Origin: Erwinia aphidicola
GTDB lineage: Bacteria > Pseudomonadota > Gammaproteobacteria > Enterobacterales > Enterobacteriaceae
NCBI RefSeq assembly: GCF_024169515.1
Contig: NZ_JAMKCQ010000001.1
Location: forward strand, 2,108,001 to 2,172,000
Reading direction: 5' to 3'
DNA length: 64,000 nucleotides
The translations under genes were made by a program, and so were the position numbers. Of the stretch, positions 1 to 64,000 are shown one piece after another (positions within the stretch are counted from its first letter, which is position 1; each line of letters starts with the position of its first letter). Under the pieces are notes generated by a model, which saw only the letters and a list, made by a program, of their open reading frames with translations, was not told where the DNA came from and ran no database searches.

Positions 1-1187
1 TGCGGGCAGCGCTTGCGGTACACCAGATAGGCCACCAGAATCATCCCCCAGCTGTAAATCACCAGGATTGCCGCCAGCGTCGACACCACGGTAAACAGCG
101 TCATCACGTTCGGCACCAGGAACAGCAGCAGCGTCCCGCTTAACATGCAAAAGCAGGAGAACATCAGGCTGCGCACCGGAATGCGCGTGGTGCGCGACAG
201 AATGCGGAACTGCCAGTGGGCGTGCTGCTCAACCGACAGGCCATAAAGCATGCGCGTGCTGGAGTAGACGCCGCTGTTGGCCGAGGACATCGCCGAGGTC
301 AGGGCCACAAAGTTGATCACCGCGGCGGCGGCAGGCAGGCCCGCCTTGGCAAACAGCGTGACGAACGGGCTGGTCTCCGGCGAAATATGCTGCCACGAGG
401 TCACCGCAATAATCACCACCATCGAAAGCACATAGAAGATGATGATGCGCAGCGGAATCGCCTTGATCGCCTTCGGCAGCACCGTCTGCGGCGATTTGGT
501 TTCGGCGCTCATGGTGCCGAGCAGCTCAATACCGGTGTAGGAGAAAATCGCGATCTGGAAACCGGCAAAAAAGCCGACAATGCCGTGCGGCATAAACACC
601 GCCGGGTCGCTGAGGTTATGCAGCGAGGCGGTCACGCCGTCCGGGGAGGTCCAGCCGGTTGCCACCATCCAGATGCCGGTGACAATCAGCGCCACAATGG
701 CGATCACCTTAATAATCGCAAACCAGAATTCCGCCTCGCCAAACATTTTCACCGACAGCAGGTTAAACAGGCACAGCAACCCAAGGGTGAACAGCGCCGG
801 TATCCACGGTGACAGCTGCGGTAGCCAGTACTGTACATAACCTCCGCACACCACCACATCGGCAATACAGGTCACCACCCAGCTCAGCCAGTAGGACCAG
901 CCGAGGAAGAAGCTGGCCTTAGGGCCGAGATAGTCGGAAACGAAATCGGCGAAGGAGCGGTAATCGAGCTTTGTCAGCAGCACTTCACCCATCGCGCGCA
1001 TCACCATATACATAAAGAAGCCGACCACGATATAGGTGATAAGGATCGAGGTGCCGGAAACGGCGATGGTTTTGCCCGCGCCCATAAACAGCCCGGTGCC
1101 GATCGCACCGCCGAGGGAGATAAGCTGAATATGGCGTGAACTCAGGCCGCGATGCAGGTGTTGCTGCGCATCCGTTTGGTCAGACAT
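1..1187 (-). CDS. Amino-acid permease of the CycA (D-serine/D-alanine/glycine) type, 3' end outside window
   Basis: This gene is read on the minus strand from an ATG at 1187, preceded by a GAGAGGA ribosome site, and runs off the left edge after about 395 codons. The N-terminal part reads RHIQLISLGGAIGTGLFMGAGK, the signature of the amino acid-polyamine-organocation permeases. Further motifs (MRAMGE, VKMFGEAEFWF, FFAGFQIAIFSYTGIELLG, LTSAMSSANSG) follow the E. coli CycA/AnsP/GabP subfamily, with CycA the closest that I recall. It is an inner-membrane proton symporter by family. It is divergent from dld, which fits joint use of alanine/lactate-type substrates, but that is inference. The exact substrate cannot be fixed from sequence. 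Confidence 0.85.
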   Translation of the reverse strand, partial: MSDQTDAQQHLHRGLSSRHIQLISLGGAIGTGLFMGAGKTIAVSGTSILITYIVVGFFMYMVMRAMGEVLLTKLDYRSFADFVSDYLGPKASFFLGWSYWLSWVVTCIADVVVCGGYVQYWLPQLSPWIPALFTLGLLCLFNLLSVKMFGEAEFWFAIIKVIAIVALIVTGIWMVATGWTSPDGVTASLHNLSDPAVFMPHGIVGFFAGFQIAIFSYTGIELLGTMSAETKSPQTVLPKAIKAIPLRIIIFYVLSMVVIIAVTSWQHISPETSPFVTLFAKAGLPAAAAVINFVALTSAMSSANSGVYSSTRMLYGLSVEQHAHWQFRILSRTTRIPVRSLMFSCFCMLSGTLLLFLVPNVMTLFTVVSTLAAILVIYSWGMILVAYLVYRKRCP

Positions 1188-1524
1188 AGCATCCTCTCAA
1201 CATTGTATTATTAGCGGGCAAAACCACCCCTTCCCCATAGAAATATCAGGGCGTTACGAGCGCAGGAAGTCGGTAAGTGGGCATCATGCTGGCGCTGTGC
1301 TGTAACAAAGTCAACACAGTGTCATCCGTAATTATTCACTTTATGATCACATTCAACTTTTTGAAAAACAGAGGGAAATTTTTTTATATGCATTTTTACT
1401 GCATATAAGTTGCATAAAATTGCGTTATCTATACCAGAGTAAAAAGTTAACTAATTATTCATTCGTAAGCGGGTCAGGTACACTCGATGCGGCAAAAAAA
1501 TAAACGCTAAGGAGAGGCAAGAAG
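1188..1524. promoter_or_regulatory. Divergent promoter region between permease and dld
   Basis: This is a 337-base gene-free stretch between two divergent start codons. The part from about 1330 to 1480 is AT-rich and contains TGCATTTTTACTGCATATAA and GTTAACTAATTATTC. The latter resembles an ArcA-type site, which would suit a respiratory dehydrogenase, but the match is weak. I cannot fix -35/-10 boxes with confidence. Confidence 0.4.
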
Positions 1525-3216
1525 ATGCAACACGCTCTTACCCTGCAACAGCTGACCGACCTGGTCAGCGCCGATAATCTGATTACCGATAGCTACCAGA
1601 AAGCCTGGTACTGCAAAGGCTTTCGCGTCGGGCACGGTGATGCGCTGGCGGTGGTGCTGCCGGAAACGCTGCTGCAGCTGTGGCAGGTGCTGCAGGTGTG
1701 CCAGCAGGATGACTGCATAATTTTGATGCAGGCATCTAATACCGGGGTGACCGGCGGTTCAACGCCGCACGGTGATGACTACGATCGCCCGGTGATTATC
1801 GTCAGCACGCGCAAGATCAAAGGCGTGCAGGTGATTGATAATGCAGAGCAGATTATTGCCTTTCCCGGCAGCACCCTGACCGAGCTGGAAGCGGCGCTTG
1901 CCCCTTACAATAAGGAGCCGCATTCGGTGATCGGCTCCTCGTGCATTGGCGCGTCGGTGGTGGGCGGTATCTGTAATAATTCCGGCGGCTCGCTGCTGCA
2001 GCGCGGCCCGGCGTTTACCGAGAAGTCGCTGTTTGCGCAAATTACCGAGGACGGCCAGCTGCTGCTGGTCAATCACCTCGGTATCGATCTCGGCACTGCG
2101 CCGGAGGAGATCATCGCCAACCTGGAGGCCGGGCAGTACACCACCGGTACCGCGCCGGATTGGGCGGGTAAGATCTGGGCGGATGACTATGCGGCGGTGA
2201 TCAAAGACGTGGCGGCGGAAACCCCAACGCGCTTCAACGGCAATCCGCAGTATCTGCACGACAGCGCGGGCTGCGCCGGCAAAGTGATCGTTTTCGCCGT
2301 GCGCCTGGCAACCTTTGACGCTACCCCGCAGGAGGACACCTTCTATATCGGCAGCAACGATGAGCAGGTGCTGCTCGGCCTGCGCCGCTATCTGATTGAG
2401 AATCTGGAAACCCTGCCGATTCAGGCGGAGTATATCCACCGCAACGCCTTCCGTCTGACGCTGCGCTATGCCCGCCATATGTTCCTGTCGATCAAGCGCC
2501 TTGGCCCGGCGGCGCTGCCCGGCCTGATGCGTAAAAAGGCGTTGTGGGATGCGCGGGTGAAAAAGCTGAAGCTGTTCCCTGCCAACACCATCGATAAGCT
2601 GATCCAGTGGGGCAACCGCGTGACGCCATCAACCGTGGCGCCGCGCCTGCTCTCCTGGCATCGCCGCTATGAACACCATCTGATGATTAAACTGGCCCAC
2701 GATGAGGTTGCGTCGATGAGCCGTCTGCTGACGGCCTTTTTCGCCGCGCGCAACGGCGAGTGGTTTCACTGCAGCGAAGCTGAACAGCAGGATGCGTTTC
2801 TGGTGCGTTTCGGCGTGGGTGCCTGCACGGTGTTCTACTGCGACTATTACGGTATTAATACCGACGACAGGCTGATCGCCTTTGACGTCGCCCTGCGCCG
2901 TAACGATACGCAGTGGCTGATCCACCTGCCGCCGGAGCTACAGTCACAGGTGCTGGAAAACTCCTGCTGCGGCCACTTCTTCTGCCTGGTCAACCATCAG
3001 GACTACATCCTCAAGCCGGGCGTTGATGGCGCCCGGTTCAAGGCGGCGGTGCTGGAGTATCTCGACCAGCGCGGGGCGAAATATCCGGCCGAGCACAATA
3101 TTGGCCACCTGTATCACGCCTCACAAGCGCATCAGCAGCACTTCCATCAGCTCGATCCCACCAATAGCTGCAATCCGGGCATTGGCAAAACCAGCAAGAA
3201 GAAGCACTGGGCATGA
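1525..3216 (+). CDS. dld: Quinone-dependent D-lactate dehydrogenase
   Basis: A peripheral inner-membrane flavoenzyme that oxidises D-lactate to pyruvate and passes electrons to quinone. The 563 residues are close to E. coli Dld (571). The FAD-binding (PCMH-type) domain fills roughly the first 270 residues and carries KGFRVGHGDALAVV, QASNTGVTGGSTP, EPHSVIGSSCIGASVVGG and GGSLLQRGP, all near-identical to Dld. The C-terminal membrane-binding domain ends in PAEHNIGHLYHA and DPTNSCNPGIGKTSKKK. The start has a good AAGGAGAGG ribosome site. The stop overlaps the next gene by four bases, so the two are probably co-transcribed. Confidence 0.97.
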   Translation: MQHALTLQQLTDLVSADNLITDSYQKAWYCKGFRVGHGDALAVVLPETLLQLWQVLQVCQQDDCIILMQASNTGVTGGSTPHGDDYDRPVIIVSTRKIKGVQVIDNAEQIIAFPGSTLTELEAALAPYNKEPHSVIGSSCIGASVVGGICNNSGGSLLQRGPAFTEKSLFAQITEDGQLLLVNHLGIDLGTAPEEIIANLEAGQYTTGTAPDWAGKIWADDYAAVIKDVAAETPTRFNGNPQYLHDSAGCAGKVIVFAVRLATFDATPQEDTFYIGSNDEQVLLGLRRYLIENLETLPIQAEYIHRNAFRLTLRYARHMFLSIKRLGPAALPGLMRKKALWDARVKKLKLFPANTIDKLIQWGNRVTPSTVAPRLLSWHRRYEHHLMIKLAHDEVASMSRLLTAFFAARNGEWFHCSEAEQQDAFLVRFGVGACTVFYCDYYGINTDDRLIAFDVALRRNDTQWLIHLPPELQSQVLENSCCGHFFCLVNHQDYILKPGVDGARFKAAVLEYLDQRGAKYPAEHNIGHLYHASQAHQQHFHQLDPTNSCNPGIGKTSKKKHWA

Positions 3217-3917
3217 ATCCGACACCGTTAGTTTTACTGCCCGGCGTGATGTGTGATGCCGGGCTGTGGCAGCGTATGCTGCCGGAGCTGGAGCAGCTTG
3301 GCCCGCTGATTTACGGCGATCTGTCGCAGGGGCGCTCCATTACGGAGATGGCCGATGCGGTACTGGCAGCCTGCCCGCCACGGTTCACGCTGGTGGGGTT
3401 CTCAATGGGCGGATATGTTGCGCGCGAGATCCTGCGCCGGGTGCCGCAGCGCGTGCAGAGTCTGGTGCTGATCGCCACCTCCAGCGCGGCGGACAGTGAG
3501 GCGATGGCGGAGTTTAAGCAGGCGGTGGCGGAGAATCTGCAGCGCGCCAGCGGCACCTTCCACGGCATCGGCCAGCGGGCGATCGCGCAATCGCTGAGCC
3601 GTGACCATCAGTCCGACCCGCAGCTGCAGCAGGCGATCCTCGATATGAGCGTGCGCCTCGGGCGCGAGACCTTTATCCGCCAGCTGCGGATGCCGCGCAG
3701 CAGCGACACCGATCTCCTGTCGGCCATCCGCTGCCCCACGCTGGTGATTGCCGCCGCCGACGATCGCATGCGCACGCTGGAAGAGTCGCGGCAGCTGGCG
3801 GCGGCCATTCCCGCATCGCGGCTGGAAGTGGTCGAAAACAGTGGGCATATGCTGCCGCTGGAGCAGCCCGGTGCGCTGCTTATGCTGCTGCGCGACTGGC
3901 TGGGCAACGCAGCATAA
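3213..3917 (+). CDS. Alpha/beta hydrolase
   Basis: A 234-residue alpha/beta-hydrolase fold protein. The nucleophile elbow GFSMGG places the serine at residue 64, the acid is probably Asp183 or Asp184 (AADDRM), and the histidine is His212 (NSGHMLPLEQP), so the catalytic triad looks complete. An oxyanion-side motif LLPGVMCDAGLW lies at the N-terminus. Its ATG overlaps the dld stop in an ATGA arrangement, suggesting translational coupling. The substrate is unknown, and nothing in the sequence ties it to lactate metabolism beyond the operon position. Confidence 0.85.
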   Translation: MNPTPLVLLPGVMCDAGLWQRMLPELEQLGPLIYGDLSQGRSITEMADAVLAACPPRFTLVGFSMGGYVAREILRRVPQRVQSLVLIATSSAADSEAMAEFKQAVAENLQRASGTFHGIGQRAIAQSLSRDHQSDPQLQQAILDMSVRLGRETFIRQLRMPRSSDTDLLSAIRCPTLVIAAADDRMRTLEESRQLAAAIPASRLEVVENSGHMLPLEQPGALLMLLRDWLGNAA

Positions 3918-4052
3918 ACAGTTACTAAAAAAACAGGCGGGCAGAGGGGCGCAGGGCTGGATTAGCCGGATAATTTCAATACAATCACTGTCGGCCAGGA
4001 TGGCACTAAAATGCTCAGGAGTGTAAGTGGTGATTTATCCGGGATGGTTTGC

Positions 4053-4499
4053 ATGAAAAAGTGGTTGCTGATGCTGGTTGTCACGCTGTTTGCCTGTGGG
4101 GCGGTGGCGGCGGAGCATAACGTCGATCCACAGGGGACCAGCCTGGCCTTTTACAGCTGGTATCTGACGGCATTGAGTAAAGAAGAGAGCCCGATCGATG
4201 AACACGATCCGCTGTTAAATGAATATGTCACCCAGCGGCTGCTGCAAAAAATTAACCTGCTGATCAAAAGCCCTGATGGCATGGACGATGACTATTTTCT
4301 GCAGGATCAGGACTACAGCGATGGCTGGGTCAATAACGTCAGCGTCAGCCGTTTTACCTACAACGGCAACCGCGCCGCCGGGGATGTGATCCTCGGCCGC
4401 GATCCCAGCGACCAGCAGCATCTGCTGGTAACGCTGGTGCATGAACGCGACGGCTGGAAGATCGACGAAGTGCAGCAGGAATCCACCCCCGCGCAGTAA
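4053..4499 (+). CDS. Exported DUF3828-like protein
   Basis: A 148-residue protein with a clear signal peptide (MKKWLLMLVVTLFACGAVAA, cleavage after about residue 20). I chose the ATG at 4053 because it gives the signal peptide its normal length; an in-frame ATG at 4011 would add 14 non-hydrophobic residues. The mature part (SLAFYSWYLTAL, YSDGWVNNVSVSRF, LVHERDGWKIDEVQ) resembles DUF3828 proteins such as YqhG/YbjP, small periplasmic proteins or lipoproteins of unknown role. No lipobox cysteine follows the signal. It converges with the next gene, five bases apart. Confidence 0.65.
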   Translation: MKKWLLMLVVTLFACGAVAAEHNVDPQGTSLAFYSWYLTALSKEESPIDEHDPLLNEYVTQRLLQKINLLIKSPDGMDDDYFLQDQDYSDGWVNNVSVSRFTYNGNRAAGDVILGRDPSDQQHLLVTLVHERDGWKIDEVQQESTPAQ

Positions 4500-4504
4500 T
4501 CCCC

Positions 4505-5440
4505 TCAGGCGAAGCGGCTAAACTGCTGGTGCAGATCGTCCAGCAGCTGATAGCGGCGGCGATACTCCGCGCGTTTCTTACTGGGGATCTCTTCCATGGC
4601 TTTGTGTGCCAGTTCCGCTGGCAGTTGCCATAGCTGGCGCGACAGGCGGCTGGCATCAAGCGACTGCCAGAACTCATCATAGCTGGCGACAAACGCCTCT
4701 TTCTTTTTAAAGCGATAGCGCAGGCTGCGCCAGGTGTGGCTGCAGTCGCTGACCCCCTGCAGGGTGCTGATACCGAGCTCACGCGCCAGCAAAAATGCCA
4801 CTTCCAGCAGTAATCGTTTCGGAAACAGACCGTAGCAGGCTTTGGTCGCGAGGCGGATTGCCTCGTGGGGCGTATCGCGATGGGCACCCTGCACGCAACC
4901 AATGACCAGCACCGGCTGGCCGCGCTGTTCGGTAATGGCGAACGTCAGCACTGCCAGCGTAACCTCCCCACTACTGAGCAGCATCACCACTTCACCCTCG
5001 CGCTCGCAGCGGCCATTACAGGCAACTGTGACGCGAAAAGGTTGGTCATCCTTGCCATAAAAACTCACCAGCTCGGTGGAGTGCGGCGACAGCAGCGCCT
5101 GGCGCAGAACGCCAGCGGTTAACTGTTGCATAAAACGGTAATGTTGGCCGATGGTCCGGGCACGCTGGGTGGCGCTCAGCCCCAGATGCAGGTACGGGCG
5201 GTGAACTTTTCCCGGCAGCATCGGCTGAAGCACAAGTGCTTCGCGCATTGCCGGGATATCCGCCAGCTGCCTCATATGCAGGGCGGTGCTGTGCGGAAAG
5301 GCCAGCGAGCGCAGCAGGAACTTTGCCCGATAAGCGGAGGATTGCCATGTGGCGTTCGGCGTGATGCGTCCGCTGACCAGGGCAGTAAACAGTGAGAGCG
5401 CGCTCTCGGGACTGCTGAAAAACAGTGCTTCTGATGACAT
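4505..5440 (-). CDS. VirK/YbjX (DUF535) family protein
   Basis: About 311 residues, matching the VirK/YbjX family (DUF535), which in Salmonella and Shigella is linked to virulence and resistance to cationic peptides. Characteristic stretches are HMRQLADIPAMREALV, GLSATQRARTIGQHYRF, IGCVQGA and LLLEVAFLLARELG, followed by a basic C-terminal part rich in Arg and Lys. The open frame extends to a TTG at 5485. I prefer the ATG at 5440 because the residues before it (CFNRDTFLQRL) do not look like the family start, but neither start has a strong ribosome site. Confidence 0.8.
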   Translation of the reverse strand: MSSEALFFSSPESALSLFTALVSGRITPNATWQSSAYRAKFLLRSLAFPHSTALHMRQLADIPAMREALVLQPMLPGKVHRPYLHLGLSATQRARTIGQHYRFMQQLTAGVLRQALLSPHSTELVSFYGKDDQPFRVTVACNGRCEREGEVVMLLSSGEVTLAVLTFAITEQRGQPVLVIGCVQGAHRDTPHEAIRLATKACYGLFPKRLLLEVAFLLARELGISTLQGVSDCSHTWRSLRYRFKKKEAFVASYDEFWQSLDASRLSRQLWQLPAELAHKAMEEIPSKKRAEYRRRYQLLDDLHQQFSRFA

Positions 5441-5652
5441 GACAATAAGCCGTTGTAGGAAAGTGTCCCGATTAAAGCAGGACAAAGCTTAATGGTGCCT
5501 CAATGCCCGGTGACTGTTTCGTGACGTTATCATTCGGTTGAATCGGCGTTTACTCTTCTCTGGTAACCCCTGTGCGGTGGCATAAACGGCTAAAGTCGGC
5601 GTAGACTGAATCGCGTATGGTGATGCCCATCTATTAACAAGGAGTTAGCTTG

Positions 5653-6258
5653 ATGAAACTGTTCTATACCCCGGGTGCCTGTTCGTTATCTCCCCACATT
5701 GCTCTGGAAGAAGTGGGTGCGACCTTCACGCTGGAACGCGTTGATCTGAAAACTAAAAAAACCGAAAGCGGCGCAGATTTCACCACCATCAACAGCAAAG
5801 GCTATATTCCTGCCTTACTGCTGGATGATGGCAGCCTGCTGACCGAAGGTACCGTGATTGCGCAGTACGTGGCTGACCTCAAGCCGGAGTCGGGTCTTGC
5901 GCCCTTAGCCGGCACCGCCGAACGCTACAGGCTGATGGAGTGGCTGAGCTTTATCAGCACCGAGCTGCACAAGCCGATGGGGTCGCTATTCAACCCCGCG
6001 CAGTCGGCGGACTGGAAACAGGCGGCGACCGGCAATCTGAACAAACGTCTCGACTGGCTCTCCGGCGCGCTGGCGGGTAAAAACTGGCTGATGGGCGATA
6101 AATTTACCGTGGCCGATGCCTATCTGTTTACCGTTCTCGGCTGGAGCAAAGTGGTGGGCTTTAGCCTGGATAACTGGCCGGATCTGCAGGCGTTTGCGGG
6201 CCGCGTTGCGGCTCGTCCGGCGGTTCAGCGCGCGATGAAGGCGGAAGGTCTGATTTAA
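5653..6258 (+). CDS. gstA: Beta-class glutathione S-transferase
   Basis: A 201-residue cytosolic transferase that conjugates glutathione to electrophiles. The N-terminal thioredoxin-like domain begins MKLFYTPGACSLSPHIALEE, with the beta-class active-site cysteine at residue 10, and has the cis-proline region KGYIPALLLDDG and LLTEGTVIAQY. The helical C-terminal domain contains WLMGDKFTVADAYLFTVLGW. Length and motifs match E. coli GstA (201 residues). An AAGGAG site lies eight bases before the ATG. It stands alone. Confidence 0.93.
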   Translation: MKLFYTPGACSLSPHIALEEVGATFTLERVDLKTKKTESGADFTTINSKGYIPALLLDDGSLLTEGTVIAQYVADLKPESGLAPLAGTAERYRLMEWLSFISTELHKPMGSLFNPAQSADWKQAATGNLNKRLDWLSGALAGKNWLMGDKFTVADAYLFTVLGWSKVVGFSLDNWPDLQAFAGRVAARPAVQRAMKAEGLI

Positions 6259-6313
6259 CCCGGCTGGAAAGCGTGAGGCAAACACCGTAAGCTGACGCCC
6301 TGTTCATTTTTTG

Positions 6314-7159
6314 ATGGGGTCGGCAGTGGAAGGGGTACCAGAGCAGTTTTGCTACGAGCAGGATCGCGCCAGCTTCCGGCATCTTTCCGGGCAGCCAGGC
6401 GTCGAGCTGTATCGTGCGCATATCACGCGTTACGCCTTCGAGCCTCATACGCATGAAGCGTTCGGCATCGGCACCATCGATCGCGGTGCCGAACGCTTTC
6501 GCTATCGCGGGGCGCAGCATGTCGCCCCGGTCGATTCACTGGTGCTGATGAACCCGGACGAGCTGCACACCGGCGAATCCGCCACTGAAGGCGGCTGGCA
6601 GTACCGTATGATCTACCTTGAGCCACAACGTCTGGCTGCCCTGACCGGGGAAGCAGAATGGTGGTTTGAACAGGCGGTGTGCCACGATCCACAGCGCGCC
6701 CGTCTGCTGTCGCAGCTGATGGAAAATCTGTGGCATCACGATGATCCGCTGGCCGTGGATGGCCTGTTGCTCAACCTCTGCGAGCTACTGCGCCCGCACG
6801 CCCGCATCGCCCGCCCCTTAGCGGCAGGACCACGCCATCGCTTTGACGTGGTGCGTGATTATCTGCGCGCGAACCTCTGCGAACGCATCTCCCTGAATGA
6901 GCTGGCCGCGCTGGTCTCGCTCAGCCCGTATCACTTTCAGCGGCAGTTTAAGGCACAGTACCACGTCACCCCGCATCAGATGCTGATGGCATTTCGCCTT
7001 TACCGCGCCAGCCAGCTGTTGGCCGCCGGCCTGCCTGCGGCGGACGTGGCTGCATCGGTCGGGCTGACCGACCAGGCGCACCTGACGCGCTCCTTCGCCA
7101 TCCGCTACGGCATTACCCCTTCGCGCTATCAGAAGCAGGTGCGTGCTCAGCTGCGCTGA
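6314..7159 (+). CDS. AraC-family transcriptional regulator
   Basis: A 281-residue regulator. The N-terminal half is a cupin-like sensor (FEPHTHEAFGIGTIDRGAERFRYRG). The C-terminal hundred residues hold the two AraC helix-turn-helix units: ISLNELAALVSLSPYHFQRQFK, then ADVAASVGLTDQAHLTRSFAIRYGITPSRYQ. The frame also opens with a TTG just before the ATG at 6314; neither has a strong ribosome site. Its end lies 70 bases before the EamA transporter gene on the same strand. AraC/EamA pairs are common, the regulator usually controlling the exporter. Confidence 0.88.
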   Translation: MGSAVEGVPEQFCYEQDRASFRHLSGQPGVELYRAHITRYAFEPHTHEAFGIGTIDRGAERFRYRGAQHVAPVDSLVLMNPDELHTGESATEGGWQYRMIYLEPQRLAALTGEAEWWFEQAVCHDPQRARLLSQLMENLWHHDDPLAVDGLLLNLCELLRPHARIARPLAAGPRHRFDVVRDYLRANLCERISLNELAALVSLSPYHFQRQFKAQYHVTPHQMLMAFRLYRASQLLAAGLPAADVAASVGLTDQAHLTRSFAIRYGITPSRYQKQVRAQLR

Positions 7160-7229
7160 TCGCAATTTGCTACAATCTCTGCCCGCTCTCTTTCCCCATA
7201 CTGGCGTTTTCTTTTGGCCGGAGCGGACT

Positions 7230-8192
7230 ATGCTTGCTGGAATTTTATTTGCCATGATTGCAGGGCTGATGTGGGGGCTGATCTTCGTTGGCCCGCTGAT
7301 GGTGCCGGATTATCCCGGCACGCTGCAGTCGATGGGGCGCTACCTGGCGTTTGGACTGATTGCGCTGCTGCTGGCCTGGCAGGATCGCCATCGTCTGAAG
7401 AAACTGTCGCGCCGCGACTGGCAGGAGGCTTTTCGCCTGACGCTGGTCGGCAACCTTCTCTATTACGCCTGCCTGGCGACGGCGATCCAGCGCACCGGCG
7501 CGCCAATCTCTACCATGATTATCGGCACGCTGCCGGTGGTTATCTCGGTGAGTGCCAATCTGTTTTACGGCGCTGAAGAAGGGCGCTTGCGCTGGGCGAA
7601 ACTCTGCCCCGCGCTGCTGCTGATTGCTGCCGGGCTGGTGTGCGTCAACGTGGCCGAGTTGCGTACAGTGGGGCAGCAGTTTGATCTTTGGCGCTACCTG
7701 AGCGGCATGGCGCTGGCGTTTGCCGCCGTCGTTTGCTGGACATGGTATCCACTGCGCAATGCCCGCTGGCTGCGCCGGCATCCCATCCGCCCGGCGACCT
7801 GGGCAACTGCGCAGGGGGTGGTCACGCTGCCGCTGGCCGCTGTCGGTTATCTGCTGGTGATGGCGCTGCTTCATGTGACCCGGCCGGAGTTCGCCTTGCC
7901 CTTTGGCCCGCGCCCCGGCGTATTTATTGCGCTGATGCTGGCGATTGCGCTGCTCTGCTCGTGGCTGGGCACGCTGTGCTGGAATGAAGCCAGCCAGCGC
8001 TTGCCGACTGTGCTGGTGGGGCCACTTATCGTGTTTGAAATCCTCGCCGGGCTCACTTATACCTTTTTATTACGTCAGTCGTGGCCGCCGTTACTCACCC
8101 TGTGCGGCGTGGCTTGCCTGATGGTCGGCGTGATTAGCGCAATGCGTATCAAGCCAGAGCCGGTAGTAAAGTCGTTGAAGATAACTGAGTAA
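7230..8192 (+). CDS. EamA/DMT-family transporter
   Basis: A 320-residue polytopic protein with about ten hydrophobic segments arranged as two EamA repeats (drug/metabolite transporter superfamily). I chose the ATG at 7230 over the upstream frame opening at 7143 because it follows a CCGGAGCGG ribosome site and places the first membrane helix (GILFAMIAGLMWGLIFVGPLM) at the N-terminus. The pairing ATAIQRTGAPISTMIIGTLPVV is typical of the first repeat. Probably exports a small metabolite under the upstream AraC regulator; the substrate is unknown. Confidence 0.88.
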   Translation: MLAGILFAMIAGLMWGLIFVGPLMVPDYPGTLQSMGRYLAFGLIALLLAWQDRHRLKKLSRRDWQEAFRLTLVGNLLYYACLATAIQRTGAPISTMIIGTLPVVISVSANLFYGAEEGRLRWAKLCPALLLIAAGLVCVNVAELRTVGQQFDLWRYLSGMALAFAAVVCWTWYPLRNARWLRRHPIRPATWATAQGVVTLPLAAVGYLLVMALLHVTRPEFALPFGPRPGVFIALMLAIALLCSWLGTLCWNEASQRLPTVLVGPLIVFEILAGLTYTFLLRQSWPPLLTLCGVACLMVGVISAMRIKPEPVVKSLKITE

Positions 8193-8283
8193 TGCAGGCT
8201 GCTGGCGAGGAAATCCTGATGATTTCTGTCGCGCAGCGGCCCGCTCTGGCTCGCGCTCACCGCGGGCCATATAATCGCATTTG

Positions 8284-8299
8284 TGTGATTTAGATCACA
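8284..8299. promoter_or_regulatory. Perfect CRP-type site
   Basis: TGTGATTTAGATCACA matches both CRP half-sites (TGTGA-N6-TCACA) exactly and is flanked by A/T. I find no matching -10 box at the usual class I or class II distances on either strand, and no gene starts nearby. Confidence 0.55.
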
Positions 8300-8830
8300 C
8301 ATTTTTGGCCGTGTCGGTCGCGCTTTTTTTCATCTCTTGCCACCGCTGCATGGCACAATCCAGGATTGTTCCGCTATAAGAATAATCGCTATTCTTATTG
8401 CACCTTTTTTTTGGACAGTGAATACCTCCTACTGAATGTTAAATTCTCCATTTTTGAGACGCATTTATCTTGCGGATACCACTATTTAATCGAAAAAATG
8501 AGTCAAAAATTGATAAGTCGCCCGAAGTTTTCCCCATGGGAAGAGGAGGGATTGATAAGATAAAACATCATTTAACAGTAGTGAAGGCGTGGGTTAAGCC
8601 TGTAATGTTTAACTCTGATAATGTAAAAGCGCACTTGTAGCATGATGCTACTCACATTCTGATGCCCTTAAAGGCGCGTGGCAGCACATTTCGTTAAGCA
8701 TAAGCTCAGCGACGGAACGCCCACAATAAATCAGTTTAATGAACCAGTGATTAAGCGAGAATGATTATCGTGGCAGGGGCATTAGCGGCGGGGATTGGCA
8801 GAATTATTAGAAGTGGTTAAGTCACTTTCG

Positions 8831-8864
8831 GCGCGTTTATCTTTGCCTGCAAAGATAAACGCGC
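8831..8864. repeat. Perfect 16-bp inverted repeat with 2-base loop
   Basis: The left arm GCGCGTTTATCTTTGC (8831-8846) is exactly complementary to 8849-8864, separated by CT. No T-run follows on either strand, so this is not an ordinary intrinsic terminator. It begins ten bases after the stop of a 19-codon frame. Confidence 0.8.
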
Positions 8865-9051
8865 ATTGAAAGCCTTGATGCTACTGAGTTTTTAGCTGGT
8901 GACTGAGTAAGTTACGGCCAAACTACTGGGCGGGATTACGAATAATTCATCAGTAAAAATCCGCGCCAAAAAAAACGTCCGGTACTTTTCAATAAGTATT
9001 GAGAATATTTTAATTTGGACCTGTTAATACATAACAAACAGCTTAAAACGA

Positions 9052-9447
9052 TTACTGATTTTCGAGATTATACGGGTAATGATAGACGCTACGGCTGATA
9101 TCCAGCAGGCGACAGCTGCGGCGCGTGCCGATGTCGTAAGTATCCTGCAAAAAATTAACGGCCTGGCGCTTGTCATTGGTGGTAAAGAAATTCTTCAATA
9201 CGCTTTGCAGCATCTCTTTGTCCGATGACAGGGTTTGTAGTTCCCGCTCCATAGTGTGTACTTTTTCCTCCAACTCTTTGATTTTTCTCCCTTCTTCTGA
9301 AGAGAGGCCAGCATATTTCTTTTTCCAACTGTAGAAAGTTGCTTCAGAAATCCCCAGTTCATCACAAATCTCTTTCACCTTAATGCCGCTCTCAGAAGCT
9401 TTAATGGCACTGGTGATTTGCTCTTCGGTATATCGTGACTTTCTCAT
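9052..9447 (-). pseudogene. IS3-family transposase remnant (OrfA plus start of OrfB)
   Basis: A 131-residue frame. Residues 1-50 (RKSRYTEEQITSAIKASESG, ISEATFYSWKKKYAGL) are the IS3 OrfA helix-turn-helix. Residues 55-85 form the leucine-zipper-like coiled coil. From about residue 92 the text (NDKRQAVNFLQDTYDIGTRRSCRLLDISRSVYHYP) is the beginning of OrfB, which then stops. OrfB is normally reached by a -1 frameshift, so here the two are joined in one frame, and the DDE catalytic core is absent. I cannot see matching terminal inverted repeats. It is most likely an inactive remnant marking past insertion in this AT-rich island. Confidence 0.8.
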
Positions 9448-10005
9448 AATGCTATTACCTTTCTTAACAATATTGGGATGAGAATAACTGCATTAATCAA
9501 TGGATCTGTTTTGTACAGATATTGGCGCAGTGTTTAAAAGTACGCGATTGGAATGGCAGGCTTTAAGTTAAGGGATTATGAAGAAATAACATCATGGGAT
9601 TTCTCCTATTTTATTTCAAAAGGGTTTTGTTAGCTTTCGATATTGGTTTTTTTGATATAAATTCGTCTCATGCCAGTACAAGACCAGGCAGTAATTAGGA
9701 AAACTCCAGCGGGCAGGGAAAAAAAACTGTGCTAACTTTGCTCCCGACTTAAGCATTTTTGTGAAAACGGTCACAGTATGAATAAGACCAGAGTTAACTA
9801 CACTCGCAGCAGTTGAGAATGTGGCACGGTTAAAAAAACCGTCTCAAAAATAAATGGCATGATTTAATAAAAGGCACGCCGATGCCTGATTAGCAGATTA
9901 ATTTTCGCTTTGTCGCCAGGTATCACTGTGCGTTATTGAATCAGTTGTGGACAAGGATGTGTTGGTTAGTGGCTTTAGGGTGTTGGAAACACAAAGGATG
10001 CTTCG
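9448..10005. promoter_or_regulatory. AT-rich leader region of the flippase operon
   Basis: A 558-base stretch without a gene between the transposase remnant and the flippase. It contains a perfect CRP-type site at 9760-9775 and a TACACT hexamer at 9799-9804. No JUMPstart/ops element, which often precedes surface polysaccharide loci, is visible. Confidence 0.45.
9760..9775 (+). promoter_or_regulatory. Perfect CRP-type site upstream of flippase gene
   Basis: TGTGAAAACGGTCACA has both half-sites TGTGA and TCACA at the correct six-base spacing. The hexamer TACACT at 9799-9804 could serve as a -10 box, which would put the CRP centre about 43 bases before the transcription start, near the class II arrangement (about -41.5). 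This is inferred from spacing only. Confidence 0.55.
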
Positions 10006-11262
10006 ATGAAATACAGTGTGATGTCTAATGCTGCCTGGATGATGTCTGAAAAGATTGTCTCGGTTTTTGGTGTAATTTTTGTCACCTCCTATGTGGCCAA
10101 ATCTTTCGGTCCAGCCATATTTGGCCAAATAGCATTTTCTGCATCACTTTTTTCAATTGTTCAGACTATTGCCATTTTTGGTACTGAAACCATTCTTTTC
10201 AAAAGCATCAGCAAAAGTGCATCGAAAGGAATGCGGTTGATGGCCGTGGCGAAATCACTGCGCCTGACATTATTACTGGTGCTGTCGTTACCGGTATTGC
10301 TGTATGTCTGGTTGACCATGCGTGAAAATTTTATTGTTTTTGCCGTGGCTTCATTTATTTCGGCCATGTTCGTTACTCAGGATATTTTTAGCGTATACAA
10401 CAATGCGCGCCTTGAATCGCGAATGAACACGGTGGCCAATGCCACGGGGATGATACTCAGTTTCGCCATCAGCTTTGGCGTTGCCTGGTTCAAACTCAGC
10501 CCGTTGCTGCTGTCACTGTCGATTGTTGCGGTTACGCTGGTACCGTATCTGATCAAGCGCAGTCGCTTTTATCAGACCAACAGCATCAGCCCACCGCCGC
10601 GGCGCAAGCGCAGGAATTATTTACGTTATTTACTGCATGCGGGTTTGCCACTGGCGATTTCCAGCGTGTTCATCTCTATTCAGGTAAAGACGGCACAGTT
10701 CTTTCTGGTTGGGGTTGGCTCAGCGCATGAGCTGGGGTTGTTCACCGCAGCAAACACCATTTCTGCTTCATGGATTTTTATTCCGGTCGCAATCATTACA
10801 TCGTGCTTTTCTGAGATTTTCCGGGAACGCGGTGATGTGGCAGTAAAACTGGCTTCACGACTGTACGGATATGTAATGGCAGTTTCATTTTTGATGCTCT
10901 CCCTTGTCACGCTGTTTGGTGACAGGATCATCAACAGCCTTTATGGGCAAGACTACACACAATCGGGAAACCTCATTACGTTGTTGTCGTTAGCAACCTG
11001 CTTTTCGGCAATGGGAACAGTAGCGTATCGCTACATGGTTAAAGAGGGCGGTTTCAACTACTTACTGGTGAAAGTCATTTTACTGGTGGTGATTGGTCTG
11101 GCAACGTCTTACTTCTTTATCCACTCCTGGGGATTAACAGGCGCAGCCTGGAGCGTGTTTGTTACTGAGCTTTTATCCCTGACGATAATGAATTATTTCT
11201 TTAAGAATGGCGTCATTCTTAAAATACAGCTTTCCTCACTCAACTACAAAACCTACAGATGA
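10006..11262 (+). CDS. Oligosaccharide flippase (Wzx/PST family)
   Basis: A 418-residue membrane protein with about twelve hydrophobic segments. The N-terminus (AWMMSEKIVSVFGVIFVTSYVAKSFGPAIFG) is typical of polysaccharide flippases that move lipid-linked oligosaccharide across the inner membrane. The central cytoplasmic stretch is strongly basic (PPPRRKRRNYLRYL). An AAAGGA site lies eight bases before the ATG. Codon use is AT-richer than the neighbours, which points to horizontal origin. The next gene follows after eight bases. No glycosyltransferase, polymerase or chain-length gene is nearby, so the lipid-linked substrate must be made elsewhere. Confidence 0.85.
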   Translation: MKYSVMSNAAWMMSEKIVSVFGVIFVTSYVAKSFGPAIFGQIAFSASLFSIVQTIAIFGTETILFKSISKSASKGMRLMAVAKSLRLTLLLVLSLPVLLYVWLTMRENFIVFAVASFISAMFVTQDIFSVYNNARLESRMNTVANATGMILSFAISFGVAWFKLSPLLLSLSIVAVTLVPYLIKRSRFYQTNSISPPPRRKRRNYLRYLLHAGLPLAISSVFISIQVKTAQFFLVGVGSAHELGLFTAANTISASWIFIPVAIITSCFSEIFRERGDVAVKLASRLYGYVMAVSFLMLSLVTLFGDRIINSLYGQDYTQSGNLITLLSLATCFSAMGTVAYRYMVKEGGFNYLLVKVILLVVIGLATSYFFIHSWGLTGAAWSVFVTELLSLTIMNYFFKNGVILKIQLSSLNYKTYR

Positions 11263-11270
11263 GGTAAATC

Positions 11271-12227
11271 ATGTTGAAGCTCAAAGCAGAATTGAGAAAA
11301 GGTTTTGTTTACCTGCTCAAAAAGATGCCTTGGTCTTACCAGGATAAAGTTTATTACTTTCAGAAATTCAGAAGTATACCTAACATCCGGGAACCTAAGT
11401 TGTTCAATGAGAAAGTTCTGTATCGTAAATATGTGACCGGCGATCACGTACGCTATGCCAATCTTTCAGATAAATTGCTGGTAAGAGATTATATTGCCCG
11501 CGTTATTGGCGAAGAGTATCTGATTCCGTTGATTCATGAGACTGACGATCCGATTTCACTGCTCAGCCTGGGCAGCCTGAAAAATACCGTGATCAAGCCG
11601 AACCATGGCTCAGGGATGGTCGAAATCGTGCTGGAAGAGCCCGACTGCATTCAGAAGCAGCTGCTGATTAAACGTTGTGATGAGTGGCTGCATCAGGACT
11701 TCTCGCACCATGCGCGTGAGATCCACTATCGCTATATCAAGCCGCGCATTCTGGTTGAGCAATACGTCGGGGATGGCAAGTTTGCCGCCGTTGACTACAA
11801 GTTCCATATGTTCAACAAGAAAGATGGCAACTTTGAGTATGTGCTGCAGGTGATCTACAACCGCGCAGGCTGTTCGGCGCTGTCGATGAACTTCTACGTT
11901 AACAACCTGAAGAACTGCTTCTACAAAATCCGCGATACCGGTTTTGATATCAGCGGCGATATGGAGACGCTGGAACGTGCGCTAACCCTCAGCAAACAGC
12001 TGGCGGCAGATTTTGACTATGTGCGCGTGGACTGGTACATCCATGAAGGGCATATCTACTTTGGCGAACTGACGTTTACCCCAGGCGCGGGGTTGGTGAC
12101 CGGTCTGGATAACGGACTGAATCAGCTGATGGGAGATATGTGGTTGCAGGACCGTAAATCAGAAGCGTTGCCGGGAAGCAAAGAGCCCGAAGATGTGCCG
12201 TTACCGGCGGTGCTAAAAAAGATTTAA
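11271..12227 (+). CDS. TupA-like ATP-grasp protein
   Basis: A 318-residue protein of the TupA-like ATP-grasp family, often found in polysaccharide and teichuronopeptide loci and thought to ligate amino-acid or similar groups to a polymer. Visible family features are KVYYFQKFRSIPNIREPKLFNEKV, the lysine-containing nucleotide segment VIKPNHGSG, KPRILVEQYVGDG, DYKFHMFN and the acidic metal-binding end RVDWYIHEGHIYFGELTFTPGAG. It lies eight bases after the flippase and is surely co-transcribed. Together they suggest modification and export of a surface glycan. The acceptor is unknown. Confidence 0.82.
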   Translation: MLKLKAELRKGFVYLLKKMPWSYQDKVYYFQKFRSIPNIREPKLFNEKVLYRKYVTGDHVRYANLSDKLLVRDYIARVIGEEYLIPLIHETDDPISLLSLGSLKNTVIKPNHGSGMVEIVLEEPDCIQKQLLIKRCDEWLHQDFSHHAREIHYRYIKPRILVEQYVGDGKFAAVDYKFHMFNKKDGNFEYVLQVIYNRAGCSALSMNFYVNNLKNCFYKIRDTGFDISGDMETLERALTLSKQLAADFDYVRVDWYIHEGHIYFGELTFTPGAGLVTGLDNGLNQLMGDMWLQDRKSEALPGSKEPEDVPLPAVLKKI

Positions 12228-12243
12228 AGAGTGGCAAATAATA

Positions 12244-12282
12244 CCCTGTACGGCGAGCCGGGTCAGCTCGCCATGCAGGTGT
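12244..12282. terminator. Long hairpin between convergent genes
   Basis: GGCGAGC (12252-12258) and GCTCGCC (12266-12272) form a perfect 7-bp core around CGGGTCA, and CCTG/CAGG outside extend the stem with mismatches. It sits between the ends of the ATP-grasp gene and yjcB. There is no strong T-run, so termination is plausible but not certain. Confidence 0.5.
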
Positions 12283-12285
12283 CGC

Positions 12286-12567
12286 TTACGGCATTGGCCA
12301 GTCAGCGGGTGTACGGCTCATCACTTCGACAAACACATCTTTGGTGATATGCCAGAAGTTGTGCAGATTTTCCATACTCAGCGTAATACCCAGCAGCCCG
12401 GTGACAAACCAGCATGACATACCGATACCGATACCAGTAAACATGAAAGCCATCGCATTGCGACTGGCTTTTCGGCACTGCACGTTAAAGGTGCTGGCAA
12501 TAAACATCATCACTGCACTCAGCAGTTCCCATCTCATGAGTAGTACGCTGGTGGTAATCGTAGCCAT
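12286..12567 (-). CDS. yjcB: YjcB family small membrane protein
   Basis: A 93-residue protein with three hydrophobic segments (LLMRWELLSAVMMFIAS, AFMFTGIGIGMSCWFVTGLLGI). Length and text follow E. coli YjcB closely, including the start MATITTSVLLMRWELLSAVMMF and the end TPADWPMP. Function unknown. Its position before the sox genes is the same as in E. coli, which supports the call. A likely promoter lies at 12694-12721. Confidence 0.88.
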   Translation of the reverse strand: MATITTSVLLMRWELLSAVMMFIASTFNVQCRKASRNAMAFMFTGIGIGMSCWFVTGLLGITLSMENLHNFWHITKDVFVEVMSRTPADWPMP

Positions 12568-12678
12568 CTTATCTAAACTCCACGGTGATCGGTCCTGACA
12601 AACGGATGCATCATCACCATGAGCGGACGGGAGCTGCCAGGTAGGCTCCGTTTCGCCTTGACGCGCAGGTCATTAAAG

Positions 12679-12694
12679 TGTGACGGCGGTCACA
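12679..12694. promoter_or_regulatory. Perfect CRP-type palindrome over the yjcB transcription start
   Basis: TGTGACGGCGGTCACA has both CRP half-sites at six-base spacing. It covers the predicted start site of the yjcB promoter, a position from which a bound protein would repress. The central six bases are unusually GC-rich for CRP, so another regulator of the same superfamily is possible. Confidence 0.5.
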
Positions 12695-12721
12695 TTATAT
12701 CACTCGATTTTAAAAGTTGAA
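12694..12721 (-). promoter_or_regulatory. yjcB promoter
   Basis: Read on the minus strand, TTCAAC (12716-12721) and a perfect TATAAT (12694-12699) are separated by 16 bases. Transcription would start near 12687 and leave a leader of about 120 bases before yjcB. A CRP-type palindrome touches the downstream edge of the -10 box. Confidence 0.6.
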
Positions 12722-13008
12722 CAATATTTATACCTGGTATGGTAGTTTTTTTAGTATCAAAAGTGACCGTAACCTCTGGCGAAAAACGTCTGTTTGCTCT
12801 CAGTGATTTGACTTACCGCTAAGTCAAACTTGATGGTTTAAGATGAATCTCACGCTGTTTAAAGTTGTGCAGCCTGGCGATGACCTGTAGGATTTTTATC
12901 AATGCTGCTCCTAATCTTAATTTCCAGAAATCTATTCTGGAGGGTTTCCGCTTGCCGAAATCCAAGCAAAAATAATTAATCAGGGGCAGAAGATAATAAG
13001 GAGCCTGC
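12722..13008. other. Intergenic region before the diguanylate cyclase
   Basis: Together with the yjcB promoter area this makes a 440-base gap between yjcB and the GGDEF gene. Apart from the sites listed separately I see only a good AAGGAG ribosome site just before 13009. No clear promoter for the plus-strand gene can be fixed. Confidence 0.4.
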
Positions 13009-14337
13009 GTGTCATTTAATGGTAACTCCTGGCTATCCAGCCTTTTACACCAGCGAAATAAAACCGTGGCCGCGCGCGAACTGCCGACCATGCGCGAGTC
13101 TTTTCAGCGCATTCACCTGATCATTATCGTGGTATCGCTGCTGTTTAGCGGCGCATCGCTGTCGGCGCTGTCGATGTTCGCACTGCGCAGCTACGCCGAG
13201 AATAATATTCAGCTGGTCGCAACCAGCGTCAGCTACAGCGCGCAAATGGCGGTAGCGCAGAATGATGCAGCAGCGGCAAAGGAGATCCTGCGCGAGATCG
13301 GTAACCAGGCCGAATTTGCCTCCGGGCGCATTTATAACGCGAACCTGCAGCTGCTCGCCAGCTGGCAGCAGCCGGGCAAGGCAGAGCACAGCGGGCTGAG
13401 CGCTGCCGTGTCGCGCTGGCTGTTTCCGCAACCGGTTAGTGCGCCGGTGATGCTGCATCGGCAGGAAATTGGCCGGGTGTGGATCAGCGGCGATGCGACT
13501 CGCGTGCTGCACTATCTGTGGCAGGCACTGCTGTGGCTAAGCGGCAGCCTGTTTGTCACCGCGCTGGTGGCGTGTGCGCTGTCGAACCGCATGCATGCGG
13601 GGATCCTCCTGGGCCTGCAAAATATCGCCTCCGTTGCCCACGATGTGCGCCGCCGACGGGCATTTTCCCTGCGCGTGCCGTCATCGTCGATTGCAGAGCT
13701 GAACAAGCTAAGCGGCGACTTTAACAGCCTGCTCGACGAGCTGGATAACTGGCAGCGCCATCTGAAGCGTGAAAATGACACGCTGGCCCATCAGGCGCTG
13801 CACGATTCCCTGACCGGCCTGCCCAACCGCAAGGCGTTTGAGCAGCAGCTGGCGACGCTGATGCAGGATGCGCTGGCGCGCAAGCAGGTTGGCGTGCTGT
13901 TTATTGACGGCGACCGCTTCAAGCAGGTCAACGACCGTTTCGGCCACGCGGCGGGGGACTACGTGCTGACCGTCACCGCGCAGCGGCTGCGCGCCAGTTT
14001 ACCCGCGTATAATTTGGTGGCGCGTCTCGGCGGCGATGAGTTTGCCGTGCTGCTGCCAACGGTAGAGCGTGAGGAGCAGGTGGCTCAGGTGGCGCGCAAC
14101 ATCCTTGATGCGATGGCGCTGCCGATCCCTCTGCCGGAAGGCACGCGGGTAAGGCAGGCGCTAAGCATTGGCGTGGCGCTGGCTAAAAATCACCGTTCGG
14201 CCGAGTCGCTGCTGGCGCAGGCCGATGCGGCGATGTATCACATCAAGGAGATGGGTGGTGGCTGGTACCTGTCGCCCTCGTACTGGGGGCAGGAGGCGCA
14301 GGAGCTGCCACCGTCAATCGCAGTGGCGTCGCGCTGA
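13009..14337 (+). CDS. Membrane diguanylate cyclase of the DgcN (YfiN) type
   Basis: A 442-residue inner-membrane protein that should make cyclic di-GMP. It has a first membrane helix at about residues 35-57, a periplasmic CHASE8-like sensor (YAENNIQLVATSVSYSAQMAV, LASWQQPGKAE), a second helix near 170-192, a HAMP-like linker (VAHDVRRRRAFSLRV, FNSLLDELDNWQ) and a GGDEF domain with intact GGDEF at about 341-345. The order and text follow E. coli DgcN. No RxxD inhibitory site precedes the GGDEF motif. The start is GTG at 13009 with AAGGAG six bases away. The usual partners yfiR and yfiB are not next to it. It converges with soxS, one base apart. Confidence 0.87.
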   Translation: MSFNGNSWLSSLLHQRNKTVAARELPTMRESFQRIHLIIIVVSLLFSGASLSALSMFALRSYAENNIQLVATSVSYSAQMAVAQNDAAAAKEILREIGNQAEFASGRIYNANLQLLASWQQPGKAEHSGLSAAVSRWLFPQPVSAPVMLHRQEIGRVWISGDATRVLHYLWQALLWLSGSLFVTALVACALSNRMHAGILLGLQNIASVAHDVRRRRAFSLRVPSSSIAELNKLSGDFNSLLDELDNWQRHLKRENDTLAHQALHDSLTGLPNRKAFEQQLATLMQDALARKQVGVLFIDGDRFKQVNDRFGHAAGDYVLTVTAQRLRASLPAYNLVARLGGDEFAVLLPTVEREEQVAQVARNILDAMALPIPLPEGTRVRQALSIGVALAKNHRSAESLLAQADAAMYHIKEMGGGWYLSPSYWGQEAQELPPSIAVASR

Positions 14338-14338
14338 T

Positions 14339-14731
14339 TCAGTTGCGCAGCCCGCTGGTTGAGTAGTCGCTGCAGTCGAAGTTCCAGCTGCTGCGCTGTA
14401 AAGACTGGCGGCGCATAGCGTGGCGATAAGCGGTCGGCGTCTGTGAGAACTGGCGGCGGAACACGCGTGAGAAGGTCTGCTGCGAGTCATAGCCATACTG
14501 CATAGCGATATCAAACACCGGGCGCTGGGTCTGACGCAGGGCTTCTGCGGCCAGCGTCAGGCGGCGTTCGCGAATATAGTTGCCCAGCGTCTGCCTGGTG
14601 ACGGTGCGGAACATACGCTGCAGGTGCCATTTCGAATATCCCGATTTTGCCGCCACTTCATCTATCGACAACGTCTTATCCAGGTTGTTATCAATCCAGT
14701 GGGTCAGGGTGTTGATGATGTCGTCATGCAT
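14339..14731 (-). CDS. soxS: Superoxide response activator SoxS
   Basis: An AraC-type activator of the superoxide regulon. The 130 residues contain the double helix-turn-helix: LSIDEVAAKSGYSKWHLQRMF and VFDIAMQYGYDSQQTFSRVFRR, nearly identical to E. coli SoxS. I chose the ATG at 14731, preceded by GGAGAAAAAGGA. The E. coli protein (107 residues) ends just after YRHRL. Here the chain continues for about 23 residues beyond YRHAM, rich in Ser, Arg and Gln, so the C-terminal tail is unusual. It is transcribed divergently from soxR through a canonical SoxR box. Confidence 0.95.
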   Translation of the reverse strand: MHDDIINTLTHWIDNNLDKTLSIDEVAAKSGYSKWHLQRMFRTVTRQTLGNYIRERRLTLAAEALRQTQRPVFDIAMQYGYDSQQTFSRVFRRQFSQTPTAYRHAMRRQSLQRSSWNFDCSDYSTSGLRN

Positions 14732-14785
14732 TCCTTTTTCTCCCAGGTCTTGTGCGTCAAACGGTCGCGGTCTCAATGGTTGCTG

Positions 14786-14816
14786 AGTATAATTCCTCAA
14801 GTTAACTTGAGGTAAA
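14786..14816 (-). promoter_or_regulatory. soxS promoter with SoxR box
   Basis: The 18-base perfect palindrome CCTCAAGTTAACTTGAGG (14795-14812) is the SoxR operator as known from E. coli. On the minus strand it lies between TTTACC (14811-14816) and TATACT (14786-14791), with the overlong 19-base spacer that MerR-family activators need. Confidence 0.95.
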
Positions 14817-14823
14817 GGGCCAA

Positions 14824-15291
14824 ATGAAAAAAAGTCTCAACAATCCCAACAAGCGAGAACTGACCCCCGGCGACGTGGCGCAGCGCTGCGGCGTGGCGGT
14901 CTCCACGCTGCACTTCTATGAAAGCAAAGGATTAATCAGCAGCTATCGCAACCCCGGCAACCAGCGGCGTTACACGCGCGACGTGCTGCGGCGCGTGGCG
15001 GTGATCAAGATTGCCCAGCGCATCGGTATTCCGCTGGCGACCATCAGCGACAGTCTGATGCAGTACCCGCCGGGCAAACGCATGTCGCCAAAAGAGTGGG
15101 CGGTGCTGTCGCAGCAGTGGCGTGTAGAGCTGGATCGCCGCATCGAGACGCTGACCCATCTCAGAGACGACCTCGACGGCTGCATCGGCTGTGGCTGCCT
15201 GTCGATGGAGGACTGCCCGCTGCGCAACCCGGGCGACAGGCTGAGCGAGCAGGGCACCGGCGCGATCCTGCTGGATGTGAAAGGGCCATAA
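14824..15291 (+). CDS. soxR: Redox-sensing activator SoxR
   Basis: A 155-residue MerR-family regulator that carries a [2Fe-2S] cluster; its oxidation turns on soxS. The N-terminal helix-turn-helix ([35 protein letters not shown]) is intact. The cluster ligands are the four cysteines at residues 120, 123, 125 and 131 in [14 protein letters not shown]. Length and tail match E. coli SoxR. It is divergent from soxS across the SoxR box. The start codon is only 11 bases after the operator, so SoxR should also limit its own transcription. Confidence 0.97.
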
Positions 15292-15333
15292 ACTCCTATA
15301 CTTAGAGTTTGTTCACCGCTTGAAGGAGTGGCT

Positions 15334-15996
15334 ATGATCACCGTGCATCATCTGAATAATTCGCGCTCGCAGCGTGTGCTGTGGCTGCTGGAAGAGCTGG
15401 AAGTGCCCTATCAAATCAAGCGTTACCAGCGCGAAACCAGCATGCTGGCCCCCGCCGAGCTGAAAAAAGTGCATCCGCTGGGTAAATCCCCGGTTATCAC
15501 CGATGGAAATCGCGTGGTGGCCGAGTCCGGCGCGATCCTCGAATACCTGGAAGCCCACTATGACGCAGAAAATCGGCTGAAACTTTTCGATGAGGAGGAG
15601 GTGATCCAGTCGCGCTACTGGCTGCACTACGCGGAAGGCTCACTGATGCCGCTGCTGGTGATGAAGCTGATCTTCAGCCGCATGGGGCAGGCTCCGGTGC
15701 CGTGGCTGCTGCGCCCGATTGGCAGCGCCTTTGGTAAAGGGGTGCAGAAAGGCTATCTCAACCCGCAGATCGCGACTCATCGCCAGTTTATTGAGCAGCA
15801 CCTGACCAGCCATCAGTGGTTTGCCGGCAGCCGCTTCAGCATTGCCGATGTGCAAATGAGTTTTCCACTACAGGCGCTGACCGCACGCGGAGGCGCCGCC
15901 GACAGCCCGGCGATTCAGGCATGGCTGCAAAAAGTGCAGGCGCGTGCCGCCTGGCAGCGCGCTCTGCAGCAGGGTGGCGAAATCAACCTCTCCTGA
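15334..15996 (+). CDS. Glutathione S-transferase family protein
   Basis: A 220-residue transferase. The thioredoxin-like N-terminal domain has HHLNNSRSQRVLWLLEELEVPYQ, with a serine at the position used for thiol activation, and the glutathione-site segment GKSPVITDG and AESGAILEYL. The C-terminal helical domain has FAGSRFSIADVQMSFPL. It is only about a third alike to gstA by eye and belongs to a different GST class. An AAGGAG site precedes the ATG at 15334. It follows soxR by 42 bases on the same strand, so co-transcription with soxR and a role in electrophile or oxidant defence are likely but inferred. Confidence 0.87.
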   Translation: MITVHHLNNSRSQRVLWLLEELEVPYQIKRYQRETSMLAPAELKKVHPLGKSPVITDGNRVVAESGAILEYLEAHYDAENRLKLFDEEEVIQSRYWLHYAEGSLMPLLVMKLIFSRMGQAPVPWLLRPIGSAFGKGVQKGYLNPQIATHRQFIEQHLTSHQWFAGSRFSIADVQMSFPLQALTARGGAADSPAIQAWLQKVQARAAWQRALQQGGEINLS

Positions 15997-16033
15997 ATTT
16001 TTTTCTCCCTCTGACGCATAAAGGTTTCACCCA

Positions 16034-16080
16034 GCCTGCATCGTGCCATAGCCATAAGAAAGCGCTATGACGATGCAGGC
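16034..16080. repeat. Long bulged hairpin downstream of GST gene
   Basis: GCCTGCATCGT (16034-16044) pairs perfectly with 16070-16080, and inside it CATAGC pairs with GCTATG after a two-base bulge, giving about 17 bp. No T-run follows on either strand. Confidence 0.7.
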
Positions 16081-16201
16081 ACGCTCCCCCGCTACTATTT
16101 TGCTGAGATCCGCTTAACAGGTGTTGAAAATGCACCAATAAACACCGGATAATCGTTTGCTCACAAATAAGCACTGCAATTACGCGGTTTTTTGCGTGGA
16201 A

Positions 16202-16217
16202 TAGAAAACGTTTGCCT
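16202..16217. promoter_or_regulatory. PurR operator upstream of ghxP
   Basis: On the minus strand AGGCAAACGTTTTCTA agrees with the PurR consensus ANGCAANCGNTTNCNT at all defined positions except the last. The gene downstream is a purine permease, which fits repression by PurR with hypoxanthine or guanine. Confidence 0.8.
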
Positions 16218-16348
16218 TTATCCGGTCAGTGCCTCGCCCTGAGGTTTTTTGTACCGCGTATATTGTGCCAGGGATGCAAATGTTGGACGCCGCTGGGTAA
16301 CAGCGGTACTGCGCAGCGATAACTCATAAGAAAGCTCAGGGGATTACT

Positions 16349-17698
16349 ATGTCGACTCCTTCTCAACCGGCCAGCGGCTCTTTAGACGCCTGGTTCAAAA
16401 TCTCTGCGCGCGGCAGTAGCGTGCGCCAGGAAGTCTTAGCCGGACTCACCACCTTCCTTGCGATGGTTTACTCGGTGATCGTGGTGCCTTCAATGCTGGG
16501 CAAAGCCGGTTTCCCACCGACCGCCGTGTTCGTCGCGACCTGCCTGGTGGCCGGTTTCGGCTCGCTGCTGATGGGCCTGTGGGCCAACCTGCCGATGGCG
16601 ATTGGCTGTGCTATCTCGCTGACGGCATTTACCGCCTTCAGCCTGGTGCTGGGCCAGCATATCAGCGTTCCGGTGGCACTCGGTGCGGTATTCCTGATGG
16701 GGGTGCTGTTTACGCTGATTTCCGCCACCGGTATCCGCGCGTGGATTTTGCGTAACCTGCCGATGGGCGTGGCGCACGGCACCGGCGTGGGTATTGGCCT
16801 GTTCCTGCTGCTGATTGCGGCGGATGGCGTTGGCCTGGTGGTGAAAAACCCGGGCCCAGGCCTGCCGGTTACGCTGGGTCACTTCCCCTCCTTCCCGGTG
16901 GTGATGACGCTGCTTGGTCTGGCGGTGATTTTCGGCCTGGAAAAACTGCGCGTGCCGGGCGGCATCCTGCTGACGATTATTGCTATCTCGGTGATTGGTC
17001 TGATCTTCGACCCGGCGGTGAGCTATCAGGGGCTGTTCGCGATGCCAAGCCTGAGCGATGCGCAGGGTAACTCGCTGCTGTTCAGCCTTGATATTCTTGG
17101 CGCGCTGAAACCGGCGGTGCTGCCAAGCGTGCTGGCGCTGGTGATGACGGCGGTGTTTGACGCCACCGGTACCATCCGCGCGGTGGCTGGCCAGGCAAAT
17201 CTGCTGGACAAAGATAACCAGATTATTAACGGCGGCAAGGCACTGACCACCGACTCACTGAGCAGCATCTTCTCCGGTCTGGTCGGCGCCGCACCTGCGG
17301 CCGTGTATATCGAATCGGCAGCGGGCACGGCGGCGGGCGGTAAAACCGGTCTGACGGCGATTGTGGTTGGCGTGCTGTTCCTGATGATCCTGTTCCTGTC
17401 GCCGCTGGCCTATCTGGTCCCTGGCTATGCCACGGCGCCTGCGCTGATGTACGTTGGCCTGCTGATGCTGAGCAACGTGTCGAAAATTGATTTTAGCGAC
17501 TTCGTGGATGCGATGTCCGGCCTGCTGGCTGCGGTATTTATCGTGCTGACCTGTAACATCGTCACCGGCATCATGCTCGGTTTCGGCGCCCTGGTCATCG
17601 GCCGTATCTTTGCCGGCGAGTGGCGCAAGCTGAATGCGGGCACGGTGATCATTGCCGTGGCCCTGGTCGCTTTCTATGCCGGCGGTTGGGCGATTTAA
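16349..17698 (+). CDS. ghxP: Guanine/hypoxanthine permease
   Basis: A 449-residue inner-membrane proton symporter of the NCS2/AzgA-like group that imports guanine and hypoxanthine. The N-terminus ([31 protein letters not shown]) and the segments [32 protein letters not shown] and [25 protein letters not shown] follow E. coli GhxP (YjcD, 449 residues). CAGGGG precedes the start. A PurR box lies about 140 bases upstream. Position between soxR and yjcE is as in E. coli. Confidence 0.95.
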
Positions 17699-17707
17699 TC
17701 CTGTTTC

Positions 17708-17728
17708 GGGGCCGAATTCGTCGGCCCC
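17708..17728 (+). terminator. Hairpin after ghxP
   Basis: GGGGCCGA and TCGGCCCC form a perfect 8-bp GC-rich stem around ATTCG, ten bases after the ghxP stop. The T-run is weak. Confidence 0.6.
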
Positions 17729-17876
17729 ACCTTCAGATGTCACTGAATTTCTCCTCTATACGCACATCCTGTTTCTAAACATTTTCTTAATTTGTTTTAC
17801 TATCATTCAGGACATGATCATCATCATGTTCGTGGTTGTTTTTTACCCACCGGAAGACGTATAAAGAAAGGAAAGC

Positions 17877-19526
17877 ATGGAAATCTTCTTCACCATCCTC
17901 ATTTTGACGCTGGTTGTTTCGCTGTCCGGCGTTGCTGCACGCATCATTCCGTTTCAAATTCCCCTGCCGCTGGTGCAGATCGCCATGGGCGCGCTGCTGG
18001 CGTGGCCGACCTTTGGTCTGCATGTCGACTTTGATCCGGAGCTGTTTTTAGTCCTGTTTATCCCGCCGCTGCTGTTTGCCGATGGCTGGAAAACCCCAAC
18101 CAGTGAGTTTCTGCACCACGGGCGCGAGATCCTCGGCCTGGCGCTGGTGCTGGTACTGATTACCGTGGTCGGTATCGGCTATCTGATTTACTGGCTGGTG
18201 CCGGGCATTCCGCTGCTGGCCGCCTTTGCGCTGGCGGCGGTGCTGTCACCCACCGATGCCGTGGCGCTCTCCGGTATCGTCGGCGAGGGGCGCATCCCGA
18301 AAAAGATCATGGCGATTTTGCAGGGCGAGGCGCTGATGAACGATGCGTCTGGCCTGGTGTCGCTGAAATTTGCCGTTGCGGTGGCGATGGGCACCATGGT
18401 GTTTACCGTTTCCGGCGCCTCGATAGAGTTCCTGAAAGTGGCGATCGGCGGCCTGCTGGCGGGTATTGCCATCTGCTGGCTGTACGGTAAATCGCTGCGC
18501 CTGTTCAGCCGCTGGAGCGGGGATGATCCGGCCACCCAGACCGTGCTGCTGCTGCTGCTGCCGTTTGCTTCTTATCTGATTGCCGAACATATCGGCGTCT
18601 CCGGTATCCTTGCGGCGGTAGCAGCCGGGATGACCATTTCGCGCTCCGGCATTATCCGCCAGGCACCGCTGGCGATGCGCCTGCGCGCCAACAGCGTCTG
18701 GCAGATGCTGGAGTTTGTCTTTAACGGCATGGTGTTCCTGATGCTGGGCCTGCAGCTGCCGGGCATACTTGAAATCTCGGTGCACCAGGCGGATGCGGAT
18801 CCCAACGTTGAGCTGTGGGCGCTGTTTGCTTCCGTGGTGATGATCTATGTCGCGCTGATGATTGTACGTTTTGGCTGGCTGTGGACCATGCGCCTCATCA
18901 GCCGCACCGCGCTGAAAAAGCGTCCGATGGAGTTCTCCAGCTACTCGACGCGTGAACTGCTGATTGCCTCCTTTGCCGGGGTGCGCGGGGCGATTACTCT
19001 GGCCGGTGTGCTCTCTATTCCACTGCTGCTGACCAACGGCGATGATTTCCCGGCGCGCTATGAGCTGGTGTTCCTCGCCACCGGGGTGATCCTGTTCTCA
19101 CTGCTGGTCGGCGTCGTGGTGCTGCCGCTGCTGCTGCGCGGGGTGGAAGGGATTGATAAAACCGTTCACCGCCGCGAAGTACAGATGGCGCGCGCGGTGA
19201 TGGCCGGCACGGCGATCGAGAGCCTGTACAAGATGGAAGAGCGCCTGGCGGCGGATACGGAAGAGAATATCGACCCGGAGCTGCTGAAAGAGATCAGTTC
19301 GCGCGTGGTGGGTAACCTGCGCCGCCGCGTGGACGGTAAGGAAGATCTGGAGCGCGCACTGTATGCCGAGAACCTCGAACGCCGCTTCCGCCTTAGCGGC
19401 CTGCGTGCCGAGCGCGGCGAGCTGTATCATCTGCGCGCCACGCAGCAGATCAGCAACGAAACCATGCAGAAACTGCTGCACGACCTCGACCTGCTGGAAA
19501 CGCTGCTGATTGAGAAAGAGGAATGA
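17877..19526 (+). CDS. yjcE: CPA1-type Na+/H+ antiporter YjcE
   Basis: A 549-residue monovalent cation/proton antiporter. About twelve membrane segments fill the first 420 residues. The ion-site motif ALAAVLSPTDAVALSGIVGE and the segment GEALMNDASGLVSLKFAV are typical of bacterial NhaP/CPA1 proteins. The C-terminal 120 residues are a charged cytoplasmic tail (KMEERLAADTEENIDPELLKEI). Length and text agree with E. coli YjcE. AGGAAAGC precedes the ATG. Confidence 0.94.
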   Translation: MEIFFTILILTLVVSLSGVAARIIPFQIPLPLVQIAMGALLAWPTFGLHVDFDPELFLVLFIPPLLFADGWKTPTSEFLHHGREILGLALVLVLITVVGIGYLIYWLVPGIPLLAAFALAAVLSPTDAVALSGIVGEGRIPKKIMAILQGEALMNDASGLVSLKFAVAVAMGTMVFTVSGASIEFLKVAIGGLLAGIAICWLYGKSLRLFSRWSGDDPATQTVLLLLLPFASYLIAEHIGVSGILAAVAAGMTISRSGIIRQAPLAMRLRANSVWQMLEFVFNGMVFLMLGLQLPGILEISVHQADADPNVELWALFASVVMIYVALMIVRFGWLWTMRLISRTALKKRPMEFSSYSTRELLIASFAGVRGAITLAGVLSIPLLLTNGDDFPARYELVFLATGVILFSLLVGVVVLPLLLRGVEGIDKTVHRREVQMARAVMAGTAIESLYKMEERLAADTEENIDPELLKEISSRVVGNLRRRVDGKEDLERALYAENLERRFRLSGLRAERGELYHLRATQQISNETMQKLLHDLDLLETLLIEKEE

Positions 19527-19535
19527 AGGGATTGC

Positions 19536-19591
19536 GGGTCGGGCATGCCCGACCCCTACGCGATTTCGCAGGGGCGAGGCATGCCTCGCCC
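19536..19591. repeat. Pair of GCATGC-core palindromes
   Basis: Two perfect 20-base palindromes follow the yjcE stop: one at 19536-19555 with core GGGCATGCCC and one at 19572-19591 with core GAGGCATGCCTC. The same two sequences recur at 22442-22482 in the opposite order. They may act as bidirectional terminators and form an intergenic repeat family of this genome. Confidence 0.85.
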
Positions 19592-19605
19592 TGGTTTTGC
19601 CGGGG

Positions 19606-20508
19606 TTACAACGATAACCGCGGCGCTTCTCCCGGCCAGAACTCGCGGCAGCAGGTGATCCACGCCTGGGCGCTGCGCGACAGATAGCTGCCTTCCCGCC
19701 AGATCAAGCCCAGTTTCCACACCAGCTCCGACTTCAGCGGCAGCCACAGCAGCTGGCTTTTATCCAGCCGCTGACAGATTGGCTCCGGCAGGATCGCCAC
19801 CCCCATTCCCGCCTGCACCATTGCCGCCAGAAAATCCCACTGCCCGCTGCGTACCGCAATCTGTGGGGTAAAGCCGCTGGCCTGGAAGGCGCGCATCAGC
19901 TGGCGATTGAGCGAGAACTCTTCGTTATAAATCAGGATCGGCAGCCCGGCCAGCTCGCTGATCGGCAGATGACTGCGGCGCAGCCACTGCTCGGTGCGCG
20001 GCACCAGTACGCACAGCGGGTGGCTCATCAGCGCCAGCGAGTTTAGCGGCAAATCGTCGGCTACCGGCAGCGCGGTCATGGCGATATCAAGGCTGCCAGA
20101 CAGCACCGCCTGCTGCACCGTCAGGCCGCCAAATTCGGAAATTTTCAGCTTCACCCCAGGATAGCGCTGGCGAAAGGCCGAAATGGAACCGGCAATCTGC
20201 ATCCCGACCATGGGCGGAATGCCGAGGCGCAGCTCGCCGGTTTTCAGCTCGTTAATATCGCTGATCTCCGCTTCCAGCTGCTTAAACTCCTGCAGGATGG
20301 TCAGCCCGCGCTGATACACCGCCTGGCCGGTATCGGTCAGATGCAGTTTGCGGCCCTCGCGGATCAGCAGCGTACAGCCCAGCTCGTCTTCCAGCTGGCG
20401 CAGCATCTTACTGATCGTCGGCTGAGTGACGTACAGCTGCTCGGCTGCGCGGGTAAAGCTCTGCTGGCGAACCACTTCCACAAAGTAGCGCAGGGCGCGA
20501 ACGTCCAT
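19606..20508 (-). CDS. cidR: LysR-family regulator of cidAB (CidR-type)
   Basis: A 300-residue LysR regulator. The N-terminal winged helix (MDVRALRYFVEVVRQQSFTRAAEQLYVTQPTISKML) is followed by the substrate-binding domain (GELRLGIPPMVG, PLCVLVPRTEQWL, MVQAGMGVAILPEPI). I chose the ATG at 20508 because AGGA lies six bases before it; another ATG at 20514 overlaps that site. It is divergent from the cidAB pair, as CidR is elsewhere, where it activates cidAB in response to acetate-related signals. The nearby acs/actP genes fit an acetate connection, but that is inference. Confidence 0.87.
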   Translation of the reverse strand: MDVRALRYFVEVVRQQSFTRAAEQLYVTQPTISKMLRQLEDELGCTLLIREGRKLHLTDTGQAVYQRGLTILQEFKQLEAEISDINELKTGELRLGIPPMVGMQIAGSISAFRQRYPGVKLKISEFGGLTVQQAVLSGSLDIAMTALPVADDLPLNSLALMSHPLCVLVPRTEQWLRRSHLPISELAGLPILIYNEEFSLNRQLMRAFQASGFTPQIAVRSGQWDFLAAMVQAGMGVAILPEPICQRLDKSQLLWLPLKSELVWKLGLIWREGSYLSRSAQAWITCCREFWPGEAPRLSL

Positions 20509-20616
20509 AATCATTCCTGTCTGGCATAGTTTGAATAATATTAAGTCATTTTTTTCACCCTTTGTTACCGCTTTATAATGTTTGCAGTAAAAACAATTGG
20601 CGATGGGGTAAACATC

Positions 20617-21045
20617 ATGGCGCTGGCAATAAGCCCGCAGAGAACGGGCTGGCTGCACAGGTTACAGGTTCCGCTACAGGTGATGCTGTACATTGGGCTA
20701 TTTGTTTTTTCAGAACAGCTAGTTATCTGGTTCCATTTGCCGCTTCCGGCCAATATCGTCGGCATGTTACTGCTGCTGACACTGATTATCTGCCGCGTGA
20801 TGCCGCTCGGCTGGGTGAAGGCCGGAGCCAGCTGGCTGCTGGCGGAAATGCTGCTGTTTTTTGTTCCTGCGGTGGTGGCGGTGGTTAACTACGCCGAGCT
20901 GCTGCGTCTTGAGGGCTGGCGCATTCTGCTGGTGATTGGCCTCAGCACGCTGCTGGTGCTGGCGGCGACCTCGCTGGTGGTCGAGCGGGTTTATCGTTTC
21001 GAAATCTGGCTGGCGCAGCGCAAACAGGAGAAACGCGATGCGTGA
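20617..21045 (+). CDS. cidA: CidA/LrgA holin-like membrane protein
   Basis: A 142-residue protein with four hydrophobic segments (VMLYIGLFVFSEQLVIWF, NIVGMLLLLTLIICRVM, LLAEMLLFFVPAVVAVVNY, LVIGLSTLLVLAATSLVV), the CidA/LrgA pattern. Members are holin-like or organic-acid export components that work with CidB. The ATG at 20617 is preferred to an upstream frame opening at 20578. The end overlaps cidB by eight bases. Confidence 0.88.
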   Translation: MALAISPQRTGWLHRLQVPLQVMLYIGLFVFSEQLVIWFHLPLPANIVGMLLLLTLIICRVMPLGWVKAGASWLLAEMLLFFVPAVVAVVNYAELLRLEGWRILLVIGLSTLLVLAATSLVVERVYRFEIWLAQRKQEKRDA

Positions 21046-21736
21046 TTTGCTGCTGAGTATTGCCTGCCTGCTGGCCACGCTGCTGGTTTACTTCCTCAAC
21101 AAACGCCTGTACCGCCGCTGGCACCGACTGCTGATGATGCCGCTGGTGATGACGCCAATGGTGCTGGTGGCGCTGCTGCTGGTGACGCATATCTCCTGGC
21201 AGGATTACATTGGCGAGAGCCGCTGGCTGCTGTGGCTGCTCGGCCCGGCCACCCTGGCGTTTGCCGTGCCGGTGTATGAGAACCTGGCGATTATCCGCCG
21301 CCACTGGCTGTCGCTCAGCGCCGGGGTGATCACCGCCACTACCGTCGCGGTGTGCAGCTCGGTGTGGCTGGCGCGCCTGCTGACGCTGCCGGAGGAGATC
21401 CAGCGCAGCCTGGCAGTGCGCTCCATCACTACACCGTTTGCGCTGGCGGCGGCGAAACAGCTCGGCGGGCAGCCGGATCTGGTGGCGCTGTTCGTGGTGA
21501 TCACCGGGGTATTTGGTATGGCGGTCGGTGACCTGCTGTTTCTGCGCCTGGCGATCAAGCAGGGGCTGGCAAAAGGTGCCGGGTTTGGCGCGGCATCGCA
21601 CGGGGCGGGTACGGCACGCGCCTATGAGATCGGCCAGCAGGAGGGGGTGGTTTCCAGCCTGGTGATGATGCTGTCAGGCGTGGTGACCGTGGTGATTGCC
21701 CCGGCGATTGGCCATGTTATGTGGGCGGTTGCCTGA
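21038..21736 (+). CDS. cidB: CidB/LrgB family membrane protein
   Basis: A 232-residue protein with about seven hydrophobic segments. The LrgB signature is clear: LAVRSITTPFALAAAKQLGGQPDL, VVITGVFGMAVGDLLF and GAASHGAGTARAYEIGQQEGVVSSL. It starts inside the last codons of cidA, so translation is coupled. It should form the partner of CidA in murein-hydrolase control or pyruvate/acetate-type export; the exact activity in this organism is not known. Confidence 0.9.
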   Translation: MRDLLLSIACLLATLLVYFLNKRLYRRWHRLLMMPLVMTPMVLVALLLVTHISWQDYIGESRWLLWLLGPATLAFAVPVYENLAIIRRHWLSLSAGVITATTVAVCSSVWLARLLTLPEEIQRSLAVRSITTPFALAAAKQLGGQPDLVALFVVITGVFGMAVGDLLFLRLAIKQGLAKGAGFGAASHGAGTARAYEIGQQEGVVSSLVMMLSGVVTVVIAPAIGHVMWAVA

Positions 21737-21876
21737 AACATTCACTTGCGCGATGTTTTGTAATGTTACTCAAATTCATCTCAATTGGTTTCTTTCTCAT
21801 ATAAATCCGTATTGGGTTGGTTTACTCTGCACAGCCGCCGCATTTCGGCGTGAGTAAAATTAATCAGGAGAAAAAA

Positions 21877-22422
21877 ATGAAAAGAGTGGCAATGACAACG
21901 GGCGCACTGGCGCTGCTGGCGCTGGCAGGCTCTGCTCAGGCTATCGAAGGTGGCGTGAATGTGGGCAAAAATTACACTGACGTACACGTAGGCCTGGGAA
22001 CTAACTCACCTGGTTTTGCCCTTTCCGGTGACTGGTTGCGCAGCGATCACGACGGTAACGTTGAAAGCCTGGGTCTGGGCTACAACGTCGCGGTCGGTGA
22101 TGTGTTCCTGTCACCTACCGTGAAAGCCATGTCCACCAACCCGAAAGACACCAAAGATGGCTACGGTATTGCTATCGGTGGCGGCGTGAAGGTTCCGGTT
22201 ACCAATATGTTCAACGTGTACGGTGAATATTTCTGGTCGCCGGATTCGTTCTCCAGCCATATCGACAACTACCAGGAAGCGTCAGCGGGCGTGAGCTTCC
22301 AGCCGATTTCGCTGGTTGATGTCAGCGTGGGTTATAAATACATGACGATGAACGGTAAAGATGGCCGTAAAGACAACGTGGTGGCCGATGGCCCATACGT
22401 TGGCGCCGCAGTGCATTTCTAA
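21877..22422 (+). CDS. YfaZ-family outer membrane protein
   Basis: A 181-residue exported protein. The signal peptide is MKRVAMTTGALALLALAGSAQA. The mature chain is built from alternating beta strands (VHVGLGTNSPGFALSGDWL, VESLGLGYNVAVGDVFLSPTVKAM, FNVYGEYFWSPDSF, VDVSVGYKYMTM) and ends in phenylalanine (GAAVHF), as outer-membrane barrels do. It resembles the YfaZ family. CAGGAGAAAAAA precedes the ATG at 21877. It follows cidB after a 140-base gap and probably has its own promoter. Confidence 0.8.
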   Translation: MKRVAMTTGALALLALAGSAQAIEGGVNVGKNYTDVHVGLGTNSPGFALSGDWLRSDHDGNVESLGLGYNVAVGDVFLSPTVKAMSTNPKDTKDGYGIAIGGGVKVPVTNMFNVYGEYFWSPDSFSSHIDNYQEASAGVSFQPISLVDVSVGYKYMTMNGKDGRKDNVVADGPYVGAAVHF

Positions 22423-22441
22423 TCACGTCACCGTCTCGTAG

Positions 22442-22482
22442 GGGCGAGGCATGCCTCGCCCTGGGTCGGGCATGCCCGACCC
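22442..22482. repeat. Second pair of GCATGC-core palindromes, reversed order
   Basis: Perfect 20-base palindromes at 22442-22461 and 22463-22482, one base apart and flanked by GTAG and CTACG. They are the same two sequences as at 19536-19591 in swapped order. They separate the convergent yfaZ-like and actP genes. Confidence 0.85.
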
Positions 22483-22508
22483 CTACGGGGCCCTTTTCAA
22501 TGCCGCAG

Positions 22509-24167
22509 TTAATGTCCTTTCCCACCCTCAATGCCAATACCGGTCTGCGAACGCACAAACTGTGCGCGGAAGCGCAGGCGCTCCTGCGCGCCGGATGCCG
22601 AGTGATCGGTGATGGAGAACAGCCACGTCCCGATAAACGCCACCAGCATTGAGAACAGCGCCGGATACTCATACGGGAAGATCGCTTTGGCGTGCCCCAG
22701 CACCTGCACCCACACCGTCGGGCCGAGGATCATCAGCAGTACCGCCGTCAGCAGCCCCAGCCAGCCGCCAATCATCGCGCCGCGCGTGGTCAGCTTCGAC
22801 CAGTACATCGACAGCAGGATAATCGGGAAGTTACAGCTGGCCGCGATGGAGAACGCCAGGCCGACCATAAAGGCGATGTTCTGCTTCTCAAACATTATCC
22901 CCAGCAGAATCGCCACCACGCCCAGGATCACCACGGTAATCTTCGAGACGCGCAGCTCCTCTTTCTCACTCGCCTGTCCCTGACGGAACACGCTGGCGTA
23001 GAGATCGTGCGAAACGGCCGAAGCGCCAGCCAGCGTCAGCCCGGCGACCACCGCCAGGATAGTGGCAAACGCCACGGCGGAGATAAAGCCAAGGAACAGG
23101 CTGCCGCCTACCGCATCGGCCAGATGCACCGCCGCCATGTTATTACCGCCAATCAGCGCGCCGGTGGCATCTTTAAACGCCGGGTTAGCCCCGACCAGCA
23201 GGATGGCGCCGAAGCCGATAATAAAGGTCAGGAAGTAGAAGTAGCCCATAAAGCCGGTGGCGTAGAACACGCTTTTACGCGCCTCGCGCGCGTCGCTGAC
23301 GGTGAAGAAGCGCATCAGGATATGCGGCAGGCCGGCGGTACCAAACATCAACCCGAGGCCGAGCGACAGCGCGGATATCGGGTCATGTACCAGCCCGCCG
23401 GGGCTCATAATCGCAATGCCTTTCGGGTGCACCTTCATTGCTTCGGTAAACAGTGTGTTAAAGCTGAAGCCAACGGTCTTCATCACCATAATTGCCATAA
23501 AGCTGGCGCCGAACAGCAGCAGCACGGCTTTAATAATCTGCACCCAGGTGGTGGCGAGCATGCCGCCAAACAGCACATACATCACCATCAGAATACCGAC
23601 CAGCACCACGGCAACGTGATAGTCGAGGCCGAAAAGCAGCTGGATAAGTTTGCCCGCGCCGACCATCTGCGCAATCAAGTACAGCGCCACCACCACCAGC
23701 GAGCCGCAGGCCGACAGTACGCGGATCGGCTTCTGCTTCAGGCGGTAAGAGGCGACGTCGGCAAAGGTATAGCGCCCGAGGTTGCGCAGGCGTTCGGCAA
23801 TCAGGAACAGGATAATTGGCCAGCCGACGAGGAAGCCGAGCGAGTAGATCAGCCCGTCATAGCCGGAGGTGTAAACCAGCGCGGAGATACCGAGGAAAGA
23901 GGCCGCCGACATAAAGTCCCCGGCCATCGCCAGCCCGTTCTGGAAGCCGGTGATATTGCCGCCTGCGGTATAATAATCGCTGCGTGAACGGGTGCGTTTG
24001 GACGCCCAGTAAGTGATGCCAAGCGTAAAGGCGACGAATATCAGAAACATGATAATCGCTTCGACGTTGGTCGGCTGGCGCTCAACCGCCCCGCTGATAG
24101 CATCGGCCGCCAGCACGCCGCCCGGCAGTAACACCGCCAGAGCAGGTAACAGATATCGTGATTTCAT
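22509..24167 (-). CDS. actP: Cation/acetate symporter
   Basis: A 552-residue sodium:solute symporter that imports acetate and glycolate. It begins with a cleavable-looking hydrophobic segment ([19 protein letters not shown]), as in E. coli ActP, and then shows the SSF pattern ([67 protein letters not shown]). Last gene of acs-yjcH-actP on the minus strand; its start overlaps the yjcH stop by four bases. Confidence 0.96.
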
Positions 24168-24475
24168 CCCTTCACCTCTTTCAGCAGTTCACGGGTCAGG
24201 CGATCGAATTCACCATTCGCGCGCCAGACATACACACCGGTCAACAGGAAGGAGATGACAATTAAGCCAACGCCTATGGGAATGCCGCGCGTCACATTGG
24301 TGCCTTGGTGCAGCGGCGTACCCAGCCACGCGGGCGCGAAGGCAATCAGTAAAATAAAGCCGACGTAAAGCACCAGCATAATTATCGACAGCAGGGTGGC
24401 AAAGCTCTGGCGTTTTCTCACCAGCTCTTTAAAGCGTGCGCTTTTTTCTATTCTTTCATATAAGACATCGTTCAT
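24164..24475 (-). CDS. yjcH: DUF485 inner-membrane protein YjcH
   Basis: A 103-residue protein with two membrane segments ([22 protein letters not shown] and [20 protein letters not shown]), typical of DUF485. It always accompanies actP and is thought to assist it. It lies between acs and actP and overlaps actP by ATGA. Confidence 0.93.
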
Positions 24476-24588
24476 TGCAGCATCTCCAGAGGTAGAGAGG
24501 GTGAGTATTTTTTTATAACTTCACGGTGCTGAAAATTAAGACGTAATACGGCAGGGCTGCTCTGTGGCAGTTAGGATTGAGAGAATAA

Positions 24589-24610
24589 TGGGGGCGCTGA
24601 GAGGCCCCCA
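24589..24610 (-). terminator. GC-rich hairpin between acs and yjcH
   Basis: TGGGGGC and GCCCCCA form a 7-bp stem just after the acs stop, followed on the minus strand by TTATTCTCTC. The weak T-run suggests partial termination that lowers yjcH-actP expression relative to acs. Confidence 0.55.
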
Positions 24611-24615
24611 CGGAG

Positions 24616-26571
24616 TTATGGCATTTTAATGGACTGCTTCTCTTCGAGTAATTTTTCCACCACGCCTGGATCGGCGAGAGTCGAGGTATCGCCGAGGTTG
24701 CTGGTATCACCGGCGGCAATTTTGCGCAAAATGCGGCGCATAATTTTCCCCGAGCGGGTTTTAGGCAGTGAGTCGGTCCAGTGCAGCACGTCCGGCGTGG
24801 CAATCGGGCCGATCTCTTTACGTACCCAGTTACGCACTTCGCTATACAGCTCCGGCGACGGCTCTTCGCCGCTATTCAGCGTGATATAGGCATAGATCGC
24901 CTGGCCCTTCAGCCCGTGTGGAATACCGACCACGGCGGCCTCGGCGATTTTCGGATGGGAGACCAGCGCAGATTCAATCTCCGCGGTGCCCAGGCGGTGG
25001 CCGGAGACATTCAGTACGTCATCCACGCGCCCGGTGATCCAGTAATAGCCATCTTCATCACGGCGCGCGCCGTCGCCGCTGAAGTACATATTTTTAAAGG
25101 TGGAGAAGTAGGTCTGCTCAAAGCGCTCGTGATCGCCAAACAGCGTGCGCGCCTGACCCGGCCAGGAGTCGACAATCGCCAGATTGCCTTCGGTCGCGCC
25201 CTCCAGCACGTTGCCTTCGTTATCCACCAGCGCGGGCTGGACGCCGAAGAACGGATGGGTCGCCGAGCCGGGTTTCAGCGCGGTGGCACCCGGCAGCGGG
25301 GTGATCATAAAGCCGCCGGTTTCGGTTTGCCACCAGGTGTCAGAGATAGGACAGTTGCCGTTACCTATTTTCTTGTGGAACCACTCCCAGGCTTCCGGGT
25401 TGATTGGCTCACCGACGGAGCCGAGAATGCGCAGGCTGGAGCGGTCGGTGCCCTCAATGGCTCTGTCGCCCTCTGCCATGAGCGCACGCACGGCGGTCGG
25501 CGCAGTGTAGAGAATGGTGACCTTATGCTTGTCCACCACTTCGGCCATCCGGCTCGGTTTCGGCCAGTTTGGCACCCCTTCAAACATCAGGGTGGTAGCA
25601 CCACACGCCAGCGGGCCGTACAGCAGGTAGCTGTGACCGGTGACCCAGCCAACATCGGCGGTACACCAGTAGACATCTTCCGGATGGTAATCAAACACGT
25701 ATTTAAAGGTGGTGGCTGCGTACACCAGGTAGCCGCCGGTGGTGTGCAGCACGCCTTTCGGCTTGCCGGTGGAACCCGAGGTGTAGAGGATAAACAGCGG
25801 GTCCTCGGCGTTCATCTCTTCCGGCTGGTGGTGGGCGCTGGCTTTGTTCATCAGCTCGTGCCACCAGAGATCGCGATCGCCGTTCCAGCCGACATCTTTG
25901 CCGGTGCGTTTAAACACCACCACTTTACCTACGCTGGTGACAGCGGGGTTAGCCAGCGCGTCGTCGACGTTTTTCTTCAGCGGGATGCTGCGCCCGGCGC
26001 GCACGCCCTCATCGGCGGTGATCACCAGGCGGGCGTTACTGTCGATAATCCGGCCAGAGACGGCTTCCGGCGAGAAGCCACCGAAGATCACCGAGTGCAC
26101 CGCGCCAATGCGCGCGCAGGCCAGCATCGCCACGGCCGCTTCCGGCACCATGGGCATATAGATCGCCACGACATCGCCCTTATTGATGCCGAGCTCTTTC
26201 AGGGTGTTGGCAAAGCGGCACACGTCGCGGTGCAGCTCACGGTAGCTAATGGTTTTGCTTTCGCTGGCGTCATCACCTTCCCAGATGATGGCCGGATGGT
26301 CGCCGCGCGTTTGCAGATGGCGATCAAGGCAGTTAGCGGCAAGGTTTAGCGTGCCGTCCTCATACCAGCGAATGGAAATATTGCCGGGGGCGAAAGAGGT
26401 GTTCTTCACCGTGCGGTAGGGTTTGATCCAGTCAAGTATCTTGCCTTGCTCACCCCAGAATGCGTCTGGGTCCTGTACCGACTGCTGATACATCGACTGG
26501 TACTGCTGGGCATTAATCAGGGTGTTTTCCGCGATGTTCGCGGGCACCGGGTATACGTGTGATTGGCTCAT
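24616..26571 (-). CDS. acs: Acetyl-CoA synthetase
   Basis: A 651-residue AMP-forming enzyme that converts acetate, ATP and CoA to acetyl-CoA. The adenylate motif [11 protein letters not shown], the segment [41 protein letters not shown] (split here by hinge) and the acetylation-controlled lysine in [11 protein letters not shown] are all present. The ATG at 26571 follows AAGGAG and gives the E. coli length; an upstream in-frame start at 26610 is unlikely. It is the first gene of the acs-yjcH-actP operon. Confidence 0.97.
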
Positions 26572-27091
26572 GGCTGGTCTCCTTGAAGATGTTAATAATA
26601 TGTCAATCAATGGTTAAGTGAAGATGCGCGTTTGGCTTTGTTTTCTTTTTGCGCGGCAGATCACGTCATAACGGAATGTAATGAAATGGCAATATCACTT
26701 TGCTCAAAAGAGAAGAGGCGATGCTAACAATCTTAGAAAAATGCCCGCTAAGGTGCGCAAAAAAAGCGCAACCAGACCATTTCGTTGTTACGGGTAATTG
26801 TTCAATTTTTGCATGGCTATGCTATTTGCCATAAGAATATTACCTTTTATAACAAAGGTTTATTTTAAGTGGCTACAGGCAGTGCTTTATCCTGTCTACT
26901 GAGCATTAAATAGACACATCTCGCGTAGGGTTGCATTCTTACCGCTGAAAATGGTACTGATTACGCGCCTGCAAAACAGGAATCAACCATCCATTACCTG
27001 CGAATTGCCCGATCCCGGTCATCCTCCTTCGAGTGTTATTCACTCCGCATGCAGTACGCGGAAAGCAGGTTTTGTTAAGGAAAAATACAAT
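26572..27091. promoter_or_regulatory. Divergent control region of acs and gltP
   Basis: A 520-base gene-free region between two divergent genes, AT-rich from 26620 to 26900. In E. coli the acs promoter uses CRP, FNR and IHF. Here I see only half-sites (for example GTGAT on the minus strand near 26660 and 26695) and no perfect CRP palindrome, so I leave the promoters unassigned. Confidence 0.4.
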
Positions 27092-28396
27092 ATGAAAGCT
27101 GTAAAATTCAGCCTCGCCTGGCAAATTCTGGTGGCGTTGGTACTGGGGATCACCGTCGGGGCGATACTGCATAACCAGCCGGAAAACCGTGAATGGTTAG
27201 TCACTAACGTACTCACGCCGGCTGGGGATATCTTTATCCACCTGATTAAAATGATCGTGGTGCCTATCGTCATTTCCACGCTGATTGTCGGCATTGCCGG
27301 CGTCGGGGATGCGAAAAAACTGGGGCGTATTGGCGTTAAAACCATCGTCTACTTTGAAGTGATTACCACCATTGCCATTGTGACAGGTATTACTCTGGCG
27401 AACGTGTTCCAACCCGGCTCCGGCATTGATATGTCGACGCTGGCAACGGTGGACATCTCTAAATATGAAGCGACCACGCAGCAGGTGCAGAGCGGCCCGC
27501 ATAGCCTGGTGACCACTATCCTGTCGCTGATCCCGCAGAATATCTTCGCGGCGATTGCCAGGGGTGACATGCTGCCGATTATCTTCTTCTCGGTGCTGTT
27601 TGGCCTTGGACTCTCTTCACTGCCGTCTGAACACCGCGATCCGCTGGTGAAAGTGTTCCGCTCAACGTCAGAAGCGATGTTCAAAGTGACCCATATGATT
27701 ATGCGTTATGCCCCTGTTGGGGTGTTTGCGCTGATCTCGGTGACGGTAGCAAACTTCGGTTTTGCCTCGCTGTGGCCGCTGGCGAAGCTGGTGATACTGG
27801 TGTATGCCGCTATCTTCTTCTTCGCGCTGGTGGTGCTGGGTGGGGTGGCGCGCTTCTGCGGTCTGCGCATCACCACGCTGATACGTATCCTCAAGGATGA
27901 GCTCATCCTCTCTTACTCCACGGCCAGCTCTGAAACCGTGCTGCCGCGCATCATGGAGAAGATGGAAGCCTACGGCGCGCCGAAGTCGATCACCAGCTTT
28001 GTGGTGCCGACCGGCTACTCGTTTAACCTGGACGGTTCGACGCTGTACCAAAGTATCGCCGCCATCTTTATCGCGCAGCTATACGGCATTGACCTGTCGC
28101 TGGGCGATGAGATCGTACTGGTGCTGACGCTGATGGTGACGTCAAAAGGGATTGCTGGCGTGCCGGGCGTCTCCTTCGTGGTGCTGCTGGCCACTCTTGG
28201 CAGCGTCGGAATTCCGCTGGAAGGCCTGGCATTTATCGCCGGCGTTGACCGTATCCTCGATATGGCACGTACCGCGCTGAACGTGGTGGGCAACGCGCTG
28301 GCGGTGCTGGTGATTGCCAAGTGGGAAGATCAGTTTGATGCGAAGCAGGCGCTCGCCTATGAAGCACAGCTGAAAGCCCAGCCTACGGGCCAGTAA
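27092..28396 (+). CDS. gltP: Proton/glutamate-aspartate symporter
   Basis: A 434-residue DAACS-family carrier. The text follows E. coli GltP throughout: KFSLAWQILVALVLGI, GDIFIHLIKMIVVPIVISTL, the hairpin segment SYSTASSETVLPRIMEK, the substrate-site segment TGYSFNLDGSTLYQ and VTSKGIAGVPG. The ATG at 27092 follows AAGGAAAAATA; upstream in-frame text to 26951 does not look coding. Position next to acs matches E. coli, where the nrf genes lie between; those are absent here. Confidence 0.96.
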   Translation: MKAVKFSLAWQILVALVLGITVGAILHNQPENREWLVTNVLTPAGDIFIHLIKMIVVPIVISTLIVGIAGVGDAKKLGRIGVKTIVYFEVITTIAIVTGITLANVFQPGSGIDMSTLATVDISKYEATTQQVQSGPHSLVTTILSLIPQNIFAAIARGDMLPIIFFSVLFGLGLSSLPSEHRDPLVKVFRSTSEAMFKVTHMIMRYAPVGVFALISVTVANFGFASLWPLAKLVILVYAAIFFFALVVLGGVARFCGLRITTLIRILKDELILSYSTASSETVLPRIMEKMEAYGAPKSITSFVVPTGYSFNLDGSTLYQSIAAIFIAQLYGIDLSLGDEIVLVLTLMVTSKGIAGVPGVSFVVLLATLGSVGIPLEGLAFIAGVDRILDMARTALNVVGNALAVLVIAKWEDQFDAKQALAYEAQLKAQPTGQ

Positions 28397-28402
28397 AAAT
28401 CG

Positions 28403-28433
28403 CGGGCGGGTGATGCGTCACCTGCCCGTTTTG
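28403..28433 (+). terminator. Intrinsic terminator after gltP
   Basis: CGGGCGGGTGA pairs with TCACCTGCCCG (one G-T pair) around a four-base loop and is followed by TTTTGCC, a good rho-independent terminator seven bases after the stop. Confidence 0.85.
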
Positions 28434-28937
28434 CCTCCACTCTCCAGTTTAGCCCTGGATCCTACCTCACAAATCTCGCAAAAATTCCCGTAAGTTTGAT
28501 TTAAGTGCCCTGGCGTTCAGTGCCGATCTGTGAAGCGGGCGTCTCATACCGCAAGGTTACTATTATGATTTGTCATCAATAAGTTAGCTGAGAATTTTTC
28601 GCTGCTATTAGTGTCGCTGTTGGTAACACTATTTTATCTTTGCCGTGAATTTCATAAAAAAATTCAGAATAATGAGTTGCCAGAAAATAAATCAAAAACT
28701 ATAGATGAATAGACATTATTATCAGCAAAAGTATTAATGAGACTAATTATTGATATTAGTGCCATTTATTTATAGAGATTCTATTTATCATTTATTTTAT
28801 TTGAATATTTATCCTTGTTATTAACAGGTGCCTTTCTGGGGATGTCACTCCGCACGGATGGATGAATCTGCTGCTTCCCAAGGCCCGGCAATAAACCCTG
28901 TATGGACTCAGGGGGACTGCATTCGCCCGGAGGAAAT
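28434..28937 (+). promoter_or_regulatory. AT-rich region upstream of autotransporter gene
   Basis: About 500 bases without a gene. The stretch 28570-28830 is very AT-rich (for example TTATTTATAGAGATTCTATTTATC), a composition often bound by H-NS. Several -10-like TATTAT/TAATAT strings exist and none is clearly the promoter. Confidence 0.4.
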
Positions 28938-31900
28938 ATGCGTTACAGATTAAATCCAGTGTTATCAGGCCTGCTCGCCGCTTTTAGTATTCCTTTCGCT
29001 ACTGCCGATGTGCTATCTATTTATTCCCCGCTAACGAACGATAATCTTGCTAACCGACAGGCGGTAATTAATGATGGTTCCGTCGGCGCTATTACCGGTA
29101 ATCAACGCTTCCAGCCCGGAACCAATGGTGCAGTCAATACCACGCTGGGCTCATTACAAAGCGCCGGGCGTATTGTTAATGACAACGGGGTGATTGGTGC
29201 CGAGCGTCTCGATCCCGGCCCGCAGAATTTCGCGATAACCATCCCCGATGCGACCACCGGCGGCAACACCACTTTCCAGGTCTATAACCCCGCCAGTCTG
29301 GTGGCGCAAACCCCGGTTGGCGCCAGCACTGCGGTAGCGGATATCGTCAACGTGGGTGACGATCAGTACATCAATACCCGTATTGCCGATGTCACAAACG
29401 GCACGCTAAACGTCGATATTGGGCAGCGCGGGGCACGGTCGACCGCCGCGACCAATGGCTGGACCATGGCGGCCAAGCAGAGCACGCTGTTCAACGTTGA
29501 CGGTACCACCAACAGCTCAACGGTGAACTGGAATTCGAACAACCGCATCACCTTTACCGGCGCAGCCGCAGACCCCACGGTGCCGCGCCAGTTCCAGGTC
29601 ACCAACGTCGCTACCTACAAGGGCGCATTTAGCGTCACCACCCTTGATGGCAAAAGTAACGCGTTTAACGTCACCAGCGCTGCCGGGCTAAAAAGCTATA
29701 ACGACTGGCTGATTACCCAGCTGAAAAGCGGAAATCTCAATACTGCCTCCTACCTGACCGAATTTAACAAAGCCTTCAGTAAAACCAACCAGAATATCGA
29801 CTACACCATCAGCGCGGATGACCCGAACGATGACGTGGCGCAGGCGATTGGCGACCGGGTGGTGATCGGCGCCAGCGGGGCCAGTGCGCAGGTGAATATT
29901 GCGGCGGGCAGCACGCTGGAAGTGGTCGGCGCCAACGGCGGTGCCATTCGCGCCACCGACGGGGCGACCGTGACAAATAACGGTAAAGTCTCCAGCTCCG
30001 GCGGGCTGGGCTCCGACAGCGCGGCGCTGAGCCTGAATACCGGCAGCCGCGGCACCAACTCCGCTACCGGGGTGATCAACGGCGGCTTCTATAATCGCGT
30101 CGATGGTACCGGAGTCGGGGCGACCGGCTATAACTCGAACGGCGTCAACGTGGCGGGGGGCAGCACCTTCGATAATGCCGGGATTGTCAACTTCGCCAGC
30201 GGCGGCAACCCGGCGGGCGGCTCGACGGCGGCGATTAATCTGACCTCTTCCACGGCGACCAACAGCGGCAACATCAACGTCGGCGTTAATGGCTCCAGCG
30301 CCAGCGGCACCACCAGCGGCGTGGCGGTGGATACCGGCTCTGATTTTACCAACGCCCGCGGCGGGACGATCTACCTGGGTCGCGGCCCGCAGAACAGCCT
30401 GGGTGAAGAGACGGCAGAAACCGCGCTGAATCAAAGTGGGACCACCAGCGGCATTTCGGTCAGCGGCAACGGCAGCGCCATCAACCACGGTGAGATTATT
30501 ATGGGTAGCAGGGTACAGAACGGCGCCGGCATGCTGGCCAGCGGCGGAGCTAACAGTACCCTGATTAACGATACCGACGGCGTGATTACCGTCAGCGGCG
30601 CAGCGGCGGCTGTACCGCGGGAAAATATCGCCATGTCGGTGCTCAATGCGGGCAGCGGCGGCAATATTGAAAACCGCGGTACCATTAACCTCAACGGCGT
30701 CAACGCCACCGGGCTGAAGGTGCTGGCCACCAACGGCAATACGGCGGCAGCGCAGTCCAGCGGCACTATCAACGTTGCGGGCGGCGCGGATCCCGACAGC
30801 GGCACGCGCAACTTCGGCGTCTGGGCGGAAGGCCAGGGCAGCGGTACGGCCACGGCCAATGTCGATGGCCCGATCAACCTGACCGGTAACGGGGCCATTG
30901 GTGTCCATGCGCGCGGCAATGCGACGGTGCTGGTCAACAGCGACGCCGTACCGCGCTTCAGCCAGGGCAGCAATCAGATCGCCTTCTTCGCTTACGGCCC
31001 GAATGCCAGGATCGACGTGACCAATAATAACGCCTTTGACGTAACCACCAGCGGCTCGACCCTGTTCCGTCTGGAGCAGGGCGCGGACTTTGCCGGTAAC
31101 AACCTGTCGCTAACCGCTTCCGGCGCTAACTCCGTCGGGGTGATGGGGACCGGAACGGGGGGCACCGAGATCAACACGCAGAACGCCAGCTTTGAGGTTT
31201 CCGGCAGTGGTGCCACCGCGGTCATTATTGAAGGGGGAGCGGTGGGAAATATTGATGCCGGAACCACCATCAACCTCAGCGGCGTTAATGCTGTCGGGGC
31301 GATTGCCGACGGGCAGAAACACACCCTGGCCGGGCGCACCAGCGGCAGCCCGGTGGCCAGCACCACGCTGACCTCGCAGGCTGCCCTCAGCTCCGGCCAG
31401 ACCGGGCTAACCGGACTGATTGCCCGCAACCGGGCGCAGCTCACCAACGCCGGGAATATCACTTTCACCGGCGCCGGCTCCACCGGCATCCTGGTGGAGA
31501 GCGGGGCAACGGGTGCCAACAGCGGCGATATCTCGGTGACCGATGGCGGCTTCGGCATGCGCGTCAACGGCAGCGGTAGCCAGGCGACCACGGCGAACAA
31601 TAGCGGCACGATTAATGTGGAAGGCGGCTCGACCAGCCAGCGTACGCGCGGCGTCAGCGCGGCCGGCAGCCGGGCGGTGGCAAACCTGACGGGAGCCATC
31701 AACATGAACGGACGCGGAGCGATAGGCGCCGAGGCGCTGAACGGCGCAACGGTTAACGTGGGTAGCGCTGCAACGCCCGCGTTTAACAATAGCGATCAGA
31801 TTGCCTGGCACGCAGCGGGCGTCGGCTCAACCATCAACAGCAGCAGCAGCGCCACCAGCAACGTGACGACCGACCGCTCGGCGCTATACCGCATTGATGA

Positions 31901-34900
31901 TGCCGCCGCGTTGAACTTCAGCACGCCGGCAAATATTACCCTCAGTGGGGCAGGCAGCAGTGGCGTGATCGCCTCCGGCCCCGACAGCCTGTTTAACAGC
32001 GGCAGCAGCCAGTTCAACGTTAACGGCAACGGGGCGAATGCGCTACGCGTCGAAGGCGGTGCCAGCGCCACGCTCGGCAGCGGCACCCGCGTGGCGCTTA
32101 ACGGCGCCAGCAGCATTGGCGTATTGGTGAATAATCTGCGTACCGACCTCAGCAATGCGCTGGATGGCAGTGCAGCGCCCACCCTGGTCACCAGCAGCGC
32201 CAGCGTGAGCGCAACAGGTGCCAACAGCATCGGCTATGACGTGGCCAACGGCGCCACGCTGGTTAACGACGGTGCGGTGAATATGAACGGCGCCAACAAT
32301 ATCGGTATCCGCACGCGCAGCGGCAGCAACATTACCAATAACGGCGTGGTGAATGTTGCCAACGGCACCGGGCTGGATATCAGCGGCAGCGGCACCACGC
32401 TGGCGAAAGGCGGTGCGATTAACGTGGCGGACGGCGTGGCCGGGGTGCGTATCGGCTCCGGCTCCAGCCTTGCGCTAAGCGGCAGCGACACGGTGATCGC
32501 CACCAACGGCAGCGCGCACGGCATTCTGCTCGACAGCGGGGCGGCGGCGCTGAGTGCCAGCGATGCCACCATCAACGTTAACGGCAGCGGCAACGGCATT
32601 GAAAACCGCGTCGAGACGCGCAGCGTGACGTTGAATAACCTGACGGTCAACGTCGCCGACGGCAGCGGCCTGCGTACCGCCGTACCGTTCGATCCCGCCT
32701 CGACGGTGACCACTAACGTCAGCGGCAGCGGCAGCGGGCTGAATTTCACCCAGGCCAACGGCAGCGCAACCACCAACGATTTGATCCTCGGCAGCGGCTA
32801 TCAGTTTAACGTCAGCGGCGCGGGCGGCACCGGGATCCGCGCCAATACCACCGGAGCGGTGCAGTCGGCGGCCAACGTCAATATCACCAGCGCCAGCGGC
32901 GGTTCGGCCCTGGTAGCGGGCACCGCCAGCTCGGTGCTGAACACCGGGACGCTGGTCTCCGCCAGCACCCGAGCGCCGGTAGTGGATTTACGCGGCGGCA
33001 CTGCGGTGTTTGAAAACCGTGGCACCATCACGCCAGGCTCGCCTGAGGGCGTGGCGGTGGCGGGCAGCAACGCCAACGATGTGGTGCTGCTGACTAACGG
33101 TGACGTGCTGGGGGATATCAATACCGGCGGCGGCACCGATGCACTCGAGTGGACCGGCGGTACGCTGAACGGCAGCCTGACGCTGGGCAATGGTGTGAAT
33201 AACCGCGCCCTGATCCAGGGCGTTGACCTGGCGCAAACGCGTCACATCACTAACGGCGGAGCAACGGGCAGTGCGTTGACCTTTGACAATATCAGCGCGC
33301 GCGGTGGCTCGTTTAGCGCGGATGATATCAGTAAAGGCACCAACCTCGGCTCGGGCTGGAGCACCATTAACTTCAGTAACAGCCAGTGGACGCTGACCGA
33401 TAATCTGCAGCTGGCGCACAGCACCGTCAATATCGACAGCGGCTCCACGCTGTATGCCGGGAACGGCGTTAATCCGGTGCTGACAGGCGGCAGCAGCAAC
33501 TCGCTGACGGTGAATAACGGCGGGCTGATTGACCTGACCAACGGCAGCGGATCGCCGGGCAACTCGCTGACGATTAACGGCAATCTCGCCTCTGCAGGTG
33601 GTTCGGTGAAAATAAATACCGAGCTGAACGCGGGCGGCGCGCTGAGCAATCAGTTCAGCGATAACCTGCGGGTGACCGGCAATGCCAGCGGCACCACGCT
33701 GCTGGATGTCACCCCCACCGCGCTCAGCACGGGGGCGCTGACCGACCTCGACTTCAGCAGCTCAATTGAGAGTAATGAAGGGATTTCACTGGCGCAGGTG
33801 GCGGGTAATGCCAGCAGAGATAGCTTTGCGCTGAAGGATGGCTACCTGGCCGCCGGCCCCTGGAGCTACGGGCTGTACAGCTTCGCACCGGGCACCAGTG
33901 ATGCCAGCCAGCGGCGCGTTGCCGGGGGCAGCGATAATCAGTTCTGGGACTATCGCCTGGCAAATAACTACGTCTGCGCAGGCGGTGCTGCCTGTCTGAC
34001 CACCTTTAACAACTACCTCGCGCCGAATCAGGAGAGCCGCCCGGCGGTGGTGCCGCAGGTGCCTTCCTATATCTCTGCACCGGTCGGCCTGGCCTACTAC
34101 ACCGCGGCGATTATCGATGACCTGCATAAACGCCTTGGCGAGCTGCGCCACCAGCAGAGCCAGCAGGCGGGCGACAGCGGCGAGATGTTCGTGCGCTATA
34201 TTGGCTCCAACCTGACCTGGAGCAGTAATAAGAGCTTTAAAGACTTCGGCTATGACTTCGACCTCGACTATAGCGCGCTGCAAATCGGCGGTAACCTGCT
34301 GCGGCTCGACGGCGAGAAAGACAGCCTGCGCGGGGGCCTGGCCTATACCCGCGGCAACACCCGCCTGCGCCCGGATGCGGCGGACGGTTACAGCTCCACC
34401 ACCTTTGACAGCGACAGCCTGGCGCTCTATATGACCTGGCAGCGTGAAAGCGGCTTCTACCTGGATGGCGCACTGTCGTATGACTGGCACCGTGGCGAAA
34501 CCGATATCCCGCGCCAGAAGGATGTGGCGAAGCTGAGAGGCAAAGGCTGGACGGCATCACTGGAGAGCGGCTACCCGTTTGAGTTTGATAACGGCGTGCG
34601 GCTGGAACCGCAGGCGCAGCTAATGTACATGCACCTGGGGATGGATGACTTCACCGATAAAGACCAGCTGACCGTGAAGTACGACAGCTACAACCAGACC
34701 ATTGGCCGCCTCGGTGCGCGACTCGATCGCACCTGGACCGATGAGAGCAACCGTCAGTACACGCCTTACGTGCGCGCTAACTACTATCGCGGCTGGGGCG
34801 GTGAGTCAAAAACCCGCATTGGTGCGGAAAACCTCGACGTCAGTAACACCTTCAGCGGCGGCAACTTTGGCCAGATGTGGGAACTGGGCGTCGGTGGCAC

Positions 34901-35015
34901 CATCACCTTTAAAAACGACGTCTCGCTGTATGCGGAAACCGACTACCGCAAGCAGATCGACGACAACGGGGCTAAGGGCTGGCGCTATAACGTCGGCGTG
35001 CGCTGGAACTTCTGA
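28938..35015 (+). CDS. Large autotransporter with beta-barrel domain
   Basis: A 2025-residue type Va secreted or surface protein. A signal peptide of about 23 residues (LSGLLAAFSIPFATA) leads into a passenger of some 1650 residues, rich in Gly, Ser, Asn and Thr and made of short beta-helix-like repeats (TINLSGVNAVGAI, GSGATAVIIEGGA). Two modules, starting near nt 30755 and 31600, are alike over roughly 190 residues, a tandem duplication. A pair of cysteines lies near residue 1680. A linker (PSYISAPVGLAYYTAAIIDDLHKRLGEL) precedes the barrel (about residues 1750-2025), which ends RYNVGVRWNF with terminal Phe. The ATG at 28938 has GGAGGAAAT before it. Likely an adhesin-like protein; its target is unknown. 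Confidence 0.92.
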   Translation: MRYRLNPVLSGLLAAFSIPFATADVLSIYSPLTNDNLANRQAVINDGSVGAITGNQRFQPGTNGAVNTTLGSLQSAGRIVNDNGVIGAERLDPGPQNFAITIPDATTGGNTTFQVYNPASLVAQTPVGASTAVADIVNVGDDQYINTRIADVTNGTLNVDIGQRGARSTAATNGWTMAAKQSTLFNVDGTTNSSTVNWNSNNRITFTGAAADPTVPRQFQVTNVATYKGAFSVTTLDGKSNAFNVTSAAGLKSYNDWLITQLKSGNLNTASYLTEFNKAFSKTNQNIDYTISADDPNDDVAQAIGDRVVIGASGASAQVNIAAGSTLEVVGANGGAIRATDGATVTNNGKVSSSGGLGSDSAALSLNTGSRGTNSATGVINGGFYNRVDGTGVGATGYNSNGVNVAGGSTFDNAGIVNFASGGNPAGGSTAAINLTSSTATNSGNINVGVNGSSASGTTSGVAVDTGSDFTNARGGTIYLGRGPQNSLGEETAETALNQSGTTSGISVSGNGSAINHGEIIMGSRVQNGAGMLASGGANSTLINDTDGVITVSGAAAAVPRENIAMSVLNAGSGGNIENRGTINLNGVNATGLKVLATNGNTAAAQSSGTINVAGGADPDSGTRNFGVWAEGQGSGTATANVDGPINLTGNGAIGVHARGNATVLVNSDAVPRFSQGSNQIAFFAYGPNARIDVTNNNAFDVTTSGSTLFRLEQGADFAGNNLSLTASGANSVGVMGTGTGGTEINTQNASFEVSGSGATAVIIEGGAVGNIDAGTTINLSGVNAVGAIADGQKHTLAGRTSGSPVASTTLTSQAALSSGQTGLTGLIARNRAQLTNAGNITFTGAGSTGILVESGATGANSGDISVTDGGFGMRVNGSGSQATTANNSGTINVEGGSTSQRTRGVSAAGSRAVANLTGAINMNGRGAIGAEALNGATVNVGSAATPAFNNSDQIAWHAAGVGSTINSSSSATSNVTTDRSALYRIDDAAALNFSTPANITLSGAGSSGVIASGPDSLFNSGSSQFNVNGNGANALRVEGGASATLGSGTRVALNGASSIGVLVNNLRTDLSNALDGSAAPTLVTSSASVSATGANSIGYDVANGATLVNDGAVNMNGANNIGIRTRSGSNITNNGVVNVANGTGLDISGSGTTLAKGGAINVADGVAGVRIGSGSSLALSGSDTVIATNGSAHGILLDSGAAALSASDATINVNGSGNGIENRVETRSVTLNNLTVNVADGSGLRTAVPFDPASTVTTNVSGSGSGLNFTQANGSATTNDLILGSGYQFNVSGAGGTGIRANTTGAVQSAANVNITSASGGSALVAGTASSVLNTGTLVSASTRAPVVDLRGGTAVFENRGTITPGSPEGVAVAGSNANDVVLLTNGDVLGDINTGGGTDALEWTGGTLNGSLTLGNGVNNRALIQGVDLAQTRHITNGGATGSALTFDNISARGGSFSADDISKGTNLGSGWSTINFSNSQWTLTDNLQLAHSTVNIDSGSTLYAGNGVNPVLTGGSSNSLTVNNGGLIDLTNGSGSPGNSLTINGNLASAGGSVKINTELNAGGALSNQFSDNLRVTGNASGTTLLDVTPTALSTGALTDLDFSSSIESNEGISLAQVAGNASRDSFALKDGYLAAGPWSYGLYSFAPGTSDASQRRVAGGSDNQFWDYRLANNYVCAGGAACLTTFNNYLAPNQESRPAVVPQVPSYISAPVGLAYYTAAIIDDLHKRLGELRHQQSQQAGDSGEMFVRYIGSNLTWSSNKSFKDFGYDFDLDYSALQIGGNLLRLDGEKDSLRGGLAYTRGNTRLRPDAADGYSSTTFDSDSLALYMTWQRESGFYLDGALSYDWHRGETDIPRQKDVAKLRGKGWTASLESGYPFEFDNGVRLEPQAQLMYMHLGMDDFTDKDQLTVKYDSYNQTIGRLGARLDRTWTDESNRQYTPYVRANYYRGWGGESKTRIGAENLDVSNTFSGGNFGQMWELGVGGTITFKNDVSLYAETDYRKQIDDNGAKGWRYNVGVRWNF

Positions 35016-35021
35016 TCGTCA

Positions 35022-35046
35022 GGCGGGCTGTATCACGCAGCCCGCC
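35022..35046 (+). terminator. Hairpin after autotransporter gene
   Basis: GGCGGGCTG and CAGCCCGCC form a perfect 9-bp stem around TATCACG, six bases after the stop codon. No T-run follows, so termination efficiency is uncertain. Confidence 0.65.
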
Positions 35047-35210
35047 GTACTAAACATGCATCAGCAGTATTATAAACGTTGCCTTTAGAGTCATCGCTGA
35101 CTCTGAAGGTGTCTTAGCTGGCTCTTTTCCGCCTCTCCCCGCCAAAATGTCGTTATGCCGCAATATTGCGCGCTTTGCTGGCGCGATCGCAAAATCAGGC
35201 GAACGCCGGC

Positions 35211-35237
35211 TAAAGATCCACGAACTCACGCCGAAAA
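35211..35237 (+). promoter_or_regulatory. Sigma-28 (FliA) promoter of aer
   Basis: TAAA (35211-35214), 15 bases, then GCCGAAAA (35230-35237) match the flagellar class III consensus TAAA-N15-GCCGATAA with one difference. The start codon of aer is 64 bases downstream, as expected for a chemotaxis gene. Confidence 0.85.
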
Positions 35238-35301
35238 TATAAAAAAACGTAATTAATATTCTCCTCGCCAACCTTTGTTGATCCCTTTAAGGATTTAACC
35301 C

Positions 35302-36846
35302 ATGCGTAATAATTTGCCCGTTACACAGCAAGAGTACCTGTTTGACGATCGCGCCACCCTGATGTCAACCACCGACACCCACAGCCATATCACCTATGCC
35401 AATGATGCGTTTATTGAGGCCAGCGGTTTCTCGCCGGAGGAGATTAACGGTCAGCCGCACAATATGGTGCGCCACCCGGATATGCCGCCGGAAGCGTTCG
35501 CCGATATGTGGGCGACCCTGAAGCAGGGCGAACCCTGGACCGCGCTGGTAAAAAACCGCCGCAAAAACGGCGATCACTACTGGGTGCGCGCCAACGCCAT
35601 TCCGGTGGTGCGCGACGGCGTGGTACAGGGCTATATGTCGGTGCGCACCAGGCCAACCCCGCAGGAGGTGCGCGACACCGAACGCCTGTATCAGAACTTC
35701 CGCGAGGGCAAAGCCAAAGGGCTGCGTTTTCATAAAGGGCTGATTGTCCGCACCGGCATGATGCGCTGGCGCTCGATTTTCAAAACCCTGTCGCTGCGCT
35801 GGCGTATTCGCTCGGCGCTGCTGGCCCTGCTGCCGCTGTCAACGCTTGGCGTTTGGGGGCTGGGGCTGAGCCCGGCCGCGCTGGCGATGTTTGCTGGCGG
35901 CATGGCGCTGCTGCTGCTGCTGGCTTCGGCCTGGCTGGAGATGCAGGTCTCCCGGCCGATTGAGCGCGTCTGCCGCCAGGCGCTGCGCGTGGCGACCGGG
36001 GCCGATCATAAAGTGGAGCAGATGGACCGCGTGGATGAAGTTGGCACGACGCTACGCGCCATTGGTCAGCTGGGGCTGATGTTCCGCTGGCTGGTGGATG
36101 ACGTCAGCGGCCAGGCGATCAACGTGCTGAGCGCCAGCGATTCTATTGCCCAGAGCAACAGCGAGCTGAGCCGCCGCACGGAACAGGCTGCGGCCAACGT
36201 GCAGCAGACGGCAGCGACCATGAACGAGATGACTGCGACGGTGAAGAGCAACACCGAAACTGCCGCCGAAGTGAAAACCCTGTCAGCCAGCACCAGCAGT
36301 GCGGCGGTGCAGGGTGGAGAAGCGATGGCGGATATGGTGACGATGATGGCGGAAATTACCGACAGCTCGAAGAAAATCGCCAATATTACCAGCGTGATCG
36401 ACGGCATCGCCTTCCAGACCAATATCCTGGCGCTGAATGCGGCGGTGGAAGCGGCGCGCGCCGGTGAGCAGGGTAAAGGTTTTGCCGTGGTCGCCGGGGA
36501 AGTGCGCAGTCTCGCCCAGCGCAGCGCCAAGGCCGCCAGCGAGATAAAACAGCTGGTGGAAACCAGCGCCGAGAAGGTGAAGTCCGGCACGCTGCACGTT
36601 AACGAGGCCGGTAAAACCATCGAAAGTATTGTCTCGCAGGTGCAAAACGTCACCGCGCTGATTGCCCAGATCAGCTCCGCCACCGCCGAGCAGGCCACGG
36701 CCATCGGTGAGATTAGCCTGGCAGTGGAAGATCTCGATAACATTACCCACCAGAACGCCGCGAAGGTGGAGGAGGGCGCGCAGGCCTCCGGCCGCATGAC
36801 CCGCCAGGCCACTCGTCTGGTCGAAGCGATCAGCGTGTTCCGTTAA
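35302..36846 (+). CDS. aer: Aerotaxis receptor Aer
   Basis: A 514-residue energy-taxis transducer. The N-terminal PAS domain senses redox through FAD ([61 protein letters not shown]), nearly as in E. coli Aer. A hydrophobic hairpin at about 170-212 anchors it, followed by a HAMP-like part and the methyl-accepting signalling domain with the conserved tip [18 protein letters not shown]. An AAGGA site precedes the ATG. A sigma-28 promoter lies upstream, so it belongs to the flagellar regulon. Confidence 0.95.
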
Positions 36847-36871
36847 ACCCACCGGGCGCCTTTTCGCGTTG

Positions 36872-36915
36872 GGGGCGACCCTTTTTTCCGGTCGCCCCGT
36901 GCCAAGGACTGGCAC
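36872..36915. repeat. Intergenic palindrome (GGCGACC type) plus small hairpin
   Basis: GGGGCGACC and GGTCGCCCC (36872-36898) form a perfect 9-bp stem with a nine-base T-rich loop, and GTGCCA/TGGCAC (36899-36915) forms a second hairpin directly behind it. The first belongs to the repeat family also seen at 41669, 41705, 45477, 51231, 51304 and 63862. It probably ends aer transcription. Confidence 0.8.
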
Positions 36916-36992
36916 CGTCTTGATGAAGATGATCTTTTCCGATCGACCCGTGATTTTGTTAATCTGGTCCTCCATCCCTGCGTGAGGATCCT

Positions 36993-37760
36993 ATGTCAGC
37001 CACCGTCGACTTTTCCTTTGCTCACCGCCCGCTGATCCCCTATGCGCACGACTATCGCCACGGCGACTGCCAGCCGCTGCATCATCATAATTGTGCGCAG
37101 CTGGTGCATACGCTGAGCGGCGTGGTGAAGGTGGAGACGCCGCAGGGGCACTGGATTGTGCCGCCGGGGCGTGGCGTCTGGCTGCCTGCTGGCGTGCCTC
37201 ATGCGTTGCAAATCACCGGAGAGGTAGCGGCGCGTACGCTGTTTGTCGACCCGCTGGCGCGCGCCGATCTGCCCGCCACCTGCCAGGTGGTGCAGGTTTC
37301 ACCGCTGCTGCGTGAGCTGATAGTTAGCGCGCTGGAGCTGCCGGAGGCCTATGCGCCTGCCAGCCGCGCCGAACGGATTTATGAACTGATCCTTGATGAG
37401 ATCCGCGTGATGGCCGAGCTGCCGTTTACCCTACCGGAACCGAGCAGTAACGCGCTGATTGCGCTGTGCCAGGCATTACGTGCGGCGCCGGGGGAGAGCT
37501 GGACGCTGGAGAGCAGCGCCCGGCGGATGAACGTCAGCAGCCGCACTCTGGCGCGGCGCTTTTATCAGGAAACCGGACTGCAGTTCAGTGACTGGGTGCG
37601 GCGCGCCAGAGTAATGGAGGCCCTGACGCGGCTGGCGCTCGGTGAGTCGGTGCTGGCGGTCTCACTCGAGCTGGGTTATGAGAGCCAGAGCGCTTTCAGC
37701 GCCATGTTCCGCCGCATTCTCGGCGTGGCGCCCAGCGACTACTTCCCGTCCGCCCGCTGA
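36993..37760 (+). CDS. AraC-family regulator with cupin sensor
   Basis: A 255-residue regulator. The N-terminal cupin (CQPLHHHNCAQLVHTLSGVVKVETPQG, GVWLPAGVPHALQ) should bind a small effector. The C-terminal AraC domain has WTLESSARRMNVSSRTLARRFYQETG and VLAVSLELGYESQSAFSAMFRRILG. GTGAGGATCCT precedes the ATG. The last 22 bases overlap the end of the convergent leuA-type gene, so the two share their 3' ends. The target is not evident from position. Confidence 0.87.
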   Translation: MSATVDFSFAHRPLIPYAHDYRHGDCQPLHHHNCAQLVHTLSGVVKVETPQGHWIVPPGRGVWLPAGVPHALQITGEVAARTLFVDPLARADLPATCQVVQVSPLLRELIVSALELPEAYAPASRAERIYELILDEIRVMAELPFTLPEPSSNALIALCQALRAAPGESWTLESSARRMNVSSRTLARRFYQETGLQFSDWVRRARVMEALTRLALGESVLAVSLELGYESQSAFSAMFRRILGVAPSDYFPSAR

Positions 37761-39415
37761 CCCTGTGCCAGCGCATTCAGCAGCGCCTGCAGCGAGGCCC
37801 GCGACACGTCGCTGTCGATGCCCACGCCCCACGCGCTGCGGTTATCGGGAAAAGTGCAGAGCAGATAGGTGGCGGAGCGGCTGTCGCTACGCTGGCCGAG
37901 GGTGTGCTCGTGGTAATCCTGGATTGAGAGCGGCACGTCAAACGCCTGGCGCAGCGCGTCAACCGCCGCGGACAACAGGCCGTTGCCACGCCCGCTAATC
38001 TGCTGCATTTTTTCCCCCTGGCGTACGCTGGCGCTGAACAGCAGTTGGCCCTGGCTATCGCTTTCGCTGCGATACTCCGCCAGCTGGAGCGGCGGCGTAT
38101 CAATGCCGTACTCCTGGCGGAAAAGCTGCCAGAGCGCCGCCTGGGTCATCTCTTTACTCTCGCGGTCTGCTTCCTGCTGCACCCGCTGGCTGAAGTCCTG
38201 CTGTAGCGCACGCGGCAGGCTCAGACCGTGATTCTGCTCGATCATCCACGCGGCCCCGCTCTTGCCGGACTGGCTGTTGACGCGGATCACGGCCTCATAG
38301 CTACAGCCGATGTCTGCCGGATCGAGCGGCAAATAAGGGACTTCCCAGCGATTATCCTGCTGCTGTTTGCGTTCGGCGAAACCTTTCTTAATCGCATCCT
38401 GGTGCGATCCGGAGAAGGCGGTAAATACCAGCTCCCCGGCATAAGGATGGCGCGGATGCACCGGCAGCTGATTGCACAGCTCGACGACGTCCACCACCTG
38501 CTTAATCTGACTGAAATCGAGCTGCGGATGGATGCCCTGGCTATAGAAGTTGAGCGCCATCGTGACCAGGTCGACATTGCCAGTGCGCTCGCCGTTGCCG
38601 AACAGGCAGCCTTCGACGCGATCCGCACCGGCCAGCAGCGCCAGCTCGGCAGCGGCAATGCCGGTGCCGCGATCGTTATGCGGATGCACGCTGATGCATA
38701 CCTGCTCACGCTGCGAGAAGTGGCGGCAGAAGTATTCAATCTGGTCGGCGTAAACATTCGGCGTGCTGACCTCCACGGTGGCGGGCAGGTTGATAATCAT
38801 TGGCCGCGCGGCACACGGCTGCCACACGGCGGCGACCGCCTCGCAGATCTCCAGCGCAAACTCCGCTTCGGTAAAGCAGAAGGTTTCCGGTGAGTATTCA
38901 TAGGTCCAGCGCGTCTCTGGCTGCGCTTCGCAGCGTTGGCGGATCAGGCGGGTGGCATTCACTGCCAGTTCAATAATCTGCGCTTTGCTCTGGCGGAACA
39001 CCAGGCGGCGAAACACCGGCGCGGTAGCGTTGTACAGATGAACGCAGGCACTGTGCGCACCCTTCAGCGCGACGAAGGTGCGGTCGATCAGGTCGTCCCT
39101 CGCCTGAGTCAGCACCTGGAGGGTGACATCGTCGGGGATCATGCGCTCCTCGATCAGCTCGCGCACAAAGTTAAAATCGGTCTGCGACGCCGAAGGAAAC
39201 GCCACCTCAATCTCTTTAAAGCCACACTGCAGCAGCAGCTGCCAGAACTGCTTTTTCCGCACGGCATCCATCGGTTCCGCCAGCGACTGATTGCCATCAC
39301 GCAGGTCGGTGGAGAGCCAGCGCGGTGCCTGGCTGAGCGTGCGTCCGGGCCACTGGCGATCGGTTAACTGTAACGGAGGAAAGGGATGATACTTGTCAGC
39401 GGGGTGTTGCAGCAT
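37739..39415 (-). CDS. leuA: 2-Isopropylmalate synthase, long LeuA type
   Basis: A 558-residue enzyme that condenses acetyl-CoA with 2-oxoisovalerate, the first step of leucine synthesis. The catalytic barrel starts with LSTDLRDGNQSLAEPM and carries the metal-binding SVHPHNDRGTGIAAAEL and FGNGERTGNVDLVTMAL. The C-terminal part (LLFSASVRQGEKMQQISGRGNGLLSAAVDAL) is the LeuA regulatory domain for leucine feedback. It matches the form found in actinobacteria and pseudomonads more than the 523-residue enterobacterial LeuA. No leuBCD follows, so it may be a paralogue with a different role. The ATG at 39415 has AAGGAG. A terminator-like leader lies upstream. Confidence 0.87.
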   Translation of the reverse strand: MLQHPADKYHPFPPLQLTDRQWPGRTLSQAPRWLSTDLRDGNQSLAEPMDAVRKKQFWQLLLQCGFKEIEVAFPSASQTDFNFVRELIEERMIPDDVTLQVLTQARDDLIDRTFVALKGAHSACVHLYNATAPVFRRLVFRQSKAQIIELAVNATRLIRQRCEAQPETRWTYEYSPETFCFTEAEFALEICEAVAAVWQPCAARPMIINLPATVEVSTPNVYADQIEYFCRHFSQREQVCISVHPHNDRGTGIAAAELALLAGADRVEGCLFGNGERTGNVDLVTMALNFYSQGIHPQLDFSQIKQVVDVVELCNQLPVHPRHPYAGELVFTAFSGSHQDAIKKGFAERKQQQDNRWEVPYLPLDPADIGCSYEAVIRVNSQSGKSGAAWMIEQNHGLSLPRALQQDFSQRVQQEADRESKEMTQAALWQLFRQEYGIDTPPLQLAEYRSESDSQGQLLFSASVRQGEKMQQISGRGNGLLSAAVDALRQAFDVPLSIQDYHEHTLGQRSDSRSATYLLCTFPDNRSAWGVGIDSDVSRASLQALLNALAQGQRADGK

Positions 39416-39519
39416 GGTCTGGCTCCTTGTGTTGTGAGCCGTTAGTCTGACGCGCAGCGCGGCGGCTGGCTGGCGCATAACTGACAACCTGTGGTGCAAA
39501 ACTGACAGGCGAAAAACAT

Positions 39520-39549
39520 AAAAAAAAGAGCAAACGATGAAGTTTGCCC
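39520..39549 (-). terminator. Intrinsic terminator in the leuA leader
   Basis: On the minus strand GGGCAAAC and GTTTGCTC form an 8-bp stem (one G-U pair) with a six-base loop, followed by eight T. It lies 105 bases before the leuA start, upstream of its ribosome site, so it must be bypassed for leuA expression from any promoter further upstream. Confidence 0.8.
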
Positions 39550-39601
39550 CTTGTAACGCCCTGGTGGTGGCGTGATAGGTCTGTTATCTGCGGATAAATG
39601 A

Positions 39602-39634
39602 TCACTGCCAGCAAGGCTGATAGAAATATCTCAT
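39602..39634 (-). CDS. Possible leader peptide before leuA
   Basis: A ten-codon frame (MRYFYQPCWQ, then TGA) preceded by AAGGATATA. It lies inside a hairpin whose arms CAGCAAGG and CCTTGCTG span 39609-39647, upstream of the terminator at 39520. It has no leucine codons; aromatic residues dominate. The string TATAAT overlaps its start codon and could instead be a -10 box, in which case the frame would not be translated. Confidence 0.3.
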   Translation of the reverse strand: MRYFYQPCWQ

Positions 39635-40010
39635 TATATCCTTGCTGCTTTAATGGAGATATAGGCGTGCTTTATTATGTCAGTGGATCTGACACTGAAG
39701 GTTATAAGCGTCTTTTCTCATCAGTGCAGGAAGATTAATAGCAAAATGTGATTGATACTGCAATTTCATTTAGTACGCCATGCAGCCACTAATATGTGTT
39801 TAAATATTACCACAAAGAAAAAATTCATAACATTCAATTGGTTGGTGTTATTTAGTGTGGGGTTTTTCTGAGTTTAGTATCGCGAAGGTTATTTTTCGCT
39901 TTCATCACGCGTGCAAACGACGAATAAAAGGCTATAACTGGACGTTAGCAGACTATTAATTATTAGATGTACAGGTAACAGATATTACTCATGCACAAGA
40001 GGGAGAGACA

Positions 40011-41657
40011 ATGAGTCAGTTCTTTATGAATCAGAAGCAGGATCTGGTCAATGAGGCGATTGAAGGAGTGCTGCAAAGCGCGGCCAGCCACAATCTGGCG
40101 CGGCTGGCGCTGGGGCCGCAGATGCGGGTGGTGGTACGCAGCGACTGGGATAAGTCGCGGGTTGCCCTGATCTCCGGCGGTGGCTCTGGCCATGAACCGG
40201 CCCATATCGGTTTTGTTGGCAAAGGCATGCTAACCGCGGCGGTCTGCGGCGATGTATTTGCTTCACCCAGCGTGGATGCGGTGCTGCACGCCATTATTAA
40301 CGTCACGGGCGAAGCGGGCTGCCTGCTGATCGTCAAAAACTACACCGGCGACCGTCTCAACTTCGGCCTTGCGGCGGAAAAAGCCAAACAGCTGGGCTAT
40401 CGCGTTGAGATGGTGATGGTGCGTGATGATATCGCCCTGCCGGATAATCCGCAGCCGCGCGGAATTGCCGGAACGGCGCTGGTGCATAAGGTCGCTGGCT
40501 TTGCCGCTGAGCAGGGGCAGGGGTTGGAGGCCGTCAGCGCGCTGGCGCAGCGAGCAATTGATGCGACTGCCTCTATCGGGCTGGCCTTTACCACCTGCCA
40601 CGTGCCGGGGGAGGATCGTGACGATCATCGCGTCGAGCCGGGGTGCAGCGAGCTGGGCATGGGGATCCACGGCGAGCCGGGCGCCTCGACGCTGAAAACG
40701 CAAAACAGCGCGGAGATCGTGGCGGAGCTGACGCAGCGTTTAGCCAGCAAAAGTGGCAGCGGTAAGCTGGCGCTGCTGGTGAATAATCTGGGCGGTTTCT
40801 CCGCGCTGGAGATGGCTATCCTGACGCGCGAAACGCTGAAATCTGCTCTCGGTAAACAGGTGAAGCTGCTGATTGGCCCGGCAACGCTGGTCAGCGCGCT
40901 GGATATGAAAGGCTTCTCACTCTCCACCCTGCAGCTTGATGATGAGCTGGAAGCCGCGCTGTTAGCCCCGGTAGAAACCAGCGGCTGGGTGCGTGCGTTT
41001 GAACCCCAGCCGGCAAAAGAGCAGGAAGCGCAACGCGTCGCGCAGCAGCAGAGCTTTACGCCTTCAAATAATGCGGCCGTGGCCGCCACGCTTCACACGC
41101 TGTGCCAGACGCTGATTGAACTGGAGAGCGAACTAAACCAGCTGGATGCCAAAGTAGGTGATGGCGATACCGGATCCACCTTCTCTGCCGGAGCGCGCAG
41201 CGTGCTGGAAGCCAGCCAGAACGGGGAGCTGCCGCTCGACCAGATGGATGCGCTGCTTACGGTGGTGGGCGAAAAGCTGGCGAACGTGATGGGGGGCTCC
41301 AGCGGCGTGCTGATGTCGATTATGTTTACCGCTGCCGGGCAGCAGTTGAAGCAGGGTAAATCGCTGGCCGCGGCGCTGACCTTTGGCCTTGAACGCATGC
41401 AGCATTACGGTGGAGCGGGCGTGGGCGACCGCACGATGATCGACGCACTCGACCCGGCGTTTGCCGCGTTAGCGGCAGGCAAAAATCTGGCCGCTGTTGC
41501 TGCCGCAGCAAAGCAGGGCGCGGACAGTACCCGCCAGATGCTCAGCGCCGCCGCCGGGCGCTCCTCCTACCTCAATCAGGAGAGCCTGAAGGACGTTAAA
41601 GATCCGGGGGCTTACGCGGTGGAGAGCGTCTTCGCTGCGCTGGCCGCTCAAAGATAA
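40011..41657 (+). CDS. dhaK: ATP-dependent dihydroxyacetone kinase (single-chain DhaK-DhaL)
   Basis: A 548-residue fusion of the DhaK and DhaL domains, as in the Citrobacter freundii enzyme, which phosphorylates dihydroxyacetone with ATP. The K domain has ISGGGSGHEP at about 55-63 and the histidine that binds the substrate covalently at residue 220 (GMGIHGEPG). The L domain begins near residue 355 and carries the metal-binding aspartates in DAKVGDGDTGSTF (about 380-387), and ANVMGGSSGVLMS. A GAGGGAGAG ribosome site precedes the ATG. It stands alone, with no dhaD, dhaR or glycerol genes next to it. Confidence 0.93.
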   Translation: MSQFFMNQKQDLVNEAIEGVLQSAASHNLARLALGPQMRVVVRSDWDKSRVALISGGGSGHEPAHIGFVGKGMLTAAVCGDVFASPSVDAVLHAIINVTGEAGCLLIVKNYTGDRLNFGLAAEKAKQLGYRVEMVMVRDDIALPDNPQPRGIAGTALVHKVAGFAAEQGQGLEAVSALAQRAIDATASIGLAFTTCHVPGEDRDDHRVEPGCSELGMGIHGEPGASTLKTQNSAEIVAELTQRLASKSGSGKLALLVNNLGGFSALEMAILTRETLKSALGKQVKLLIGPATLVSALDMKGFSLSTLQLDDELEAALLAPVETSGWVRAFEPQPAKEQEAQRVAQQQSFTPSNNAAVAATLHTLCQTLIELESELNQLDAKVGDGDTGSTFSAGARSVLEASQNGELPLDQMDALLTVVGEKLANVMGGSSGVLMSIMFTAAGQQLKQGKSLAAALTFGLERMQHYGGAGVGDRTMIDALDPAFAALAAGKNLAAVAAAAKQGADSTRQMLSAAAGRSSYLNQESLKDVKDPGAYAVESVFAALAAQR

Positions 41658-41668
41658 TGCTGCGGCAA

Positions 41669-41731
41669 GGGCCGATCGAAACAGAAGATCGGCCCCTACA
41701 GTAGGGGCTGACCCTCTTTTTCGGTCAGCCC
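41669..41731. repeat. Two intergenic palindromes, the second inside the sbmA reading frame
   Basis: GGGCCGATC/GATCGGCCC (41669-41695) and GGGCTGACC/GGTCAGCCC (41705-41731), each a perfect 9-bp stem with a nine-base loop, joined by CCTACAGTAGG. They separate the convergent dhaK and sbmA genes. The second encodes the last residues of SbmA. Confidence 0.85.
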
Positions 41732-42934
41732 GAAGGGATCATCCAGCGTGCGCTCAAAGCCACGCAGACGTTTGTAGATCGACATCAGCTCCACCAGCGT
41801 GGTCCATGAGTTAATCAGGTACTGGAATGATCCACGTACCTGATCGAATACGTTAGTGATCTGTCTCATCAGCCCAAGCGTGATCGCACCGGTAACAATC
41901 GACGGGAACAGCATCAGCATGCCAAATACCGCGTCCACCTGCAGATAGAAAATACGCACGATATTGAAGTAGAGATAGTGGAAGTAGAGGCGGAAATAGT
42001 TCCTGCGCACGCCAAGGAACAGTTCACGCACCGTCGGCGGCTGCGCCCGCGATGCATCATCCTCGCCGTAGACCAGCTCTTTACGATAGGCCGCCTCAAC
42101 CCGCTGATTGCGGAACGACAGCCCCGGCAGTTTGATGCCGACGATGGCCAGTAGCCCGGTGCCGAACAGCGACCACAACACGGCGGCAATCACCAATGCA
42201 TAAGGGATGCTGCCCAGAACTGGCACGGTTTTCACATGCACCGACAGCGTTACCAGCACCGGCAGGAAGGCAATCAGCGTCATAATGGCGTTAATAAAGC
42301 TGACGCCCATATCCTCCAGCGTGGAGGCAAAACGCATCGTGTCCTCCTGCACACGCTGCGCGGCACCCTCAATGTGGCGCAGGCGCGGCCAGTACTGCAT
42401 GTAGTAATTGTTCATCGCCGTGCGCCAGCGGAACACGTAATGGCTGATAAAGAACAGATTTATCGTGTTAATCGTTACGTAAATCAGGGCGATGTAGAGA
42501 AACGTTCTGGTTAACGCGTAGAGGGTGGTCACCTTAACGGTATTGGGATGCGCCATCGCCTGCTGAATGAGATCGAAAAAAGGCTCATACCAGCTGTTGA
42601 TTGCCACGCCCAGTTCTACCGAAAACCAGGTAATGAAGATAATCAGCGCGCTGCCGAGTATTGACCAGTATTGCCACGGGTGCGGGCTGGCAATAAACCA
42701 GAAACCGGCAAACAGCAGCGTGACCAGCAGGTAGTAGCTGTAGATTGCGAGCATCGATGGGGCAATAAAGCGTGAAACGTTATTCGGTAAAGGCCCGTCG
42801 GCAACCGGGGAGAAATGCATCAGGTGAGCGAACAGGCTGTCGGCATAGCCGAACCACAGCAGTATCGCCAGCAGGCTCCAGATTGCCGCACTGCTGAAGA
42901 ACAGCGCTGGCCTGGGGAAAAAGGATTTAAACAT
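41696..42934 (-). CDS. sbmA: SbmA/BacA peptide-antibiotic transporter
   Basis: A 412-residue inner-membrane protein that imports antimicrobial peptides and related compounds with the proton gradient. The text ([90 protein letters not shown]) follows E. coli SbmA (406 residues). The ATG at 42934 has GGAG before it. The last eleven residues ([11 protein letters not shown]) are encoded by a palindromic repeat, so this tail is not ancestral SbmA sequence. A near-perfect CRP-type site lies 44-59 bases upstream of the start. Confidence 0.93.
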
Positions 42935-43358
42935 AGGCACTCCGCTGTCAATGTTGGATGGTTATACCCTGATTGACTGTGAGTAATCTCACTGTGGTTG
43001 TATCTATTAATTTCAGTGGTGAAGCCTGAACGTTTGAATAAGTTATTTATACCTTTTTTAACTCAATTTCATTTATTTTATAAAAGCCAACAGACAAATT
43101 TCCCACATAAATATAAGCGCAGCGGCAAGTTTATTTTTTTTTAGCGCTGAATGTTTTTTAAACAAAGCCGATAACGATCAATGAACCGCAGTGCTGAAGC
43201 GGAAATTGCTTGAATTGGCTGATGTTTTCGGTTTATACCCGTGTGGTTTTAACACACACAAAACAGGGTACCTGCGGCGAAAGAGCGCGTGGGACGGTAA
43301 TTTTTACGTCAGTTAATGGCGTATTGCAGCGTTGCGCATATTTTCTACTGTGGGGAAA
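42935..43358. promoter_or_regulatory. Divergent region between sbmA and the GGDEF-EAL gene
   Basis: A 424-base gene-free region. The sequence TGTGAGTAATCTCACT at 42978-42993 matches nine of ten CRP half-site bases. The middle (43060-43150) is AT-rich. No clear promoter for the plus-strand gene is visible. Confidence 0.45.
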
Positions 43359-45467
43359 ATGACGGCCAGCGCCCAGGCGAAAATAATAATGAATGAAGAC
43401 TCTGATGTCATGTACCGTCTACTGGTACAGAGCGTGGTTGACTACGCCATATATATGCTGACGCCAGAAGGTAACGTCGCTAACTGGAATCCGGGCGCGC
43501 AGCGCGCCAAAGGATACCGCCCTGATGAGATCGTCGGGAAAAACTTTCGCTGTTTCTACAGCACTCAGGATCGGCTGGACAAAGTACCGGAGAAGAATCT
43601 GGCCACCGCTTACCGAACCGGGCGCTTTGAAGAGCAGGGCTGGCGCTACCGTAAAGACGGCAGCGCGTTTTGGGCCAACGTCGTCATTGATGCGGTTCGC
43701 GATGATGACGGCAGGCTGATTGGTTACGCCAAGATCACCCGCGACTGTACCGAGGTGCGCGAGTACGAACAGCAGATCCTGCGTGGGAAAGATCTGGCCG
43801 AGCAGAACAGTAAAAAAATGGCCTCGCTGTCAAAATTCCTCGACATTATCGTCGCCAATATTCCGTCCAGCGTGATTGTTGAGGATGTGGTCTCGCGCGA
43901 GATCCTGCTGATCAACAGCAAGGCGCAGCAGCTGCTTGGCGGCACGCAGCGCCACTTTATCGGCAAGCGCGCGCCCGACTGCATGACGGCGGAAATGGGC
44001 GAATATTTTATGCAGCTCTCCGATGCGGCGCAGCGCAAGGAGGGGATGCAGCGCAACGAACGTCTGCTGAACACGCCGGGCGGCGAGCGTATTCTGAATA
44101 CCACCGCCACCATTATTCGCGGCAACGACGAACGCCATAACTACGTGCTGCTGATCGCCGACGACGTCACCGATCAGCGTGCGGCGGATGCGCGCATCCA
44201 CCATATGGCGCACCACGATAACCTCACCAGCCTGCCGAACCGCGTGCTGTTTAGCCAGCGCCTGACCGCCGCGCTGCGCGAGGATCGCGATGCCCGCCGG
44301 CTGACCGCCACGCTGGGGCTGGATCTCGATAACTTCAAAAACGTTAACGACGCGCTCGGCCATCAGGTCGGCGACGAGCTGCTGCGTTCGGTGGCGGTGC
44401 GTCTGCACTCGGTGCTGCGCGACCAGGATACGCTGGCGCGCAGCGGCGGCGATGAGTTCTCTGTCGTGCTGCCGGGGCTGTCGCATCAGCAGGAGGCGGA
44501 AGTGGTCGCCAGCCGCCTGATCGAAACCCTTCGTCCGCCGTTTAACGTGGACGGGCACAACCTCTCCATCGGGCTGAGCATCGGTATTGCCATCGCCGAC
44601 AGCGGCATGACCACCCCGGACCAGCTGCTGCGCTGCGCGGATATGGCGCTGTATGAAGCCAAGCGCAACGGGCGCAACCGCTTTGAACACTTCACCGCTG
44701 CCATGGGCGATATGGCGCAGAAGCGTCGGGTCATCGAGAGCGACCTGCGCGAGGCGCTCACCCGCCGCCAGCTCAAGCTTTACTATCAGCCGATCACCAA
44801 CAACCTGCATCAGGAGATCATCGGCTATGAAGCGCTGATGCGCTGGCATCACCCGGAAAAGGGCACCATCATGCCGATGGACTTTATTCCGATAGCCGAA
44901 GAGACCGGCCTGATCCACAGCCTGGGGGCTTACGCGCTGTATGAAGCCTGCCGCGAGGCCGCTACCTGGCCCGGCGATCAGAGCGTGGCGGTCAATCTGT
45001 CGCCGCTGCAGTTTAAAAACAGCGCCCTGGTGTCGGTGGTGGAAGCGGCGCTGAAAGATTCCGGGCTGGCCCCGCATCGTCTGGAGGTGGAGATCACCGA
45101 ATCGGTGCTGCTGGATAACACGCTGGTCAATATCCATATTCTGCAAAAGCTTAAGGCGTTGGGCGTGCATATTGCGCTGGATGATTTCGGCACCGGCTAT
45201 TCATCGCTCAGCTACCTGCGCTCATTCCCGTTCGATAAGATCAAGATAGACAAGTCGTTTATCAATGATATGCATGACAGTCGGGAAGCGCTGGCGATTA
45301 TCAGGGCGATTACCGGCATGAGCCGCAGCCTGGATATTCAAATCACCGCCGAAGGAGTGGAGAGCAACGAGCAGTTCGAACGGCTGAAAGCGGAAGGGTG
45401 CACCCTGTTCCAGGGCTACTACTTTGGCCGCCCGCAGCCGTCGGAGAGCCGTTTGCAAGAGTTTTAA
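43359..45467 (+). CDS. PAS-GGDEF-EAL cyclic di-GMP enzyme
   Basis: About 702 residues, without membrane segments. A first PAS domain (residues about 15-125: YAIYMLTPEGNVANWNPGAQRAKGY, EEQGWRYRKDGSAFWANVVIDAV) is followed by a second PAS-like unit (150-265), a GGDEF domain with intact motif SGGDEF and the inhibitory site RDQD five residues before it, and an EAL domain with all catalytic signatures: YEALMRWH, NLSPLQF, EITESV, DDFGTGYSS, KIDKSFI, AEGVES. Both activities could therefore exist. The start is uncertain: ATG at 43359 after GTGGGGAAA, or 43389. Confidence 0.9.
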   Translation: MTASAQAKIIMNEDSDVMYRLLVQSVVDYAIYMLTPEGNVANWNPGAQRAKGYRPDEIVGKNFRCFYSTQDRLDKVPEKNLATAYRTGRFEEQGWRYRKDGSAFWANVVIDAVRDDDGRLIGYAKITRDCTEVREYEQQILRGKDLAEQNSKKMASLSKFLDIIVANIPSSVIVEDVVSREILLINSKAQQLLGGTQRHFIGKRAPDCMTAEMGEYFMQLSDAAQRKEGMQRNERLLNTPGGERILNTTATIIRGNDERHNYVLLIADDVTDQRAADARIHHMAHHDNLTSLPNRVLFSQRLTAALREDRDARRLTATLGLDLDNFKNVNDALGHQVGDELLRSVAVRLHSVLRDQDTLARSGGDEFSVVLPGLSHQQEAEVVASRLIETLRPPFNVDGHNLSIGLSIGIAIADSGMTTPDQLLRCADMALYEAKRNGRNRFEHFTAAMGDMAQKRRVIESDLREALTRRQLKLYYQPITNNLHQEIIGYEALMRWHHPEKGTIMPMDFIPIAEETGLIHSLGAYALYEACREAATWPGDQSVAVNLSPLQFKNSALVSVVEAALKDSGLAPHRLEVEITESVLLDNTLVNIHILQKLKALGVHIALDDFGTGYSSLSYLRSFPFDKIKIDKSFINDMHDSREALAIIRAITGMSRSLDIQITAEGVESNEQFERLKAEGCTLFQGYYFGRPQPSESRLQEF

Positions 45468-45476
45468 TATCCGTAG

Positions 45477-45502
45477 GGGGCGACCGCTGTTCTGGTCGCC
45501 CC
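45477..45502. repeat. Intergenic palindrome (GGCGACC type)
   Basis: GGGGCGACC and GGTCGCCCC form a perfect 9-bp stem with an eight-base loop between two convergent genes. Preceded by CCGTAG like the other copies. Confidence 0.8.
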
Positions 45503-45518
45503 GCCAGCCTCCACCGGT

Positions 45519-46934
45519 TTAAATATTCTCTAAATTTATCCCGCGCGTTTTCGGCCCGAAAATGCCGATGGTTAGCATCACGATCAACATGCTGACCACG
45601 ATAAATGCGATCACCCCCTGGGTGCCCGCCGCCTGCAAAATCATGCCGATAATCAGACTGCTAAACACCGTCGACAGGCGGCTGAACGAGTAGCAGAAGC
45701 CGACCGCACGGGCGCGAATATAGGTCGGGAACACCTCGGTCTGATAAGCGTGATAGCTGTAGGTCAGCCAGGCATTTGAATAAGTAATGCAGAAGCCGCA
45801 GAGGATCAGCATCAGCGGATTATTCTGCAGCGCAAACAGCGTGCCGAACACCACCGTCATCAGCGACGACAGAACGATCTGCCACTTGTTCTCAATCTTA
45901 TCGGCGTAGCGGCTGCAAATCAGCGAGCCGAGCGGGTAGGCAAGGGTAATAAAGAATGCGTACAGCAGGCTGTGGGTGATGGTCGCGCCTTTGCCGGACA
46001 GTAGCGCGGGCAGCCAGTTGCCGAAGCCGAAGAAACCAATCGCCTGGAAGATATTCATCACCACCAGCATCAGCGTGCGCCGGCGGTATTGCGGCGCCCA
46101 GATATCGCGAAAACGGCCTTTACGCTGGCTGATTTCTGCCGTTTCAATCTCTTGTGGATGTGGGGCGCTGTCCGCCGCGCCGCAGCGAATTTCCACCGCG
46201 CTGACCACCTGATGCGCTTCCTGATGGCGCCCCTGCTGCGCCAGCCAGCGCGGAGACTCCGGCAGGTTCTTGCGTACCAGCCAGATAACCATTGAGCAGA
46301 CCGCACCGGCTATCACCACCCAGCGCCAGCCTGTCAGGCCAAGAATGGTCTGCGGCACCAGCCACCAGGACATCAGCGCCACCGCCGGTACCGATAAAAA
46401 CTGTACAAAGAAGGCGAAGGCAAAGGCTTTGCTGCGCAGGCGCGTCGGGACACATTCTGTAAGATAAGTATCGATGGTCACCAGCTCAATGCCCAGCCCG
46501 ACGCCGACCAGAAAGCGGCAGAAGATGATCCACTCCGCCTGATTCTGAAACGCCATCAGCAGTGAAAAACAGCCGTACCACGCCAGGGCAAACATAAACG
46601 TCAGGCGGCGGCCAAAGCGATCGGCGTAAGGGGCCAGCAGACTGGCCCCGAAAAACAGCCCGAGGAAGGTCACGGAAGCAAATGCGGCCTGGTCAGATAT
46701 GCCAAATACGCCGAGATCGCCAACATGAAATATGCCTCCGGCGATTAAACCTGAACTGATATAGCCCGTCTGGAACAGATCGTAGAGTTCGAAAAAACCG
46801 CCAAGCGAGAGTAAGGCAATAAAGCGCCACAGCCCGGCAGAAGCGGGAAGGGCATCGATGCGTTCAGATAATTTATTGTTATTAAAGGGTTTGTGTTGCG
46901 GTTCGGGCATCCCTGGGGCGCAGGCTTCACTCAT
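45519..46934 (-). CDS. MFS transporter of the metabolite:H+ symporter type
   Basis: A 471-residue carrier with twelve membrane segments. The first-loop motif ADRFGRRLTF and the PESPRWLAQQGR segment after helix six place it in the sugar/aromatic-acid:proton symporter part of the major facilitator superfamily. A charged loop of about 70 residues lies in the middle. It is divergent from the gluconate-type dehydrogenase operon across a region with a GntR-type operator, so a sugar acid such as gluconate or 2-ketogluconate is a reasonable but unproven substrate. Confidence 0.85.
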   Translation of the reverse strand: MSEACAPGMPEPQHKPFNNNKLSERIDALPASAGLWRFIALLSLGGFFELYDLFQTGYISSGLIAGGIFHVGDLGVFGISDQAAFASVTFLGLFFGASLLAPYADRFGRRLTFMFALAWYGCFSLLMAFQNQAEWIIFCRFLVGVGLGIELVTIDTYLTECVPTRLRSKAFAFAFFVQFLSVPAVALMSWWLVPQTILGLTGWRWVVIAGAVCSMVIWLVRKNLPESPRWLAQQGRHQEAHQVVSAVEIRCGAADSAPHPQEIETAEISQRKGRFRDIWAPQYRRRTLMLVVMNIFQAIGFFGFGNWLPALLSGKGATITHSLLYAFFITLAYPLGSLICSRYADKIENKWQIVLSSLMTVVFGTLFALQNNPLMLILCGFCITYSNAWLTYSYHAYQTEVFPTYIRARAVGFCYSFSRLSTVFSSLIIGMILQAAGTQGVIAFIVVSMLIVMLTIGIFGPKTRGINLENI

Positions 46935-47361
46935 GTTACGTTCCTGATAATCATTGCACGGTAAAATAATTTTCCATGCTAATAGTTAGCAGTAAAATTT
47001 AAATTTTGAATTACGCCCTGTAAGCAGAAAAATAAGCATAAAAAATGGCAATGGCCGTTTTGCTGCTATTTCTTCCTGTTTCATCCGCCAGGCGTTCAGA
47101 CTGAAGCTTGCGCAGTTGTTAATGATTTTGTGCCATTTTGTTTCCATACCCTCACGCTTTTCCCCGGTTACTGTTACAATCTGCATTATTGTTACCGGTA
47201 ACAATCTGCCGGTAGATACCGACCTGGTAAAAAAGCAGGCGGCGACTCACTATTGTCCCTACACTTTGTGTCATTAAAATTGTGTCACTAAACTTTTTGT
47301 CATTAAAAAAGCGACCCCCCATTTTAATCAGCACCCTGTGCTGGTTCGAGAAGGCAATGTC
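46935..47361. promoter_or_regulatory. Divergent control region with GntR-type operator and direct repeats
   Basis: A 427-base gap. It holds the 18-base palindrome at 47188-47205 and three direct repeats of TGTCA(T/C)TAAA starting at 47269, 47283 and 47298, close upstream of the dehydrogenase operon. The promoter itself probably lies in this AT-rich repeat stretch, but I cannot assign the boxes. Confidence 0.6.
47188..47205. promoter_or_regulatory. GntR-type operator
   Basis: ATTGTTACCGGTAACAAT is a perfect palindrome and agrees with the known E. coli GntR operator core TGTTACCGGTAACA. A degenerate half (CTGTTACAATCTGC) occurs about 20 bases before it. Gluconate would relieve repression, which fits the dehydrogenase operon downstream. 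Confidence 0.8.
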
Positions 47362-48099
47362 ATGTCAGAGCAAAAAAACGGAAGCACGCGCAGAGACTTT
47401 CTGCTGAAAACTATCACCCTCGCCCCGGCGATGGCGATTGGCTCCGCAGGGCTGGGTTCACTGGCCGCCGCTGCGCCCGCCGTGGCGAAAGAGGCCGCTA
47501 AAACCGGGCCACAGCAGGCGCGCGAGTACCAGCCAACGTGGTTTACCCCCGAAGAGTATGCCTTTCTGCAGGCCGCCGTTGCGCGCCTGATCCCGGCCGA
47601 TGAACGCGGCCCTGGCGCGCTGGAAGCGGGCGTGCCCGAGTATATCGACCGCCAGATGAACACCCCGTATGCCACCGGCGCCAACTGGTACATGCAGGGG
47701 CCGTTCCACCCGGATGCCGATAAAGCGCTGGGCTACCAGCTGCCATTGACCCCGCGTGATATCTATCGCCTTGGCCTGGCCGATGCCGATGCGCTGGCAA
47801 AACAGCAGCATGGCAAGGTGTTTGCTGCGCTAAGCGGCGAGCAGCAGGATGCGCTGTTACAGGCGCTGGAAGCGGGCAGCGTGGAGCTGAAACAGCTCCC
47901 TGCCAAAACCTTTTTCTCCTTCCTGCTGCAGAACACCCGCGAAGGGTTCTTCAGCGACCCGATCCACGGCGGCAACCAGGGGCTGGTCGGCTGGCAGCTG
48001 ATTAACTTCCCCGGCGCGCGCGCTGATTTTATGGACTGGGTGGAGCGCGGCGAGCAGTACCCGCTGCCGCCGGTGTCAATTCGTGGGGAAAGAGCATAA
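47362..48099 (+). CDS. Gluconate 2-dehydrogenase gamma subunit (subunit 3 family)
   Basis: A 245-residue small subunit. The N-terminus carries a twin-arginine signal ([20 protein letters not shown] ending in AAAAPAVA), so the folded complex with its flavoprotein is exported by Tat. The mature part ([57 protein letters not shown]) is the gluconate 2-dehydrogenase subunit 3 domain. The ATG at 47362 follows AGAAGGCAATGTC. It is the first gene of a three-gene operon, two bases before the next start. Confidence 0.9.
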
Positions 48100-48101
48100 C
48101 C

Positions 48102-49886
48102 ATGGCAAACGTACAGAAGAAAGTCGATGCGGTAATCGTCGGTTTCGGCTGGGCCGGGGCGATTATGGCCAAAGAGCTGACCGAAGCCGGTCTTAACGTG
48201 GTGGCGCTGGAGCGCGGCCCGCATCGCGATACCTATCCTGACGGTGCGTATCCGCAGGTGATTGACGAACTGACCTATAACATTCGTAAAAAGCTGTTCC
48301 AGGATCTGTCAAAAAGCACCGTGACCATCCGTCATAACTCCGCGCAGACCGCGCAGCCGTATCGTCAGCTGGCGGCATTCCTGCCCGGTACCGGCACCGG
48401 CGGCGCGGGCCTGCACTGGTCCGGCGTGCATTTCCGCGTCGACCCGATGGAACTGCGCATGCGCAGCCATTATGAAGAGCGCTACGGCAAAAACTTTATC
48501 CCGGAAGGGATGACCATCCAGGACTTCGGCGTCACTTACGACGAGCTGGAACCCTATTTCGACCAGGCCGAGAAGGTGTTCGGCACTTCCGGTTCAGCCT
48601 GGAGCGTAAAGGGTAAAGTGGTCGGTCAGGGCGGCAAAGGCAACCCGTTTGCCCCGGACCGCTCCAGCCCGTTCCCGCTGCCCGCGCAGAAGCGCACTTA
48701 CTCGGCGCAGCTGTTTGCCCAGGCGGCGGAAAGCATTGGCTACCATCCGTACGACCTGCCTTCTGCCAATACCTCCGGCCCGTATACCAACACCTACGGT
48801 GCGCAGATGGGGCCGTGCAACTTCTGCGGCTACTGCAGCGGCTATGCCTGCTATATGTATTCCAAAGCCTCGCCGAACGTCAACATCCTGCCTGCACTGC
48901 GCCAGGAGTCGAAGTTCGAGCTGCGCAATAACGCTTACGTCCTGCGCGTTAACCTGACGGACGACAAGAAGCACGCGACTGGCGTCACCTATGTTGATGC
49001 ACTGGGGCGTGAAAACGAACAGCCTGCTGACCTGGTGATCCTCTCCGCGTTCCAGTTCCACAACGTGCATCTGATGCTGCTGTCCGGCATCGGCAAGCCG
49101 TACGATCCGGTGACGAACGAAGGCACCGTCGGGCGCAACTTCGCCTATCAGAACATCTCCACCATCAAAGCGTTCTTCGATAAAGACGTGTTCACCAATA
49201 ACTTTATCGGTGCAGGCGGCGCGGGCGTTGGGGTGGATGACTTCAACGGCGACAACTTCGACCACGCGCAGTATGGCTTCGTTGGCGGTTCGCCGATGTG
49301 GGTGAACCAGGCGGGGGTCAAGCCGATCTCCGGCCTGCCTACCCCTCCGGGCACGCCGAACTGGGGCAGCAAGTGGAAAGCGGCGGTGGCCGATCACTAC
49401 ACCCACCACGTGTCGATGGATGCCCACGGCGCGCATCAGTCGTACCGCAATAACTACCTCGACCTCGATCCCAACTACAAGGATATCCACGGCCAGCCGC
49501 TGCTGCGTATGACCTTCGACTGGCAGGAAAACGACATCAAAATGTCGCAGTTTATGCACGGTCGCATGCACAAGATTGCCGAGGCGATGAACCCGAAATT
49601 GATCAGCGGTGCGCCAAAAATGCCGGGCGCGCACTTCGACACCACCGTCTATCAGACCACGCATATGAACGGCGGCGCGATCATGGGTGAAGATCCAAAA
49701 ACCAGCGCGATTAACCGTTATCTGCAGAGCTGGGACGTGCCGAACGTCTTTGTGCCGGGCGCCTCCGCTTTCCCGCAGGGGCTGGGCTACAACCCGACCG
49801 GTATGGTGGCGGCGCTGACCTACTGGTCGGCGAAGGCGATTCGTGAACAGTACCTGAAAAACCCGGGCCCACTGGTGCAGGCATAA
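48102..49886 (+). CDS. Gluconate 2-dehydrogenase flavoprotein subunit (GMC oxidoreductase)
   Basis: A 594-residue FAD-containing catalytic subunit that oxidises gluconate (or 2-ketogluconate) in the periplasm. The dinucleotide fold is VDAVIVGFGWAGAIMAKEL near the N-terminus, the GMC segment is FLPGTGTGGAGLHWSGV, and the C-terminal active-site region has THMNGGAIMG and QGLGYNPTGM. A cysteine-rich stretch (GPCNFCGYCSGYACYMY, about residues 242-258) may hold an iron-sulfur cluster, as reported for related glucose dehydrogenases. It has no signal of its own and should ride on the Tat signal of the gamma subunit. Confidence 0.92.
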   Translation: MANVQKKVDAVIVGFGWAGAIMAKELTEAGLNVVALERGPHRDTYPDGAYPQVIDELTYNIRKKLFQDLSKSTVTIRHNSAQTAQPYRQLAAFLPGTGTGGAGLHWSGVHFRVDPMELRMRSHYEERYGKNFIPEGMTIQDFGVTYDELEPYFDQAEKVFGTSGSAWSVKGKVVGQGGKGNPFAPDRSSPFPLPAQKRTYSAQLFAQAAESIGYHPYDLPSANTSGPYTNTYGAQMGPCNFCGYCSGYACYMYSKASPNVNILPALRQESKFELRNNAYVLRVNLTDDKKHATGVTYVDALGRENEQPADLVILSAFQFHNVHLMLLSGIGKPYDPVTNEGTVGRNFAYQNISTIKAFFDKDVFTNNFIGAGGAGVGVDDFNGDNFDHAQYGFVGGSPMWVNQAGVKPISGLPTPPGTPNWGSKWKAAVADHYTHHVSMDAHGAHQSYRNNYLDLDPNYKDIHGQPLLRMTFDWQENDIKMSQFMHGRMHKIAEAMNPKLISGAPKMPGAHFDTTVYQTTHMNGGAIMGEDPKTSAINRYLQSWDVPNVFVPGASAFPQGLGYNPTGMVAALTYWSAKAIREQYLKNPGPLVQA

Positions 49887-49896
49887 GGATAAGCAG

Positions 49897-51213
49897 ATGA
49901 AAAAGTTACTTCTTATTGCCCTGCTGCCGGGCATGCTGGCGTTTAACGCGCTGGCAGAGGATAGCGCGGCGGCTGAAATTCAGCGCGGTGAGTATCTGGC
50001 GCGCGCCGGGGACTGCGTGGCCTGCCACACCAAAGCGGGCGGCGAAGCATTTGCCGGTGGCCTGCCGATGGCAACGCCTATCGGCACCATTTACTCCACC
50101 AATATTACCCCGGACAAGCAGAGCGGGATTGGCGGCTACAGCTATGACGACTTCCAGAAAGCGGTGCGTCACGGCGTGGCGAAAAACGGCGACACGCTCT
50201 ACCCGGCGATGCCTTACCCGTCCTACGCGGTGGTCAGCGACGAGGATATGCAGGCGCTTTACACCTACTTTATGCACGGCGTTAAGCCGGTGAACCAGGC
50301 GAACAAAGAGAGCGACATTCCGTGGCCGCTGTCGATGCGCTGGCCGCTGGCGATCTGGCGCGGCGTATTTGCGCCGGACGTCAAGGCCTTCCAGCCGATC
50401 AAAGGGCAGGATCCGGTGCTGGCGCGCGGCCAGTATCTGGTTGAGGGCCTTGGCCACTGCGGCGCCTGCCATACGCCGCGCAGCATCACCATGCAGGAAA
50501 AAGCGCTGAACAACGAGGAAGGCAGTGATTACCTCTCCGGCAGCAGCGCGCCCATCGACGGCTGGACCGCGAGCAATCTGCGCGGTGATGGCCGCGACGG
50601 GCTGGGCCGCTGGAGTGAAGATGACCTGGTGCAGTTCCTGCGCATGGGCCGTAACGATCGCACCGCGGTATTTGGCGGTATGACCGATGTGGTACAGCAC
50701 AGCCTGCAGCACCTGACGCCGGAAGATGCGACCGCGATTGCACGCTACCTGAAATCGCTGGGGGCTAAAGATCCCAACCAGGTGGGCTTCACGCCGGATG
50801 ATGCAGTGGCGAAAGCGCTGTGGAAGGGCGACGACAGCAAAACTGGCGCATCAGTCTACGTTGACAGCTGCGCGGCCTGCCATAAAACCGACGGCAGCGG
50901 CTACCAGCGCTTCTTCCCGGAGCTGCGCGGTAATCCGGTGGTGCTGGCGGAAGATCCGACTTCGCTGATTCATATTGTGCTGAGCGGCGCACAGCTGCCG
51001 GGCGTCAAGGATGCACCAACCACCATCACCATGCCGGCCTTCGGCTGGCGCCTGAACGACCAGCAGGTCGCAGACGTGGTGAACTTTATCCGCACCAGCT
51101 GGGGCAATACCGCGAAGTCTGCGGTATCAGCCAGCGACGTGGCGAAAGTGCGCAAGGATGAAACGGTGGTCAATCAGCAGGGCAATGTTGATGTGGAGAA
51201 GTTGACGCCATAA
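49897..51213 (+). CDS. Tri-haem cytochrome c subunit of gluconate-type dehydrogenase
   Basis: A 438-residue cytochrome with a Sec signal peptide (MKKLLLIALLPGMLAFNALA). Three CxxCH haem sites are visible: CVACH at about residue 40, CGACH near 188 and CAACH near 326, each in a separate cytochrome c domain. It passes electrons from the flavoprotein to ubiquinone at the periplasmic face. It follows the flavoprotein after ten bases with a GGATAAG ribosome site. The three-gene set is the classic membrane gluconate or 2-ketogluconate dehydrogenase; which substrate is used cannot be told. Confidence 0.93.
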   Translation: MKKLLLIALLPGMLAFNALAEDSAAAEIQRGEYLARAGDCVACHTKAGGEAFAGGLPMATPIGTIYSTNITPDKQSGIGGYSYDDFQKAVRHGVAKNGDTLYPAMPYPSYAVVSDEDMQALYTYFMHGVKPVNQANKESDIPWPLSMRWPLAIWRGVFAPDVKAFQPIKGQDPVLARGQYLVEGLGHCGACHTPRSITMQEKALNNEEGSDYLSGSSAPIDGWTASNLRGDGRDGLGRWSEDDLVQFLRMGRNDRTAVFGGMTDVVQHSLQHLTPEDATAIARYLKSLGAKDPNQVGFTPDDAVAKALWKGDDSKTGASVYVDSCAACHKTDGSGYQRFFPELRGNPVVLAEDPTSLIHIVLSGAQLPGVKDAPTTITMPAFGWRLNDQQVADVVNFIRTSWGNTAKSAVSASDVAKVRKDETVVNQQGNVDVEKLTP

Positions 51214-51230
51214 CGTTGAGCTGGCCTTGC

Positions 51231-51330
51231 GGGTCGATCGGAAAAGATGATCGACCCCTACGGTTCGTGGGCATTTCCGGTTCGGAAAACCCGGCCGTTG
51301 TAGGGGCGGACCTTCTGTTTCGGTCCGCCC
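51231..51330. repeat. Two intergenic palindromes of the GTAGGGG family
   Basis: GGGTCGATC/GATCGACCC (51231-51257) and GGGCGGACC/GGTCCGCCC (51304-51330), each a perfect 9-bp stem with a nine-base loop. They lie between the convergent cytochrome and sgbE genes, with CCTAC/GTAGG at their inner edges. Confidence 0.85.
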
Positions 51331-51343
51331 GCCAATGGGCACT

Positions 51344-52042
51344 CTATTGCCCGTAATACGCCCCCGCCCCATGTTTACGCAGATAATGCTTATCCAGCAG
51401 CACCTGCTGCATATCGCGCATCCCCGGCGTCAGCTGGCGCGAGAAAATCCCCATATAGGCAATCTCCTCCAGTACCACCGCGTTATGCACCGCATTCTCC
51501 GCGCTGCTGCCCCAGGCAAACGGGCCGTGGGCGTTGACCAGCACCGCCGGGATCGCCGTCGGGCTGATGCCGCGTGACTGGAAGGTATCAATAATCACCT
51601 CGCCGGTGTTGTGTTCGTAATTCTCCGCGATCTCCTGCGCTGTCATCAGACGGGTGCAGGGAATGGTGCCGTAGAAATAGTCGGCGTGGGTGGTGCCCCA
51701 GGCGGGGAGATCCAGCCCGGCCTGCGCCCAGATGGTGGCGTGGCGCGAATGGGTATGAACAATGCCGCCGATATCGTTAAACGCACGATACAGCGCCAGA
51801 TGGGTCGCGGTATCAGAAGAGGGCTTTTTGCTGCCCTCCACGGTGCGGCCGCTCTCCAGCTCCACCACCACGATATCGTCAACGGTCATAACGTCATACT
51901 CCACGCCGGAGGGTTTGATCGCCACCAGCCCGCTGTTGCGGTCAATGGCGCTGACGTTGCCCCAGGTGAAGGTCACCAGACGGTGGCGCGGCAGGGCCAG
52001 ATTGGCCGCGAAAACCTGCTGTTTCAGCGTTGATAAACTCAT
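51344..52042 (-). CDS. sgbE: L-ribulose-5-phosphate 4-epimerase (SgbE/UlaF type)
   Basis: A 232-residue class II aldolase-like epimerase that converts L-ribulose 5-phosphate to D-xylulose 5-phosphate, using a divalent metal bound by the histidines in HTHSRH and the downstream His in [10 protein letters not shown]. Other family text is [20 protein letters not shown] and [16 protein letters not shown]. AraD, UlaF and SgbE are very similar; the name SgbE is given for the operon context. It is the last gene of the yia-sgb operon and overlaps sgbU by four bases. Confidence 0.92.
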
Positions 52043-52896
52043 TGTAAGCCTCCTTCCTGCATTTTCTGTTCAATCCAGCGCCGCGCCTGCACAATCTCGG
52101 CCACCGGCTCCTCGGCTTTTTCTGTCCACATCTCAATCAGAAACGCGCCACGATAGTTCAGCTGTTTCAGCGTGCGGAACACGCCAACAAAATCGACGCA
52201 GCCTGCGCCAAACGGCACGTCACGAAACTGCCCCGGCGAGCTGGCGGTGACGGGCTGCGTATCTTTGAGGTGGATAGCGGCGATGCGATCAATGCCCAGC
52301 GCCAGCTCGGCGGCGACGTCATTGCCCCAGGCGGTCAGATTGCCGACGTCGGGATAGACGGTGAACCACGGCGAGGCCTGCTGCTTATCCCAGTGTTTCC
52401 ACTTGCTGATGGCGTTGATAAATTCGGTATCCATAATCTCGACGGCCAGCATCACCTGCGCGGCTGCGGCGCGATCCACCGCCCACGCCAGCCCTTCAGC
52501 GAAGCGCGCCACCGTCCCCTCGTCATGCGCTTCGTAGTAAACGTCGTAGCCCGCCAGCTGGATGGTGCGGATGCCAACGTCCTTTGCCAGCTGGATCGCC
52601 TGCTCCATCAGGCTATAGGCCTGCTGGCGTATCTCCGGGTCGTGACTGCCAAACGGGAAGCGGCGGTGGCCCGAGAGGCACATCGACGGGATGGTCACGC
52701 CGGTTTCCATCATTGCGTTGACCAGCGAGAGGCGCTGCTCTTTGCTCCACTGCAGGCGCGACAGCCGCAGATCGGTTTCGTCCACCGACATCTCGACAAA
52801 GTCGAAACCGCAGGCTTTTGCCAGCGCCAGACGTTCCGGCCAGCTCAGGTGAGGCGGCAGGGCTTTTTCATAAATTCCCAGCGGATGTTGGCGCAT
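52039..52896 (-). CDS. sgbU: L-xylulose-5-phosphate 3-epimerase
   Basis: A 285-residue TIM-barrel epimerase that converts L-xylulose 5-phosphate to L-ribulose 5-phosphate. The text ([85 protein letters not shown]) is that of the SgbU/UlaE family. Metal ligands are expected among the Glu and His in these blocks. It begins two bases after sgbH. Confidence 0.93.
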
Positions 52897-52898
52897 GA

Positions 52899-53561
52899 TT
52901 ATTGTCCCCAGATGCTGGCAATGGCCTGATGGAAGTCGGCGGCGGTCGCCCGCCCGTCGGCGCTTTCGCTCAGCGCCCGCCCGACGATAAACGCCTTCAC
53001 GTCGATGTTTTTAAACTGCGGCAGTTCGTCCGGGGTAATGCCGCCGGTGACCGACAGGGCAAAGCCCAGATCGGACAGGGCTTTCATCGCGTCCAGATCC
53101 TGCTGGCTCCACTGCTGGCCGCTGGCCTGGGCATCGCGTCCACGATGGTAAATGGCCTGCGTCAGCCCCAGCTCGCGCCAGCGCTTAGCATCAGCCAGCG
53201 TCCAGTGGCCGAACAGCTCAATCTGAATGTCGCCCTGATGCTGGTGGGCCACCTCCAGCGCGCTGGCAAAGGTCGCCAGCGGGGCTGCGCAGATCACCGT
53301 CATCCAGTTGGCGCCGGCTTCAAACGCCAGCGTCGCCAGCGTCGCCCCGGCATCCGCCACTTTAAAATCGGCCACCAGGGTTTTCGCGGGCAGCTGCTGA
53401 CGCAGCTGGCGCACCGCGTCTATCCCGGCGCTGAAGCACAGAATGGTGCCGGCTTCGACAATATCGACCTGCTGATGCAGGCGCTGTGCCGTCTCCAGCG
53501 CGGCATCCAGCCGGGTGTGGTCGAGGGCCAGCTGAAGCTGGGGAACCCGGGAACGGCTCAT
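52899..53561 (-). CDS. sgbH: 3-Keto-L-gulonate-6-phosphate decarboxylase
   Basis: A 220-residue enzyme of the orotidine-phosphate-decarboxylase fold that yields L-xylulose 5-phosphate and carbon dioxide. The metal and substrate site DFKVADAG is intact, together with LALDHTRLDAALETAQRL, VEAGTILCFSAGIDAV and the phosphate-binding SVTGGITPDELPQF and FIVGRALS. The same family as UlaD and SgbH of E. coli; the operon favours SgbH. Its ATG overlaps the lyxK stop and is preceded by AGGAG. Confidence 0.93.
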   Translation of the reverse strand: MSRSRVPQLQLALDHTRLDAALETAQRLHQQVDIVEAGTILCFSAGIDAVRQLRQQLPAKTLVADFKVADAGATLATLAFEAGANWMTVICAAPLATFASALEVAHQHQGDIQIELFGHWTLADAKRWRELGLTQAIYHRGRDAQASGQQWSQQDLDAMKALSDLGFALSVTGGITPDELPQFKNIDVKAFIVGRALSESADGRATAADFHQAIASIWGQ

Positions 53562-55039
53562 GATGTGACTCCTTGTGTGGCGATCAGCGCCGCCAGTAGT
53601 TGCTGATAACGTTGATATTTTTTCTGATACAGGGCATGACGCTCGCTATCGGGCTGGTAGCTGACCATTTCGGGTACCAGCGCCTGCTGTGCCTGTTGCA
53701 GCGAGACATACGCCCCGGTTCCGGTCATTGCCGCCAGCGCTGCGCCCAGGCAGCCGCTCTCTTCGATCTGCGGGATCTCCACCGGCAGGCCGCTGGCGTC
53801 GGCAAACATTTGCATCCATACCGCTGAACGCGTCGATCCCCCGCTCAGGCGCAAGGCCTTGACCTGCGGGAAGCGTGTCAGAATGCGATTGAGGTGGGTG
53901 AGGTGGGAGAACACCACGCCTTCGTAGATCGCCTGCACCAGATGGCCGCGCTGGTGGCCCGCCTGCATACCGAAGAAGCTGGCGTGCAGGTCAGCCCCGG
54001 CGTTGCAGCCGTAGAGGAACGGCAGGAACAGCAGGGAACTCGCGGCTGGCGGTAGTTCCGCCACCCACTGATTAAGCAGGTCGTAGTCATCGATGCCCCA
54101 CTGCTGGCAAAACCACTCCAGATTGGCGGCCGAGGTCGGGCTGGCTTCGTGAATAATGTACTGGCCGTCAATGGCATAGCGGCCGTAAACAAACGGATAG
54201 TCGGCTTCGTCGCTGATGCGATCGGTAATCCCGCTGGTCACCGACCAGGTGCCCATGACGGCGTTCAGTCGGGTATCGTCATGCAGCCCGGCGCACAGCG
54301 CGGTAGAGACCACGTCGAACAGCCCACCGACCACCGGCGTGCCCGCGCGCAGTCCGCACAGGGCGGCCGCTTCAGCGCTGACATAGCCCGCCATGTCCGT
54401 TGGCCCGACAATCGGCGGCAGGGCAGGCAGAATATCGCCGATGCCGAGAGTTTCTGCCAGCGCGGCGGACCAGCCGCCCTGCTGCATGTCGTACAGGTTG
54501 GATTCGGAGATATTGGTCTCTTCGCAGGCCAGCTCTCCGGTCAGGCAGTAGCGCAGATAGTCATGGGCCATCAGCACGCTGCCGATCGCCGCGTAGCGCT
54601 GCGGTTGATGCTCCTTCAGCCAGCGCAGCAGTGACACCGGATGTCCGGTCCATAACGTCTGTCGGGTGAGCGGATATAGCGTCTGCGGCATGCCGTCACG
54701 CTGCCACTGCTGCACCAGCGCCAGCGCCCGGCGGTCGGAGGAGAGAATGCCGTTACCCAGCGGCTGCTGCTGTTTATCCAGCAGAAACAGCCCTTTGCCC
54801 TGCGCCGAAATGCCGACGCCGGCAATCTGTGCGGCATCCAGCCCGCTGCGTTTCAGCACCTCTGCGATGACCCGTGCGGCCTGCTGCCACAGCAGCGGCA
54901 TATCGCGCTCGGCCCAGCCCGGCTGCGGCACCTGCACCGGCAGCGTCTGGCGTGACACTGCCTGTTCGCGGCCCTGTGCGTCATACAGCCCGGCCTTAAT
55001 AAAGGTGCCGCCGCAGTCCAGCCCTAACCAGTAATTCAT
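53558..55039 (-). CDS. lyxK: L-xylulose/3-keto-L-gulonate kinase
   Basis: A 493-residue FGGY-family carbohydrate kinase. The N-terminal phosphate loop is LGLDCGGTFIKAGLYD, the second domain has MGTWSVTSGI and the C-terminal FGGY signature region reads GGSTRSAVWMQMFADASGLPVEIP. It phosphorylates L-xylulose and, in the diketogulonate route, 3-keto-L-gulonate. It overlaps the MFS gene upstream and sgbH downstream by four bases each, so the operon is tightly coupled. Confidence 0.93.
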   Translation of the reverse strand: MNYWLGLDCGGTFIKAGLYDAQGREQAVSRQTLPVQVPQPGWAERDMPLLWQQAARVIAEVLKRSGLDAAQIAGVGISAQGKGLFLLDKQQQPLGNGILSSDRRALALVQQWQRDGMPQTLYPLTRQTLWTGHPVSLLRWLKEHQPQRYAAIGSVLMAHDYLRYCLTGELACEETNISESNLYDMQQGGWSAALAETLGIGDILPALPPIVGPTDMAGYVSAEAAALCGLRAGTPVVGGLFDVVSTALCAGLHDDTRLNAVMGTWSVTSGITDRISDEADYPFVYGRYAIDGQYIIHEASPTSAANLEWFCQQWGIDDYDLLNQWVAELPPAASSLLFLPFLYGCNAGADLHASFFGMQAGHQRGHLVQAIYEGVVFSHLTHLNRILTRFPQVKALRLSGGSTRSAVWMQMFADASGLPVEIPQIEESGCLGAALAAMTGTGAYVSLQQAQQALVPEMVSYQPDSERHALYQKKYQRYQQLLAALIATQGVTS

Positions 55040-56331
55040 GCGGCCTCCCGGTGCTGCGCATCGCAGCGGGCTGGCAGCGTTAACGCCAGCAGTGAGGCAA
55101 TCGCCAGCGCGATCGCCAGGCTGTAGACCCCGGCATCTTTGCTGTACGCCACGATTAACACCCCGACCATATAGGGGCCGCAGAAGCCACCGAGGTTGCC
55201 CAGGGCGTTAATCACCCCGCGCGCACCGCCGGCCACTTCGGCATTAAACAGGCGTGGAGGAATGCTCCAGAACACCCCAGCCGCTGACTGGATAAAGAAA
55301 CCGCAGCCAACCAGCGCTGCGTAAGACCACCAGATATGCGCTTTCAGCACTACCGACAGCGCCATACACAGGGCAAAACCGGCCAGCGGCAGGGCGACGA
55401 ACAGCTTGCGGCGTCCGGTGGCATCCGACAGCGCGGAGAACAGGAACATGCCGAAAATCGCGCAGACATAGGGCAGGATCGCCAACATGCCGACCTGCTC
55501 CAGATTGCCGTGGGTCAGCCCTTTGAGAATGGTGGGTAGCCACAGGGTGTAGCCGTAGATCCCGGTCTGATAGAAGAAGTTCACCAGGATCAGCCGCCAC
55601 ATCACCGGCTCACGCATCACCTGACGCAGTGAGGCTTTACGGCTGTTTTTGCCTTTGATCAGCAGCTGCTCGTCGTGCAGGGTTTTGATCAGATACTGTT
55701 TTTCCGCCGCGGAGATCCACTTCGCCTCCTGCGGGCGGTTGCTGATGGTGAAATGCCACAGCGCCATGACAAACAGCGACAGCACACCCTCAACGAAGAA
55801 CAGCATGCGCCAGTCCCAGGCGGTAATGATCCAGCCGGAGAGCGGGGCGGTGAGGATCCCGGCGATCGGCACAAACATGATCACAATGGCGTTGGCGCGG
55901 CCGCGCTCGGCATCGGGGAACCAGTTACCGATCATCGTCAGCACCACCGGTAACATCCCGCCTTCGGAAACCCCCAGCGCAAAACGCAGCGCCAGCAGCT
56001 GATACTGATTGCTGGCGAGGCCGGTCAGCAGGGAGATTACCGCCCAGGCCAGCAGTGACCAGCCGATAAAGCGTTTACCGTTGCCGTAGACCGCCAGCTT
56101 GCCCCCCGGCACCTGTAAGAACAGATAACCGATAAAGAAGATGCCCCCGGCCAGTCCGGCCATTGAGGCGCTGATGCCGAGATCGGCATCCATCCCGCCC
56201 GGCATGGCAAAGGCGATATTGACCCGATCCATATAGGAAATAATGCAGGTGATCAGGATCGGCGGAATGATCCGCAGCCAGCGCAGAGACGGGATCCCTT
56301 CGCGGGCGAGGGTGGTAGACGTCAGGCTCAT
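55036..56331 (-). CDS. MFS transporter in place of the YiaMNO TRAP system
   Basis: A 431-residue carrier of the anion:cation symporter (hexuronate/phthalate) branch: YMDRVNIAFAMPGGMDADLGIS, GGIFFIGYLFLQVPGGKLAVYGN, ALGVSEGGMLPVVLTMIGNWFPDAERGRANAI. E. coli has the TRAP genes yiaMNO here; Klebsiella oxytoca has an MFS carrier, YiaX2, in its yia operon, and this gene holds the same place. The likely substrate is 2,3-diketo-L-gulonate or a related sugar acid. Twelve membrane segments are visible. GAGGATCGCT precedes the ATG. Confidence 0.88.
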   Translation of the reverse strand: MSLTSTTLAREGIPSLRWLRIIPPILITCIISYMDRVNIAFAMPGGMDADLGISASMAGLAGGIFFIGYLFLQVPGGKLAVYGNGKRFIGWSLLAWAVISLLTGLASNQYQLLALRFALGVSEGGMLPVVLTMIGNWFPDAERGRANAIVIMFVPIAGILTAPLSGWIITAWDWRMLFFVEGVLSLFVMALWHFTISNRPQEAKWISAAEKQYLIKTLHDEQLLIKGKNSRKASLRQVMREPVMWRLILVNFFYQTGIYGYTLWLPTILKGLTHGNLEQVGMLAILPYVCAIFGMFLFSALSDATGRRKLFVALPLAGFALCMALSVVLKAHIWWSYAALVGCGFFIQSAAGVFWSIPPRLFNAEVAGGARGVINALGNLGGFCGPYMVGVLIVAYSKDAGVYSLAIALAIASLLALTLPARCDAQHREAA

Positions 56332-56343
56332 AGCGATCCTCTT

Positions 56344-56814
56344 TTAGTCAGCGAGATCGGCCACAGGGATCTTTACCACCACCTTGCGGATCGCCTCAGG
56401 GGCATGCAGCGCGCAGTTTGGGCGGTGAATATCCTGCGGGAAGAACACCGCGAAGTTTCCCGGCCGCATCCGCAGCAGGGTTTCATTGGCGGCATCCTGG
56501 TAAAAGATGATGTCGCGTACGTCATCATACGGCTGGTGGATCGCCGGTTCCGCTCCCCCGGTGGAGACGCCCATCAGCTCATTGCCGCAGACCAGGTACT
56601 GCACATCGATAAAGTGCCGGTGCGCCTCCGGGTAGTTGTCGCCGTGCGGGGCGGTTTGCAGGTCAAGCACCTGCACCTGCCAGCCGGTTTGGCTGTCCTG
56701 GTAACGCCCGGCGGCCATCGTGGCCAGATCGTGGCGGGCTAAATAGTCGATGGCGCGCGCAATCGCAGGCGGATAGTGACGGGCATCGGTGTGGTTGATA
56801 TGGCCAAAAATCAT
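56344..56814 (-). CDS. yiaL: YiaL (YhcH/YjgK/YiaL) family protein
   Basis: A 156-residue beta-barrel protein of the YhcH/YjgK/YiaL family, probably a metal-binding sugar isomerase or mutarotase-like helper. Conserved parts are LDLQTAPHGDNYPEAHRHFIDVQYLVCGNE, LRMRPGNFAVFFPQDIHRPN and KVVVKIPV; the histidines in AHRHFID and DIHRPN would bind metal. It lies 14 bases after yiaK, as in E. coli. The reaction is not settled. Confidence 0.92.
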   Translation of the reverse strand: MIFGHINHTDARHYPPAIARAIDYLARHDLATMAAGRYQDSQTGWQVQVLDLQTAPHGDNYPEAHRHFIDVQYLVCGNELMGVSTGGAEPAIHQPYDDVRDIIFYQDAANETLLRMRPGNFAVFFPQDIHRPNCALHAPEAIRKVVVKIPVADLAD

Positions 56815-56828
56815 GCGGTGTACTCCCG

Positions 56829-57824
56829 TTACAGTGCCTGGATGCGTGCCCAGACGCGTTCATCCACCGGAATGCCGAGGCGCTGGTTTTCAGCGCGAAT
56901 ACCGGGGAACTTGTGGCCCGGCAGGCGGATCGCCTGCTGGTCGGCGCGCTCGGCACCGGTAATCGATTCGCGGATGCGCGCCAGCTTGCTGTCGCGGGTG
57001 GCGCCGTCGATCAGGCGATCGACATCGATGGCGATAAAGACCTGGGAGATGCCAAATTCGTCGCCGTTATCCTCGGTCACTTCGGTAACGGAGGCCCCGT
57101 CAGAGAGCAGGGTGGCGACCATATCCAGCACGATTGAGAGCGCGGAACCTTTCCAGTAGCCCATGGGCAAAATGCGGCGATTTTCTTCTATCGTGGCGGG
57201 ATCGCGAGTGTATTGGCCGTCATTGTCAAAACCGCCGTCGACCGGCAGGGTTTTGCCCGCCAGGCGGTTCACTTCCAGCATGCCGTAGGAGAACATCGAC
57301 ATCGACATATCGACCATGGTGATCGGTTCGCCCGGCACGGCAACGATTAGCGGGTTGGTGCCGATGGCGCAGCTTTTGGCCCCCCACGGCGGCATAACCG
57401 CAATGGAGTTGGTCCAGCAGACGCCGATATAGCCTTTTTCTGCTGCCTGCCAGCCGTAGCTGCCGCCGCGCATCCAGTGGTTGGCATTACGCAGCGCCAC
57501 CAGACCGATCCCGTGGCCGTCGGCCAGTTCAATGGCGCGATCCATCATGCTGCGGGCGGTAAGATTGCCTATCGCACGGTGCGCATCCCACTGTTCGATC
57601 GCCCCCAGCGAGAGGATCTTTTCGGCTTCTGCCTGCGGCACGATATGCCCGGCGTCCAGCTGCTGGATAAAGCGGGGAAAACGATTCACCCCGTGGGAGT
57701 AAACGCCGCTCTCGCTGGTGTCAGCGAACAGGGTGGCACAGCTTTCGGCTTTCTCTGCTGGCACACCGCGCGCCAGTAACACCCGCAGAAACTCCTGTTT
57801 CAACTGCTGATAGCTGATTCTCAT
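56829..57824 (-). CDS. yiaK: 2,3-Diketo-L-gulonate reductase
   Basis: A 331-residue NAD(P)H-dependent enzyme of the malate/L-lactate dehydrogenase-like (LDH2) family that reduces 2,3-diketo-L-gulonate to 3-keto-L-gulonate (E. coli DlgD, 332 residues). Signature stretches are [18 protein letters not shown] with the proton-relay histidine, [29 protein letters not shown] and [18 protein letters not shown]. First gene of the seven-gene operon down to sgbE, with an IclR-type operator and a CRP-like site upstream. Confidence 0.95.
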
Positions 57825-57863
57825 ACTGCTGTTTCTCCCCGGAGATGGCTTTATTTCAATATA

Positions 57864-57878
57864 TGGAATGTCGTTCCA
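57864..57878. promoter_or_regulatory. Probable YiaJ (IclR-type) operator upstream of yiaK
   Basis: TGGAATGTCGTTCCA has the TGGAA-N5-TTCCA form typical of IclR-family operators and lies 40 bases before the yiaK start. A related site (62793-62809) sits between the ABC operon and yiaJ, sharing GAA, GTT and CAAA positions. YiaJ is the only IclR gene seen here. Confidence 0.6.
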
Positions 57879-57970
57879 AATAAATCCTATGCGCCTGACG
57901 AGGACAAGTCAAAGAAATGAGCTGTGATTTTGTCTTTATAAAACAGTGAGATAAAAATAGTATTGGGTTC

Positions 57971-57986
57971 TGTGATCGGTAACACA
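57971..57986 (-). promoter_or_regulatory. CRP-like site upstream of yiaK
   Basis: TGTGATCGGTAACACA has one perfect half-site and one with a single change (ACACA). It lies about 150 bases before yiaK. Catabolite control of the yia operon is known in relatives. Confidence 0.45.
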
Positions 57987-58014
57987 TCGGGTGAAGTCGT
58001 GGCGTGGGGAAGCC

Positions 58015-58091
58015 GGGTCAGGCATGCCTGACCCCGACAAAAAAACGCATCGCGGCCATCCCTTACCGTCAGGGCGTGGCACGCCTTGCCC
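58015..58091. repeat. GCATGC-core palindrome with a decayed second copy
   Basis: A perfect 20-base palindrome at 58015-58034 (core AGGCATGCCT) and a degenerate relative at 58072-58091 (GGGCGTGGCACGCCTTGCCC). Same arrangement as the pairs near 19.5 and 22.4 kb. It separates the lactonase gene from the yiaK promoter and may end ABC operon transcription. Confidence 0.75.
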
Positions 58092-58096
58092 GGCCG

Positions 58097-58942
58097 TTAA
58101 CCGACGATCGCCCGGTACAGCGAGGTGGTGGCGGTAATATACAGCTCATTACCCTGCGGGCCGCCGAGGGTGCAGTTTGACACCCGTTCCGGCACCGCGA
58201 TCTTGCCGCGCGTCACGCCTTTGCTGTCGAAAATAATCACCCCGTCGGCGCAGCTACAGTAAAGATTGCCGCGCGGATCCACGCAGAAGCCATCCGGAAA
58301 ACCGGGGGCCACCTCGGCAAACAGCCGCCCGCTGCCCAGCTCCCGGCCATCTACCGGATAGACCCTGAGCTGGCGGCGACCCAGCGTCGGGAAGTCAACC
58401 ACCGACATATCCGCGACATACAGCAGGCTTTCATCGGGCGAAAAGGCCAGCCCGTTGGGGCGTTGCAGATCGCTGGCGGCGATGGTCAGCCGCTGTTCGA
58501 TCGGATCGAAGCAGTAGAGATAACAGCCGATCACCTGGCTGTGCGCGTGATAGCCCTCCTCGTCGCTGACGATGCCGTAAGGCGGATCGGTGAACCAGAT
58601 CGTGCCATCGGATCGCACCACGACGTCGTTCGGCGAGTTGAAACGCTTGCCGTCCACCTTCTCCACCAGCAGCCTGACGCTGCCGTCATGCTCGGTGCGG
58701 CTGATGGCGCGGCGGCCATGCTCGCAGCTCACCACCCGGCCCTCATTATCCAGGGCATTGCCGTTGGCGTAGTGCGACGATGCCCGCCACAGGCTGACTT
58801 CGCCATTGCGCTGCCAGCAGAACATGCGGTTACCCTTCACGTCGCTGAACACCACTGCATCCTGGCCGGGCAGCCATACCGGCCCCTCAGCCCAGATGGC
58901 CGGGGAGCAGAGTTTTTCCAGCGTCAGATTATCGGTCTGCAT
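58097..58942 (-). CDS. SMP-30/gluconolactonase family lactonase
   Basis: A 281-residue six-bladed beta-propeller. The metal ligands of the family are visible: the glutamate in AEGPVW near the N-terminus, the asparagine in RFNSPNDVV, and the aspartate in LLYVADMS. Other typical text is GTIWFTDPPYGI and NGLAFSPDESL. It should hydrolyse a sugar lactone, but some members act on other esters. It begins 10 bases after the binding-protein gene and is preceded by GGAGG, so it is the last gene of the ABC operon. Confidence 0.9.
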   Translation of the reverse strand: MQTDNLTLEKLCSPAIWAEGPVWLPGQDAVVFSDVKGNRMFCWQRNGEVSLWRASSHYANGNALDNEGRVVSCEHGRRAISRTEHDGSVRLLVEKVDGKRFNSPNDVVVRSDGTIWFTDPPYGIVSDEEGYHAHSQVIGCYLYCFDPIEQRLTIAASDLQRPNGLAFSPDESLLYVADMSVVDFPTLGRRQLRVYPVDGRELGSGRLFAEVAPGFPDGFCVDPRGNLYCSCADGVIIFDSKGVTRGKIAVPERVSNCTLGGPQGNELYITATTSLYRAIVG

Positions 58943-58952
58943 AGCGCCTCCG

Positions 58953-60053
58953 TTACTTCACGCCCCAGATAGTTTTGTAATGCCCCTGATAATCATTCTG
59001 CGGGTCGTAATGGTTCTGCGGCCCGCCGTCGCTGCCGATATTATCGCGGGTGATCAGATGCGCGGGGGTGACGTAACCTGATGGCGGCTGCCCGGCAAAG
59101 GCGCGGTTAAACTCATCCAGCAGCTGCCAGCCGTGCAGTTTCAGCGGCTCGGCCACCGTGCCGATCTGGCTGTCGCCGCTGCGAATACGCTGGAAGGCAG
59201 AGATTGACCCATCCCCGGCGGAGATATTAAACGGCGCGTTTTTGCCGCCTTTGCCGGCGGTCTTCAGCGCCGGGGCCATAAAGTCAAAGTAGAGGTCGTT
59301 GATCGCCAGCGCGTACTGGAAGCTGTCGCCGTATTTTTGCAGCAGGCTGAAGGTCATCGACGGCATACGGTTGGCGGTATCGGCCAGCGGGGTATCGATA
59401 AACTCCACCACTTTACAGCCGCTGCATTTCTCAATTTCCTGCTTCATCGCGTTGGCCTTATCCAGGGCAATTTGATACAGCGAATCGGTGAAAATCAGCA
59501 CCTGCGCCTTGCCACCGGACTGCACCACCGCATACTGCGCGGCAAGGCGGGCGACCTCGTTAGAGTCTGAGGTGATGTTGGCGACCACGTTATATTTGGC
59601 AATCGGTCCCGGCTGCGGTTCGGCGTGCCAGGCCATCAGCACGATTTTTTGCTGAACCGCTTTTTTCAGCGGAATTTTCGCCACGTTCGGATTCCAGCCG
59701 CCAATAACAATGCCGTCAGGGCGCTGGGCGATCGCCTGATTGAGCGCCGCCAGCTGATCTTTCACCGAGCCGCCACCGTCGAGGGTTTCCAGCTTCCAGC
59801 CCGCCGCCGCCGCGGCTTCACTCAGCCCCTGCTGCACGCCCTGCACGCCGCCGTTTTTCATATCAGAGGCGATAAAAATCACCTTCTTATTCTTTTGCAG
59901 GGTCGGGCCGGTCGTCGGGCCGTCCCACTCTGTGACGCTGGCAGTGGCTTTGGTGACCGCCGCCGTGGCCCGATCGAGATAGCTGTCGGCCCAGGCGGGC
60001 AGCGAACCTGCCAGCAGGGCGCCAAGGGTCAGAGCAAGAAGATGACGTTTCAT
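58953..60053 (-). CDS. Periplasmic sugar-binding protein of an ABC importer
   Basis: A 366-residue protein with signal peptide MKRHLLALTLGALLAGSLPAWA. The mature chain has the periplasmic-binding-protein type 1 fold of sugar importers (KKVIFIASDMKNGGVQGVQQGLSEAA, LNQAIAQRPDGIVIGGW, ALAINDLYFDFMAPAL). A CSGC cysteine pair near residue 215 is unusual and may form a disulfide. The ligand cannot be named; context suggests a sugar acid or its lactone. Its start overlaps the permease stop by four bases. Confidence 0.9.
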   Translation of the reverse strand: MKRHLLALTLGALLAGSLPAWADSYLDRATAAVTKATASVTEWDGPTTGPTLQKNKKVIFIASDMKNGGVQGVQQGLSEAAAAAGWKLETLDGGGSVKDQLAALNQAIAQRPDGIVIGGWNPNVAKIPLKKAVQQKIVLMAWHAEPQPGPIAKYNVVANITSDSNEVARLAAQYAVVQSGGKAQVLIFTDSLYQIALDKANAMKQEIEKCSGCKVVEFIDTPLADTANRMPSMTFSLLQKYGDSFQYALAINDLYFDFMAPALKTAGKGGKNAPFNISAGDGSISAFQRIRSGDSQIGTVAEPLKLHGWQLLDEFNRAFAGQPPSGYVTPAHLITRDNIGSDGGPQNHYDPQNDYQGHYKTIWGVK

Positions 60054-61150
60054 AAGGTACTCCCTGGAGTGAGGGTTTTCTGGTTATTGTCAGGAGTGGT
60101 AGCCGGAGCGGTTTGACTGCGCACCACGGCCTTTTGATTCAACATCCGGCGACGCTGGGCGTAACCGGCGAGGGTGATGGAGAGCAGCAGGGTGGCGCCG
60201 TTAAACAACGGTTCAACCCAGAAGTCGCCGCCGAACTGCTGGATGCCGGCAATGCCGATTGCCAGGATGGCGATGCCGACCACGGTGCCCCAGACATTCA
60301 CGCGTCCGGGGCGAATGGTGGTACTGCCGAGGAATGCACCCACCAGCGCAGGCAGCAGGTAATCCATGCCGACGCTGGCCTGACCAACGCCCTGTTCGGC
60401 GGCGATTAGCACCCCGCTGAAGCCGGTCAGCACGCTGGAGGCGATAAAGGCACCGATGGTAAATTTATTCACCGCAATACCGTTCAGCCGCGCCGCCGCA
60501 GGGTTACCGCCTACGGCATACATGCAGCGGCCAAGCGGGGTGTGTTCGGTGATCAGCCACAGGATAATGGCCACGGCCAGTACGTAGAACGCGCCGATTG
60601 GGATACCGAAGATTTCGGTATGATGCAGGGCGGTAAAAGCATCAGGCAGATCGCCGACGATCTGGCGGCCGCCGGAGTGCCACAGCGCCACGGCGTACAG
60701 CACGGTGCCGGAGCCCAGGGTAGCCACGAAGCTATCGATATCGGCCAGCGCCACCAGAATGCCGTTCAGCAAGCCGTAAACGGCGGAGATGGCCAGTACG
60801 GTCAGCACCGCCATCTGCCAGGAGAAGCCATATTCCACCTGTAAGGTGATGGCGAGGATATGCCAAAGCACAATACCAAAGCCGACGTTCAGGTCGATTT
60901 TGCCAACAATCATCGGAATGGTGGCGGCCAGCGCCAGCAGGGCAATTTTGGCCTTACTGGCGAGGATCGCCTGTAAGGTCAGCATGCTGGCAAATGAGGG
61001 CGACAGTAAGGAAAACAGCAGGGTGAGCAAAATACACAGCAGCAGCAGGCCGTAGCGGGTGACGATCTGCATCAGCCACGCGGCGGGGCCGTGCTCGCTG
61101 AGGCTGACCCGCTGTTCCAGCGCGGTAGACTTCACGGATGTTTTGGACAT
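60050..61150 (-). CDS. ABC sugar importer permease (RbsC type)
   Basis: A 366-residue inner-membrane subunit with eight to ten membrane segments, of the branched-chain/ribose permease family (KIALLALAATIPMIVGKIDLNVGFGIVLWH, YAVGGNPAAARLNGIAVNKFTIGAF, PALVGAFLGSTTIRPGRVNVWGTVVGIAIL). The ATG at 61150 with GCAGGAG is preferred to the GTG at 61168. It should form a homodimer with the twin-domain ATPase encoded just upstream. Confidence 0.92.
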   Translation of the reverse strand: MSKTSVKSTALEQRVSLSEHGPAAWLMQIVTRYGLLLLCILLTLLFSLLSPSFASMLTLQAILASKAKIALLALAATIPMIVGKIDLNVGFGIVLWHILAITLQVEYGFSWQMAVLTVLAISAVYGLLNGILVALADIDSFVATLGSGTVLYAVALWHSGGRQIVGDLPDAFTALHHTEIFGIPIGAFYVLAVAIILWLITEHTPLGRCMYAVGGNPAAARLNGIAVNKFTIGAFIASSVLTGFSGVLIAAEQGVGQASVGMDYLLPALVGAFLGSTTIRPGRVNVWGTVVGIAILAIGIAGIQQFGGDFWVEPLFNGATLLLSITLAGYAQRRRMLNQKAVVRSQTAPATTPDNNQKTLTPGSTL

Positions 61151-61191
61151 AGCAGCTTCTCCTGCCACCGTTGGGAGGTGGCGTTAATCAT

Positions 61192-62718
61192 TCAGGCGGT
61201 GGCGACAGGGGTTTCGTGGCTGGCAGAGGCCAGTTCGAGTAAGTTGGCAAAGGTGACGCGTTCATTTTTCAGTTCACCCACCACCTGACCACGGTTAAAC
61301 ACCAGCGCGCGGTTGCAGATATGGGCGATCTCTTCGAAGTCGTTGGAGATCACCAGCACCGCCACGCCGTCGGCCAGCGCTTTATTCAGCAGGTGATAGA
61401 TCTCTTCCCGTGCGCCGACATCGACGCCAGCGGTGGGATCTTCGAGGATCAGCAGCGGGGCATTGAGGTGCATCCAGCGCGCCATCACCACTTTTTGCTG
61501 ATTGCCGCCGGAGAGGGCGCTGATGTCGAGGTTGACGTCTTTCGGACGGACATCGAACAGCTGCACTTTCCACCAGCTGGCCCCGATTTCGGCGCGGCGG
61601 CCGTAGCGTGACAGCAGGGCATGGCCGCTGGCGCAGGGATTAATAAACAGGTTTTCGCGCACGCTCATCGACATCACCAGGCTTTCGCCAGTACGGTCGC
61701 CTGCCACCAGAGAGATACCTGCGGCCATCGCCTGCTGCGGCGACTGCGCGTCATACCGTTTGTCCCGGAACTGAATGTTGCCGCCGCTGCGCTGGCGCAG
61801 GCCAAACAGCAGGCGACCAATCTCCTCCTGCCCGGCACCGCGCAGACCGGCCAGCGCCAGCATCTCGCCGGGTTGCAGGCTGAAGGAGACCGGGCCGACC
61901 TCATCAATACACACCTGGTCGAGAGCCAGTACCGGATCTTTGCCTGCCGGCAGGGCTTCACGCCGGTCGCCGTCGATCGCTTCTCCGACGATCATTTCCA
62001 CCAGATTGCGCAGGGTGTATTGCGCCGTCATCCCGCCCGCCACCCGTTTGCCGTCGCGCATTACGCAGACGCGATCGGCAATCTCTATCACCTCATCCAG
62101 ACGATGAGTGACGTAAATCATCCCGACCTTCTTACTTTTCAGATGGTTGATCACGCTGAACAGGTGGCGCACGTCGTTGGCGGGTAGCGAGGCGGTGGGC
62201 TCATCCAGCACCAGTACTTCGGCGTTGACCGCCACGGCACGGGCAATCGCCAGCAGGGATTTTTCGGTACGCGACAGCTCAAATACGCGGGCGTCCGGAT
62301 CGAGTGCGATGCCGACCTCCTCCAGCGCCGCACGCGAACGTTCACGCACCGCACGCCAGTCAATCAGCCCCAGACGGCGGGTAAATCCCATCACCAGCGC
62401 CATATTCTCCGCCACGGTCATCCACTCAATCAGCCCGAGATCCTGATGGATAAAGGCGATCGGTTGCTGACGGGCGGTTTTTAAACTGGCGGCAGAAGCG
62501 ATGCTGGTATGTTGAAAACGGATCTCCCCGCTGTCGCGGGCATAGACTCCGGCCAGCACTTTGATCAGCGTGGACTTTCCGGCACCGTTTTCCCCCAACA
62601 GGGCGACCACTTCGCCAGGGAAAACCTCCAGACTGACATCGTTAACAGCGATATTGCCGCCAAAGCGTTTGGTGATATGGCTCAGAGTAAGAACCGGCGT
62701 ACCGGGTGTATGCTGCAT
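61192..62718 (-). CDS. ABC sugar importer ATPase with two nucleotide-binding domains (RbsA type)
   Basis: A 508-residue ATPase. The first domain has Walker A LLGENGAGKSTLIK, a signature LSRTEKSLLAIARA and Walker B VLVLDEPTASL. The second has a relaxed Walker A (LAGLRGAGQEEIGR), a perfect signature LSGGNQQKVVMARW and Walker B LLILEDPTAGVDVG, where ED replaces the usual DE. The ATG at 62718 follows GCAGGAGGC. First gene of the ABC-lactonase operon, divergent from yiaJ. Confidence 0.93.
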   Translation of the reverse strand: MQHTPGTPVLTLSHITKRFGGNIAVNDVSLEVFPGEVVALLGENGAGKSTLIKVLAGVYARDSGEIRFQHTSIASAASLKTARQQPIAFIHQDLGLIEWMTVAENMALVMGFTRRLGLIDWRAVRERSRAALEEVGIALDPDARVFELSRTEKSLLAIARAVAVNAEVLVLDEPTASLPANDVRHLFSVINHLKSKKVGMIYVTHRLDEVIEIADRVCVMRDGKRVAGGMTAQYTLRNLVEMIVGEAIDGDRREALPAGKDPVLALDQVCIDEVGPVSFSLQPGEMLALAGLRGAGQEEIGRLLFGLRQRSGGNIQFRDKRYDAQSPQQAMAAGISLVAGDRTGESLVMSMSVRENLFINPCASGHALLSRYGRRAEIGASWWKVQLFDVRPKDVNLDISALSGGNQQKVVMARWMHLNAPLLILEDPTAGVDVGAREEIYHLLNKALADGVAVLVISNDFEEIAHICNRALVFNRGQVVGELKNERVTFANLLELASASHETPVATA

Positions 62719-63052
62719 GACAGCCTCCTGCAACTCCTGGTGGGCATTCAACGCGGCGTGGTTAGGAAAAAAGCACCGCAATATTCCAATATGCGAAATC
62801 AAGTTTCAAAAATACTATTCTCAGTTGCAGCGGAAAGCAAAGGCACGGGTGTTTTATTTGTTTAGATAAAACAATGATTTATTTTTGATGTTGTGGAATT
62901 GTGATGGACAGCGCACTTCTGCAGCGGGCGCCTGCGGGTGAAATTCTGCCTAAAACGGCGCTGAAACAGGGTTCCATGTTCACAGTGCAGGGTGCATGGG
63001 GTAACATCGGGCCACTCCCCGTTGCGGGGCAGGAACTTAAGGGGAAGTGTGG
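62719..63052. promoter_or_regulatory. Divergent control region of the ABC operon and yiaJ
   Basis: A 334-base gap. It contains CGAAATCAAGTTTCA at 62794-62808, related to the palindrome before yiaK, and the inverted repeat GTTTTAT-N8-ATAAAAC at 62851-62872. Both are candidate binding sites for YiaJ. Promoter boxes are not clear. Confidence 0.5.
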
Positions 63053-63850
63053 ATGAGCGTGAAGGACGATAAGAAAGACAAGCCGCTGGGCACCCAGAGC
63101 CTGTTTCGTGGCCTTCAGTTGATTGAACTGTTAAGCAACTATCCGAACGGCTGCCCGCTGGCCACTCTGTCTGAGCTGTCCGGAATGAATAAAAGTACGG
63201 TACACCGCCTGTTGCAGGGGCTGCACAGCAGCGGCTATGTGACTCAGGCACCGTCGCCGGGCAGTTATCGTCTGACCACTAAATTTATCTCCGTCGGGCA
63301 GAAGGCGCTCTCGTCGCTGAACGTGATCCACGTTGCGGCGCCGCATCTGGAAAAACTCAATCTTGAGGTCGGTGAAACCGTCAACTTCTCCAGCCGCGAA
63401 GATGACCATGTGATCCTGATTTACAAGCTGGAACCGACCACCGGCATGATGCGGACCCGCGCCTATATTGGCCAGCATATGCCGCTTTACTGCTCGGCAA
63501 TGGGCAAGATTTTTATGGCCTGGGGCAGCGAAGATTATCCCGCGCAGTACTGGCAGAGCCATCAGGACACTATCCAGCCGCTAACGAAAAATACCATCAC
63601 CACGCTACCGGAGATGCTGGACGAGCTGAAAAATATTCGTCAGCAGCAGACGGCGATGGACCGCGAAGAGAACGAGTTGGGCGTTTCCTGTATTGCCGCG
63701 CCGGTGTTTGATATTCAGCAGCGGGTGCCGTTCGCGGTATCGGTATCGTTACCGACGGCGAAACTGCAGCAGATTGGGGTGAAAAAACTGATGGCGCCGG
63801 TGGTGGCGACCGCCAAAGCCATCTCCGCCGAATTGGGCTTTCACGGTTAA
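63053..63850 (+). CDS. yiaJ: IclR-family regulator YiaJ (PlaR)
   Basis: A 265-residue repressor. The N-terminal winged helix (GTQSLFRGLQLIELLSNYPNGCPLATLSELSGMNKSTVHRLLQGL) and the effector domain (NFSSREDDHVILIYKLEPTTGMMRTRAYIGQHMPLYCSAMGKI, MDREENELGVSCIAAPVFD) are very close to E. coli YiaJ/PlaR, which controls the yia-sgb operon. In E. coli it is directly divergent from yiaK; here the ABC-lactonase operon lies between, and YiaJ is divergent from that instead. The ATG at 63053 is preferred to an in-frame GTG six bases upstream. Confidence 0.94.
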   Translation: MSVKDDKKDKPLGTQSLFRGLQLIELLSNYPNGCPLATLSELSGMNKSTVHRLLQGLHSSGYVTQAPSPGSYRLTTKFISVGQKALSSLNVIHVAAPHLEKLNLEVGETVNFSSREDDHVILIYKLEPTTGMMRTRAYIGQHMPLYCSAMGKIFMAWGSEDYPAQYWQSHQDTIQPLTKNTITTLPEMLDELKNIRQQQTAMDREENELGVSCIAAPVFDIQQRVPFAVSVSLPTAKLQQIGVKKLMAPVVATAKAISAELGFHG

Positions 63851-63861
63851 TGCATCATCCC

Positions 63862-63887
63862 GGGGCGGCCCGTGTTGCGGTCGCCTC
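63862..63887. repeat. Decayed intergenic palindrome (GGCGACC type)
   Basis: GGGGCGGCC and GGTCGCCTC pair with two mismatches around an eight-base loop, between the convergent yiaJ and LysR genes. A degenerate member of the family listed at 36872. Confidence 0.6.
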
Positions 63888-63890
63888 GCT

Positions 63891-64000
63891 TTATTCAATT
63901 GTTAATTTCTCCAGCGTGTTCAGCAGGGCATCCACCTTCGGCGTCAGCTGCTTTTTACGTGGCCACACCACGTACAGCGGTAAACCCGGCACGCTCAGCT
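63891..64000 (-). CDS. C-terminal end of a LysR-family regulator, rest outside window
   Basis: Only the last 35 residues are present (LSVPGLPLYVVWPRKKQLTPKV, then DALLNTLEKLTIE and a TAA stop). The segment PLYVVWPRKKQLTPKV is the typical final strand and helix of the LysR effector domain (usually YLVYPRRRHLSPKVRAF). The gene converges on yiaJ. Nothing can be said about its target. Confidence 0.7.
   Translation of the reverse strand, partial: LSVPGLPLYVVWPRKKQLTPKVDALLNTLEKLTIE

Follow-up and report, generated by a model that had tools for sequence, protein, structure and literature searches.

A putative ABC importer and SMP-30 lactonase, predicted to be repressed by YiaJ, beside the 2,3-diketogulonate genes of Erwinia aphidicola

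Organization of the locus

The window analyzed here is a stretch of 64,000 nucleotides from Erwinia aphidicola. At positions 51344..63850, yiaJ stands opposite a series of genes encoding the ATPase, permease, and binding protein of an ABC importer and an SMP-30 family protein, after which yiaK-yiaL-MFS-lyxK-sgbH-sgbU-sgbE follows on the same strand (Table 1). An earlier note on this DNA had described exactly this order, and the gene identities and positions that it gave were confirmed by NCBIfam and Pfam scores and by identities of 37 to 78% to E. coli K-12 proteins.

Table 1. Features of the locus, with positions in the window
Feature	Position	Strand	Supporting match or sequence
sgbE, L-ribulose-5-phosphate 4-epimerase	51344..52042	-	NF009002, 452.2 bits (cutoff 386); 75% to E. 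coli SgbE
sgbU, L-xylulose/L-ribulose-5-phosphate 3-epimerase	52039..52896	-	NF009689, 492.9 (cutoff 200); 78% to E. coli SgbU
sgbH, 3-keto-L-gulonate-6-phosphate decarboxylase	52899..53561	-	NF009831, 363.1 (cutoff 294); 62% to E. coli SgbH
lyxK, FGGY sugar kinase	53558..55039	-	PF00370/PF02782; 63% to E. coli LyxK
MFS carrier, yiaX2 position	55036..56331	-	PF07690
yiaL, YhcH/YjgK/YiaL family	56344..56814	-	PF04074; 37% to E. coli YiaL
yiaK, 2,3-diketo-L-gulonate reductase	56829..57824	-	NF009750 equivalog, 605.5 bits (cutoff 316); 75% to E. coli YiaK
Predicted YiaJ operator upstream of yiaK	57854..57878 (core 57864-57878)	-	TGGAACGACATTCCATATATTGAAA
SMP-30/gluconolactonase-family putative lactonase	58097..58942	-	PF08450, 150.5 bits (cutoff 26.3)
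Periplasmic sugar-binding protein of ABC importer	58953..60053	-	PF13407, 110.9 bits
ABC permease, CUT2 type	60050..61168	-	PF02653, 85.8 bits
ABC ATPase, RbsA/XylG kind (sugar type)	61192..62718	-	
Predicted YiaJ operator upstream of ABC operon	62784..62808	-	TGAAACTTGATTTCGCATATTGGAA
PlaR-box-like palindrome, yiaJ side	62962..62976	+	TGAAACAGGGTTCCA, 1 mismatch to TGAAACNNNGTTTCA
yiaJ (plaR), IclR-family repressor	63047..63850	+	75% over 257 aa to E. coli PlaR

YiaK, SgbH, SgbU, and SgbE, enzymes of the 2,3-diketogulonate pathway, all score above their family cutoffs; for LyxK, no NCBIfam equivalog did so. The product of yiaJ is an orthologue of PlaR, transcribed divergently from the operon, and its top NCBIfam model is KdgR, with a score below that model's cutoff. 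The binding protein, permease, and RbsA-type ATPase form a sugar importer set of the CUT2 type. The ATPase reading frame is listed as extending to position 62802, where TTG would serve as start codon; position 62718 holds an ATG preceded by an AGGAGG-like site. By sequence, the closest solved relatives of the MFS carrier are sialin and the D-galactonate transporter, and the protein is 68 to 76% identical to MFS carriers adjoining yiaX1-type genes in five other genomes.

The modeled SMP-30 protein is most similar in fold to 3dr2 (TM 0.89), and residues E19, N105, N163, and D217, which we take to be the site residues, are invariant in all 71 aligned sequences. Judged from model and alignment, the lactonase fold and these site residues are intact. 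No signal peptide is visible in the protein. Position 62 (N or H) was considered as a mark of specificity and rejected, since it does not track gene context. The model of the binding protein (pLDDT 91) has a ribose-binding-protein fold; in fold comparison it matched sugar binders of the ribose type, with identities near 20%, and no ligand was indicated.

Predicted YiaJ operators

From the E. coli site and both window sites we derived a 25-nt operator pattern, TGRAAYNNNRTTYCNYATATTGRAA. The E. coli site lies in the plaR (yiaJ)-yiaK spacer, the probe most strongly bound by PlaR according to PMC6958661. The perfect fit of these three sites is circular because the pattern was derived from them; no such circularity affects the genome-wide count or the relatives. 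In the whole 4.93-Mb genome, exactly two matches occur at up to 2 mismatches, one ahead of the ABC operon and one ahead of yiaK, and the reversed control gave none. The match ahead of the ABC operon overlaps a promoter-like site (62809-62780), and that ahead of yiaK lies just downstream of another (57912-57884).

The same element recurs in related loci. Divergent yiaJ-ATPase gaps carry the operator at up to 1 mismatch in 28 of 28 cases examined, and gaps between SMP-30 and yiaK carry it at up to 2 mismatches in 21 of 30, with 7 of the other 9 keeping a 15-nt core; neither set of gaps is independent, since several species per genus are included. The ABC operon and yiaK are thus predicted to share YiaJ as repressor, a line of evidence that the earlier note did not have. 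The symmetric PlaR box TGAAACNNNGTTTCA proved too loose on its own: at up to 3 mismatches it matches the window 23 times against 16.6 expected, and 10 of 100 shuffles scored as high. The palindrome on the yiaJ side lies immediately ahead of a promoter-like site (62979-63007).

Linkage of the importer and putative lactonase to yia genes

Of 394 genomes from the order Enterobacterales, 14 have a close relative of the binding protein, and these same 14 also have a close relative of SMP-30. The block is present in 11 of the 28 surveyed genomes with a yiaK orthologue and absent from the other 17 (Fisher p 9e-12 over the 394 genomes, uncorrected for kinship). Among the first 47 named binding-protein loci, yiaK, lyxK, or sgbH is present in 40, while 7 lack yia markers; SMP-30 is no more than 400 nt away from the binding protein in 44, and the ABC genes occur without it in 3. 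Yia loci with the block are found in Erwinia, Pantoea, Serratia, Pectobacterium, Raoultella, Pasteurellaceae, Vibrio, and a few alpha- and betaproteobacteria. Its position varies by lineage: between yiaJ and yiaK, behind TRAP genes, on the far side of yiaJ, immediately following yiaK, or after sgbU.

The earlier note had named a rare co-occurrence of the two blocks as a refutation, and these counts show the opposite. Its wording that the regulon "has gained" these genes is not borne out: a gain restricted to this genome was rejected because the arrangement is widespread. Given the conserved linkage with yia loci and the operator before both the ABC operon and yiaK, we hold it very probable that YiaJ controls the block as a branch of 2,3-diketogulonate catabolism.

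Sister binding proteins, at 42 to 46% identity, account for 10 of 24 binding-protein matches, and neighborhoods read for 7 of these 10 contained no yia or SMP-30 match. Some rhizobial relatives lie close to a regulator of the GntR kind and to dehydrogenases of the 2-hydroxyacid or idonate type; the family is therefore not bound to ascorbate alone.

Carriers at the locus

In the E. coli K-12 record, plaR directly faces yiaK, as the earlier note stated, and yiaMNO follows yiaL. The E. aphidicola genome yielded no DctM-type TRAP gene, and an MFS carrier takes the yiaX2 position. An MFS carrier in place of the TRAP genes, as the earlier note described, is not new: Klebsiella yiaX2 is a known variant of this kind (PMC4324149). 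We rejected the ABC importer as a replacement for the TRAP carrier: both occur in one locus in 7 of the 28 yiaK genomes and lie 46 kb apart in one more. Among the carrier types screened, at least 7 named loci showed none but the ABC importer in the stretch.

Proposed function and alternatives

Dehydroascorbate is a lactone that yields 2,3-diketogulonate in a single hydrolysis. We infer it as the substrate because that one step produces what YiaK uses. The ABC importer would take up dehydroascorbate, and SMP-30 would open the lactone ring in the cytoplasm to give 2,3-diketo-L-gulonate. The known route would follow, with reduction by YiaK, phosphorylation by LyxK, decarboxylation by SgbH, and epimerization by SgbU and SgbE to D-xylulose 5-phosphate. 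As YiaMNO does in E. coli, the MFS carrier would import 2,3-diketogulonate that is already open, and YiaJ would repress the uptake branch placed between yiaJ and yiaK. L-Ascorbate frees the yiaK promoter from PlaR (PMC6958661), in line with this reading. Repression, lactone substrate, and order of steps are inferred from the gene identities, the conserved linkage, and the operator sequences; on these grounds, we regard a YiaJ-repressed branch importing dehydroascorbate and opening it in the cytoplasm as likely, if modestly so.

The block may belong to the YiaJ regulon but act on a different compound, either some other sugar lactone or a uronic derivative, with L-gulonolactone, L-galactonolactone, or a galacturonate product as candidates. 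SMP-30 would open it, and an oxidation step whose gene lies elsewhere would let it join the pathway. The SMP-30 family consists of broad lactonases, and the idonate-type dehydrogenases near some rhizobial relatives would suit such a role. PlaR also answers to D-galacturonate besides ascorbate (PMC6958661). We nevertheless consider this unlikely: YiaK, the only dehydrogenase in the window operon, requires 2,3-diketogulonate, and at loci L078, L081, and L085 the block is accompanied, of the genes screened, by yiaJ and yiaK only, with no lyxK in the stretch read.

Those three loci, having yiaK without lyxK, also count against import of a plain sugar (L-xylulose, L-lyxose, or another pentose or furanose) for phosphorylation by LyxK with SMP-30 in a side job. 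The fold of the binding protein and an ATPase of the ribose/arabinose/galactofuranose kind agree with such a sugar, and the E. coli record names LyxK an L-xylulose kinase. The binding protein is accompanied by SMP-30 in 14 of 14 genomes and 44 of 47 loci, which argues the other way and leaves this reading rather improbable. Import of reduced L-ascorbate, oxidized inside the cell before ring opening, is more doubtful still. In its favor, L-ascorbate acts on PlaR, and the genome encodes UlaA-type phosphotransferase (PTS) proteins for ascorbate, which makes ascorbate use plausible; however, the operon has no oxidase gene, and ascorbate may already have a phosphotransferase route in this organism. 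That the genes are chance neighbors without common function, as the yiaK genomes lacking the block might suggest, is very hard to reconcile with a linkage recurring in different positions and lineages and with an operator shared nowhere else in the genome.

If dehydroascorbate is indeed the substrate, both the ABC importer and the "gluconolactonase", whose listed relatives carry generic names only, would gain a function, and there would be a direct route for oxidized vitamin C, a compound that arises where plant or animal tissue is damaged. The dehydroascorbate reading predicts simply: one ligand, one lactone, one repressor. Tentatively, we extend it to a non-phosphorylating vitamin C uptake module, an ABC importer coupled to a dedicated cytoplasmic lactonase, that might be common to Enterobacterales, Pasteurellaceae, Vibrio, and some alpha- and betaproteobacteria and might feed two downstream pathways meeting at 2,3-diketogulonate. 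Among listings and abstract openings of the openly licensed literature, no paper placed the ABC/SMP-30 block in ascorbate use.

Comparison with known systems

The UlaABC phosphotransferase route also supplies 3-keto-L-gulonate 6-phosphate, by phosphorylating import and the UlaG lactonase. It is a system apart from the genes described here; UlaA-type proteins are nevertheless encoded in the genome.

In Ralstonia eutropha H16, Stack et al. 2020 reportedly described a route from L-ascorbate to L-lyxonate in which ring opening of dehydroascorbate by a gluconolactonase-family enzyme gives 2,3-diketogulonate. Of 80 loci, 4 (L108, L115, L117, L118) combine related ABC and SMP-30 genes with genes of the beta-propeller and PdxA types in one stretch. 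Their gene content presumably resembles this route, which likewise passes through 2,3-diketogulonate. One of the four adds MR_MLE and DHDPS genes and an MFS carrier 60% identical to that of the window, and all four fall in the other half of both trees. The downstream steps of the Ralstonia route differ from those at our locus, and neither beta-propeller nor PdxA-type genes had a match in window positions 45001-64000. A stable association was sought in 200 Burkholderiales genomes and not found: the ABC relative occurs in 5 and the propeller in 2. The tie to this second ascorbate route is thin, since both coincide only in the genome chosen as center.

The E. coli yiaKLMNO-lyxK-sgbHUE system under PlaR (YiaJ) is similar in its regulator (75%), in its enzymes (62 to 78%, except YiaL), and in an operator fitting the same pattern. 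In contrast, E. coli K-12 has the TRAP carrier YiaMNO at the locus and neither ABC nor SMP-30 genes there. A blastn search of window positions 58097-62000 against 5,426 E. coli genomes gave no place covering 80%, in a comparison that versions below about 65% DNA identity would escape.

Histophilus somni HSM_1227-1240 has the same gene set with a TRAP carrier (dctQMP, rbs2ACB, gluconolactonase, xylB, sgbU, araD) and is listed as a putative exopolysaccharide locus (PMC3224263). There, the genes are named as polysaccharide genes; the locus section makes no link to ascorbate or YiaJ, and "ascorb" is absent from the article text. Klebsiella pneumoniae yiaKLX1X2PQRS likewise has the MFS carrier YiaX2 instead of a TRAP carrier (Campos et al. 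2008, as cited in PMC4324149), but yiaX1 is present, and by the description given there the locus lacks an ABC importer and a lactonase. Loci of Raoultella, Kosakonia, and Enterobacter sp. (L074-L076) combine yiaX1, the MFS carrier, and the ABC block.

Gene organization and carriers

An earlier note described the window's yia/sgb cluster as having gained an ABC importer (ATPase, permease, binding protein) and an SMP-30 lactonase, and its account of the genes stands. The region holds 12 genes in the order claimed, with identities upheld by curated models and by their E. coli K-12 counterparts. In E. coli, as the note had it, plaR (yiaJ) is directly opposite yiaK; yiaMNO lies 3' of yiaL there. 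The ATPase, permease, binding-protein, and SMP-30 genes (the block) separate yiaJ from yiaK and share the latter's strand. As the note also stated, an MFS gene occupies the place of yiaMNO, the TRAP carrier for 2,3-diketogulonate in E. coli. A search of the window's genome for DctM TRAP genes gave none. The nearest solved structures to the MFS protein are sialin and the D-galactonate transporter, a kinship as expected for a sugar-acid carrier. Convergent with sgbE lies a three-gene set, apparently for a small Tat-type subunit, a GMC-type oxidoreductase, and a multi-haem cytochrome c, which resembles a membrane-bound sugar-acid dehydrogenase; none of its genes exceeded the cut-off of an NCBIfam model.

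Positions of the yia/sgb region, predicted operators, and associated genes
Feature	Position	Strand	Remark
Twelve-gene region	window 51344-63850		
Predicted YiaJ operator	window 62784-62808		upstream of ATPase gene; perfect TGRAAYNNNRTTYCNYATATTGRAA
Predicted YiaJ operator	window 57854-57878		upstream of yiaK; perfect TGRAAYNNNRTTYCNYATATTGRAA
Three-gene set	window 47338-51213	+	convergent with sgbE
yiaX1-position gene, Raoultella	locus L075, 13587-14522		DUF4862 (PF16154)

Association of the block with yia/sgb genes

Across 394 genomes of the Enterobacterales, a close binding-protein relative (at least 54% identity) and an SMP-30 relative (E ≤ 1e-60) each occur in 14, and these are the same 14 genomes. 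A yiaK orthologue (at least 69% identity) is present in 28, of which 11 carry the block (odds ratio 78, Fisher p 9e-12, kinship uncorrected over the 394 genomes). The remaining three carriers (G094, G151, G164) have a yiaK-like match of 45-46% some 14-17 kb off, with lyxK/sgb-like genes (48-62%) close to the block where these fall within the stretch. The 28 yiaK loci comprise 3 with MFS and the block, 7 with TRAP and the block, 1 (G256) with TRAP and the block 46 kb off, 5 with MFS and a yiaX1-type gene without the block, and 12 with TRAP alone. Since the block accompanies either carrier and is missing elsewhere, it is an optional addition.

The neighbourhood search proposed in the note was run on 80 binding-protein loci (L048-L127), the best 80 of 542. 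Among the first 47 of these best 80 (L048-L094; the L048 protein is 99% identical to the window's, pointing to an Erwinia close to E. aphidicola as the most likely source), 44 have SMP-30 no more than 400 nt from the binding-protein gene on its strand, and 40 have yiaK, lyxK, or sgbH. These yia markers are missing from L056, L067, L079, L080, L084, L086, and L093, and SMP-30 from L056, L079, and L080; the latter three have an importer close to the window's, with neither SMP-30 nor yia genes in the stretch. L067 (Hafnia psychrotolerans) has yiaJ, ABC, and SMP-30 genes and lacks yiaK, lyxK, and sgb genes within 21 kb. None of the other 33 of the best 80 (L095-L127, mostly rhizobia) has a yia marker; an SMP-30 relative occurs anywhere in the locus in 27 and adjoins the binding protein on the same strand in 3. 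Two scanned members of the rhizobial group L096-L112 (L098, L104) have a GntR/IdnR-like regulator or 2-hydroxyacid/idonate-type dehydrogenases near the binding-protein relative, with SMP-30 more distant. This group may represent a sister importer with a different sugar acid as substrate.

The block lies between yiaJ and yiaK in Erwinia, Pantoea, Serratia, Pectobacterium, Brenneria, Raoultella, and Kosakonia; 3' of the TRAP genes and 5' of lyxK at most Pasteurellaceae loci; 3' of sgbU in Vibrio and Psychromonas; directly 3' of yiaK at L073, L078, L081, and L085, all metagenome-assembled genomes; and beyond yiaJ at L082. This repeated joining in differing orders argues for function. No MFS or TRAP gene of the screened kinds was found in the stretches of L051, L071, L072, L073, L078, L081, and L085, so the ABC importer may serve alone there. 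The Histophilus somni locus (L087) has an additional ABC importer of another kind between SMP-30 and lyxK, its ATPase being 32% identical to that of the window. Binding-protein tree distances correlate with those of lyxK (Spearman 0.92, 35 rows), SMP-30 (0.84, 71 rows), and yiaK (0.77, 38 rows), species kinship included. By tblastn, the binding protein matched 175 plasmid records: three large Pantoea plasmids at ~85% identity and 172 others below 60%. In Pectobacterium aroidearum, YiaJ and RbsC, a ribose permease, are reported as some of the most frequent genes of genomic islands (PMC9326479). Overall, the block is a real, widespread extension of the yia/sgb pathway.

Predicted control by YiaJ

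One E. coli study reports the plaR-yiaK spacer as the strongest PlaR target among the probes tested and gives a PlaR box, ATnTGAAACnnnGTTCAnTT, stated as 21 bp and printed as 20 letters (PMC6958661). A 15-nt form, TGRAAYNNNRTTYCA, occurs in 17 of 30 SMP-30>yiaK same-strand gaps (resampled-gap expectation 0.01), in 14 of 28 divergent yiaJ|ATPase gaps (expected 0.02), and in 4 of 15 yiaJ|yiaK gaps of differently ordered loci (expected 0.01). We derived a longer form, TGRAAYNNNRTTYCNYATATTGRAA, from the E. coli spacer and two window sites, which all fit it by construction; at up to 2 mismatches the whole 4.93-Mb genome contains 2 matches, both perfect, one upstream of the ATPase gene and one upstream of yiaK, and the reversed control gave 0. 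Counting same-genus species that are not independent, the longer form lies upstream of the ATPase gene in all 28 divergent gaps examined (≤1 mismatch) and in 21 of 30 SMP-30>yiaK gaps (≤2 mismatches). One resample of the 2.4 Mb gave 0 matches at ≤2 mismatches and 4 at 3. Promoter-like sites, as consensus matches only, adjoin both operators and an extra yiaJ-side palindrome (1 and 2 found, 0.4 expected per stretch). The block and the yiaK genes therefore appear to form two units controlled by YiaJ, and read-through may also extend into the second; predicted control of the block by YiaJ is very probable. The detached block of G256 has a 2-mismatch palindrome 5' of its ATPase gene, equalled by 4.5% of resamples.

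Dehydroascorbate as a candidate ligand

The cluster's enzymes start at 2,3-diketogulonate, and the block would supply an importer and a lactonase ahead of YiaK. Dehydroascorbate is the lactone of 2,3-diketogulonate; thus, these two steps would need no extra enzyme. The best structural match of the SMP-30 model (pLDDT 91.6) is the Xanthomonas gluconolactonase 3dr2 (TM 0.89, 40-41% identity), and E19, N105, N163, and D217, presumably the counterparts of the human SMP-30 metal and catalytic residues, are identical in all 71 aligned sequences. No signal peptide is visible on the window's SMP-30, which would place ring opening in the cytoplasm. The binding-protein model (pLDDT 91.2) has a ribose-binding-protein fold, with ~20% identity to solved relatives, which suits a ring-shaped ligand and points to no particular one. 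In E. coli, L-ascorbate, and also D-galacturonate, frees PlaR from the yiaK promoter (PMC6958661). The block is a good candidate for dehydroascorbate uptake, with the ligand putative.

The window's genome has two more SMP-30 family genes (G000:C1, 0.31 Mb, L001; 3.64 Mb, L002). It also encodes four EIIC-GAT proteins (G000:C1, 0.90, 0.95, 1.09, and 4.65 Mb), and all three scanned exceed the NCBIfam cut-off for PTS ascorbate subunit IIC; this Erwinia may hence hold several Ula-like systems.

Comparison with known systems

The ascorbate route of Ralstonia eutropha reportedly comprises a gluconolactonase-family enzyme, a propeller-like protein, an amidohydrolase, and a PdxA-type decarboxylase, ending in L-lyxonate; it shares 2,3-diketogulonate with the yia/sgb route. 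L108, L115, L117, and L118 each have related ABC and SMP-30 genes in one stretch with genes for a YncE-like beta-propeller and a PdxA-type protein. L115 also carries genes for an MR_MLE dehydratase, a DHDPS-family protein, and an MFS carrier 60% identical to that of the window. Lying outside the yia setting, these loci offer a second line of support for dehydroascorbate. However, among 200 Burkholderiales genomes an ABC relative occurs in 5 and the propeller in 2, both together solely in the centre genome, and each of the two midpoint-rooted trees places the four propeller loci in its opposite half; both results weigh against this second line. No amidohydrolase was found among the neighbouring genes scanned.

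In the open-licence literature, we found no paper treating the ABC and SMP-30 genes as part of ascorbate use. The exchange of TRAP for an MFS carrier is already described for Klebsiella, as yiaX2, and Klebsiella YiaX1 is named chemotaxis-like (PMC4324149). The whole set, with TRAP, has been catalogued in Histophilus somni as a putative exopolysaccharide locus (PMC3224263).
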